Assembly: GCF_037975245.1 (NCBI RefSeq)
Contig: NC_092569.1
Coordinates: 10,976,501-11,040,500, forward strand
Direction of reading: 5' to 3'
Source: Apostichopus japonicus
Lineage: Eukaryota; Echinodermata; Holothuroidea; Aspidochirotida; Stichopodidae
DNA: 64,000 bases
In this document: positions 1-64,000 of the stretch, piece after piece
Position numbering within the stretch: the stretch's first letter is position 1
Layout of the letters: every line of letters begins with the position of its first letter
The notes under the pieces: model-generated
Databases searched by the model: none
The model's input: only the letters and a program-made list of their open reading frames with translations
What the model was told of the DNA's origin: nothing
Position numbers and translations under genes: made by a program

Positions 1-3000
1 TTTGATATTTCTTCTGGAAACCTAGATTTGGGATTATATGATTCACACAAAACAATCACTTTATCTCCACATCTCCTGTTAATTTTGTTATAAAATGTGA
101 ATATAATCTCTACTTGCTGGGATCAATAGTTTAGATAAAAGTATTTTTAAATGGTTATAGGAATAAACAATCAAGTCACAAACAACATTTTGCAAGGACT
201 AGAAATGTATGTTGAAAATTAACGGCATCTATCATATTCGTGCATTGTCCAAAGTAGTTTCAAATATTCTAATGGGGTTTTTTCTGATCATTTTTAGCTG
301 TTATCTGTCGTAAATGTTGAAAAATTGCAAATCATAATTTCTAATACACATCTAGAAAAAAAAAACGTGTTTCGTTAATTTGAATTCATTTTTACTTTCG
401 GTTGCTTATTTCGACGTCTATTCACTGATGTTTCACCATCATGAATTATGAACAGTATCGCTCTGTAAAGATATGATTCGTTAATGATAACAATGTTACG
501 GACACATGTAACGTTAAATGATACATTGAGAAAACCATCAGCATTTTCTCTTCATTGCTATTTTATAAGACGTAAGCGTTTTATCAGTAGTAAAAAAAAT
601 TAGACAAATGCGGTTTGCCTTTAGTCATGTGACATACACCGTCTCCAGTATATAACTTTTAATTTGTCTTAAACTTTTATTATTTTAATCATTATTGAAT
701 TAGAACTTCATATGACGCAGTTCTTTCCGACCAAAATATAGTCTTGTGTAAGCAAAAGGATTTATCGATTCAAAGTAGGAAATAAACGCATTCAGAACTG
801 TATTTGCTCTGTATCGTTAGAAGGGCATGATAACGGATCCACGTGTTATATAATATAAGTTTATTTAAACCTTTCAATCGGTCGAAATACTACACAAGCA
901 AATTCTGTTTCACATCTCATGTTTTCTTGCATAGGAGCTGGCCCTGTAGCTACTGTTGTACCAGTATCCATAAGTTTCATTTAAATTCAAATTTATTGAG
1001 AGTTTGCTGTACGGTCGTAAAGAATTTGCTGAAATATAACTATAAGGAGCATTCCGATTCCAGAAATTGTGAAGCTTACTTCAGGGACGAAAATATTTGA
1101 CACTATCTTAGTAAAAACCCCTTTTCCAAATTTGTGTATGCTTTTTTTTTAAATCATGAAATAAATTCAAATCATTCAGTTTTCGCACTGCAGGAAATCG
1201 GTCGATGCTCATTTCATGGAACACATATTAAAACACATGCCTTTTTTTTTCCTTTTTTGATATTGTTGGTAATGTCGGCTTGCACAGTATAACACTGAAT
1301 CAAAGTATCTGGTAGAATTCATTCAGTCATTCCCGCTCTGCGAGTATTTTTTTTAAATCATTCAAAAGTCTAAAAAATATGATAATAGTGAATAATAACT
1401 CAATATTGAAGTTCCCTCCCACCCCCCACCATGAGAGCAGACATTTTGTTTGTAGTGTATTTTCTACCTCGTCACACAGAAACATTATCACCCAAGTATT
1501 GCCAAGTCCCTGTTACAAAAACTTGAATCGGAAAATCAACTGATAGCTGTGTATGTTTTGTTATTTTTGGAACGAAACTTGTATTTCCGTACTTTGGTAT
1601 TAATTCATAGGTACGTATTTACATTTTAAGTTTTGTTTTTATAAAATAAAGTCTTCTTTACTTTCGGGCATAGCGTATGTAATTGGTAAATGTGTAATTT
1701 ACACTATTGTTGATAAAGTCTGCTTAAAACGTATAAAAAAAATATGATAAAAGCATCTGCTCCAATTTATTTCAATATTTCCTCACTGTAAATTGTTGCC
1801 AACTAAGATCTTATAGAATGACAAAACTCACTAGTTTGGAGCAAAATCAGGATATTCTAACGGAGTCAATTTCCCGTTCAATTATTTTTGACCAGGAAGG
1901 TATAAGAATTATTTGTTCAATACTTATATTTTCTTGTTTGATAAGTTCATAGTGATTGAATTATCAACAAAAAGCGAAGAAATTCTTAACTTCATTGTCA
2001 TGGTGACATGTCTGTTAGTGTTATTCTCAGATACAGAAATAATCGTAAAAGTCAGGATATAAGATTCTCCTCGTCGCCCAGAAAATAATAGTTCTTTTTA
2101 ATCATTTTTATAAAAATTTCTACCGCGGAAATGATGATGACTGTGTATCTTTAAATTATTAACAAACTTTAATTTTAAATTAATACAGCTAAATATTTAT
2201 TAGGAACCAAATGAGAGCGTGTTTGTAGACCATGGTAGTTTTGTAACTAAATTATATCCTTTGGCCTTGGTGGTTTGAAACTAAAGCCTGTCTCTAGACA
2301 GTGATGGTTATATAACTAAATTGTATCTTTAGGCCTTGGTGATTTGAAACTAAAATCTGTCTCTAGACAGTGGTGGTTATATAACTAAATTGTGTCCTTA
2401 GGCCTTGGTGAATTGAAACTAAAATATTTTTTTTTCTAGGTGGTTGTATTTTTGTATCTAAAGTGATGAGAGCACATAGGCAGGTGCCTCATACATCGAA
2501 TATTATATACAAAATTGTCTACCCATTTCGCTACCTGGTTGCTAATTTAGGGTTCTCATTGTAATGTTGATGTAATCATAAACATACTCTACTCAGCCGC
2601 TTCATTCTCATCTGATAAAGTTTGTTACTTCAAGGAGCTATAATTACAAATGCTCCAAGATACAGTAAGTACTAACACGATCTAGTTTCTCACAGCTTAA
2701 TAACTTTTGTGGATTATTTTGCTTATTTGTGACTGCTATCTCAAATAAACACGGTTTGAAATTCAAAAATTCAGAACAACATCGAAAATCTTGCCATGGA
2801 CTATTTTCCCTCAAATTAAAAATATTGTTTTTCGTGACTTTATATTTACTGCCAATGCAAGTATTGTGATTTTTTTGTCACAACTTCCCAAAAGTGATTT
2901 TCGTAGCGCATTTTGTTTTTTATATTTGTGCCAACCAGGATATTATAGTTAAATGATACTTTGTGTATGTAAAAGAGGCATAGATATATATCAAAGAACT

Positions 3001-3607
3001 AGATGGAATATCTACGTTAGAGTAGTTGCCTCTTCTAAACTTGCTCGTCTATTGGCTTTGTAACGCTTTAACATCAAATATGCGAAGTAACTTTGTTTAG
3101 TTTACACAACGTCATTTATATCTAGGTTTTATAAGGGTGATAGTTATGTCGCTGAATAGTCATTCGTTTCAAATGTTATACTCTCCGTTAAGTTTGTGTA
3201 TTTGATATCAAAAGAAAGTTTAATATTCGGAGGTTAAATGGATAAACATTTATTAAACGAATTTACAATTCGAAACAATAACATGGTTAAGTACCGACTC
3301 TGGGGTATATTACATTGTTATACCGTGAACTAGAAAGTCCAATCGTTCCACCAACCTACTCACCTCCCAGATTGTGTTCGCATGTAGCAATAAGTGTCGC
3401 CAAATATAGGCGAGATAGGCACTAAGGTATTGTCACCAATCCAGCCCCACCCCTCCCAATACACACACATTTTAACCACCCACTGTACTGCAGCATATCA
3501 GTCATTTAAGATACTGAGTAAAGTATACATAACCTCAGTTACACATGAAATAGTAAATTTGCCATTTAACTGCGCTGTTACATTTTGTATTAATTTCCAT
3601 TTGACAG
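1..3607 (+). other. Part of intron 1 of the unit A plus gene
   Basis: AT-rich sequence homologous to the intron between 29,916 and 35,478. It holds a 69-bp minisatellite (2,220-2,430) and no exon that I can support. The short open frames here are not conserved in unit B. Confidence 0.7.
2220..2430. repeat. 69-bp minisatellite, three copies
   Basis: The phrase GGCCTTGGTG recurs at 2263, 2332 and 2401, an exact 69-bp period, with similar sequence between. Unit B has a single copy (about 34,225-34,320), so the array expanded or contracted after the large duplication. Confidence 0.9.
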
Positions 3608-6600
3608 GATGCTCTACAGACAATCAATGACAACACTGGTGATAGTAGTGTAGGTAAGTGAACGTTGCAGGCCTCTAATCTTATGTAAGTGAGTCATCAA
3701 AATATGACGTCATGATTAAATAACATAACAATTATTCGAATATGTGGATTAACGTTATCATTATGTTGTTATTTCCTTATCAGTTGTTATTAACGTTTAG
3801 TGATTAAAGTTAGGTCAGTTAACTATGCAGGCTGTAAATAAATCTTCAGGTACGACGTCATAAATAAATATCACTAGAATTGTTTGAATACGTATATTTA
3901 TTTGATAATTATAATGTCACTTCCTGGCAATCGTTATTAACATCCAGTGATCATTCTTTTTAATGTTTTATACAAATGTACTTTCGTTTTCGTTTGATTC
4001 GAAAGTTGTGTGTTCTTCCAATGATAAGTTGGATATCAGCTAAAACAGACGATGTAGCGTATTAAATACATTAATAATAGAATACGTTAATATTTAGAAT
4101 GATCGCATGCTATTTGGACATGACAATTACATTTTATTTAATCTTCACTGTTAATCAACACACAAAAGCAAACCAATTTACTTTGTTGGACGTACTAGGT
4201 TCGTCGTTTTTCTTCTACCAACAATCGAATTACCCGAGAGATTGCAGAGAAGTCCAGGAGCAATGTTCATCTCATAACTCTACTGGTGTCTTCATGATCA
4301 AACCAGATAGCTATCTAGAGCCTTTTGAGGTTTACTGTGATAACGCAGAGAGTTCTGCTGGATGGACGGTAGGTCTTTACAGTCTGTGTACTTGATATGT
4401 TTCTTTTTCTCTTATTCTTTTTTCTCTTTTACCTCTTTCTATTATATCCCATATTTCTCCGGTAAACTCTCCTGGTGATACCACAATATGTAGATGCGCA
4501 TACATAATATACAGTATGCATATCCTGATATTTAGCATTAAAGACTATCTTTGCCAAAAGAATGGTTTCTAGTGACGTGTATTTCACAATACACACATCA
4601 AGTAATTTGAATCTATTTTCTAAATCATTTACATTGTTAGGTAATACAACGTCGCATTGACGGTGCCATCGACTTCAGCCGTGACTGGAACAGCTACAAG
4701 TCTGGCTTCGGCTTTTTATCTCAGGAATTCTGGCTCGGTAATGAGAAGATTTCTTACTTGACCAATCAAAAGAAGTATCAATTGGTGATTGAGATGACGT
4801 CATCAAATGGTTCCTTAATCCGGGTTTCTTACGACAACTCCCGCATTAGTGATGAGTTCAGCAACTTCAAGTTGTTCAGTCTCGGACATTTTTCTGGAAG
4901 AACAGGTAAGTTATATCAACATTTCCGCTTAATATCCTTATTATTTGTTCCCTTTAGCTCAGTTATCAGGTCAGATGAACTTTAGTTCACCATGGTTCGG
5001 AATTCATATAGCTATATCAGGCGCATATCCAGAGGCCTGCTATGACCCCCCCCACTCCCCCCGCCCCCCCTTCAGCATCACAAAAAAAAAAAAACGATTA
5101 TTGGCACATCCTTACGTAGACACCTAGATGTTAGACATAATGTATAACCTCGAAACTTTGTTCTTTTTCTGGGAGAGTGTCCGCAGATCCTCCTACATGG
5201 GAATCAGTTTTAACGACCCATGGACCACACTGCCTTCTTATTTACTTCGTGGATCTGCCCATGTTTAACCAATCACCAGTGTAACTTGTATCTTCCATAT
5301 GACATTTTTATTACTATTATGTGAGACAATAACTTGAGGAAATTACTGCTTCTTTTGTAGGCTGACAACTAATGGATTCAGTTTTGTCAGGCAAACAGTT
5401 GTCACGTATGTTTAGAGCTTATATGAGAACAATAACAATCTATGAACATGTCGCTAGAGAAAATTTACACCTGGCCATGTTTTTTTTTCCGGATCGAGTA
5501 TGTAGTAATGTGGGCTTTTACCACAAGTTTTACAACATGTTCATTACAAAAAAAAATGCACAACGAAGTTTATATTACCAGTATGTTTCAATTTTGAGGT
5601 AATTTCCTAAAACTACCGACATGTTTATTCCTCCTACAGACGTTATAACCCTTTGCCCCTACAACATGGTCTATATAAACTGCAGTAACTCCTGTCAGCG
5701 AACTTCTGGTGCTCCAGAAATGTGTCAGGATGGGGTCTGTAATAAAGCCGAAGACTGTGTTTGTTCCGATGGCTACTTCATGAAGGGATCAAACTGTGTA
5801 CCTCAAAAACAGTGTGGATGTTACGAATCAGAGGGACAAACAGTTATTCCAGTAAGTTGCTTTGTTTTTATTCATTTGTCTTAATTTTGGGCAGTCAAAT
5901 CTGGAGCTGTATGTCAAAGATTATTCACTGTCACAGTTTTCAACAACTCTTCTACAAACAACAGCATAGTTGAAGACTTTTTCTAGATAACCAGTCACTT
6001 TTAATGCTGTCTTTTATAATGAATGCAATATAAGTGCAATCTAACTCCAATAAAAAATATATATTTTTGAGTTCATTTAACTATACGGTTATAGGAATAC
6101 CTGTCAAATTATAGTATACTCCACGTAGGGAATTCTAGTGCTTACATAGAGACATTACAATACAGAACAGTATTTACCATGGATGATAAAAAACACAACA
6201 TCAGGGTTAAATGTAATCTGTAAAAACTAAAGTAAAGAATTATTTTGTGTTTCAGGAAGGTGGGTCTTACGTGAACCCTGGATGTACAAGAAAAGGTGTT
6301 TGTACCAACGGACAGATCACGTGGGATGAAGAATATGCATGCAGTCCTAACGCAGTTTGTGACGTCAGGGACAACATAAGACAATGCTATTGTACTGGTG
6401 GCTACAGAGGGGATGGTGAAAATTGCACGAGACCACCTAGAGATTGTCAGGAAATTTACGAGGATGGATCCGAGGATAACGATATATACAGAATCAAACC
6501 AACCGGGTGGACCGGGGAGGCCTTTGAGGTTTACTGCAACATGACTGACGGAGGAGGATGGACGGTAAGTCATTCCAATAATTAAAACCACATTAATCAC

Positions 6601-8610
6601 ACTTAATCGGTAATACACTGTATTAAACTACACTTTAGTCATTGTACCACAATGAACACACAAAAATACACTACATTGTACTGTAAAAATTCACTAACTT
6701 ACCCTAGCTGCACGTTAGAAAAATACAGTACATTACATTGCACTACAAAGCAATATTCTACATAAAGTACAAAAGTGATAGAGTATACCTTTTAGTCGAT
6801 TGTAGTAGAATAGGTATCTTTCATACAAGTGTAAATCACATGTTAGTTTAATGACCGTTATTGATACAAGGCTATACATAAACATGGATAATCGTTTGTA
6901 ATAGATGCACTTTAAACTACAGTTACCATGTATCAAAATAATATCAACATAATGGAAATTTCTTTACTGGAAATGTTTTAACGAGATTTTTAGTTTTTTT
7001 TTAAGTCAACGTTCTTCAACTCTAATGTTTCTTAAAAAGTTGACAATTTAGTTAATCGCTTGTTATATTTGATCACGACAAAGGTATTCTTCTTCTCCAC
7101 ACATTTATTCAAAGGTTTTTCAACGTCGTGTGGATGGAACCGAGGATTTCTACCTCGGATGGGACAGCTACAAAAATGGTTTTGGAGAATTAGACCACGA
7201 GTTTTGGCTTGGAAATGATAAGCTTTCTAACTTGACCAATCAAAAGAGATATGAAATTAGGATTGATCTGGTGCACAGTGATGGTACTCCGTACTATGCC
7301 AAGTTTGACAACTTCCGGATTAATGACGAAAGCGATAAATATCGGTTATCTCAACTTGGAACCTACAGTGGAACAGCGGGTTTGTTACAATTTATTTGGT
7401 TACATACACATCCTTTAGATATCTGCACAATTCTACAAGTATAAATGCTTCTACGGTCTGTACGTAGTTACCTGTTCTTTATTATGTGTTGTCTTGGGAA
7501 TACCACATCATATGGTTTCATACATATATTTGACCGAAGACTTAAATAAGTAAATGCTTTGCAGTGATAATGCAATAATATATTAACATGATGAAGAGTG
7601 GATGGATTGATTTATTCATATTTCTCTTCCTGAGATTTGTATCTTACCTTTCATAACTCACTAAAACAAAGACAAAATATTAGACAACCAACCCCATTAA
7701 ACATCAACAGCAAAGTAAATCATTCTCATAACATGTTCTTGTCCAATTTGACATACAAGTTGGACATCTTGTCCAACTTGACATAGACTGACCTATGCAC
7801 CCACGTCCACGCAACAATTATGCACCATGTATACACAACTTTCTTCGCATATCCAAAATAAAAAATATATCAGAAAGGCAAAACCAAGACCACAATGTTT
7901 GATTTTGTGTCATTTACTTACACCGATGATGCCGTATAAGTCATCATTACTGACTACGGTTTATTCCATTGAACACAGTATGAAAGTTTTTGATACTCCT
8001 TATTATACGTCAATTCTGTAAATAGGATTAACTACTTCATCTTGCTTTTTATGTATTTGTTTTGCCTTTTAATCATTAGATATTACAGCAGGTGGAATTT
8101 CAGCAGTACCGAAATATAATTTTGGTATAAAATAAAAACAGAACTAATAGAAAGAAACTAAGGATCATAAAGATAACATTTAATTTGCAATAAGTGGAAT
8201 AACGAATCATTAAAGTTAATTCTTTAATGAAACTCTTAATAAATACACTCTTATTTCAAACAACATCAATATATCTGTCTTTCAGTGATATTACATAGAA
8301 TGTTAATTATATATGTTCTTTGTTCTTCTTTGCAGACTCCCGCAGCAACCCTGATGGTTATGCTCTTCGATATCACCTCAACTACCAGTTCACTACCAAA
8401 GACAGTGACAACGATGCCTATAGTAATAACTGTGCTGTGTATTATCACGGTGCCTGGTGGTACAATAGTTGTGAATATTCCAACCTCAATGGGAACTACC
8501 ATGCCGGCCAAGGTAGTTATACCAGTCCTTATTGGAATTACTTACCCGGCAGTGATTATAACCTCAAATATTCAGAAATGAAGATTCGTCCCTTTCCGCA
8601 GGTAGTTTGA
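3608..8610 (+). CDS. Secreted two-headed fibrinogen-related protein, unit A plus gene (exon 1 lies upstream of the window)
   Basis: Exons read from the sequence: 3608-3653, 4199-4368, 4641-4905, 5640-5851, 6256-6564, 7115-7379, 8336-8610 (stop TGA 8608-8610). All junctions are GT-AG and the frame is open throughout. By comparison with the unit B copy, the missing exon 1 encodes a 26-residue signal peptide; with it the protein would be 539 residues. Order of modules: polar linker; first fibrinogen (FReD) segment without its C-terminal third; TIL cysteine module (5640-5851); cysteine-rich and EGF-like segment plus start of the second FReD (6256-6564); middle of FReD2; C-terminal exon with the calcium-loop pattern DSDND and the GAWWY and NLNG motifs. 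Oddities: one conserved TIL cysteine is serine (RTSGA), the GGW motif at the end of exon 3 is AGW, and NFR is NSR in exon 4. The donor after exon 7 (GTTTGT) is weak. Family role: secreted recognition or lectin-like protein; ligand unknown. Confidence 0.88.
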
Positions 8611-8758
8611 GGGATTTCTAGACAAAAATGCGTATACAAATATTTGAGTAGATCGAGCTAGTTTCCTTTTCCTCAATAAGTATATAGGACTCATGAGACT
8701 GAAAATATGGATAGAGAAGTCACGTGACTGATATTGAAAAAAAGTACATTGACGTCAC

Positions 8759-8764
8759 AATAAA
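8759..8764 (+). promoter_or_regulatory. Candidate poly(A) signal AATAAA of the unit A plus gene
   Basis: About 150 bp after the stop and followed by GT-rich sequence. The equivalent hexamer is kept in unit B. A second AATAAA lies at 8940-8945. In AT-rich DNA such hexamers are common, so support is moderate. Confidence 0.4.
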
Positions 8765-9066
8765 GTACAGGAAAACAATGAATATACTCCAGTGTTGACA
8801 CTTATGTATATCGAAATATATCAACGCAATACACCGTAATAACGGACATGTTTCTTGTTCTATTATCAATGTTTGCCTATTTATAAGAAATTTAACGTTT
8901 AATATTCCAAACAATACATTGAAATAACAACCTTGAGAAAATAAACACTTCTTTTCTCATTTTTACCTTTTTATTTATTTCAATTACTAATTACACTGGA
9001 TGATAGATCAAGCCCGGTATGACCTAAAATGAAAGAAACGAACATAGTATCCATATTGATTTAGTA

Positions 9067-9140
9067 CCCACCCACCCAACCAAGCCCACCCAAGCCCACC
9101 CAAGCCCACCCAAGCCCACCCAACCCACCCCTCACCCACC
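9067..9140. repeat. C-rich minisatellite (CCCAAGCCCA type)
   Basis: Ten-base period with four or more near-perfect copies. The unit B counterpart at 40,929-40,990 has fewer copies. Confidence 0.9.
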
Positions 9141-10582
9141 GACACTACCACTCGACAACTTGATTTAAATATTGTGTTCTTCGAAACATCGTGTGGCAAT
9201 TTATACCACAAACTTTTATGTCGCAGTTGTAGTAGCACACGCTTTTGAGTGACAATGGACTAAATACTGACAGTAAAACTTGTAACTCTCCTTGTAACAT
9301 CCTGAAAGTTTAAATCGTTGGTCTCAGAAAATACGGAACCGTAGAAGTGATGTTTTAATATTAAGACCTCTTTGTTGATTAATTGTATTAACAGTTTTCA
9401 ACGAAAACAAATCAACATTGTGCTGCAAAGTAATAATTTCTCAAATGTTTTCAATTTGTTAACCATTTCAATAATCTACAGCAAAATGATACATTGATTA
9501 ATTTAATTTCATGAACTCAGTCAATTGAAACTTTTGCAACGTAATAATTCATTAAGTTTGCATCAGATTGTAAACAATTTTGTTTTTATTTTGTTGAAGC
9601 AAGACTAAGGGTTTCACTCCTCTTCAAGCGTTATACAAAGAAGTATAACAACGATGCCAATCTAAAACAGAAAATTAAGCTGTTTTTCTATAAGGAAACT
9701 GTCTGTGCGTTGCAATACACAAAGTCTACTTCTTTCAATATAATTACATCAAATTACCGTCCGAATATCACACAGCTAATACGAGAGTGAACCGATTCTC
9801 TCTGAACATTCCATTCGACCTGCTGGTTACGTTAACATAGACCATTAATTGTGACATTTGTCCGGGATATGCGTCGTGCCGTGGTGTAATCATTTAGCGA
9901 CCCAAATGAAGATCTGGTTATTTCATAGATAAAGAAGAAAAACCAATAATTCTTTTCCGAGTAATGTTTATGCCTAAATAAGGACAAATATGTTTAAACC
10001 CAATTGTTGTAATTCTCACCTCTTTAAAAACGAATATACGTGATAGATACGAAGTAATGAGAATAAGTAAAGTGAGGGATGAGGAAGGGGAGGGACACAG
10101 AAACGGATAGGAAGGGATGGGAGGGTTGACCTACCCTAAGGAAATGACAACGGGTCATCAACAAGAATAATAACTCAGTTTAGAGCGGGTAACTTGCGAA
10201 AATTATAAACATTACTTTTCTCTATGACATATAATTATGTATCCCAGTAAGCTTCGTGGTGCAATTCAACATGGACTCATTAGAAAAGACTGTATTTTAT
10301 TCAATGTGTTAGTCTCCCGAGGGAAGCTAATGATAACGTCAGCAAGGGTTTGGGCAAGGAGTTTCTCTGCAGTAACGCTACCATTAGTGACGGATGTTGT
10401 CAGGATACACTTCAATGTTATGACGTTTAAGTCAATAAAGGCAGACAAGGTAAGAAACGTATTGCTCATCAAAAGGTTCATTGATGGTGACCAATAACAG
10501 CGAAAGAAATAGACGAGACAGCGTCCATCCAAATGAGAATGGTGAACCAGAGAAAACAAGTAGAACCATTAATTGGCAAGAC

Positions 10583-10745
<163 letters not shown>

Positions 10746-10746
<1 letters not shown>

Positions 10747-11650
10747 AATATGAAGGTCTGATGTGACTTCAGTCTTCCGTCTTTAGGTTATAAAAACTTA
10801 CCATTTGATATGACACTGAACAGGATATAATGATCGTTGCCAAACTACATGTTATAGAAGGCTTTTGGGTAACAATATTTATGTCTCTGAAATCTGTTTA
10901 ATTGATTTTGTCTCTTCGTACTTTTTCTGCCAAGAACATCTCACTAACAAACGGCGAATTGTTTCCTGTTTAGCCTATATAACGAACATTTGTAGACTTA
11001 ACGTGGTGTAAAAGGCTGAGCTTTTATAGTAAAAGTATATTGGTTTAAAGATATCCCAGTGATGTTTTCATTCTCTTGTTTTAAAATGAGGCAAATTTTG
11101 CTTCTTTTATAAATTAACGCAAAGATGATTGGAATGCACTTGTTAGCAGGTTGTGCCTGAATTTGCTGAATGGGTGCTTTAGCAAAGATATTATTAGCTG
11201 TCATTGACAATTCGATCTTAACGTTCTTTGTTCTTTTTTAATTATTTCAAATTTTACCGACCAACTCTTTAAATTAGATTGCGTCATCAGTCATCAGTTG
11301 TCAAATGAAGAGGCGTAGAAATATGCGATTCAAGTGATTTATTAATTGAACCAAGGCCACAAAGTCCAGAGGCTCCCAAAGGGTTTGCCCTTCCATATTG
11401 AATTAACGAATCACAATTGGTATTTATGTTCCCTTATGAATATTTGAATTATTGCCAAAGTGTCTATGCTTCATCGCTAGGGCCAAGGTGTTAAGGGCTA
11501 GATTAAGGGGCATTGCAACAATTTCATATGATTTTCGTTCTCTCGTAGAGCTTTCAAAGCAAAAACATCCATATCAGAAATGGGAGTTATGGACCCACCC
11601 TGCATTATTCACATACAATGCCGCAAGAAACCGATAATAATTTCCAGTTT
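10746..11650 (+). repeat. Dispersed repeat R1, full copy, unit A
   Basis: About 900 bp starting with ATATGAAGGTCTGA straight after an AT microsatellite and running to the motif near TTGAATTCGACGGCAC. Related copies lie at 28,100, 42,606 and 56,530. No coding capacity or terminal repeats that I can see; possibly a non-autonomous mobile element. Confidence 0.75.
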
Positions 11651-11911
11651 TGTATTGAATTCGACGGCACATGTTACTGTCGTTGGTGGGGAAAAAGACA
11701 ATTAGCTTGTTTTCTTTTACCGGTTGCTTTAATACCATTGGGCTTTATAAAACTCAGTTTATAGCACTTTGTCGCAAACGTTATTAATGAGGAATACTTT
11801 TACCAGAACAATAGGAATGAAAAATTCAAATTGAGTACTGCATTAACATTTGTCCTGCTGAAGTTCCTAGAAAAATATTATTGGTTTATATTAACTTTCC
11901 TACGACAGAAT

Positions 11912-12200
11912 ATTTTTTCAAAACCCGATGGATGGCAACACACTTACACATTTCACGAAATTTGGTTCACAACTCGTTTCATCGGTAAAAGGTGTGTTCA
12001 ATTCTTAGTAACGCTAAGGAATTCGTATAATAGTATACTGTACGGAATAAAACAAACGATAAGCCAAAGATCTGAAAGGTGCAAATGTAATTTGGGAATG
12101 GGAATGTATTTATATAATATAGCCTAATATATAAGTAAAGCCCATATTTTTTTTTGAGTAAGGTATAGAGATGTTTATCGCCAGCAAACAATTTCTGTCA
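11912..12200 (+). repeat. Dispersed repeat R2, unit A copy 1
   Basis: Shares the phrase TTTTTTCAAAACCCGATGG and downstream sequence as far as TTTATCGCCAGYAAACAATTT with 14,640-14,905 in the same orientation. About 270-290 bp, moderately diverged. Origin unknown. Confidence 0.7.
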
Positions 12201-12688
12201 AATTTCATCCATATACAAGGCAGACACAACTGAATACTTGAATACAACATGTCGTGTTGATACTCTCAAATGAAAACAGATCGAGACCATTTTATTTGTT
12301 GATATTTTTATTTTGCGTTTTGGTTAGCTTACACAGAAGTTCGTGTTTTACTTTAAAATGATAAACAAATGGATGCAACAGATGTATATTTCCTATGTGA
12401 ACTTTCCTAGATCTTTCTTCCACTTCAATTTTTCTACACATAACTGTCTCAGTGGACTGAAAGTCCTATGCTTTTGAATGTGTCCTCCTTATTGTTGTTG
12501 TAATACTCAATAGTTCTCTGAAACAGAGAGAACAAATGATATAGTCAGATGATTTGTTTGTATGCAAGGCTGACGAGTAAATTCTGAAAGGAAATGAAAA
12601 TGTATTTGCATAATTGCTAACGATATTTCAGGATCCATATTTTACGAAACTTCACAATCTATATGTATATGAGAGATATTGCTTTTTT

Positions 12689-15600
12689 TTATCCAACTGG
12701 TCGTATCCTCATTTTTGTGCCCGCGATACCGCAATCGTTCCCAGAAAGTTTATACCAAAAGATTCCGCGGTAGTCGCTGTACTGGTAGTCTCCGTTGAGG
12801 TTAGCATAAGTGCAATGGCGGTAATATCCCTTTCCATACCATTTAAAGCAATGATTGGTATCATTATGATAACGACGAGGGTACCACCATGCACCTTGAT
12901 GCCTCTGTGCACAGTTGCAATCATCCGTGCCATCGTTGTCCCTATCGCGCGTGCTGAACGGATCTCCGGAATTCGAGCCCATAGAGTTATAACCTGAAAG
13001 GATGGAAATGAGGACGTATTTAATCAGCATCGCATACATAGGGAACTGAAAAACTCAAACCATAACATGGCAGGAATTTCTTGTCAGTTAAACATCTTCT
13101 AGAATTCATTTAATAACCGTATTTAACCTTTAATTTATATGTAAACATGCTTGCAAGTATTATTATGATTTTGTTTAAGTGCAAAAAAAAGTATGGTTAT
13201 TTATAGTGAGAGGAGGGGGAGTGGGGTGGTGGGTGTGGATAAATGGATATAATTTATCGCCACTTCGATTTGAAAACTATACGTATTTATTCTTTCTGTA
13301 AGCCAGGTTCGTACATTAAGGTTTTCCAATATACTCAATTCATCGGAAGTGAAAGAAATATGCGATTAGATGAATTTGTTTAAGGGCGAATCTAAGGGGA
13401 TAAGATGCATCATTCAGGAAGTCTTTCCGTCAACGAGATTATAACTACCCAATTGTGCATTAGTTCAAAACTTGTTTTCGCCTTTGAGAGACACATTCAC
13501 CAATTTAACATCACATCATATTTAGTGTCAATATCATCACTTCCATATGTGTGGTGTGCATGAGTCACATTCTATTAAATTATGTACATCATTGTATTTG
13601 TTCAGATTAATGATATCATAGTAAAGTGATTAATGAGGTGAAGAGGTCGTGATCCCGCCAAACCACGCAACTCTATCGCTTATCACAGTAACACTTCAAG
13701 CGATATTTGGTTAATAGTGATATTGCCCACATCTATTACAGCAGATTCAGTTGTTGTGTCAAGTTTAAAACGTTTAAAGTGTTCTGAAATTCCAGTTTTT
13801 CAGATTCGAACAGTTGAGGTCATCATTGTTCGTGTCTTTTCGATCAGCAAGTGGATTGAATAGCATTAGGCTCAGTTTTTTTTTTAATTATGATATATTT
13901 AATAACTGCATCTTCCAATGAGTGAGTAATGCCAAACGTGTGGCTGGTCAAATTATATTAAACTTGGTTGCATTTTTGTTTCCCATTCCCTTCACAAAGT
14001 TTAGCCACGATGTCTTGGAGGTTTATTAAAATCACTATTTAAGACAATACTGATGTAGTAGATTACGAGTAACAACAAGACGTGGTTATATATTATATGT
14101 ATATATGTTTTGTTTCACTTAGCAACTTCTGTTTCTCGAGCATTTTTCTGTGGATCATGTGGAGTGTGTTGTGCAATGTAAACCAAACCAAGAACGAAAG
14201 TTATCAAACCAAAGCCTTATAAAGTAAATGTTGCAAAATACATCAACCTGCATTTCCAGAGAACGAGCCTAAAGAGAGCGTATATTTGTCATCCTCATCT
14301 CCAATGCTGAATCTGGAGTAGAGGGCGTAGTACTGTGAACCAGCTGAATCTGTCAGATCCACCTTAAGTTGGTAGGTCTTCTGAGTTGTATGGTCGTGAA
14401 TCTTGTCGTTACCAAGCCAGTGATCACCGCTTAGACTTCCAAACCCGTTCCTGTACGCATTCCAACCACGATAGAAGTTAACTGAACCAGACCTCCTTCG
14501 CTGGAGAACCTAGAAATATGTAAAGGTATAAATATGATATAAAGTTAAATATCGTTCCAATGCTGTTTTCGTCATTGTTTCCTCGTACACTTTTATCTGA
14601 TATAATATTTATTATATCTACCTAGTGCCCAGCAGGTATTTTTTTCAAAACCCGATGGGTGGCAACGCACTCACACATTTTAAGGAATTTGGTTCGCAAC
14701 CCGTTTTAAACGTAACACATGTGTTGTAAATACGTAGTAACGATAAGGAAATCGTATAATACTGTACAAAAGAAAATAAGAAGGTAAATTCATGTATCGC
14801 CACATATCTAAAATGGCGCAAATGAATGGAAATGTAATTATTTTAATGAGAAAGTTCACGAAATGTTTATCGCCAGTAAACAATTTCTGCCACAGAGTGT
14901 TGCTCTTAAAGGTGTCTCAGAACATTGAACATGTTTCTCTCGTGAAGAAAGCTAGGCCAGCCAGTACCGTTATGTTTAGATACTGATATTGGTGTCTAGA
15001 AGCTGTTTCTTGTAAGACGACACAAGACTTACGCAACTGAGAGCTAGTAGCGAAACAAAAAATCGTAAGTGCATTGGACATCTCTCGCTCAATAAATACA
15101 CTCAGCCCCCCCCCCCCCCCAGAAATCTCAAATTCGTTATGTGAAATGATCTTTCCGGTGAGTGTTAAGTTCAATAGATATTCAACGTCAGACATGGTGA
15201 TGCACAGTCGAATTGATATATCGACAAAATTGTCCTGTTTAATCGAGAAGAAGCTTCGTAGTGCCTTTTTTAAATTTAAACCTGTACTGCCCGTGGGCCG
15301 CGTTCAATTCGATCAAGGCGGTTAGAAGGTATCACTCTCTTGTGAAAAGTGAAGACTTACAGTCCATCCTCCTCCGTCTGTTGACATCTCACAGTAGACT
15401 TGGAAGCCAGAGTCCTCCCAGCCAGTAGGATAGATGGTATAAACCCCATCGGTATGGATCCCTGTATTGTATATCTCGTAGCAATCCTTCAGGGGTCTTT
15501 TCCGAATACACGTTATCCCATCTCCTTCAAATCTATCGTTGCAAATACATCTTTGCACACCGTCTCTCTCCTGACACGTTGCATCGTCACTACACCGGTA

Positions 15601-18600
15601 GTCATCTTCATGAATCAGCCGATTATCGCTGCAGTTAACACGGGAAGTACAGTCAGAATTGACAAATGATTCACCGTCCTGTCGTGGAAAATATACTTTG
15701 ACAATTTCAGTTTATCAAAAACCCATTTGCTGAATCACTTGTTACTAATGAATTTAAGTCAAATTGCCATGACCAGTGAGTTTTCAAGTAATACTCATTA
15801 ATAGTTCATAGAATAATATATGCAAAGAGTAACCTGAAAGATTTAGCGAAGAAGGAACATCGTAAATATAAGTAATACAGCATGTGGAAATGAGGAATTG
15901 ACTAGTGCTTCCATACCATTATTAGCTTATGGAAGAAGTATACAAAATCAGCATATATCTTTATAGCAGCTTCAATGAGAAAAAAAACAAACTTCTCACT
16001 GATCCATTGACTTACATTAAGCACACTTCCCTTTTCTTGTACAAAGCATCCACACTGACTTTCAGGTATGCAGTCCTCTCCTTGTATCATATAACCGTCT
16101 GGACAGATGCATCTGCCTGATTCCATAGATGCTAAGGGGATACACGTATTTGGTTCGGTACAACGTCTCTCACATGTACTGTTAGCAAACTTCGTATTCG
16201 ATGGACACCACTCAATAAATGGACCTGGGTGAAGGTAAAAGAAAAAAATAATCCTAAAATTGACTTGGTGGTTTGACGCATTGAAATTATTAAATGGTCT
16301 AGAAATAATGTCGTAATCGCTGCCAATAAACCCTTTATCATCCACAGTAGAGACAGTGGGTGGGGAGGGGGGGGGGGTGAAAAGATTAACTCGTATTAAA
16401 ATTATGGTAAGCAACCCTTTTTGACAACGACAAGGACATTGTTAAATTCTATTATTACGTTAAGTTTAATAGTTCTATAAATATATTCTAATAAATATAT
16501 GTTTCAATAATTCTACATGAAACTCTAAAAGAAACCTTGAACAATTGAAGAGAAACGTTGCACGTACCTAACAGAGTTTTAATGAAAACATGAAATAAGA
16601 TTGAAAATCGTGCTTCGTTGAGATAAAACCTACATGTAAATACAGGACCTTTACCTGCATTGCCACCTTCGTCTCCAAGACTTTGAATAGAATATTGGCT
16701 CCATTCACCAACGATACGAAAATCGTCGTAGGTCACGTGATACGAGTGCCCTGCAGCATTCGTTAAGTCCAAACGAAGTTGATACTTCTTTTGATTTGTT
16801 AGGTGAGCGATTTTTTCATTTCCTAACCAAAATTCACTTCCCAAAAATCCAAAACCGTGCTTGTAATCTAACCAATTCCGATTAAAGTTGATGAATCCAT
16901 TCGTCCGTCGCTGTATTACCTGTCGTAATAAAAATGAAGGTAGGTCTATGTTCATATCTTCCACAATGGAGAGAATTTGGTTTTCTTTTGACGGTTGGAA
17001 CTGATTGTTTGGCAAAATTGCTGAAAATTTTCTGAGTATTTTTGCCAAAAACCAAATCTTCATAGGATTTTTCCAACGCAAAGACTTGATAATTTCAAGT
17101 TTCCATGATATTTGCAAATCCATCTGGCAACAGCAGAAAAGATTATCCACAGAACAAAATAATATTTCTACAACAAAGATATATTTTAATGAAAATTCTT
17201 AGTACGGAGAACCTTGTCTGAATTAAGTTAACATTCTAAATTTATCAGGTTTCAAGATTTTGATTAACATAATTAATGCTTTTGAACAGCATCAACTTCG
17301 TTTACTACGTTGGTATGACATTTTAATGCTGCTTAGTGAAGTACAGTCAAAATTGTGTCTCCTGTTGTTCGAAGAGGAACGCAAAAAAATGTCAGTATTA
17401 AGTTCCTGGTTGTTTTAGGTATGCGTTGATCTATTTTATTGACTGATGCAGCATTATTTTAAAGTTTTGAAACTATTTATAAGCTTGGCTAACGTTTAAC
17501 TTACCGTCCATCCATCACTGTCTAAGTCGTTATCACAGTACACTTCGAACGCCTCTGGGAAACCAGCAGGTTTGATTTTGTAGACACCAGATGCATTTTG
17601 GGTATTTGAACATGTATTGAGGATTTCGTGGCAATCTTTCGGGTACTCGGTTGATGGAAATATAAAGTAAGATAAACCTATTTCAGGAAATAACGGATAA
17701 AAGCAACATGAACTTTCTCTTTTTCTTCTGCAGCCATCAGTATCTATGGATGTATAGGTTACTTTTTCGATTATAAACCTGTAAATGTTTAATTGTAATA
17801 ATGTCTACCAGCATTTCTGCTAAAAAAGAGTCATCCAATTGTTTAATTTAATTTTGTATAGGGTCCTTTTTTTCATGTAGGTCTTTAACTTCATCAAAAC
17901 AATTACCCAGTTAGTTGACACGCCGATTACTCAGCGGGCCAATCAAATCACCTTAACAGCATTTAAAAAGATCGAGAAAGCTATAGTGTCTGTCATTGAT
18001 TTACATTTCCACCTTTCCTCAACAATTTGTATTAAATGTTATAACAATTTTTGGTTCCAATTTCTGATATTTAATTTATCCTGAAGATCTACATTAATGA
18101 ACAAACGTAACGATGATTTCAAATACGAATACTATCACCTGGAATCGTAAAAGGGTCTTTTGAATCATTGTAAGCTAAAGTGTAAGGAATAAACTTATAG
18201 TCAATATCAAATGGTAACTTACTCGATGATTGATCTGTGACGTCAGGAGAAGCCTGCATATAAGACAATGAACGTATATACTGATCTTTATATTCTCACT
18301 GCACATAAATATCAATGAGATGTTCGAGTATAAGATATGTGCAATCATGTGTTCCTTTCACTTTATTAAATATTAAAGCATTAATTCTGTGACGAAGTGC
18401 GTAAAATTGTCATTACTATTGAGATGATCGCAAATTCTAAATACATAATCTAAACAAGACAACAGTTTTTACGGCAACAACTAACGTATAGAAGGTCGGG
18501 TTAAAAAGCCATTTCTGGAACAAAGAACCGTTTTTTTTTCTTAAAGCAACATATTAGACAAAGTGTTCGGTCGTCTCAAAGATCATATTCACGTCATCAG

Positions 18601-20428
18601 ATTCAGGTATCTTCAGAATAACAACAATTGCCAAAAACATATTTTCTTTGTATATTCCCATGTCGGTATATGATTTTCCTTTTTGTAGGAAACATTTGAT
18701 ATTTGTGAGCAGCACATTCTACGATTGCTTTTCTTTCTCTCTCAAGACAATGTTGTAATAGGCAAATGTATTACTTTTCGTTTCGATTCGATTTGATGAT
18801 GTACAATGCAGAGCTTAGACGAAAGTATTTGATGCGAGATGACTATTACCGCTCTATAGTTTATATTTCATTTCACTCATTTTTGTTATCATTTCATTGT
18901 TTTCTGAAGCAACATTTTCATTCTGTTTGGAAGTTGCCAGATCAGTTTCTCACTACAGTCTCCCAACAAACTAAGGCAAAGTGTCAATAACGTTCGACAG
19001 GAAAACGTAATAAAATTAAATAGACATTCTTGGCACGAGATCCTATCGCAGTGAACAAAGACTTTGTAGGAATTAAAAGCAGATGCTCAATCCCTATGTT
19101 CTGGAAAAGATAATAATGAATTTCATTAGATCGTATGAACTTAATTCAGTACCATTATCTGGTGTCTGGATATAAAATGGAAATGCTGTTTTGTATGAAC
19201 GGAATCAACGCTTTGCCGCTTAGACAATTCCTTTGTATAGATAAAAATCGCTCTGGCAAGTATAAGTGCACATTGATCATTTATTTGTTAAATCTAATGT
19301 CTCAATATTTTCATTATTCACCAAATTGCGATATTTTCTGCGAGCATGAAATGAAGTTAAACCGACAATGTGAACTCATTGGCTACTGAAGTGTAGCTTT
19401 ATGTAACATTACAAATGTGTTTGGTATGTCCAGAACAGAGCGGTATAAATCTACAATATACATAAATTGCTAGCGAGTGAACCTCAATATGTAATCATCA
19501 CATTATCATCAACTTATGCGTTAACCATGTATTTGTAAAGTTCTTAGAACACAACTTGGCTCAGTGACCCCTGATGTGAAGCTTTACTTAAAGTTAAAAA
19601 TCTGCTATATCAATAGAAAAGGAAAGCTGTATAAATCTACAATAAACATAAACTTGAAGATAACCCCCTAAATTTTACCATCACGTATACAACTATAGTT
19701 AACGTTTCTCATGTTCTTAGAACATAATGCTGTAGGCAATTTTTCTGTGACCATACGAGCCATATCTGTAAGAGCGATTACGGAGATGGGTTTAACACAA
19801 GGATGTGTAAGTGAATTGGTAACCAAAAAAGGCCGAGGTAAAAGATGATGCTGATATTTGATATTTTAACCACAGATTTTTTGTCATAGCATAACTGAAA
19901 GCCTGTGAAGCTTTGCAGATTGTCAGATATATCATTTTAATAAACAAGAAAAATAATTCGTTCTTGAATCAGAATTAGTTTGGTCTTGTGTCTGATTAAT
20001 TCTAAAGTTATATAACGGACGTACTAGGTGTTTAATACATTACTTCGACAGTTTCCTTAATCTGCATTGGATTTCTAGCTTTATCATAAAATAGCATAAA
20101 GCGTCGTCAATGTTAACAGTATATTTTAAAAATGAGTTTCTTGACACATAACCAACATGAGGTGTATAGTGTTAGGATTTGGTATTATCATATCTTTCTA
20201 AATGCAAAATGTTATTCTCAAACAAGGTTACGATCAATATAACTAATTCGGATACCCAAAGGAAACATGGTTAAGTAAAGAATTTAGAACACGAAATATT
20301 TCGTTCAGCTATAGTCCCTATATATATATATATATATATGTAAATATAATATATGTATATATATATATGTTTATATATATATATAAAAATATATAAATAT
20401 AAATGTATATATATTTATATATAAATAT

Positions 20429-20494
<66 letters not shown>

Positions 20495-20572
20495 TATTTT
20501 AATGAAAATCGTAATGAGTTGGAACAGTGTAAAAACTTCCAGCCTACACCGGGACTCGATCCCGGGCCTCCC

Positions 20573-20638
<66 letters not shown>

Positions 20639-21047
20639 TATATTTTAATGAAAATCGTAATGAGTTGGAACAGTGTAAAAACTTCCAGCCTACACCGGGA
20701 TTCGATCCCGGGCCTCCCGCTTGGTACGCGGACACCCTAACCAACTATGCCATGGACGCTGATTGTTATGTCCAGAGGTTCGGAATCGGTAAGGAAGGTT
20801 GTTACAAACATTGCAGTGATAATAAATGCACATTGTTAGATTCAATTTTGAAAGTTTACCCAAGATGATCTTTGTTGTAAAAAAATAACGGAGTTGTTAA
20901 ATCTTTGTATGCAGTCCATAGCCTAAAGACATGTCACCCAACCAGACCATTTTTTGAGAAACTTACCGTTATTAATGCAAGGACATTGCATCCCACCAAC
21001 AATGTGAAAAAGTTGACGCAGAAAAGTTCCCTTCTTTGGTTCTCCAT
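12689..21047 (-). CDS. Secreted two-headed fibrinogen-related protein with insertion in FReD2, unit A minus gene
   Basis: Exons in transcript order: 21047-20967, 18253-18223, 17677-17505, 16919-16655, 16224-16016, 15678-15361, 14509-14248, 12993-12689 (stop 12691-12689). They sum to 1,644 nt, giving 547 residues with no internal stop. Residues 1-27 form a signal peptide whose ATG is the first in the exon. A polar linker follows (about 28-50). FReD1 (about 51-184) lacks its C-terminal third. A TIL-like module spans 190-241, an EGF-like motif 282-310, and a complete FReD2 317-545. FReD2 keeps RDRDND, GAWWY and NLNG. Between GAWWY (480-484) and the conserved HC (506-507) lie about 20 extra residues including Cys495; Cys472 and Cys534 are also extra. 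The TIL module has two fewer cysteines than in the plus genes. It converges on the plus gene ending at 8610. Probably a secreted recognition protein; function inferred from family only. Confidence 0.9.
14640..14905 (+). repeat. Dispersed repeat R2, unit A copy 2, inside an intron of the minus gene
   Basis: Homologous to 11,912-12,200. It lies in the intron between exons 6 and 7. Confidence 0.7.
15105..15120. repeat. Poly-C run in an intron of the unit A minus gene
   Basis: Roughly 14 consecutive C. The unit B counterpart (about 46,985) lacks it and reads CACAAAAACAAAA. A G-run of similar kind is at 16,366-16,378 and is kept in unit B. Confidence 0.85.
20320..20640. repeat. Compound AT microsatellite, unit A
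   Basis: Several (TA)n blocks separated by short unique pieces and by a partial SINE copy at 20,494-20,576. The unit B counterpart (52,175-52,215) is much shorter. Confidence 0.95.
20494..20576 (-). mobile_element. Partial second copy of the SINE
   Basis: Repeats the body and T-arm region of the 20,641-20,765 copy (CCGGGACTCGATCCCGGG here) and then stops at an AT tract. The tRNA-like 5' head is missing. Probably made by slippage or unequal exchange in the AT tract. Confidence 0.65.
20641..20765 (-). mobile_element. tRNA-derived SINE with AT tail
   Basis: On the minus strand the head resembles a tRNA. It has an A-box-like TGGCATAGTTGG and a B-box-like GATCGAATCC inside a perfect 5-bp T-stem (CCGGG/CCCGG). 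A 5-bp anticodon stem closes a 7-base loop with U33 and the triplet ACC. Acceptor and D stems do not pair well, so it is not a working tRNA gene. A short body follows, then the AT tract as tail. Absent from the same place in unit B. Confidence 0.65.
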
Positions 21048-21185
21048 CTTGCGAGCCCTGTGCTTTGCGTATAATAACTGAGATTATCTTCAGGAATTAT
21101 CTTCGCCGTTTCACCTCAAATGCGGAAATTCTCGAAAAGTAAGTACCGAAGACGCTTGTTGAGACTTTGAAAGGTTTTTATCGTA
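21048..21185 (-). promoter_or_regulatory. Candidate promoter of the unit A minus gene
   Basis: Upstream of the ATG at 21047 lie an ATAAAAA TATA-like element (21175-21181), GATA motifs, and GGAAATTCTC (21124-21133), one base off an NF-kB/Rel consensus. All are conserved in unit B. No start site can be read from sequence alone. Confidence 0.35.
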
Positions 21186-21380
21186 TTACATGACGTTTGC
21201 GACTACTAGACCATCCCATCTTGACAAGTCCCTTCTAGTCTTCCGTTAGAATGTATGTAAATAGAAGCTACGAAATGTCATGGAGTGGCATGATTGGGTG
21301 TGACAGCATTCTAATGCGCAAGTCTGAAAGCGGCTGATGTAATTTTAAATGAGGAAGTAAATGAAGATGTAAATGAATGA

Positions 21381-21612
21381 GTCTAGTATGACATCCTATT
21401 ACATATACGATATATTGCATATGTATAATATGACTAGCGGAGGATGATGGACGGTAAGTCTAGTATGGCATCCTATAATATATAATAACCTATAATAAAT
21501 CTAGTAAGACATCTCTATAGTATAGGCAATAACTTACATAAGCATAATATGACTGACGGAGGAGGACGGACGTTATAATCAAGTAAGACATCCTATAGTA
21601 TAGACAATATTG
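21381..21612 (+). repeat. Tandem repeat carrying fibrinogen exon-end relics, unit A
   Basis: Short repeats starting with TCTAGTAWGRCATC contain 24-bp segments at 21430-21453 and 21549-21572. These match the end of the fibrinogen exon coding MTDGGGWT; the first is followed by an intact GTAAG donor, the second by GTTAT. They have no reading frame beyond that. Confidence 0.75.
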
Positions 21613-22494
21613 GGTGTTGGGGTTATAAGGGTTTCCTCTTATGTCCTTTTTGACCATTTTGCCGCGATTGCTATCCAATTGCGATTGCTAGCCATGATGA
21701 TAGCAACCCTACTTAGTCCCAAAAAATCGCGCCGGAAAGATTATGATTTCACGTACAAACACTTTCTGAAGGTGTTGATCGATTTTAAAACCAACTAGCT
21801 TTTTTTTGAAACACTCGTTGACTATTCTAACAATGTTTTGAAAAAGACGCCAACAAAAGCGTCAATTTCTGTTATATCGTTTAATGCAGGCTCTCAGCAG
21901 GTACATCCGACTGTGCACATTGTCATCGGCTGTGACGCAGAGGTGGGACGAATCCCTGTGAGCTGCAGCATTTCAGATAGTTCTTGCCCTTTCGGCGAGC
22001 GAAAAAACAAAACAAATACATGTTAGTAATATGCATAATCTCAATCAGTATAAACAATGTCATTCACCTACTCGTTGGGTACTTATCACTGCAACTAAAA
22101 TTGTTACAATATCCGTAGTAGACATCCCGCGTGTGCTTTGGTCATTTAGGGGGCCGTTTCAATTTGGATATTACCTGGTATGTCTGTGAAAACCCACATT
22201 AAATTTCCACTTGTAGGTTATCGGGAATACTACCCAATCTACAAGAACGCAAGCAAGTGGTCCCTCATTAGTAAAATTTCAAGAATCATTTTTTGTCACT
22301 CTAAAAGTACATATTTACACTGAGATATTAAATTGTCTATTTCATAATCCACAATGACAGGGACTTATTTGGAGGATCAAAGTAACTCTAACAGAGTCTT
22401 TTTAAAAGCTTTGTAGCATGCTAAACTTTGGGTCCGATACGGATGACTTTGAATACCGTGAAAGAAACTACCTGGCAAGGTTATTTGTTGCATA

Positions 22495-22800
22495 CACTCT
22501 AAAAAAAAATTACACAGGTTGTGTAAAATTCTACACAACCGCTGTGTAACTAGTGCACCTATCAACCTTGTGTAGAAACTACACAACTGTTGTGTAAGTG
22601 ATCATTTACACAACAGTTGTGTTAAATCTACTCACAGTTGTGTATATCCCAATACACAATACTTGTGTAAATTGTACACAACCAGTTTGCAATTTCAGCA
22701 CACCTTGTGTAAAAAAACATACACAAGTTGTGTTAATTCTACACAACCTTTTTACAATTGATTAGTGTAATGTACACAACTATGAGCACATATTACACAT
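22495..22800. repeat. Left terminal and subterminal repeats of the transposon
   Basis: More than ten copies of TTGTGTA or its complement in both orientations within 300 bp after the terminal CACTCT. Confidence 0.85.
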
Positions 22801-23239
22801 ACTTTGTCCAGTCTTAACACATTCTGTAGCTATACAGTAGTTCATAGCACAGAGCATAAGTATCAATTAAAAAATAATATCCAGTATAGACTATACACAG
22901 CCTCAATGTTTTGTATCAACCATGTCCGGAATAAGGTTATCAGTTCTCCTGTTGTGCTTTACATATCTTTGGATGTTATAAATAGTAGCTTGCTAATTGT
23001 GTGGATTCTACAGTAAGACCTGTGTTAAACTTAACTGCAAATTGCTTAACTATAGATGTACAGTAGGACACTATTCACGATACAAAAAAGGATATCAATT
23101 TTCTTGGTATATATATATTTTGGGGAGATCAAAACAAATGTTCTCCATTACAATGAATAAAACCGTAAAACATATAATAAAGAGAAGAAAAGTTGATGGA
23201 ATTCAGCGACTTACGTAACATAACAAGAAATAAAACAGA

Positions 23240-24211
23240 AATATGTACTTTAATAGATATAAACTATAAATCAATGGATTGGTCATATCCACATCATCAT
23301 TGAAAGAATAAGTTGTAGGCTATTCTTCCTTTGAAACAAGTAATGGGTTTTACAATATTCACCATCATGGAAGTCACCCATAACACCATCAGTGCTCCCC
23401 CTATGTTCATTGACACATTCTACAAAGCCAGGACTCTCAAAAATATGATGACATCTTTGATAGGAACATAGTAGAAAACACGAGGGGTTGGCACCTGCAT
23501 CACATTCCCATTAGTTATATCAGTTCTTGGTGCATACCCTAATGTTTTCTGTTTCTCAATAGGTTGGATGAAATTCTTTGATGCCAGCAGATACTGCAGT
23601 TGCTTGTAATCTGTCTCTATGTCATAAAACTGTTTTTGACAAAGTGAAAACTTCTCAAAGAGCTCAAGAACAGGCTCACTGTTAATATCAACATTCTGGC
23701 TATGCAAAAATGCTTTTGTGTTTTCTTTTAGACTGCCAACAAGGTCATCAAAAGGCTGAGACACATCTTGCACCATAGTTGACACTGAACTTTGAGACAC
23801 ACTACTGAAAGATTTAAGTTTGCAAATTAGCATGAGAGCTCGTTCCTTAACTTGCTGTTCATCAAGGTGATCCCACTCTTCATTATATGCATCATCATCA
23901 CTATCTTCATCCATGTCATCAATGCAAATGTCATCTTGCTGTATGTTTCCTATCACAGCCTCCACAGGCAAATCATCATCTTGCTCTTGGATATGTTCTC
24001 CATTGCAAATATAAGGCATTGTGTGTTGTTTAATGATGTGCCTTTTGAAGCTGTAACTTTTCCAGAAGCTTTGCTGACATCCATTTTGTTCACACACTGC
24101 AATAGATCTAAAATCACTTCCTCTAAGCAAAGAAAAGGCTCTGAAATGTGCAAAGAGCCCCTTTATGCCACCATTAACTTCAGTTTGACAGTGGAAACAC
24201 TGTAGCGCCAT
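23240..24211 (-). pseudogene. C2H2-finger transposon protein, frameshifted and truncated
   Basis: An open frame of 263 residues runs from 24211 to 23420. The N terminus has a decayed first finger (CFHC, with a missing distal histidine) and a good second C2H2 finger (C-x4-C-x12-H-x4-H). An acidic stretch (about residues 75-115) and a helical, glutamine-rich region follow. Near 23,450 the frame is lost: the similarity I expect continues in the next frame and again in the third, where NDDVDMTNPL appears at about 23,260-23,295. A DD-x5-NPL motif of this type is familiar to me from animal transposon proteins and recalls the DxFNPxG segment of plant CACTA transposases; that comparison is from memory. 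The rest of a transposase is absent. Not a host gene. Confidence 0.6.
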
Positions 24212-24354
24212 TGTTAATACAAAATTATATATTTCTTTGTAGTGTTTACTTGTTTTGCTAACTCCCTGGCAGTAATAACAGCTTCCTTATCAAAGTTTGT
24301 GGGATCAGAGAGAGCTTTATTATTTGTCCTGTTTGATTTTGTTCAAACCCTTAC

Positions 24355-26392
24355 TGCACCTCCACTTGAAAAAAAAATCATCACCGTTTCTTTTCCTTCA
24401 TTCTTCAGGGCCTCAAAGTTCCTCATAAACGTGATTCTCGGTCCAACTTTTGGGAACGTTCTTTTATTTCTTCCTTTCCCAGCAACAGGAAATTGTCTAT
24501 GTCAATCTCATTTTCTAAAATTAAAAGAAAAAGATGATTTACTTGAAGTGTTACAAACAAGATATGGAATGGAAATGAACATTAGTCAAAATGACAGTTA
24601 TTAACTGAACTGGTACTAAAGGTGTGTATGCTGGAACATCCACATGCCATTCATTACTTTGGAGGTATTCCCTGTTACTATCAGCACATAGAAATTGTTT
24701 CTTTTGCAAATCTGTGAACTAGCCTTTCATTGTCATTAATGAAAACTTATACCATAACTTCTGCACTTACAGATGGTCAGAGTGCATGACAAAACTACAC
24801 AGAGGGATAAGCTTTGATAGGAATTTAGAGGCACAAACTGAAAACACTCAGCCTTTAATGCAAATGCACACAAGATTGCCCTATGCATTCAATATCCCCT
24901 TTCCCAACTTAAGGGAAAGCTGTAGTAATTAATCAATGATTTCTAATATATTGAAAAAATAGGTCAAGGCTTCTAGCCTCTGCTATACAGTATTAACATT
25001 AGCATTCTTGGGTTACAATAGCAATTGCCTAATCTATGTGAATTTCTATTGTGATATTTATGCAAACTTCAACAGCAACATGCCGAAAACATCGGTTCAT
25101 ATAGTTCACTACATAGGCCTAGCCTACACTACGCTCTGCACGCGACTTACGTAATTTAAACTTACTGTAGTGCACAGCAGATTCATAATGCTCTATGAAA
25201 AGTTCTGCTGGAATCCTGCTGGAGTATAATCAAAGTTTGATTTGAATACAGTAACCAATTTAGTGCTGTGCTTGGTATTTAAAGGCTAGATGAACAGCTA
25301 AACAGCAAAACTGCTGTACATAGTTGGTTGGGATTTTGATTGACTATAGCCTATTGACGAATGTGATCTGATCGCTGCATTGATGATTGCGCAAGGTGTC
25401 AGCCTGCATCGTTGACGCTAGCAGCCACAAAGTGCAATTGCATAACGCAGCTGATAATAGTAAAATATGATCAACTACGTAGTTTAATGACCGTTGTTAG
25501 TAGCCACTAGCTTCAAACAAGAAAGCTGTTTAGCTGGTGCCACAGAAGTATACATACTTCCATCAAATTTCAATGAATCAGCATCCTAGGAAAATACTAT
25601 AAGCCTACAGGATGAAAATGGGTTCAGAAAATGAAGCAGACATGCACTCATAATACTTAGCAAATTTAGAAAACTTAGTTGCCCTTCTCATTAACAAGAA
25701 TGTAGAATTATAGGCCTCAACTTTATAAAAAGGCCGTTACAGGGGAAATATTCAACTACATCATCAGCTCCAAGTCCAAGGGCTTAGAGTATAAGAAGCA
25801 TATGTATTAAACCTGGCACCTGAGCAACATCAATTTTTCAAACTAAGGGGAGAATTCCTGGGAACAACCTTGGTTTGTTTTGTGTAGGCTTAGATTTAGA
25901 AGTAAGACATCAAATCAGGATAGGCCTATCTTCATGAGCTAGGATTGTACTTGTAGCCTCTACTCTAGTCATGAGTAATTTTCTCTTTCAAATCAAAATA
26001 AAAAAAACCTATAATGCAGGATTTTAGAAATATCCTATGATATTTTAAAAGGAGATAAATAAGTGCAATAGATTCGGCGCAGCCGTTTACTTTGATAAAT
26101 AAAACGCTTTCGTTGATAAACAAACTATGCCTAGGCTATAGGCCTACTACTGTACTAGATATAGGCCTATGCCTATACTGTGTAACGTTAGGTCTAACGT
26201 TAGTAATTATTACTTGTACTAGGCCTATTACTAGTCTGTACACTACATTGTACGACTACGTGAGCCTGTGATTTGCATGAAGTTGCGTTGGCAAACCAAA
26301 TTAGTTTCAAGAAATATTTTCAACTAACCTTCATATATGTCCTGCATATAAGAAAGACCCCATTCCTTGAGTTTTTCTTGGACAAAGTTCAT
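24355..26392 (-). pseudogene. SAM-domain protein gene of the transposon, two exons, frameshifted
   Basis: Exon 1 (26392-26329) begins ATG, encodes MNFVQEKLKEWGLSYMQDIY and ends in phase 1 at GTTAGT. Exon 2 (24514-24355) follows a polypyrimidine acceptor and continues a SAM fold: ENEIDIDNFLLLG, then after a one-base frame break PKVGPRITFMRNFEALK, ending before a GTAAGG donor. The helix pattern and the PKVGPR signature are typical of SAM domains. The frame break and lack of further exons suggest decay. Upstream DNA (26,393-26,470) may be its promoter. SAM-domain companions of C2H2 transposon proteins are known in fish and invertebrates as far as I recall. Confidence 0.55.
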
Positions 26393-26684
26393 AGTTGACA
26401 GGTAAAAAATAGGTAATTATAACAGCAGACGGTTACCAGCGTAAGTATTGATGACTGATAGAACGGCGTCAGTAAAGAGCAGCGCAGTGATATATAAAAT
26501 TCCCGGGCGGCAGTTTATTGCCAGATAAAGCTACGAAATCTTAAAAAACATTTTTACTCAACTCAAAAATCCAGGAAAAATTAAAAGTAACGTGCAAATG
26601 AAATTATAAACTGATTTTAATTTTATAATCTGCTTACAGTACTGAATAAATTAATACATTGAAATTAAAGCAGGAAAGTGGTTG

Positions 26685-26802
26685 TGTAACTGACGAACAT
26701 AGCTCGAACTACACAACCAAGTGTTAGTTTCAATTACAATTGTGTAAAATGACATTTACACAGAGCCTATGTAGAAATATTTACACAACTGTTTTAAGAG
26801 TG
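26685..26802. repeat. Right terminal and subterminal repeats of the transposon
   Basis: Several TTGTGTAA/ACACAA motifs and the terminal AGAGTG, inverted relative to the left end. Confidence 0.85.
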
Positions 26803-27962
26803 TAGTATGGAAATTAATACTCTGTTAGTGATACAGATAAAGAGTTTTGTGCATTTAAAATTACTATTGACTTAAATTTTGGCCAGGTTTTGCTGCACCA
26901 TTAACTTAGCTATAAATTTGAGTAGTTATAGGGTTTTTAAACTTACTACTAGCTTCAGATAATTCAAACGATACATCGACCAGCAGGAAAAGGTGAATAA
27001 GTCGATTGCTTCTTTCCATTTTGAGCGGTTTATCAGTAAACATTATCTGTTTTCAGCTTACCCTCTTCACACTTACAACAACGATGACTAGAATTGCCAA
27101 ACTGCAGCAGGAAATGTGTACTTTAAGCTACGCCTTATGCGCATGATCAATATGATGAAAGATTACCAAGTGTATATGTAATAAGTGGTTGCCATCTTAT
27201 TATCACAGTAAGGCATACATTAATTGGTGTATGCTTTAGAAAGATATTTGCCTGCGGAGATGTGTATAATAATGTACTTTTTTTTAAACGTTGGAACATT
27301 GATGAGCAAGTGTCGCTGATTGGGTAATCGATTTAAGCGTTACGAATGCATGAAGTGACTGAGGAGTCGAAATACTATTTAAATTGTATTAAGGTAATAA
27401 TATCTACCTGGTTTCGGTTTTATTGGTCGAACGTTTCAACACTTTTACATCTAAGAGAGTATTTTGTGTAAGTTTTTGCCTGTTCTTTTCAATTTTTTCT
27501 TGTGTGAAGTGTCATGTGTGAGGTGTGAGGTGTAACCGGTCAGTTTTGTAGAGAAAACAGTACTAATGAACTTTCGGTTTTACTTTGTTTTGTTTCTCAT
27601 ATTTGTTTGTTATTTTCTATTTATATCTGCGTGATTTCAAGGATTCAAGATCTCTTCTAAACTTACCTCTACAATTTGTTATCTCTACTTCCAGTCTTTG
27701 CACGTTGTCTCTTTCTTTGCTGCGTATCTCTGATCGAAACCAGAACGCCGAATTGCTAAAAACAAAATCACATAAATAACGAAATCAAAACTAAAATTCT
27801 GTGTTTGGTCTTAACTTAAATAGCAGAATTTGTTTCCAGTGACATATGCTCTTTAAAGGACTAAAACAAGTTTGTGCATTTGAACTTTTAACAATTTGTT
27901 GTGCATTGAACGTAAAAGGTGTGGTTTATACTATCTATATCGTTTTCCTTTGTCTCCACCTA

Positions 27963-28080
27963 CCCCCCCCCCCCATACACACACACACACTTATCGCCCT
28001 CACCTTCTCACACACTCTCTCGCGCGAACTTACACACTTGTCCACACTTACCTCTCGTCCACTCCACACTCTCAAACCTC
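27963..28080. repeat. C-run and CA-rich microsatellite, unit A
   Basis: C10 followed by (CA)n and degenerate CACT-rich sequence, directly before R1. Counterpart at 56,395-56,520 in unit B. Confidence 0.85.
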
Positions 28081-28099
28081 CACATTTATGTTATGTTGA

Positions 28100-28415
28100 A
28101 ATATGAAGGTCTGATTTAATTTTCAGTCTGCCGTCTTTAAGTTATTAAATTTACCATTCGATACATCTATTACACTGAACAGGATAGTAAGTGAAAATAC
28201 ATGTTATTCAAGACTTAGAGTTATCAATATTTATGTCTCTGAAATTTGTTTACTTGTTTTTGTCTCTTCGTACCTTTTTTCTGTCAATGATATCTCACTC
28301 ACTAATGGCGAATTGTTTCCTGCTTAGCATATATAACGACTATTTGTACACTTTACGTGGTATAAACGGCTTAGCTTTTTTAGTACAAGTATATCGGTTT
28401 TAAGGACATCCCAGA
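28100..28415 (+). repeat. Dispersed repeat R1, truncated copy, unit A
   Basis: Matches the first ~320 bp of R1, again directly downstream of a microsatellite (C-rich and CA-rich here). Similarity ends near GACATCCCAG. Confidence 0.7.
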
Positions 28416-29639
28416 TAATTCTTTTTGTTTTGATTATATATTGTCATATCGGACTTGGAAGCCAATCAAGAAGCAATTCCCCACAATGCCCTAATTGCAC
28501 CAACACATCGTTTATTGAATGCAGATTATGTAGCGTTGTAGAATGTTTATTCTTTGGTAGACTTGATCACTTATATGATTACGGACGCGTTGGCCATTCA
28601 TAGCACCATCATTATAAATGATTTCTTAGGTAAGAAAGCCCAAAGATTGGGTCAATTATTCCAAACCACTTCATTCACCAAAGAACTAGAGTATTCATAA
28701 GTTGCACAGCAAAGGCATAAAGTGGTCTTATTATTAGTTAATCGCCCAACCTGTTTATGCCAACATAGTCTGCAACGGTGTGAGTCATAGATTTTAGCAG
28801 ACGATTATCTCCAGGAACTTGGTTCGATCATGTTCAAAGTGAGAGTACATAGCCCACTCTATACTTCTTATTACACCTCAGGGGACTGTACTATTATTTA
28901 TACTCACAATAGGTAAGGTTTCAAAGAAGATATCTGTATAGATTTACCTCCCGGTTAAGAGTCTGTAACGCATCGTTTCACACTGGAAGAATAAATGACT
29001 TTCATATACATACGGAAGGTTTGAAGTATTTCTTGTGATACTTTATCTGTTGAATTGGTTCTTTGTAAAACATACAATTTAAATTTGTTTGGTCCTAAGC
29101 AGACAAATACAACTAAAAATTCGACTTAAAATAGAATTTCAGATGACAAATATATCGAAAATGCTCGAGATATTGAATTTATTTGCCCAGAACTGTCATG
29201 GTAACTACACAGATATAGACTACATTATTTCAAAACGTTTCCCTCTTCAATAGTTAGTAATATACAGCCAGACAGAAAACTCTCTGATTTGTACATTTAT
29301 CATGTTTAAGTCTTCAGGAGCAAATGAAGGTATTATAGCTAATATATGTCAATGTGTTATTATTTTCACATTAAGTAATCCACTAAACACAAAATAAATT
29401 AAAAGATATTTTAGAAGACAATCATTACAAATTTGTTGATTCTACCTGTTAATTAATATACTAATTATTCTATGAAGATTTCCCCCACGACTCACGTTGA
29501 TGTAACCCCATGAACCATTGTCAATGAAAGCCCATAAATACACACCGCCATAATTTCATCATATGTATATCCGTGTTGAAAAATCTACTGATGTGGATAA
29601 GTGACGTTTATCACCAAAGTCATAACGTCGAAGGGTATT

Positions 29640-29837
29640 TTATCAGTATAATATGACAATTAACACGATGGGCAACATTGGTTATATCCAGCTACATGGC
29701 CAGTCTCCTCTACTGTAGGCTACAGGTTAATTTAGGTGGCTCAGTATTTTGTAGCTTCACCTTAGAGGAAATCATTATCAACGTTTACATCAGAAGAGAG
29801 CAGGTCACCGAACACTCCATTTCTCTCCATTATCAAG
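29640..29837 (+). promoter_or_regulatory. Candidate promoter / 5' UTR of the plus gene
   Basis: Block strongly conserved with 59,740-59,937. A TATAATAT element (29647-29654) lies about 190 bp before the ATG. Short upstream ATGs are present, so part of this may be untranslated leader. Confidence 0.3.
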
Positions 29838-32800
29838 ATGATCAGCAAATTGTGCAAAGTTTTTGAAGTTTTGCTTTTCTTTTGGACAACAGGCTGTCTC
29901 TTTTCACAACGAGTGGTGAGTTTTAGAACTTTGATATTTTGATACTTTGTTATTACCGCTCCCATTATTTAATCCAATTAGCTTGACGTGTTATTTAGCT
30001 GCAGTTAATTTTTAAAGCTGCAGTCACCATGGTAGAGTATACCAATTTATGTAAGTAACTTTTTCCCTTTCCAGCAGTAAAAAGTGATGTTGTTGTATTT
30101 CTAATTAAAACTTCTTAGGTTTTAAAAGTTGTAATTATTAATCCATGCACTGGATAATAATTTGAGGAGAATTATTCTGGCCCATACTTTTTATTTTAAA
30201 TGCAATATTACCTTAAGTTCGTGAAAAACTATGAAAACTAGAAGAAAATACAACAAATTAAATAAATTTGTCAACAGTTTATTATCATTTCAAGGCAAAT
30301 ATGTCCTTGATATTATATTTATATATCATTGAATCCTCTAGATCAAAGTCATAAACTTTCATTTTATAGAAATTAATAATTAATATTCTTGTCAACCTTG
30401 TGTAAGAATCAATATCAAATGTTAAAGATTGAAATATATTGAAATATAGTAGTTTCCCAAATTTATGTGAATGAAAATAAAATTCTACATGAAGTGACAA
30501 TCGATCATAATTATGCCAATTTAAATACCTCAAATTGACGGATAAAAGGATAAGCTCCCATTAAGTAGTATTAATTAAATTATTAAACGATTCATTCAAA
30601 TCTGTTTATATACCAAAACTTTATTTTATGATATATGCTGCCTTTAAGATAACAATTGAAAAAAAGTCAAACAAGAACAACGTATTTTTGCATTTACAAG
30701 TAGTTTATTTCGAATTTTACCAAAGCATTTAATTTCCTTGTTAACAAATCAAATGTACCTTCTTTATATATGAAAGCGTCTAACAAACTAATTGAAAATA
30801 ACAAGCTATTGCATCCCCCGATATATAACAGTGGTATTCACACTGTTTTAAATGTTTTATTTAATATCATTAACGATCGTGGAGCTTAGCAAAATAATCA
30901 TATGTTAAATTCTATCACTGAATCAAACTGTAATCTCTATTCTACATAAATTTAATTAGTATACGCTTTAAGCCATTGAATTTTAGTAACAACTTCCAGT
31001 TCCAAATAATATGCCAATTATCAAAAGCTATTACATCTCATCATCTTAATATTGTGTTTCTTACCTCTTGCTTCACTTTCAAAATTTAAAAACATGGGAA
31101 CATTTAGAGCCAACATAAATTAGTAACTTTATACCTAGATCTGCTAGTTAAAGTATGATATACCTGTGTCAATTCATTCAAATATGAAATACGTTTATAT
31201 AACAATAATTAATTTTAATGAAATATGCTGCCTTTTAAGATTACAATTGGAAAAAAGTCGGAAAAGTCAAACAAGGAACAACGTACCTTTGCAGTTACAA
31301 TTTTATTGTTTAGAATATTATCGAAGCATTAAATTTCCGTGTTACCAAATCTTATGTATGTAGCGTCTTTATCATCAAAAGTTTTTTTCAAGTTTACAAA
31401 ACTGACTTTTATTAAATCGTGTTTAATCTCCAAACGGTGTTATGTCACTCTCTTTCTAAATTTATTCGTTTAAACGATAAATCGTATAATAACATTTTGG
31501 CGCAACACCTAGACGATGAAACTAATATTGCCGTCATGTTTAGCGCTAACTGAAAATTTATTCAAAAGAGAATATAAAAATGCAAAGTTTATAGGAAGGC
31601 GTCAAACAAATTATTTGAAAATAGCAAGCTATTGCACCCCCTCCCACCCGTATACATATTCACACAACTTTTTAAATGTTTTATTTAATATAATATAAAT
31701 TTAATTAAAAAAATAATAATATGCCAATGATCAAAAGCTATCACAACTCATCATCTTACTATTGTGTTTCTTGCCTTCTGCTTCACTTTCAAAATTTTCG
31801 AAATATGGGAACCTTTAGAGCCAAATTAAATTAGTGACGTGATACCTAGACCTGCTAGTTAACGTAAGATATACCTGTGTCAGGCTCTGTTATGTCCAAG
31901 TCTTCTTAATCGGAATAAAAAGTTCGTTTTATCTCTGATTCTTTACATCACAATTTAATTGAAATCAGTTTCTTGTTTTTAAAAACTTAAGCAATCCAAT
32001 TACGATCTCTTCTCTGGAAACCTGGATTTGGGATTTGAGAGGATATGATTCATACAGAACATGCACTTTATCTCCACATTTCCTGTTTTATTTTGTTATA
32101 AAAATGTTAATATAATATCTACTTGCTGGGATCAATAGTTTACGTTAAAGTATTGTTTAATAGTTAGAAGCAGAAACAATCAAGTCGAAAACAACATTTT
32201 GTGTGGACTAGAAAGGTATGTTGAAAATATCTTTCGTGCATTTATCCAAAGTAGTAACAAATATTCTAATGGGGGTTTGTCTGATCGTATTCAACTGTTA
32301 TCTGTCGTAAATTTTGAAAAATTGCAAATCATAATTCCTTATACACACCTAGAAAAAAACGTTAAGTTGAATTCATTTTTAGTTTCGGTTGCTCATGAAT
32401 TATGAATAGTATCGCTCTTTAAAGATATGATTCGTAAATGATTAAACTGTTATAAGCAGATGTAACGTTAATCGATACATTGAGAAAACCATGAGCATTT
32501 TTTCTCTTCTTTGCTATTTTATAAGACGTCAACCCTTTCTTCAGTAGTCAACAAACTAAAAAGACAAAGTCGGTTTGCCTTAAGTCATGTGACATACACC
32601 GTCTCCAGTACATAACTTTTAATTTTTTGTTCAAATTTAACTATTACTATTTTAATCAATATTGAATTGGAACTTCAAATGACGCAGTTCTTTCCTACCA
32701 AAATATAGTCTTGTGTAAACAAAATGATTTATCTAATCGAAGTAGGAAATAAACTCTTTCAGGACGGTATTGGCTCTGAGTCGTTAGCAGGGCATGATAA

Positions 32801-35800
32801 CGGATCAATGTGTAAAATGAGAGAAATTGAGATTTATATCTTTCAATCAGTCGAAATACTGCACAAGCAAATTCTGTTTCACATCTCATTTTTTTTTTGG
32901 CCTAGGAGCTGACCCTGTAGTTACTGTTGTACCAGTTTCCATGTTTGAAATGTTTAAATCCATGTTTAAATTCACATTTTATTGAGATTTTGCTGTACGG
33001 TCGTAAAAAATTGCTGAAATATTAGTAAAGGAGCTTTCCTATGACAGAAAGTCTTACGCACATTTCAAGGACGAAATATTTGACCGTATATTAGTAATAA
33101 CCCCTTTTCCATATTTTTGTATGCTATTTATTTAATCATGATATAAATTCAATTCATTCAGTTTTCGCACTGCAGTATATTGGTCGAAGCTGATTTCACG
33201 GAACACATGTTAAAACAAATGTTTGTGTTTTTTACTTCTATGCTATTGTTGGTAATGTCTGCTTGCACCGTATAACACTAAATCAAAGTATCTGGTAGAA
33301 TTTCATTCAGTCATTCCCGCTCTGCGAGTATTTTCGTAATTTTAAATCGATCTCTTACAGAGTAAAATCAATCACAAGTCTGGAAAATAATCGGGATATT
33401 ATCATATTATAATAGTGAATTATAACTCAATATTAAAGCCCCCCACCCCAAATGAAAGCAGAAAGTTTGTTTGCAGTGTATTTTCTACCTCGTAACACAG
33501 AAAATTATCACCCAATTGTTGCCAAGTCTCTGTTACAAAAACCTGCATCGGGAAATCCAGCTGATAGCTGTGTATGCTTTGTTGTTTTTTGAACAACAAT
33601 TGCATTTCCGTACTTTGGTATTAATTCATAGGTACGTATTTTAAAAATCGGCTATAACAATACCTTAACATATTTCAGTTTTAAATTTTGTTTTTATAAA
33701 ATAAAGTCTTCTTTACTTTCGGGCATAGCGTATGTGCTTGGTAAATGTGTAATTTACTCTATTGTTGACAAAGTCTGCTGGAAACGTGTAGAAAATATGT
33801 TAAAAGAATCTGCTCCAACTTGTTTCAATTTTTCCTCACTGTAAATTTTTGCAAACAGAGATCTTATAGAGTGACAAAACTCACTAGTTTGCAAAGTCAA
33901 GATATTCTAACGGAGTTAATTTCCCATTCAATTATATTTTACCAGGAAGGTATAAGAATTATTTGTTCAAGAAATAGATTTTCCTGTTTGGTATAGTTAA
34001 TAGTGTTGCATCATCAACAAAAAAAGGAACAAATTCTTAACTTCATTGTACAAAGAAAAATAAATGACATGATGTTGGATTCTTCTCGTGGTCCAGAAGA
34101 TAATACTTCTTTTTAATTATTTTTGAACAAAAATTATACCGAGGAAAAGATGATGACTTTGTATCTTTAAATTGTTAACAAAATTTTATTTTAAATTAAT
34201 ACAGCTGAATATTTATTGGGAAGCAAATGGGGCGTGTTTCTAAGCCATGGTGGTTTTGTAACTAAACTGTGTCTATAGGCCTTGGTGATTTGAAGCTAAA
34301 ACATTTTTTTAGTTGTTATAGTTTTGTAATTAAAGTGATAAGAGCACGGAGGCAGTTGCCTCATACATCGAATACTATGTACAAATATTGTCTACCCATT
34401 TCGCGTCCTGTTTGCTAATTTAGGGTTCTTGTTGATGTAATCATAAACATACTCTACTCAGCCGCCTGGTTCGCTTCTGATAAAGTTTGTTACTTCAATG
34501 AGCTATAATTAAAAATTCTCCAAGATACAGTAAGTACTAACACGATCTAGTTTCTCACAGCTTAATAACTTCTGTGGATTATTTTGCTTATTTGTGATTG
34601 CTATCTCAAATAAACACGGTTTGAAATACAAAACTTAAACACAACACGGAAAATCTTGTCATGGACTATTGTCCCTCAAATTAAAATATTGTTTTTCGTG
34701 ACTTTATATTTACTGCCAATGCAAGTATTGTGATTTTTTTGTCACAACTTCCCAAAAGTGATTTTCGTAGCGCATTTTCTTTTTTTATATTTGTGCCAAC
34801 CAGGATATTATAGCTAAATGATACTTCGTTTATGTTAAAGAGGCATATATATATATATATATCAAAGTACTAGATAGAATATCTACGTTAGAGTAATTGC
34901 CTCTACCTAGATGTGTTCATCTAATGGCTTTATAACGCTTTAACGTCAAATATGCGAAGTATTTTTTTTTAATTTTACACAACGTCATTTATATCTAGGT
35001 TTATTAGGGTGATAGTTATGTTGCTGAATAGTCATTCGTTTCAAATGTTATACTCTCCGTTAAGTTTGTGTATTTGGTATCAAAGGAAAGTTTAATATTC
35101 AGAGGTTAAATGGATAAACATTTGTTAAACGAATTTACAATTCGAAACAATAACATGGTTAAGTACCGTCTCTGGGGTATATTACATTGTTACACTGTTA
35201 ACTAGAAAGTCCAACTCGTTCCACCAGCCTACTCAACTCCCAGATCGTGTTCGCATGTAGCATTAAGTGGCGCCAAATATAGGCGAGATAGGCACTAATG
35301 TATTGTCACCAATCCAGCCCCACCCCTTCCAATACACACACATTCACCACCCCCTGCACTGCAGCATATCAGTCATTTAAAATACTGAGTAAAGTATACA
35401 TCACCTCAGTTACACATGAAAAAGTAAATTTGCCAATTAACTGCGCTGTTACATTTTGTATTAATTTCCATTTGACAGGATGCTCTACAGACAATCAATG
35501 ACAATACTGGTGATAATAGTGTAGGTAAGTGAACTTTGTGGCCTCTAATCTTATGTAAATGAGTCGTCAAAATATGACGTCATGATTAAATAACATAACA
35601 ATTATTCGAATATGTGGATTAACGTTATAATTATGATGTTATTTCCTTATCAGTTGTCATTAACGTTCAGTGATTAAAGTTAGGTCAGTTAACTATGCAG
35701 GCTGTAAATAAATCTTCATGTACGACGTCATAAATAAATATCACTAGAATTGTTTGAATACATGGATTTATTTGATAATTATAATGTTACTTCCTGTCAA

Positions 35801-38800
35801 TCGTTATTAACATCCAGTGATCATTCTTTTTAATGTTTTATACAAATGTACTTTCGTTTTCGTTTGATTCGAAAGTTGTGTGTTCTTCCAATGATAAGTT
35901 GGATATCAGCTAAAACAGACAATGTAGCGTATTAAATACATTAATAATAGAATACGTTAATATTTAGAATGATCGCATGCTATTTGGACATGACAATTAA
36001 ATTTTATTTAATCTTCACTGTTAATCAACTCACAAAAGCAAACCAATTTACTTCGTTGGACGTACTAGGTTCGTCGTTTTTCTTCTACCAACAATCGAAT
36101 TACCCGAGAGATTGCAGAGAAGTCCAGGAGCAATGTTCATCACATAACTCTACTGGTGTCTTCATGATCAAACCAGATGGCTATCTAGAACCTTTTGAGG
36201 TTTACTGTGATAACACAGACAGTTCTGGTGGATGGACGGTAGGTCTTTACAGTCTGTTTACTTTACATGTTTCTTTTTCTCTTTTCCCTCTCCCTATTAT
36301 TTCCCATTTCTCCGGGTAAACTCTCCGGGTGATACCACAATAAGTAGATGCGCATACATACTACACAGTGTGCATATCCCAATATTAAGCATTATAGACT
36401 ATCTTAGCCAAGAGAATGGTTTCTAGTGACGTATATTCACAATAAACACATCAATTACTTTGAATTCATTTTCTAAATCATTTATATTGTTAGGTAATAC
36501 AACGTCGTATTGACGGTTCCATCGACTTCAGCCGTGACTGGGACAGCTACAAGTCTGGCTTCGGCTTTTTATCTCAGGAATTCTGGCTCGGTAATGAGAA
36601 GATTTCTCACTTGACCAATCAAAAGAAGTATCAATTGGTGATTGAGATGACGTCATCAAATGGTTCCTTAATCCGGGTTTCTTACGACAACTTCCGCATT
36701 AGTGATGAGTTCAGCAACTTCAAGTTGTTCAGTCTCGGACATTTTTCTGGAAGAACAGGTAAGTTATATCAACATTTCCGTTTAATATCCTTATTATTTG
36801 TTCCCTTTAGCTCAGTTATCAGGTCAGATGACCTTTAGTTCACCATGGTTCGCAGTTTGGAATTCATATAGCTATATCAGGCGCGTATCCAGAGGCCTGC
36901 TATGACACCCCACTCCCCCCGCCCCCCCCTTCAGCATCACAAAAAAAACGATTATTGGCACATCCTTACGTAGACACCTAGATGTTAGACATAATGTATA
37001 ACCTCGAAACTTTGTTCTTTTCCTGGGAGAGTGTCCGCAATCCTCCTACATGGGAATCAGTTTTAACGACCCATGGACCACACTCCCTTCTTATTTACTT
37101 CGTGGATCTGCCCATGTTTAACCAATCACCAGTGTAACTTGTACCTTCCATATGACATTTTTATTACTATTATGTGAGACAATAACTTGAGGAAATTACT
37201 GCTTCTTTTGTAGGCTGACAACTAATGGATTCAGTTTTGTCAGGCAAACAGTTGTCACGTATGTTTAGAGCTTATATGAGAACAATAACAATCTATGAAC
37301 ATGTCGCTAGAGAAAATTTACACCTGGCCATGTTTTTTTTTCCGGATGGAGTATGAAGTAATGTGGGCTTTTAACACAAGTTTTACAACATGTTCATTAC
37401 AAATAAAATACACAACGAAGTTTATATTACCAGTATGTTTCAATTTTGAGGTAATTTCCTAAAACTACCGACCTGTTTATTCCTGCAGACGTTATAACCC
37501 TTTGCCCCTACAACATGGTCTATATAAACTGCAGTAACTCTTGTCAGCGGACTTGTGGTGCTCCAGAAATGTGTCAGGATGGGGTCTGTAATGAAGCCGA
37601 AGCCTGTGTTTGTTCCGATGGCTACTTCATGAAGGGATCAAACTGTGTACCTCAAAAACAGTGTGGATGTTACGAATCAGAGGGACAAACAGTTATTCCA
37701 GTAAGTTGCTTTGTTTTTATTCATTTGTCTTAATTTTGGGCAGTCAAATCTGGAACTGTATGTCAAAGATTATTCACTGTCACAGTTTTCAACAACTCTT
37801 CTACAAACAACAGCATAGTTGAAGACTTTTTCTAGATAACCAGTCACTTTTAATGCTGTCTTTTATAATGAATGCAATATAAGCGCAATCTAACTCCAAT
37901 AAAAAATATATATTTTTGAGTTCATTTAACTATACGGTTATAGGAATACCTGTCAAATTATAGTATACTCCACGTAGGGAATTCTAGTGCTTACATAGAG
38001 ACATTACAATACAGAACAGTATTAACCGTGGATGATAAAAAACACAACATCAGGGTTACATGTAATCTGTAAAAACTAAAGTAAAGAATTATTTTGTGTT
38101 TCAGGAAGGTGGGTCTTACGTGAACCCTGGATGTACAAGAAAAGGTGTTTGTACCAACGGACAGATCACGTGGGATGAAGAATATGCATGCAGTCCTAAC
38201 GCAGTTTGTGACGTCAGGGACAACATAAGACAATGCTATTGTACTGGTGGCTACAGAGGGGATGGTGAAAATTGCACGAGACTACCTAGAGATTGTCAGG
38301 AAATTTACGAGGATGGATCCGAGGATAACGATATATACAGAATCAAACCAACCGGGTGGACCGGGGAGGCCTTTGAGGTTTACTGCAACATGACTGACGG
38401 AGGAGGATGGACGGTAAGTCATTCCAATAATTAAAACCACATTAATCACACTTAATCGGTAATACACTGTATTAAACTACACTTTAGTCATTGTACCACA
38501 ATGAACACACAAAAATACACTACATTGTACTGTAAAAATTCACTAACTTACCCTAGCTGCACGTTAGAAAAATACAGTACATTACATTGCACTACAAAGC
38601 AATATTCTACATAAAGTACAAAAGTGATAGAGTATACCTTTTGGTTGACTGTAGTAGAATAGGTATCTTTCATACAAGTGCAAATCACATGTTAGTTTAA
38701 TGACCGTTATTGATACAAGGCTATACATAAACATGGATAATCGTTTGTAATGGATGCACTTTAAACTACAGTTACCATGTATCAAAGCAATATCTAAATA

Positions 38801-40473
38801 ATGGAAATTTCTTTAATGAAAATGTTTTAACGAGATTTTCCTTTATCAGTTCCTTTAAATTTGTTTAAGTCAACGTCCTTCAACTCTAATGTTTCTTAAA
38901 AAGTTGACAATTTAGTTAATCGCTTGCTATATTTGATCATGACAAAGTATTCCTCTTATTCACACTTTTAAACAAAGGTTTTTCAGCGTCGTGTGGATGG
39001 AACCGAGGATTTCTACCTCGGATGGGACAGCTACAAACAAGGTTTTGGAGAATTAGACCACGAGTTTTGGCTTGGAAATGATAAGCTTTCTATCTTGACC
39101 AATCAAAAGAGATATGAAATCAGGATTGATCTTGTGCACAGTGATGGTACTCCGTACTATGCCAAGTTTGACAACTTCCGGATTAATGACGAAAGCGATA
39201 AATATCGGTTATCTCAACTTGGAACCTACAGTGGAACAGCGGGTTTGTTATACAATTTATTTGGTTACATACACATCCTTTAGATATCTGCACAATTCTA
39301 CAACTATAAATGCTTCTACGGTCTGTACGTAGTTAACTGTTGTTTGTTATGTGTTGTCTTGGGAATACCACATTATAAGGTTTCATAGATATATTTGACC
39401 GAAGACTACAATAAGTAAATGCGTAAATGCTTTGCAGTGATAATGCAATGATATATTAACATGATGAAGAGTATAAGGATCGATTTATTCATATTTCTCT
39501 TCTTGAGATTTGTATCTTACCTTTCATAACTCACTAAAACAAAGACAAAATAAGACTTCCAACCCAATTAAACATCAACAGCAAAGTAAATCATTCTCAT
39601 AACATGTTCTTGTCCAATTTCATACCTACACATATACACCTCTGACATAGACTGACCTATGCACACACGTCCACGCAACAATCATGCACCATGTATACAA
39701 TACTTTCTTCGAATATACAAAATACAACATATATCAGAAGGGCAAAACCATGGCAACAATGTTTGAGTTTGTGTCATTTAACTTACACCAAACATGCCGT
39801 ATAAGTCACCATTACTTACTACGGTTTATTCATGAACACAGTATGAACGTATTTGAGACACCTTATTATACGTCAATTCTATAAATGGGATTAACTACTT
39901 CATCTTGCTTTTTATGTATTTTTTTCTTTTCTAGTCATTAGATATTACAGCAGGTGGAATTTCAGCAGTACCGAAATATAATTTTGGTATAAAATAAAAA
40001 CAAAACTAATAGAAAGAAACTAAGGATAATAAAAGATAACATTTCATTTGCAATATGTGGAATAATGAATCATTAAAGTTAATTCTTTAGTGAAACTCTT
40101 TATAAATAAAACTTTTACTTCAAGCAACATCAATATATCTGTCTTTCAGTGATATTACATAGAATGTTAATGTATATGTTCTTTGTTCTTCTATACAGAC
40201 TCTCGCAGCAACCCTGATGGTAGAGCTCTTCGATATCACCTCAACTACCAGTTCACTACCAAAGACAGTGACAACGATGCTTATGGTTCCAACTGTGCGG
40301 TTTATTATCACGGTGCCTGGTGGTACAATAATTGTGAATATTCCAACCTCAATGGAAACTACCATGCCGGCCAAGGTAGTTATACCAGTCCTTATTGGAA
40401 TTACTTACCCGGCAGTGATTACAACCTCAAATATTCAGAAATGAAGATTCGTCCCTTTCCGCAGGTAGTTTGA
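29838..40473 (+). CDS. Secreted two-headed fibrinogen-related protein, complete plus gene of the unit A/B junction
   Basis: Exons: 29838-29915, 35479-35524, 36069-36238, 36494-36758, 37489-37700, 38105-38413, 38978-39242, 40199-40473. They sum to 1,620 nt, giving 539 residues with one open frame. Exon 1 encodes a 26-residue signal peptide (start MISKLCK, hydrophobic VLLFFW core) and is 5.6 kb from exon 2. FReD1 covers about 55-187 and has no C-terminal exon. TIL covers 192-247, with a full set of ten paired-type cysteines plus the closing CGC. An EGF-like motif covers 286-314. FReD2 covers 319-539, with a DSDND calcium loop, GAWWYNNC and NLNG. Sequons NCS, NCT and NMT suggest N-glycosylation. 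Intron phases 0,1,0,1,0,0,1 match the minus genes, so both gene types descend from one ancestor. The start was chosen by the signal peptide, phase fit, and conservation at 59938. Confidence 0.9.
29916..35478 (+). other. Intron 1 of the unit A/B plus gene
   Basis: 5.6 kb, AT-rich, spanning the unit A/B boundary. It contains the R3 tandem duplication and, in its second half, the counterpart of 1-3,600. A (TA)n tract lies near 34,848-34,863. I see no further exon. Confidence 0.75.
30629..31885 (+). repeat. Nested tandem duplication R3 (~590-670 bp, two copies), unit A
   Basis: The sequence beginning ATATGCTGCCTTT occurs near 30,635 and again near 31,224. Long stretches match in order afterwards, including AATAATATGCCAATKATCAAAAGC and the CTAGAYCTGCTAGTTAA segment. 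The second copy has lost some internal sequence. Confidence 0.85.
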
Positions 40474-40621
40474 GGGATTTCTAGACAAGAATGCGTATAA
40501 AAATATTTGAGTAGATCGAGCTAGTTTCCTTTTCCTCAATAAGTATATAGGACTCATGGGACTGAAAATATGGATAGAGAAGTCACGTGACTGATATTGA
40601 AAAAAAGTACATTGACGTCAC

Positions 40622-40627
40622 AATAAA
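40622..40627 (+). promoter_or_regulatory. Candidate poly(A) signal AATAAA of the unit B plus gene
   Basis: Same position relative to the stop (about 150 bp) as the hexamer at 8759, conserved between units. Confidence 0.4.
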
Positions 40628-40928
40628 ATACAGGAAAACAATGAATAAACTCCAGTGTTGACGCTTATGTATATCAAGATATATCAACGCAATACACCGT
40701 AATAACGGACATGTTTCTTGTTCTATTATCAATGCTTGCTCATTTGTAAGAAATTTAACGGTGAATATTCCAAACAATACATTGAAATAACAACCTTGAG
40801 AAAAATAAACACTTCTTTTCTCATTTTTACCTTTTTATTTATTTCAATTACTAATTACACTGGATGATAGATCAAGCCCGGTAAAACCTAAAATGAAAGA
40901 AACGAACATAGTATCCGTATTGATTAAG

Positions 40929-40990
40929 TACCCACCCACCCAACCAAGCCCACCCAAGCCCACCCAACCCATCCAACCCACCCCTCACCC
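40929..40990. repeat. C-rich minisatellite, shorter unit B allele
   Basis: Same 10-bp motif as at 9067-9140, with about two fewer copies. Confidence 0.85.
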
Positions 40991-42439
40991 ACCGACACTA
41001 CCACTCGACAACTTGATTTAAATATTGTGTTCTTCGAAACATCGTGTGGCAATTTATACCACAAACTTTTATGTCGCAGTTGTAATAGCACACGCTTTTG
41101 AGTGACAATGGACTAAATACTGACAGTAAAAACTGTTACTCTCCTTGTAACATCCTGAAAGTTTAAATCGTTGGTCTCAGAAAATACGGAACCGTAGAAG
41201 TGTTGTTTTAATATTAAGACCTCTTTGTTGATTAATTGTATTAACAGTTTTCATCGAAAACAAATCAACATTGTGCTGCAAAGTAATAATTTCTCAAATG
41301 TTTTCAATTTATTAACCATTTCAATAATCTACAGCAAAATGATACATTGATTAATTTAATTTCATGAACTCAGTCAATTGAAACTTTTGCAACGTAATAA
41401 TTCATTAAGTTTGCATCAGATTGTAAACAATTTTGTTTTTATTTTGTTGAAGCAAGACTAAGGGTTTCACTCCTCTCCAAGCGTTATACAAAGAAGTATA
41501 ACAACGATGCCAATCTAAAACAGAAAATTAAGCTGTTTTTTCTATAAGGAAACTGTCTGTGCGTTGCAATACACAAAGTCTACTTCTTTCAATATAATTA
41601 CATCAAATTACCGTCCGAATATCACACAGCTAATACGAGAATGAACCTATTCTCTCTGAACATTCCATTCGACCTGCTGGTTACGTTAATATAGACCATT
41701 AATTGTGACATTTGTCCGGGAAATACGTCGTGCCGTGGTGTAATCATTTAGCGACCCAAATGAAGATCTGGTTATTTTATAGCTAAAGAAGAAAAACCAA
41801 TAATTCTTTTCCGAGTAATGTTTATGCCTAAATAAGGACAAATATGTTTAAACCCAATTGTTGTAATTCTTACCTCTTTAAAAACGAATATACGTGATAG
41901 ATATGAAGTAATGAGAATAAGTAAAGTGAGGGATGAAGAAAGGGAGAGACACAGAAACGGATAGGGAGGGATGGGAGGGTTGACCTACCCTAAGGAAATG
42001 ACAACGGGTCATCAACAAGAATAATAACTCAGTTTAGAGCGGGTAACTTGCGAAAATTATAAACATCACTTTTCTCTATGACATATAATTATGTATCCCA
42101 GTAAGCTTCGTGTTGCAATTCAACATGGACTCATTAGAAAAGACTGTATTTTATTCAATGTGTTAGTCTCCCGAGGGAAGCTAATGATAACGTCAGCAAG
42201 GGTTTGGGCAAGGAGTTTCTTTGCAGTAACGCTACCATTGGTGACGGATGTTGTCAGGATACACTTCAGTGTTATGACGTTTAAGTCAATGAAGGCAGAC
42301 AAGGTAACAAACGTATTGCTCATCAAAAGGTTCATTGATGGTGACCAATAACAGCGAAAGACATAGACGGGACAGCTTCCATCCAAATGAGAATGGTGAA
42401 CCAGAGAAAAAAAGAAGAACCATTAATTGGCAAGACGAT

Positions 42440-42512
42440 GTATATATATATACAGGCTATATATATATAGGCTATATATATATATATATATAGGCTATAT
42501 ATATACATATAC

Positions 42513-42546
<34 letters not shown>

Positions 42547-42605
42547 ATATATGTATATATATAGCCTATATATATATAGCCTATATATATATATATATAT
42601 ATACA
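42440..42605. repeat. Palindromic AT microsatellite with GGCTA and TAGCC arms
   Basis: Unlike unit A, the unit B tract has TAGGCTATA blocks on its left half and TATAGCCTA blocks on its right half, so the halves are largely complementary and could fold into a hairpin or cruciform with stems of several tens of bases. Confidence 0.9.
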
Positions 42606-43510
42606 AATATGAAGGTCTGATATGACTTCAGTCTTCCGTCTTTAGGTTATAAAAACTTACCATTTGATATTACACTGAACAGGATATAATGATCGTTGCC
42701 AAACTACATGTTATTGAAGGCTTTTGGGAAACAATATTTATGTCTCTGAAATCTGTTTAATTGGTGTTGTCTCTTCGTACATTTTTCTGTCAAGAACATC
42801 TCACTAACAAACGGCGAATTGTTTCCTGTTTAGCCTATATAACGAACATTTGTAGACTTAACGTGGTGTAAAAGGCTGAGCTTTTATAGTAAAAGTATAT
42901 TGGTTTTAAAGATATCGCAGTGAAGTTTTCATTCTCTTGTTTTAAAATGAGGCAAATTGTGCTTCTTTTATAAATAAACGCAAAGATGATTGGAATGCAC
43001 TTGTTAGCAGGTTGTGCCTGAATTTGCTAAATGGGTGCTTTAGCAAAGATATTATTAGCAGTCATTGACAATTCAATCTTAACGTTCTTTGTTCTTTTTT
43101 AATTATTTCAAATTTTACCGACCAACTCTTTAAATAAGATTGCGTCATCAGTTGTCAAATGAAGAGGCGTAGAAATATGCGATTCAAGTGATTTATTAAT
43201 TGAACCAAGGCCACAAATTCCAGAGGCTCCCGAAGGGTTTTCCCTTCCATATTGAATTAACGAATCACAATTGGTATTTATGTTCCCTTATGAATATTTG
43301 AATGATTGCCAAAGTGTCTATGCTTCATCGCTAGGGCCAAGGTGTTAAGGGCTAGATTAAGGGGCATTGCAGTAATTTCATATGATTTTCGTTCTCTCGT
43401 AGAGCTTTCAAAGCAAAAACATTCATATCAGAAATGGGAGTTATGGACCCACCCTGCAACATTCACTTACAATGCCGCAAGAAACCGATAATAATTTCCA
43501 GTTTTGTATT
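42606..43510 (+). repeat. Dispersed repeat R1, full copy, unit B
   Basis: Counterpart of the 10,746 copy in the tandem unit, next to the palindromic AT tract. Confidence 0.75.
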
Positions 43511-43769
43511 GAATTCGACGGCACATGTTACTGTCGTTGGTGGGAAAAAGACAATTAGCTTGTTTTCTTTAACCGGTTGCTTTAATACCATTGGGCTTTG
43601 TAAAACTCAGTTTATAGCACTGTGTCGCAAACGTTATTAATGAGGGATACATTTACAAGAACAATAGGAATGAAAAATTCAACTTGAGTTCTGCATTAAC
43701 ATTTGTCCTGCTGAAGTTCCTAGAAAAATACTATTGGTTTATATTAACTTTCCTACGACAGAATGTTTT

Positions 43770-44060
43770 TCTTCAAAACCCGATGGATGGCAACACACTT
43801 ACACATTTCACGAAATTTGGTTCACAACTCGTTTCACCGGTAAAACGTGTGTTCAATACTTAGTAACGCTAAGGAATTCGTATAATACTGTACGGAAGAA
43901 AACAAAAGGTAAGCCAAAGATCTGAATGGTGCAAATGTAATTTGGGAATGGGAATGTATTTATATAATATAGCCTAATATATAAGTAAAGCCCATATTTA
44001 TTTTCTCTGAGTAATGTATATAGATGTTTATCGCCAGCAAATAATTTCTGTCAAATGTCA
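43770..44060 (+). repeat. Dispersed repeat R2, unit B copy 1
   Basis: Tandem-unit counterpart of 11,912-12,200. Confidence 0.7.
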
Positions 44061-44545
44061 TCGATATACAAGGCAGACACAACTGAAGATTTGAATACAT
44101 CATGTCGTGTCGTGTTGGTACTCTCAAATGAAGGCACATCGAGAAGCTTTTATTTTTTTATATTTTTATTTTGTGTTTTGGTTAGCGTACACATAAGTTT
44201 GAGTTTCACTTTAAAATGGTACAAAATGGATGCAACAGATGTATATTTGCTATGTGAACTTTCCTAGATCTTTCTTCAACTTCAACTTTTCTACACATAA
44301 CTGTCTCAGCGGACTGAAAGTCCTATGCTTTTGAATGTGTCCTCCTTATTTTTGTTGTAATACTCGATAGTTCTCTGAAACAGAGAGAACAAATTATATA
44401 ATCCGATGAATTTTTTGTATGCATGGCTGAGAAGTAAATTCTGAAAAGCTGATGAAACTGTTTTTGCCTAATTGCTGAAGATATCTCAGGATCCATATTT
44501 TACGAAACTTCACTATCTATATGTATGTGATAGATATGTTTGTTA

Positions 44546-47500
44546 TCAAACTGGTCGTATCCTCATTTTTGTACCCGCGATACCGCACTCGTTCCCAGAA
44601 AGTTTATACCAGAAGATTCCGCGGTAGTCGCTGTACTGGTAGTCTCCGTTGAGGTTAGCATAAGTGCAATGGCGGAAATATCCCTTTCCATACCATTTAA
44701 AGCAATGATTGTTATCATTATGATAACGATGAGGGTACCACCAGGCACCTTGATGCCTCTGTGCACAGTTACAATCATCCGTACCATCGTTGTCCCTATC
44801 GCGCGTGCTGAACGGATCTCCGGAATTCGAGCCCATAGAGTTATAACCTGAAAGGATGGAAATAAGGACGTATTTAATCAGCATTGCATACATAGGGAAC
44901 TGAAAAACTCAAACCATAACATGGTAGGAATTTCTTGTCAGTTAAACATCTTCTAGAATTCATTTAATAACCGTATTTAACCTTTAATTTATATGTAAAC
45001 ATGCTTGCAATTATTCAATACATGCTTGTATGTGAATATTATATTGATTTTGTTTAAGTGCAAAAAAAAGTATGGTTATTTATAGTGAGAGGAGGGGGAT
45101 TGGGGTGGTGGGTGTGGATAAATGGATATAATTTATCGCCACTTCGATTTGAAAACTATACGTATTTATTCTTTCTGTAAGCCAGGTTCGTACATTAAGG
45201 TTTTCCAATATACTCAATTCATCGGAAGTGAAAGAAATATGCGATTAGATGAATTTGTTTAAGGCCGAATCTAAGGGGATAAGATGCATCATTCAGGAAG
45301 TCTTTCCGTCAACGAGATTATAACTACCCAATTGTGCATTAGTTCAAAACTTGTTTTCGCCTTTGAGAGACACATTCACCAATTTAACATCACATCATAT
45401 ATGGTGTCAATATCATCACTTCCATATGTGTGGTGTGCATGAGTCACATTCTATTAAATTATGTACATCATTGTATTTGTTCAGATTAATGATATCATAG
45501 TAAAGTGATTAATGAGGTGAAGAGGTCGTGATCCCGCCAAACCACGCAACTCTATCGCTTATCACAGTAACACTTCAAGCGATATTTGGTTAATAGTGAT
45601 ATTGCCCACATCTATTACAGCAAATTCAGTTGTTGTGTCAAGTTTAAAACGTTTAAAGTGTTCTGAAATTCCAGTTTTTCAGATTCGAACAGTTGAGGTC
45701 ATCATTGTTCGTGTCTTTTCGATCAGCAAGTGGATTGAATAGCATTAGGCTCAGTTTTTTTTTAATTATGATATATTTAATAACTGCATCTTCCAATGAG
45801 TGAGTAATGACAAACGTGTGGCTGGTCAAATTATATTAAACTTGGTTGCATTTTTGTTTCCCATTCCCTTCACAAAGTTTAGCCACGATGTCTTGGAGGT
45901 TTATTAAAATCACTATTAAAGACAATACTGATGTAGTAGATTACGAGTAACAACAAGACGTGGTTATATATTATATGTATATATGTTTTGTTTCACTTAG
46001 CAACTTCTGTTTCTCGAGCATTTTTCTGTGGATCATGTGGAGTGTGTTGTGCAATGTAAACCAAACCAAGAACGAAAGTTATCAAACCAAAGCCTTATAA
46101 AGTAAATGTTGCAAAATACATCAACCTGCATTTCCAGAGAACGAGCCTAAAGAGAGCGTATATTTGTCATCCTCATCTCCAATGCTGAATCTGGAGTAGA
46201 GGGCGTAGTACTGTGAACCAGCTGAATCTGTCAGATCCACCTTAAGTTGGTATGTCTTCTGAGTTGTATGGTCGTGAATCTTGTCGTTACCAAGCCAGTG
46301 ATCACCGCTTAGACTTCCAAACCCGTTCCTGTACGCATTCCAACCACGATAGAAGTTAACTGAACCAGACCTCCTTCGCTGGAGAACCTAGAAATATGTA
46401 AAGGTATAAATATGATATAAAGTTAAATATCGTTCCAATGCTGTTTTCGTCATTGTTTCCTCGTACACTTTTATCTGATATATTATTTATTATATCTACC
46501 TAGTGCCCAGCAGGTATTTTTTTCAAAACCCGATGGGTGGCAACGCACTCACACATTTTAAGGAATTTGGTTCGCAACCCGTTTTAAACGTAACACATGT
46601 GTTGTAAATACGTAGTAACGATAAGGAAATCGTATAATATTGTACAAAAGAAAATAAGAAGGTAAATTCATGTATCGCCACATATCTAAAATGGCGCAAA
46701 TGAATGGGAATGTAATTATTTTAATGAGAAAGTTCACGAAATGTTTATAGCCAGTAAACAATTTCTGCCACAGAGTGTTGCTCTTAATGGTGTCTCAGAC
46801 CATTGAACATGTTTCTCTCGTGAAGAAAGCTAGGCCAGCCAGTACCGTTATGTTTAGATACTGATATTTGTGTCTAGAAGCTGTTTCTTGTAAGACGACA
46901 CCAGACTTACGCCACTGAGAGCTAGTAGCGAAAAAAAAAAATCGTAATTGCATTGGACATCTCTCGCTCAATAAATACACTCAGCACAAAAACAAAATCT
47001 CAAATTCGTTATGTGAAATGATCTTTCCGGTGAGTGTTAAGTTCAATAGATATTCAACGTCAGACATGGTGATGCACAGTCGAATTGATATATCGACAAA
47101 ATTGTCCTGTTTAATCGAGAAGAAGCTTCGTAGTGCCTTTTTTATATTTAAACCTGTACTGCCCGTGGGCCGCGTTCTTCGATCAAGGCGGTTAGAAGGT
47201 ATCACTCTCTTGTGAAAAGTGAAGACTTACAGTCCATCCTCCTCCGTCTGTTGACATCTCACAGTAGACTTGGAAGCCAGAGTCCTCCCAGCCAGTAGGA
47301 TAGATGGTATAAACCCCATCGGTATGGATCCCTGTATTGTATATCTCGTAGCAATCCTTCAGGGGTCTTTTCCGAATACACGTTATCCCATCTCCTTCAA
47401 ATCTATCGTTGCAAATACATCTTTGCACACCGTCTCTCTCCTGACACGTTGCATCGTCACTACACCGGTAGTCATCTTCATGAATCAGCCGATTATCGCT

Positions 47501-50500
47501 GCAGTTAACACGGGAAGTACAGTCAGAATTGACAAATGATTCACCGTCCTGTCGTGGAAAATATACTTTGACAATTTCAGTTTATCAAAAACCCATTTGC
47601 TGAATCACTTGTTACTAATGAATTTAAGTCAAATTGCCATGACCAGTGAGTTTTCAAGTAATACTCATTAATAGTTCATAGAATAATATATGCAAAGAGT
47701 AACTTGAAAGATTTAGCGAAGAAGGAACATCGTATATATAAGTAATACAGCATGTGGAAATGAGGAATTGACTAGTGCTTCCATACCATTATTAGCTTAT
47801 GGAAGAAGTATACAAAATCAGCATATATCTTTATAGCAGCTTCAATGAGAAAAAAACAAACTTCTCACTGATCCATTGACTTACATTAAGCACACTTCCC
47901 TTTTCTTGTACAAAGCATCCACACTGACTTTCAGGTATGCAGTCCTCTCCTTGTATCATATAACCGTCTGGACAGATGCATCTGCCTGATTCCATAGATG
48001 CTGAAGGGATACACGTATTTGGTTCGGTACAACGTCTCTCACATGTACTGTTAGCAAACTTCGTATTCGATGGACACCACTCAATAAATGGACCTGGGTG
48101 AAGGTAAAAGAAAAAAATAATCCTAAAATTGACTTGGTGGTTTGACGCATTGAAATTATTAAATGGTCTAGAAATGATGTCGTAATCGCTGCCAATAAAC
48201 CCTTTATCACCCACAGTAGAGACAGTGGGTGGGGAGGGGGGGGGGTGAAAAGATTAACTCGTATTAAAATTATGGTAAGCAACCCTTTTTGACAACGACA
48301 AGGACATTGTTAGATTCTATTATTACGTTAAGTTTAATAGTTCTATAAATATATTCTAATAAATATATGTTTCAATAATTCTACCTGAAACTCTAAAAGA
48401 AACCTTGAACAGTTGAAGAGAAACGTTGCACGTACCTAACAGAGTTTTAATGAAAACATGAAATAAGATTGAAAATCGTGCTTCGTTGAGATAAAACCTA
48501 CATGCTAAAACAGGACCTTTACCTGCATTGCCACCTTCGTCTCCAAGACTTTGAATAGAATATTGGCTCCATTCACCAACGATACGAAAATCGTCGTAGG
48601 TCACGTGATACGAGTGCCCTGAAGCATTCGTAAAGTCCAAACGAAGTTGATACTTCTTTTGATTTGTTAGGTGAGCGATTTTTTCATTTCCTAACCAAAA
48701 TTCACTTCCCAAAAATCCAAAACCGTGCTTGTAATCTAACCAATTCCGATTAAAGTTGATGAATCCATTCGTCCGTCGCTGTATTACCTGTCGTAATAAA
48801 AATGAATGTAGGTCTATGTTCATATCTTCACAATGGAGAGAATTTGGTTTTCTTTTGACGGTTGGAACTGATTGGCAAAATTGCTGAAAATTTTCTGAGT
48901 ATTTTTGCCAAAAACCAAATCTTCATAGGATTTTTCCAACGCAAAGACTTGATAATTTCAAGTTTCCATGATATTTGCAAATCCATCTGGCAACAGCAGA
49001 AAAGATTATCCACAGAACAAAATAATATTTCTACAACAAAGATATATTTTAATGAAAATTCTTAGTACGCAGAACTTTGTCTGAATTAAGTTAACATTCT
49101 AAATTTATCAGGTTTCAAGATTTTGATTAACATAATGCTTTTGAACAGCATCAACTTCGTTTACTACGTTGGTATGACATTTTAATGCTGCTTAGTGAAG
49201 TACAGTCAAAATTGTGTCTCCTGTTGTTCGAAGAGGAACGCAAAAAATGTCAGTATTAAAGTTCCTGGTTGTTTTAGGTATCCGTTGATCTATTTTATTG
49301 ACTGATGCAGCATTATTTTTAAGTTTTGAAACTATTTATAAGCTTGGCTAACGTTTAACTTACCGTCCATCCACCACTGTCTAAGTCGTTATCACAGTAC
49401 ACTTCGAACGCCTCTGGGAAACCAGCAGGTTTGATTTTGTAGACACCAGATGCATTTTGGGTATTTGAACATGTATTGAGGATTTCGTGGCAATCTTTCG
49501 GGTTCTCGGTTGATGGAAATATAAAGTAAGATAAACCTATTTCAGGAAATAACGGATAAAAGTAACATGAACTTTCTCTTTTTCTTCTGCAGCCATCAGT
49601 ATCTATGGATGTATAGGTTACTTTTTCGATTATAAACCTGTAAATGTTTAATTGTAATAATGTCTACCAGCATTTCTGCTAAGAAAGAGTCATCCAATTG
49701 TTTAATTTAATTTTGTATAGGGTCCTTTTTTTCATGTAGGTCTTTAACTTCATCAAAACAATTACCCAGTTAGTTGACACGCCGATTACTCAGCGGGCCA
49801 ATCAAATCACCTTAACAGCATTTAAAAAGATCGAGAAAGCTATAGTGTCTGTCATTGATTTACATTTCCACCTTTCCTCAACAATTTGTATTAAATGTTA
49901 TAACAATTTTTGGTTCCAATTTCTGATATTTAATTTATCCTAAAGATCTACATTAATGAACAAACGTAACGATGATTTCAAATACGAATACTATCACCTG
50001 GAATCGTAAAAGGGTCTTTTGAATCATTGTAAGCTAAAGTGTAAGGAAAAAACTTATAGTCAATATCAAATGGTAACTTACTCGATGATTGATCTGTGAC
50101 GTCAGGAGAAGCCTGCATATAAGACAATGAACGTATATACTGATCTTTATATTCTCACTGCACATCAATATCAATGAGATGTTCGAGTATAAGATATGTG
50201 CAATCATGTGTTCCTTTCACTTTATTAAATATTAAAGCATTAATTCTGTGACGAAGTGCGTAAAATTGTCATTACTATTGAGATGATCGCAAATTCTAAA
50301 TACATAATCTAAACAAAACAATAGTTTTTACGGCAACAACTAACGTATAGAAGGTCGGGTTAAAAAGCCATTTCTGGAACAAAGAACCGTTTTTTTTTCT
50401 TTAAGCAACATATTAGACAAAGTGTTCGGTCGTCTCAAAGATCATATTCACGTTATCAGATTCAGGTATCTTCAGAATAACAACAATTGCCAAAAACATA

Positions 50501-52173
50501 TTTTCTTTGTCTATTCCCATGTCGGTATATGATTTTCCTTTTTGTAGGAAACATTTGATATTTGTGAGCAGCACATTCTACGATTGCTTTTCTTTCTCTC
50601 TCAAGACAATGTTGTAATAGGCAAGTGTATTACTTTTCGTTTCGATTCGATTTGATGATGTACAATGCAGAGCTTACACGAAAGTATTTGATGCGAGATG
50701 ACTATTATCGCTCTATAGTTTATATTTCATTTCACTCATTTTTGTTATCATTTCATTGTTTTCTGAAGCAACATTTTCATTCTGTTTGGAAGTTGCCAGG
50801 GAAGTTTCTCACTACAGTCTCCCAACAAACTAAGGCAAAGTGTCAATAACGTTCGACAGAAAACGTAATAAAATTAAATAGACATTCTTGGCACGAGATC
50901 CTATCGCAGTGAACAAAGACTTTGTAGGAATTAAAAACAGATGCTCAATCCCTATGTTCTGGAAAAGATAATAATGAATTTTATTAGATCGCATGAATTT
51001 AACTCAGTACCATTATCTGGTATTTGGATATAAAATGGAAATGCTGGTTCGTATGAACGGAATCAACGCTTAGCCGCATGGACAAGTCATTTGTATAGAT
51101 AAATATCGCTCTGGCAAGTATAAGTGCACATTGATCATTTATTTGTTAAATCTAATGTCTTAATCTTTTCATTATTTACCAAATTGCGATATTTTCTGCG
51201 AGCATGAAATGAAGTTATGCCGATAATGTGAACTCATTGGCTACTGATGTGTAGCTTTATGTAACATTACAAATGTGTTTGGTATGTCCAGAACAGAGCG
51301 GTCAATTATTAAAATATACATAAATTGCAATGGAGTGAACCTCAATATGTAATCATCACATTGTCATCAACTTATGCGTTTACTATGTATTTGTAAAGTT
51401 CTTAGAACACAACTCGACTCAGTGACCCCTGATGTGTAGCTTTACTTAAAGTTAAATATCTGCTATATCAATAGGAAAGGAAATCTGTATAAATCGACAA
51501 TAAACTTGAAGATAACCCCCTAAATTTTACCACCACGTATACAACTATAGTTAACGTTTCTCATGTTCTTAGAACACAATGCTGCAGGCAATTTTTCTGT
51601 GACCTTACGAGCCATATCTGTAAGAGCGATTACGGAGATGGGTTTAACACAAGGATGTGTAAGTGAATTGGTAACCAAAAAGGCCGAGGTAAAAGATGAT
51701 GCTGATATTTGGTATTTTAACCACAGATTTTTGTCGTAGCATAACTGAAAGCCTGTGAAGCTTTGCAGATTGTCAGTATCATTTTGTTAAACCAGAAAAA
51801 TGATTCGTTCTTGAATCAGAATAAGTTTGGTCTTGTGTGTGATTAATTCTAAAGTTATATAACGGACGTCCTAGGTGTTTAATGCATTACTTCGACAGTT
51901 TCCTTAATCTGCATTGGATTTTTAACTTTATCATAAAATAGTATAAAGCGTCGTCAACGTTAACAGTAATATTTTAAAGAATGAGTTTCTTGACACATAA
52001 CCAACATGAGGTGTATAGTGTACTGTTGGGATATGGTATTATCATATCTTTCTTATAACGCAAAATGTTATTCTCAAACAAGGTTACAATGAAAATAACT
52101 CACCTGGATACCCAAAGGAAACATGGTTAAGTAAAGAATTTAGAACACGAAATATTTCGTTCAGCTATAGTCC

Positions 52174-52218
<45 letters not shown>

Positions 52219-52829
52219 AACATATATATATATATAGATAAAAATATAAAAAAATATTAAATATTAAATATAAATTTGTGGATGTGTTGACGTATTCAAA
52301 TTAAATGTATAATAGTTTTAAAAGAACAGTTGATTTTGCTAATTCAGCGAAAGAAAATAGAAGTGAAGCCTCCATCTGAGTGTTTCGTTAAATAACTATT
52401 TCAATTAACTGATAGTTAACCTACATCACCAATTAAAACACTTTACTATTTCTAATTTTTATCATTTGATAATTGAAAAGCTGAGATGCCAAATTTCGAA
52501 AATCGTGAAATTATTGAATACCTTCTCCAAAAATTGTAAACTGTATTTCAGTATCAGTTATGGTAAATGCAACTTGGTGTTACAAACATTGCAGTGATAA
52601 TAAATGCACAGTGTTATATTCAATGTTGAAAGTTCACCCAAGATGATCTTTGTTGTAAAAAAATAACGGAGTTGTAAATCTTTGTATGCAGTCCATAGCC
52701 TAAAGACATCTCACCCAACCAGACCATTTTTTTTTTGGAGAAACTTACCGTTATGAATGCAAAGACATTCCATCCCATCAACAATGTGAAAAAGTTGACA
52801 CAGAAAAGTTCCCTTCTTTGGTACTCCAT
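44546..52829 (-). CDS. Secreted two-headed fibrinogen-related protein with insertion in FReD2, unit B minus gene
   Basis: Exons in transcript order: 52829-52749, 50112-50082, 49536-49364, 48787-48523, 48093-47885, 47548-47231, 46387-46126, 44847-44546. They sum to 1,641 nt, giving 546 residues. It is the close copy of the unit A minus gene: exon 6 is identical and exon 7 differs by a synonymous change. Visible differences are the start of exon 1 (MEY instead of MEN), NPKD for YPKD and SGGW for SDGW in exon 3, and several changes inside the FReD2 insertion (PHR for PRR, NDN for NDT, YFR for YYR). The last codon differs so that the protein ends RPV. The extra cysteines around the FReD2 calcium loop are kept, which argues that the insertion is functional rather than decay. 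Secreted protein, same domain order as its neighbours; converges with the plus gene ending at 40473. Confidence 0.9.
46510..46775 (+). repeat. Dispersed repeat R2, unit B copy 2, intronic
   Basis: Tandem-unit counterpart of 14,640-14,905. Confidence 0.7.
52175..52250. repeat. AT microsatellite, unit B
   Basis: Shorter counterpart of the 20,320-20,640 tract, without SINE sequence. About 300 bp of sequence unique to unit B follows. Confidence 0.9.
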
Positions 52830-52965
52830 CTTGCGAGCCCTGTGCTTTACGAATAATACCTGAGATTATCTTCAGGAATTATCTTCGCCGTTTCACCTCA
52901 AATGCGGAAATTCTCGAAAAGTAAGTACCGAAGAAGCTTGTGGAAACTTTGAAAGGTTTTTATCG
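52830..52965 (-). promoter_or_regulatory. Candidate promoter of the unit B minus gene
   Basis: Same arrangement as in unit A: TATA-like element at 52957-52963 and kB-like site at 52906-52915. Confidence 0.35.
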
Positions 52966-53161
52966 TATTACGTGACGTTTGCGACTACTAGACCATCCCA
53001 TCTTCACAAGTCCCTTCTAGTCTTCCGTTAGAATGTATGTAAATAGAAGCTATGAAATGTCTCGGAGTGACATGATTGGGTGTGACAGCGTTCTAATGCG
53101 CAAGTCTGCAAGCGGCTGATGTAATTTTAAACGAGGAAGTAAATGAAGATGTAAATGAATG

Positions 53162-53430
53162 AGTCTAGTATGACATCCTATTACATTACGATATATTGTG
53201 TATTGATAAAATGACTGGCGGATGATGATGGACGGTAAGTCTAGTATTGCATCCTATAGTATAGACAATGCATTGTATATTTATGAAGTATGGCCGACGA
53301 ATGAGAACGGACGATAAATCTAGTAAGACATCTTTATAGTATATATAGACGATAACATACATAAGTATAATATGACTGACGGAGGAGGATGGACGTTAAA
53401 TCAAGTAAGACATCCTATAGTATCGACGAT
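53162..53430 (+). repeat. Tandem repeat carrying fibrinogen exon-end relics, unit B
   Basis: Three exon-end relics at 53211-53234, 53289-53312 and 53372-53395, one more than in unit A. The last is identical to the exon end at 6541-6564 but has GTTAA instead of GTAAG. Confidence 0.75.
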
Positions 53431-53994
53431 ATTGGGTGTTGGGGATATAAGGGTTTCCCCTTGTGTACTTTTTGACCATTTTGTCGCGATTGCTATCCAA
53501 ATTATGATGAAGCTATGATGATAGCAAATCCTACTTAGTCCCGATAATCTCGCAGGACAGACTATGATTGTACGTACATACAACACTTTCTGAAGGTGTT
53601 GGTTGATTTCAAAACCAACTAGTGTTTTTGAGACACTCGTTGACTTTTCGCCAACAAAAGCGTCAATTTCTGTTATATCGTTTTATGCATACTCGCAGCA
53701 GGTATATCCGACTGTGTACATTGTCATCGGCTTTGATACAGGGGTGGGACGAATCCCTGGGAGCTGCAGCATTTCAGATAGTTCTTGCCCTTTCGGCGAG
53801 CGAAAAAAACTCATTATTTATACATGTCAGTAAGAGGAAATCAAGTTGTCTTGAATAACAAGTAACAACCATCTGTTCCATTTTAAGATATGTCTTTATC
53901 CCTCATAGCAAATTTGAAGCACACTAAACGAATTTTCTAAAAAGGAATTATTCCTTCATCTTTGTTCTTGCTTTCCTTCCTTTTTGTTTGGCAG

Positions 53995-54158
53995 ATGTAT
54001 GAGCTGCAAGAAAAACTCCGTGTGGACCTTACCCCGTCCTCCTCTTGTTCTCACCCCTCTTGTGCTGTGCTGAATGGAAACTGCCTCCTTCATCAAATGA
54101 GTGTGAAGTTAACGGCCGCACTTGAACATGTTTCGAATCGATATTCGGTGGAGGATGA
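53995..54158 (+). other. Possible orphan exon in unit-B-specific DNA
   Basis: A strong polypyrimidine-CAG acceptor precedes 53995, a GTAAGA donor follows 54158, and the 164-bp interval is open and less AT-rich than its surroundings. The encoded peptide starts MYELQEKL and is rich in serine and cysteine in its middle; I do not recognise it. No partner exons found. It lies in a ~525-bp block missing from unit A. Confidence 0.25.
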
Positions 54159-55401
54159 GTAAGAGGTGGAGAAGTCAGATGGAATTGTTAGTCTCATTGT
54201 AAGATAAATTGAAAAAAGTCATACTCACTCGCTCAACTATATCATAGCTGTATTCTTCCCCACAACCATCTTCACCCAGCTTCCACACCAGCCAATGAAA
54301 AAAAAAAACATCTCATTTAAAGATTCTGGTGGGGAAGTCTCAGTTTGTTTTAATCCTTCCCACTCATTAATATGCATAATCTCCATAAGTATAAACAATG
54401 TCATCCACCTACTCATTGGGTACAATATCACTGTACCTAAAATTGTTACAATATCCGAAGTAAACATCTTGTGTGTGCTCCGGTCATTTAGGGGCCGTTT
54501 CAATTTGGATATTACCTGGTATGTCTGTGAAAACCAATTGTAAATTTCCACTTGAATGTTATCGGAAATACTACCAAATATGCAAGAATGTAAGCGTTCC
54601 CTCATTAGTAAAAGTTCAAAAATATATTTGTTTTGTCACTCTAAAAGTACATATTCAGACTGAGATATTAAATTGTCTATTTTATAACCCACAATGACAG
54701 GGACTTATTTGGAGGATCAGAGTAGCTCTAACAGAGTCCTTTTGAAAGCCTTATAGCATGCTAAATTTTGGGGGCCGATACGGATGTCTTTGGACACTGT
54801 GAAAGAAACTACCTGGCAAGGTAATTTGTTGCATAGTATGGAAATGTTTACTCTGTTAGTAATACAGATAAAGAGTTTGTGCATTTAAAATTACTATTGA
54901 CTTAACTTTTGGGCAGGTTTTGCTGTAGCATTAACTTAACTATCAATTTGAGTAGTCGTAGGGTTTTTATACTTACTACTAGCTTCAGAGAATTCAAACG
55001 ATACATCAACCATAAGGAAGAGGCAAATGAGTCGAATGCTTCTTTCCACGTTGAGCGGTGTATCAGTAAACAGTATCTATTTTCAGGTTACCCTCTTCAC
55101 ACTTACGACAACGATGACTAGACCTACCAAACTGCAGCAGCAAATGTGTACTTGAAGCTACAGCTTATGCGCATGATCAATATGATGAAAGCTTACCAAA
55201 TGTATATGTAATACGTGAACCATCTTATTATCACATTTAGGCATACATTAATAGATGTTTGCTTTAGAGAGATAGTTGCCAGCGGGGATGTGTATACTAA
55301 TGGAGATTTTTTAAACGTTGGAACATTGATGAGCAAGTCTTGCTAAATGCGTAACCGATTTGAACGTTATGAAAGTATGACGTGACTGACGATTCGAAAT
55401 G

Positions 55402-56237
55402 CTATTTAAAAATTATTAAGGTAATAATATATACCTGGGTTCGGCTTTATTGGTCGAACTCTTAAGTACCTATACATCTGAGAAAGTATTTTAGGTAAGT
55501 TTTTTGCCTATTCTTCTCAATTTTTCTTGTGTGAGGTGCGAGGTGTAACCGGTCAGTTTTGTAGAGAAAACAGTACTAATGAACTTTCGGTTTTACTTTG
55601 TTTTGTTTCTCATATTTGTTTGGTATTTTCTATTTATATCAGCGTGATTTCAAGGCTTCAAGATTTACTCTAAACTTACCTCTACAATTTTTATCTACTT
55701 CAAGTCTTTGCATTTTACGTTGTCTCTTTCTTTGTTGCGAATGTCTGATTGAAACCAGAACGCCGAATTGCTAAATAAAGAAATCGCATAAATAACGAAA
55801 CCAAAACTAAATGTCTGTTCTATTTAAAAATTATTAAGGTAATAATATATACCTGGGTTCGGCTTTATTGGTCGAACTTTTAAGCACCTATACATCTGAG
55901 AAAGTATTTTAGGTAAATTTTTTGCCTGTTCTTCTCAATTTTTCTTGTGTGAGGTGTGAGGTGTAACCGGTCAGTTTTGTAGAGAAAACAGTACTAATGA
56001 ACTTTCGGTTTTACTTTGTTTTGTTTCTCATATTTGTTTGGTATTTTCTATTTATATCAGCGTGATTTCAAGGCTTCAAGATTTACTCTAAACTTATCTC
56101 TACAATTTTTATCTACTTCAAGTCTTTGCATTTTACATTGTCTCTTTCTTTGTTGCGAATGTCTGATTGAAACCAGAACGCCGAATTGCTAAATAAAGAA
56201 ATCACATAAATAACGAAACCAAAACTAAATGTCTGTT
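55402..56237 (+). repeat. 418-bp direct tandem duplication, unit B only
   Basis: The segment starting CTATTTAAAAATTATTAAGG at 55402 recurs at 55820 almost unchanged. Unit A has one copy (about 27,380-27,800). Confidence 0.93.
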
Positions 56238-56394
56238 CTTGGTCTTAACTTAAATAGCAGAATTTAATTCCAGTGACATATGCTCTGTAAAGAACTATAA
56301 CAAGTTTGTACATTTGAACAATGAACAAGTTAGACATATAACGTAAAATGATGGGTTTATTCTATCTATATCGTTTTCCTTTGTCTCCAACTAT

Positions 56395-56520
56395 CCCCCC
56401 CCCCTCAACCCACACACACAAACGCTTACCCCTCGCATACTCCACACACTCTCTCGAGCGATCTCACACACACGTCCACGCTTACCTCTCGCCTACTCCA
56501 CACACGCAAAAATCCACAGT
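56395..56520. repeat. C-run and CA-rich microsatellite, unit B
   Basis: Same type and position relative to R1 as 27,963-28,080. Confidence 0.85.
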
Positions 56521-56529
56521 TATGTTATA

Positions 56530-57285
56530 ATATGAAGGTCTGAAGTGATATCAGTCTTCCGTCTTTAAGTTATTACATTTACCATTCGATACACCGATAA
56601 CACTAAACAGAATATTACGGGAACCTTCATGTTATTCAAGGCTTAGAGTTATCAATATTTATGTCTCTGAAATTTGTTTACTTGTTTTTGTCTCTTCGTA
56701 CCTATATTCTGTCAATGACATCTCACTCACAAATGGCGAATTGTTTCCTGTTTAGCCTATATAACGAACATTTGTACACTTTACGTGGTATAAAAGGCTG
56801 AGCTTTTATAGTACAAATATATAGGTTTTAAATACATCCCAGTGAAGTTTTCATTCTCTTGTTTGAAAATGAGGCAAATTTTGCTGATTAACGATAATTG
56901 GAATGCACTTGTTAGCAGGTTGTTTCTGAATTTGCTGAATGGATACTTAAACAGAAGATATTATTAGCTGTCATTGACAATTCAATGTTAACGTTAAGGG
57001 TTTGTTCTTCATATTGAATCAACGAATCACAACTGGTACTATTATTTCCTCATGAATATTTGAATGATTGCCAAAGTGTCTATGCCTCATCGCTAGAGGC
57101 AAGGTGCCGAATAAGGGGCAGTGCAGCATATTCATATGTATTTCGTTCTCTCGTAGAGATTTCAAAGCACAAAAATCCATATCAGAAAGGGGAATTATGG
57201 ACCTATTCTGCTACATTCATTTACAATGCCGCAAGAAATCGATACTCATTTCCAGGTTTGTATTGAATTCGACGGCACTGTCGTC
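56530..57285 (+). repeat. Dispersed repeat R1, near-full copy, unit B
   Basis: Extends further than its unit A counterpart at 28,100, with an internal gap relative to the 10,746 copy. It is preceded by a CA-rich microsatellite. Confidence 0.72.
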
Positions 57286-57487
57286 CTTAATCTGGATCTA
57301 ACCTCTATGCACCCTGATTAAACTTCATAAGGGATCCTTACCACCCTATATCTGACTTTTTTTCTGAACATAATCCATGTTGTGTCGGTATAACAGTTCA
57401 TATTTGAGAGACTGACTTCGGTCAGCTTGCGGCTTTGATAAGCCAATTAGGCTTCTTCGCGAGTTCCTGCTTGCAGGAGGATCTAAT

Positions 57488-57488
57488 A

Positions 57489-57519
<31 letters not shown>
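57488..57519. repeat. (CATA)n tetranucleotide microsatellite
   Basis: Eight uninterrupted CATA/TACA units in sequence unique to unit B. Confidence 0.95.
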
Positions 57520-58589
57520 TCCGCTGTTTGGCTGTTCAAGCAAAACGATAAAGCTCCCTTCTTGTAATGATCTTCTAGCCATACTATTCTGTAACAGTGC
57601 CCCTGTTCATTCTATACCTACCCTTATATTTGATGCCGACTGTGATATGGGGTGTGGCAGGTTTGTAAGTTACTGGTAAGTGATACAAGCTACGTTATAT
57701 GAATTTTGAACTAAATGGATAGGAAGACCAGTATTGTGAACAGGATTTGGGTGTAACATAATCCTCACGTAGCTCTACCTACGACAATCTACTCCTCACT
57801 CTTCAACCCTTTACCTCATTACTAAACCCAACCCGTAGCCCTGTAACCTTAAACACCCTATTCTCTTACCTTAACCCCTAACGCTAGCTCTTATCGTTTA
57901 CATCATCAATTCATATTACATGTCGAATGTGTCTTCTATAGGCCATACCCTTGATTGTTGGTGCTTTTCAGAATTAAGAGATCTATTCCATTTACATTTA
58001 GATCTAAGCGCAACCCAGACCCACCAACACGAAAAACCAAGTGTGCGTTCCATCTCTCCTGAATTACCGATCAACAGATATGTAAGATTTTGACATTGAA
58101 ATAGGATACTGTATATTAACACGTATGATGACTTTCTGTTTGTTCTCGTGATGTGAATTTCACATCAACACTGGCGGATCCGTATAAGATAACATTGCCA
58201 ACAACTTAAAACTGTGGCGCTTATTATTGAATACATTTTATCAGTAGATTAAATTACAACTGGCTGTAATAACATCGATCTATATTATAGTTTATATCTA
58301 AATCATTCTATTAATTGATACAGACAAAATTCTCATCCTGAAAGACTATTAAACATCCAATCTTCAATATTAACTCGATGAAAGAACGAACAGACTAATC
58401 TGTGTGTATTTCTACCGACGTGAATAAGTGTTACTCTGCTACTGAAGTATATCATCAAGAGAATATGCAAAATGACGCGACGGCCAATATGTAATGTGCT
58501 TAATAGGCCTACCTGACAGCATCATTAGTGCCGATAAATTCTAAGCAACTAGCTCGTTTTTGTGATGATCTTAAATAGATTGATTTGTT

Positions 58590-58676
58590 TTCTTTTTCTT
58601 GAGACATCTCACGGGCCGCAAAAAAAATCATTGGCGGGCCGCATGTGGCCCGCGGGCAGTAGGTTGCCCACCCCTG
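58590..58676 (-). mobile_element. hAT-like transposon terminus (one end)
   Basis: Read on the minus strand from 58676 it begins CAGGGGTGGGCAACCTACTG and continues with GC-rich GCCCGCGGGCC-type sequence. That start is characteristic of a widespread group of hAT elements. It stands out sharply from the AT-rich surroundings. The 8 bp after it (ACTTAGAG) could be a target duplication, but I could not find the other end, so it is probably truncated. Confidence 0.6.
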
Positions 58677-59739
58677 ACTTAGAGGATTACGGACGCGTTT
58701 GCCAACCATAGCACCATCTTTACAACTGAATATAAAACTTGCAGATTCTTAGTTAATGAAGCCTGAAGATTGGGTCAATTTTTCTAAACCACTTCATTCA
58801 CCAAAGAACTAGAGTATTCATAAATTGCACTACAAATGCATAAAGTATTCTTATGATTAGTTAATCGCCCCAGTCTGTTTATACCACCATAGTCTACAAA
58901 GGTGTGAGTCATAGAGTTTAGCAGACGATTATCTCCAGTACTTGGTTCGATCATGTTCAAAGTGAGAGAGAACATAGCTCGCTCCATACTTCTTAACACA
59001 CCTCAGGGATCTATCATTTATACTCACAGAAGGTAAGGTTTCAAAGAAAGTCTCTGTATAGATTTATCTCCCGGTTAAGAGTCTGTTAAACGGGTACGCA
59101 TCGATTCACACTTGAAGAAGAAATGACTTTTACATACGGAAGGTTTTAAGTTCTTCTTGTGATCTAAATTTACTTTATTGGTTGAATAGGTTCTTTGTAA
59201 CACATGCAATTTAAATTCAATTGGTCCTAAGCAGGCAAATACAACTAACAATTCGACATAAACTATAAATTCAAATGACAAATATAATGTATCGAAAATG
59301 CTCAAGATGCCCAAAACTCTCATGATAACTACAACGATATAGACTACATTGATTCAAAAAGTTTCCTTCTTCAATAGTTTGTAATATACAGTCAAACGGA
59401 AAACTTTCTGACTATTACATTTATCGTGTTTTCAAGTCTTCAGGAGCAAATGAAGCATCATAGCTATTATATGTCAATAAGTTATTATTTTCACATTACG
59501 TTACTCTACTTACACAAAATAAATTAAAAGATATCTTAAAAGACAATCATTACAAATTTGTTGATTCTACCTGTTAATTAATATATTAATTATACTATGC
59601 AGTAACCCCATGAACCATTGTCAATGAAAGCCTACAAATAGACAACGCCATAATTTCATCATATTTACATCCGTGTTGAAAACTCTACTGATGTGGATAA
59701 GTGACGTTTATCATCAAAGACATAATTTTGAAGGGTACT

Positions 59740-59937
59740 TTATCAGTATAATATGACAATTAACACGATGGGCACCATTGGTTATGTCCAGCTGCTTGGC
59801 CAGTCTCCTCTACTGTAGGCTACAGTTTAATTTAGGTGGCTCAGTTTTTTGTAGCTTCACCTTAGAGGAAATCATTATCAACGTTTACATCAGAAGAGAG
59901 AAGGTCACCGAACACTCCAATTCTCTCCATTATCAAG
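59740..59937 (+). promoter_or_regulatory. Candidate promoter / 5' UTR of the fifth gene
   Basis: Conserved counterpart of 29,640-29,837, TATAATAT at 59747-59754. Confidence 0.3.
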
Positions 59938-60006
59938 ATGATCAGCAAATTGTGCAAAGTTTTTCTTTTCTTTTGGACAACAGGCTGTCTCTTTTCACAA
60001 CGAGTG
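59938..60006 (+). CDS. Exon 1 (signal peptide) of a fifth fibrinogen-related plus gene, rest beyond the window
   Basis: This exon encodes 23 residues and ends in GTG before a GTGAGT donor, as at 29838-29915. It is nearly identical to that exon except for a 9-nt in-frame difference that shortens the hydrophobic core. If spacing is as in unit B, exon 2 would lie about 5.5 kb downstream, past the window end. Calling it a gene start is an inference from the tandem structure. Confidence 0.75.
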
Positions 60007-60928
60007 GTGAGTTTTAGAACTTTGATATTTTGATACTTTCTTATTACCTCTCCAATTATTTAATTCAATTAGCTTGATGTGTTATTTAGCTGCAGTTAAC
60101 TTTTTAAGCTTCGGTCACCTCGGTAGAGTAAACCAATTTATGTAAGTAACTTTTTCCCTTTCCAGCAGTAAAAGTGATGTTTGTTGTAATTAAAACTTCT
60201 TAGGTTTTAAAAGTTGTAATTATTAATCCATACACTGGATAATAATTTGAGCAAAATTATTCAGGCTCATACATTTGATTTTAAATGCAATATTACCATG
60301 GTGAAAAACTATGAAACTAGAAAAAAATACAAATAATTAATTACATTTTTCAACAGTTTATTATCAGTTTAAGGCAAATATGTCATTGATATTATATTTA
60401 TATATTTTATTGACTCCTCTAGATCAAAGTCAAACACTTTCATTTTATAGAAATTAATAGTGAATATTCTTCTCATCCTTGTGTAAGAATCAATATCAAC
60501 TGTTAAAGAATGTGAGTTTCAAAGATTGGAACGTTTATGTTTGTTTTTTGGCATAACTGAACACAGCAAAACTCATTTCCGTTCGAGTGTGAATTTCAAA
60601 ATATTATTAATACATCGCTTCGAAATAATAAGTGTAATTTAACAACTCTCAACAAGATTTCAGTGATTGAATATTATTACATTTAAAGAGCGATTGACGA
60701 ATACTCAAACAAAAAATTTAATTTTACAGTTGAAGTATAGTAGTTTCCCAAATTTATGAAAATGAAAGTAAAAATCTACATAAAGTGACAATTTTTCATA
60801 ATTGTGCCAGTTTAAATACCTCGAAATAACGGGTTAAAGGATAAGCTACCAATACGTAGTATTAATCAAATTATCAATCGATTCATTCAAATCTGAAATA
60901 CGTTTATGAAACGATAATTTGTTTTAAT

Positions 60929-62335
60929 AAAATATGCTGCCTTTTAAGATAACAATAAAAAAAGTCGGAAAAGTCAAACAAGAACAACTTATTTTGCACT
61001 AACAAGTAGTTTGTTTACAATGTTACCAAAGTATTTAATTTCCTTGTTACCGAATATTATATGTTGGCGTCTTTATTCAATTTGTTTTCAAGTTTACAAA
61101 ACTGCCTTTCAATAAATCGTGTTTTATCTCCAAACTGTAAAACATCCTAGTCGATAGTAATTTTGCCGTAATGTTTAGCGTTCAAGCATATTTAAAAGAG
61201 AATGAACAAAAAAAAAAAACAGTTATATGAAAAGCGTCTAACAAACTTATTGAAAATAGCAAGCTATTGCATCTCCAATATATAACAGTGGTATTCACAC
61301 AAACTATTTTAAATGTTTTATTTAATATCATTTACGATTGTGGAGCTAAGCAAAATAATCATATGTTAAATTATATCACTGACTCAAACTGTAATCTCTA
61401 TTTTACTTAAATTTAATTAGTATACGCTTTCAGCCATTTAATTTTATTAACAACTTTCAGTTCTAAATAATATGCCAATGATCAAAAGTTATTACATCTC
61501 ATCATCTTACTATTGTGTTTCTTACCTCTTGCTTCTCTTTCAAAACTTTCGAAACATGGAAACCTTTAAAGCCACATTAAATTAGTGACGTTATACCTAG
61601 ATCTGCTAGTTAAAGTGTGATATACCTGCGTCAATTCATTCAAATATGAAGAACGATTATATAACTAGATTTTCTTTTAATGAAATATGCTGCCTTCTAA
61701 GATTACAATTGAAAAAAAGTCAAACAAGGAACAATGTATCTGTGCATTTACAATGTTATTATTGAGAATATTTTCAATTGCATTAATTTCCGTGTTACCA
61801 AATCGTATATGTGTAGCGTCTTTATTATCAATTTGTTCTTCTTCAAGTTTACAAAACTGACTTTTATTAAATCTTGTTTCATCTCCAAACTGTATTATGT
61901 CACTCTCTTTCTAAATTTATTCGTTTAAACGATAAATCGTAAAATAATATTTTGGCGAAACAACCTAGTCGATTAAAGTAATTTTGCCGTCATGTTTAGC
62001 GCTTACTAAAAATTTATTCAAGCATATTTAAAAGAGAATAAAAAAATGAAAAGTTTATAGTAAAGCGTCAAACAAATGATTTGAAAATAGTTCATAGTGT
62101 TATTCACACAACGTTTTTAAATGTGTTATTTAATATATTTTCCGATCGTAGAGCTTAGCAAAATAATCATATGTTAAATTACATCCTGACTCAAGCTGTA
62201 TTTCTTCATAAATTTAATTAGTATATATACGCTTTAAGCCATTTAATTTAGTAACAACTTCCAGTTCTAAATAATATGCCAATGATCAAAAGCTATCACC
62301 TATCATCACCTACTATTATGTTTCTTACCTCTTTC
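60929..62335 (+). repeat. Nested tandem duplication R3, unit B copy
   Basis: Two copies beginning near 60,930 and 61,683, so the nested duplication predates the large one. Period differs (about 750 bp) because of indels. Confidence 0.82.
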
Positions 62336-62439
62336 TAAACTTTCTATATCGGAATAAAAAGTTAACTTTGTCTCCGTTTCTTTATATCAAAATTTAATTG
62401 AAAGCAGTTTCTTGTTTTTAAAAAGTAAAGCAATCCAAT

Positions 62440-64000
62440 TTTGATATCTCTTCTGGAAACCTGGATTTGGGATTATGTGATTCATACAGAACAAACACTT
62501 TATCTCCACATCTCCAGTTACTTTTGTAATAAAATGTGAATATAATCTCTACTTGCTGGGATCAATAGTTTAGGTAAAAGTGTTTTTAAATGGTTAAAGG
62601 AATAAACAATCCAGTCGCAAACAACATTTTGCAAGGACTAGAAAAGCATGTTGAAAAAATAAACGGCATCTATCATATTCGTGCATTGTCCAAAGTAGTG
62701 ACAAATATTCTAAAGGGGTTTTGTCTGATCATTTTCAGCTGTTATCTGTCGTAAATGTTGAAAAATTGCAAATCATAATTTCTAATACACATCTAGAAAA
62801 AAGACCTGTTTCGTTAATTTGAATTCATACTTTCGGTTGCTTATTTCGACGTCTATTCACTAATGTTTCACAATCATGAATTATGAATAGTATCGCTCTG
62901 TAAAGATATGATTCGTAAATGATAACAATGTTACGGACACATGTAACGTTAAATGATACATTGAGAAAACCATTAGCATTTTCTCTTCATTGCTATTTTA
63001 TAAGACGTAAGCGTTTTTTCAGTAGTTAAAAAAAATAGACAAAATGCGGTTTGCCTTTAGTCATATGACATACACCGTCTCCAGTATATATCTTTTAATT
63101 TGTCTTGATCTTTTATTATTTTAATCATTATTGAATGGGAACTTCAAATGATGCAGTTCTCTTCGACCAAAATATAGTCTTGTGTAAACAAAATGATTTA
63201 TCGATTCAAAGTAGGAAATAAACGCATTCAGAACTGTATTTGCTCTGTACCGTTAGAAGGGCATGGTAACGGATCCACGTGATATATAATATAAGTTTAT
63301 TTAAACCTTTCAATCGGTCGAAATACTACACAAGCAAATTCTGTTTCACATCTCATGTTTTCTTGCATAGGAGCTGACACTGTAGTTACTGTTGTACCAG
63401 TATCCATAAGTTTCACTTAAACTCAAATTTATTGAGATTTTGCTGTACGGTCGTAAGGAATTTGCTGATATATAACTATAAAGAGCATTTTATGCCAGAA
63501 ATTGTGAAGCTTACTTCAAGGACGAAAATATTTGACACTATATTAGTAAAAACCCCTTTTCCAAATTTGTGTATCCTTTTTTTTTTAATCATGAAATAAA
63601 TTCAAATTATTCAGTTTTCGCACTGCAGGAAATCGGTCGATGCTCATTTCATGGAACACATCATTTTTTTAACTTTATGCTATTGTTGGAAATGTCTGCT
63701 TGCACCGTATAACAATAAATCAAAATATCTGGTAGAATTTCGAACAGTCATTTTCCGACGTGTATTTTTTTTAATCGATCTTTTACAGAGTGAAATCATT
63801 CACAAGTCTGGAACAGAATCGGGATATTATAATAGTAAATTATAACTTAATATTAAAATATCAACATGAAAGCAGATATTTTGTTTGCAATGTATTTTAT
63901 ACCTCGTAACACAGAAAATTATCACCCAATTTTTAACAAGTCTCTGTTATAAAAATCTGCATAGGGAAATAGAGCCGATAGCTGTGTATGTTTTGCTATT
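62440..64000. repeat. Start of unit C of the tandem array
   Basis: Matches 1-1,500 and 32,000-33,600 along its full length. It shares with unit A short segments that unit B lacks. It would be intron 1 of the fifth gene. No coding sequence is visible. Confidence 0.88.

Follow-up and report, generated by a model that had tools for sequence, protein, structure and literature searches.

Results

Four genes for two-headed FReD proteins

In a 64,000-nucleotide stretch of Apostichopus japonicus DNA (the window) we found four genes whose predicted proteins carry a truncated FReD (head 1), then TIL, TILa and EGF-like modules and finally a complete FReD (head 2). As judged from sequence, they are rather probably members of the FREP expansion with a fused architecture, in which head 2 would be the binding end and the part before it, from head 1 to EGF, a stalk or oligomerisation segment.

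Gene P-B (29838-40473, plus strand) is as the first-pass annotation had described it: its eight exons are all bounded by AG/GT sites, and the spliced frame is open for 539 amino acids and a stop, in the order putative signal peptide, linker, truncated FReD (a and b), TIL, TILa/EGF and complete FReD (a, b and c) (Table 1). Close paralogues also have this linker exon upstream, and in some diverged paralogues an exon like it can be made out by eye. The plan is indeed common to all four window genes; the M-type proteins have 547 (copy A) and 546 residues (copy B), and the N termini of P-B, M-A and M-B are hydrophobic, as judged by eye. The four genes form two tandem units of about 32 kb, 95.3% identical over 18 kb, and therefore represent two types (P and M), not four independent cases. 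We discarded a duplicated-haplotype assembly artefact as the sole cause, since the units differ by 4.7% over these 18 kb and the plan recurs elsewhere on C9. A signal-peptide exon homologue of the next tandem unit lies near the window end; its domain exons would be those of locus L009, beyond the window.

Table 1. Exons of the window genes (positions within the window; signal peptides are putative)
Gene	Feature	Position	Strand	Remarks
P-A	linker exon	3608..3653	+	signal-peptide exon would precede window start
P-A	FReD1-a 4199-4368, FReD1-b 4641-4905	4199..4905	+	
P-A	TIL	5640..5851	+	one Cys to Ser
P-A	TILa/EGF/FReD2-a 6256-6564, FReD2-b 7115-7379, FReD2-c 8336-8610	6256..8610	+	
M-A	signal peptide 21047-20967, linker 18253-18223, FReD1-a 17677-17505, FReD1-b 16919-16655, TIL 16224-16016, TILa/EGF/FReD2-a 15678-15361, FReD2-b 14509-14248, FReD2-c 12993-12689	12689..21047	-	all splice sites AG/GT; frame open
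P-B	exon 1, signal peptide MISKLCKVFEVLLFFWTTGCLFSQRV	29838..29915	+	ATG, hydrophobic core, gtgagt donor; exits in phase 0
P-B	exon 2, 46-nt linker	35479..35524	+	phase 0 to 1; tgacag/gtaagt sites
P-B	exon 3, FReD1-a	36069..36238	+	phase 1 to 0; bears third Cys
P-B	exon 4, FReD1-b	36494..36758	+	phase 0 to 1; truncated head ends here
P-B	exon 5, TIL	37489..37700	+	phase 1 to 0; Pfam TIL match, splice sites
P-B	exon 6, TILa + EGF-like + FReD2-a in a single exon	38105..38413	+	phase 0 to 0
P-B	exon 7, FReD2-b	38978..39242	+	phase 0 to 1
P-B	exon 8, FReD2-c and stop	40199..40473	+	Ca-site and pocket motifs
M-B	signal peptide 52829-52749, linker 50112-50082, FReD1-a 49536-49364, FReD1-b 48787-48523, TIL 48093-47885, TILa/EGF/FReD2-a 47548-47231, FReD2-b 46387-46126, FReD2-c 44847-44546	44546..52829	-	all splice sites AG/GT; frame open
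Next unit	signal-peptide exon homologue MISKLCKVFLFFWTTGCLFSQRV	59938..60006	+	gtgagt follows

Domain profiles and the joint between head 1 and TIL

Pfam was run on a 533-residue draft of P-B, which used an upstream open-frame start and held one extra Gly per phase-1 joint, and on residues 1-318 of the corrected protein. Fibrinogen_C was matched in two stretches of the draft; head 1 matches only profile positions 2-137 of 221, where the match ends, and head 2 is a full-length match (2-220 of 221). TIL scored 28.1 bits in the draft and 29.1 in the first 318 residues, above the cut-off of 24.5, TILa 26.2 and 27.1, about its cut-off of 27, and EGF_3 23.3 in the draft, below its cut-off of 28.5. 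The TIL scores of the M type (20.1) and of the chain type described below (21.2) lie under the Pfam cut-off with the full model length matched, and TILa reached 24.4 in the M type and 33.1 in L027. The M-type TIL exon has two Cys fewer than that of the P type, and AlphaFold gave it, by itself, a pLDDT of 52. TIL-TILa modules (PF01826, PF12714) occur in mucin/VWF-type proteins, with which the P type and L027 have the series TIL, TILa, EGF-like in common; here, however, FReDs flank TIL-TILa, and a scan of two proteins at E 0.001 matched neither vWD nor C8.

In P-B, FReD-b exits and TIL enters in phase 1, the same phase in which FReD-b passes to FReD-c in head 2, so that TIL does enter where FReD-c would have joined, as first proposed. 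With both window c exons as queries (E <= 20), none of 14 genes gave a c exon in its b1-TIL intron, and the first FReD indeed stops after its second exon. The b1-TIL introns of these genes span 241-735 bp, the shortest being those of L015 (241) and L014 (248), and the phase-1 joint has clean splice sites in 12 of 14 genes examined. Loss of the c exon removes the Ca/ligand (P) subdomain of head 1 and probably also takes a core strand; in the structure reported for Angptl3, the C-terminal strand of the FReD packs between two B-sheet strands (PMC5928061). The hydrophobic N-terminal stretch SSFFFYQQ was dropped as a donor of the missing strand, since the plain FReDs L008/L033 and L030 carry a similar stretch and chain heads 2-4 come directly after EGF. 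The third Cys of head 1, present in 15 of 15 two-headed loci, was dropped as a mark of truncation, since the plain FReDs L033, L030 and L031 have it and chain heads 2 and 4 do not.

Relatives in the same genome

Is the two-headed order confined to the window? It is common to 15 loci, namely the window genes and 11 more (L009-L017, L019, L029). L019 has in-frame stops in FReD2-b and FReD2-c and unclean junctions, and in L016 two junctions are off the expected place; such copies may be decaying. A chain gene (C9:10.07 Mb) carries four truncated heads, then one full head; FReD-b and TIL lie within one uninterrupted exon in all four copies, and the chain ends with b and c. The plain genes L008/L033 (one gene) and L030 begin alike, with SYFFYQ...YPRDC, and are both entered in phase 1; a c exon, with one stop, is present in L033, and the stretch covered for L030 ends short of c. 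In L027 and L025 the order is TIL-TILa/EGF-FReD, with TIL entered in phase 1 after Thr-rich exons. Thr/Ser-rich mucin-like stretches occur in these two and in L018, L020 and L021, all five having no first head within the stretch covered. The pairing of TIL with an adjoining FReD, at first taken as unusual, is therefore wider in this genome.

Our tree was midpoint-rooted for drawing only and does not discriminate among the TIL-bearing genes as source of head 2. The 15 head-1 pieces and three of the four truncated chain heads share one side of a branch (100/96). Truncated heads adjoin the plain FReDs L033 and L030 of another array (96/89) and head 2 lies elsewhere; the tree gives no support to head 1 as an internal duplicate of head 2.

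The dN/dS of a1+b1 is 0.10-0.21 in seven diverged pairs (dS 0.65-1.53). For FReD2-b the ratio is defined in four of these pairs, at 0.06-0.15, and for TIL it is 0.24-0.39, the highest among the compared parts in all seven. Head 1 is under purifying selection. The first-pass argument from conservation to selection is upheld by these ratios and the 15 loci.

The predicted ligand site of head 2

Against the PDB, head 2 aligned over nearly its full length (best match 4m7f, E 1.9e-55). FIBCD1 is described with Ca residues D393/D395, the P-subdomain Cys pair C401-C414 and pocket residues Y405, N413, H415 and Y431 (PMC3908420). Carrying this numbering over by alignment, we found equivalents of D393/D395, C401-C414, Y405, N413 and Y431 in head 2 of P-B; H415 is replaced by Glu, which speaks against a firm assignment of ligand type. 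A432 (Thr in head 2) and W443 are presumably also FIBCD1 pocket residues. By its motifs, head 2 is most likely a Ca-dependent, N-acetyl-type ligand-binding end. FIBCD1, ficolins and tachylectin 5A bear a single complete FReD on a coiled-coil, collagen or membrane stalk. Head 2 resembles them in that the Ca residues and some of the S1 pocket are conserved, whereas the stalk here would consist of a truncated FReD, TIL, TILa and EGF.

Discussion

The joint, we infer, is better accounted for by two FReD-type genes having fused at phase-1 introns than by a TIL exon having been inserted, since the TIL-TILa/EGF-FReD genes also enter TIL in phase 1. A break in the phase-1 b/c intron of a plain FReD gene would have been joined to one in the phase-1 intron ahead of TIL in a TIL-TILa/EGF-FReD gene, exon c being lost at the joint; in a related gene, the block of truncated head, TIL, TILa and EGF would have been made four-fold before one full head. 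The genome contains genes of both putative parental types. The earlier proposal that a TIL exon replaced the Ca/ligand subdomain is thus right about the missing c exon, but TIL was probably not a newcomer, given its phase-1 entry in L027 and L025. Together with TIL, TILa and EGF, the truncated head would most likely act as a disulfide-rich stalk or oligomerisation segment, holding or multiplying binding heads. The motifs would fit a lectin-like protein in which one head binds and the other is structural, possibly with a role in defence or repair.

FReD exons sit in dense arrays here, and exons 1-4 and 5-8 could accordingly belong to two neighbouring genes. We reject this reading: introns of 241 and 248 bp leave scant room for a poly-A site, a promoter and a signal-peptide exon, the chain gene has b and TIL as one exon, and the phase-1 joint is cleanly spliced in most genes examined. 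Hardly more credible is head 1 as a functionless, decaying remnant. In favour of this, head 1 is short of the ligand subdomain and probably of a core strand, and L019 contains stops, albeit in head 2. Head 1 is, however, under purifying selection similar to that on FReD2-b, and the order is retained in two diverged types and the chain gene.

Some members of the TIL family are serine protease inhibitors, and the high dN/dS of TIL is compatible with a changing target, so that the FReD heads might bring an inhibitor to a surface. We regard this as improbable. The reactive loop of such inhibitors sits between the fifth and sixth Cys, where the P type has just four residues (QDGV); the M-type exon is two Cys short, window copy P-A has lost a TIL Cys, and in the TIL-bearing genes read TIL is followed by TILa/EGF, a succession also present in gel-forming matrix proteins. 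A somewhat better chance, though still a minor one, goes to building blocks of matrix, mucus or adhesive, cross-linked by the heads, in place of immune lectins. The mucin-like stretches of five relatives favour it, and vWD, C8 and TIL are described as a common combination in aquatic adhesive proteins, including those of sea stars and urchins (PMC8621496). The two proteins scanned yielded no such vWD or C8 match, however, and head 2 keeps its Ca and pocket motifs.

We return to fused lectin-like members of a known expansion. FREPs are reported as the family with the greatest expansion in A. japonicus, in tandem clusters mainly on one linkage group (PMC5638244): the species is the same, and the expanded family and tandem clusters are as here. 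In the accessible text of that account TIL has no match, and neither two heads nor a truncated FReD is described. Molluscan FREPs, as reported, likewise combine FReD with further extracellular modules in an invertebrate family that has expanded, but there the modules are IgSF domains (PMC7588048). Among the literature matches listed, as titles and abstract openings with few subscription journals and hence a weak test, none describes FReD-TIL or P-less FReD proteins. The FREP expansion was already known; the two-headed FReD-TIL architecture seems to be a new form within it.

In summary, we put forward more tentatively that an A+B FReD without the P subdomain and the C-terminal core strand, welded to TIL, is an autonomous structural module of single origin, selected and capable of tandem repetition (n=1 in the window genes, n=4 in the chain gene at C9:10.07 Mb), which would yield multivalent fibrinogen-type lectins; the open B sheet would have to be completed by TIL or by a partner chain. 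A selected FReD without its C-terminal strand would be a stable variant, so far overlooked, of a very common fold, or would point to strand donation by a neighbouring module or partner. If true, this would show how a recognition family that has expanded in an invertebrate noted for its regeneration gains valency through gene fusion and module repetition.

RESULTS

In a genome of 671,581,487 bases in 35 contigs, the window lies on contig C9 (C9:10976501-11040500) and includes two units in tandem, each some 32 kb long and 95.3% identical to the other over 18 kb, together with the start of a third. Each unit carries one P-type gene on the forward strand and one M-type gene on the reverse strand. 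P-B runs from its ATG through eight exons with consensus splice sites and counts 539 codons up to the stop; M-A and M-B, likewise of eight exons, encode 547 and 546 aa. The linker exon and six open domain exons of P-A lie within the window, and its first exon lies upstream. The signal exon ends in phase 0 and is followed by the linker (0 to 1), a1 (1 to 0), b1 (0 to 1), TIL (1 to 0), TILa/EGF/a2 (0 to 0), b2 (0 to 1) and c2, which reaches the stop. Against the Pfam profile, the match of head 1 to Fibrinogen_C ends at position 137 of 221 and TIL starts after it, which bears out the first-pass annotation of a truncated FReD directly before TIL. Its further claim, that TIL enters in phase 1 where exon c would join, also holds: b1 exits in phase 1, as b2 does before c2.

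The window contains further features (Table). In the TIL of P-A, Ser replaces one conserved Cys (RTSGAPEMC), and this copy has probably lost one disulfide. A 288-aa open frame with a cysteine/histidine pattern resembling C2H2, without a Pfam match at E 0.01, is possibly a mobile-element gene. A tRNA-like match (Rfam tRNA, 36.9 bits) next to a tract of TA-rich repeats is perhaps the head of a SINE.

Table. Positions of the features discussed
Feature	Position	Strand
P-B, ATG	window 29838	+
P-A, TIL	window 5640-5851	+
288-aa open frame	window 23420-24286	-
tRNA-like match	window 20687-20759	-
Chain gene (L034+L035+L036)	C9:10,068,776 to about 10,084,930, within G000:C9:10067001-10092500	
Similar b-TIL exon	C9:9,999,685	
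Similar b-TIL exons	C9:10,030,340-10,035,561	
Array with L033 and L030	C9 16.2-16.7 Mb	
L018	C9 15.3 Mb	
L020	C9 11.5 Mb	
L021	C9 12.8 Mb	
Dense FReD array	C9 29.3-35.8 Mb	
L001, intron-less FReD	G000:C22:3278301-3278942	

Using both c exons of the window as queries and E values up to 20, we found no exon c between b1 and TIL in any of 14 two-headed genes, whose b1-TIL introns measure 241 to 735 bp. Clean AG/GT sites were seen at the examined junctions of 12 of the 14 (ten loci, in which the check began downstream of the 5' end of a1, and both M genes). Two junctions of L016 are absent from the expected place; L019 has several junctions off the expected place, and its b2 and c2 contain in-frame stops. 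A fifteenth two-headed locus, L029, whose b1-TIL intron lay outside the 14-gene search, shows the same exon order with a partial TILa match.

Only the best candidates were scored, and all abundance figures are thus lower bounds. The P-type TIL exon alone gave at least 23 listed matches, all on C9, and head 1 was present in all 11 loci read among them. At least 12 b exons with 79% identity or more to M-type b1 were listed, 11 of them with an M-type TIL listed 0.40-0.47 kb downstream; full reading of these 12 covers the two window genes. The FReD exon matches listed lie mostly on C9, at about 4-36 Mb, and include a dense array whose b exons for the most part share 60-67% identity with M-type b1. 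The best-scoring match of one of these listings is L001, which encodes a complete FReD (223 aa) in a single intron-free open frame and may be an old retrocopy or represent an intron-less type.

A chain gene elsewhere on C9 shows, independently of splice prediction, b continuing into TIL without c inside one exon. It starts with an exon a and a single uninterrupted exon of FReD-b and TIL, continues with three copies, about 98% identical to each other, of a 2.61-kb unit of two exons (TILa+EGF+FReD-a and FReD-b+TIL), and ends with TILa+EGF+a, b and a divergent c with the C-terminus MKIRP. Spliced at AG/GT sites, exons 1-8 give an uninterrupted frame; the remaining three were read singly, their joints being judged by eye. 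One predicted protein thereby holds five FReD heads, four of them truncated. Truncated heads 2-4 are chimeric, since their exon a resembles the final complete head and their exon b resembles head 1. Similar b-TIL exons among the matches listed probably belong to further chain genes.

DISCUSSION

How did the b1-TIL joint arise? A tree was built from 53 FReD a+b pieces over 137 columns and given a midpoint root purely for display; it omits L006, L008, which is the same gene as L033, L032, which is the same as L007, and chain head 3. In it, 15 head-1 pieces and chain heads 1, 2 and 4 fall on one side of a branch (support 100/96), adjoined (96/89) by the plain FReD genes L033 and L030, the b piece of the latter cut off by the locus end. 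Head-2 pieces are placed away from them; 16 open forks and long branches limit finer reading. In these plain genes (L008/L033 and L030) exon a is entered in phase 1 and starts with SYFFYQ...YPRDC, resembling the start of head 1; a c exon, containing one stop, is present in L033. Of ten loci read that have no first head within the 10 kb fetched, two, L027 (C1) and L025 (C22), carry TIL, in the order TIL-TILa/EGF-FReD and after Thr-rich phase 1-1 mini-exons (GKTMQESEEPTTTVTTEPQGTTL type; three seen in L027, one in L025); the TIL of L025 is spread over two frames. Candidates for both parental gene types therefore exist, and we infer that a fusion of the two at phase-1 introns would account for the joint.

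In L018, L020 and L021, a short cysteine piece takes the place of TIL before TILa/EGF-FReD, and L022 and L024 have a similar piece. Upstream of it the first three carry long Ser/Thr-rich tandem repeats (DTTVSSVETTTQSTTSPP type), which are mucin-like stalks on FReD; L018 has a second TILa-like exon.

From a passage on FReD structure (Angptl3, PMC5928061), with a mapping onto the exons that we infer, loss of exon c should remove the calcium/ligand subdomain and the C-terminal strand normally packed between two strands of the B sheet. At one alignment site all 18 truncated heads read [VIL][ST]YD, and the ten others displayed, of 35 other tree pieces, have A or G and then K, E, Q or L; the motif may record an adaptation to loss of the subdomain, or may reflect descent alone. 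A third Cys, found in head 1 of all 15 two-headed loci and also in plain FReDs, is a candidate for an interchain bond.

By Nei-Gojobori count, dN/dS in seven pairs with dS of 0.65-1.53 was 0.10-0.21 for a1+b1, 0.24-0.39 for TIL and, where defined (four of the seven), 0.06-0.15 for b2; the pairs are non-independent, sharing genes, and the b1 end of L016 is uncertain by a few codons. Both window pairs are too alike for use (P-A/P-B a1+b1, 0.66 at dS 0.04), and a1+b1 dS is saturated in the P-M and P-L019 comparisons.

FREP expansion is already known. A limited test of the open literature, by titles and abstract starts, found no description of FReD-TIL or of FReDs lacking the calcium/ligand subdomain; within that test, the two-headed FReD-TIL architecture is a variant of the known expansion for which no description was found.

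The top PDB match of head 2 is FIBCD1 (4m7f, E 1.9e-55). Judged by the FIBCD1 residues in a portion of PMC3908420, with which a portion of PMC10825690 agrees for C414, H415 and Y431, P-B head 2 keeps the calcium residues D393 and D395, the cysteines C401 and C414, and Y405, N413 and Y431, but has Glu for H415. Head 2 is plausibly calcium-bound and ligand-binding. The predicted secreted protein would likely have a single ligand-binding head, at its C terminus, with the head-1/TIL/TILa/EGF part likely serving as a disulfide-rich spacer or joining segment. According to a section of PMC5638244, FREPs are the most expanded family of A. japonicus, mainly on LG02, and are raised in visceral regeneration; an excerpt of PMC2702171 describes a FReD transcript induced by LPS in Holothuria glaberrima. 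By analogy with the behaviour of the wider FREP family and with this transcript, the two-headed proteins may have a role in defence or regeneration.
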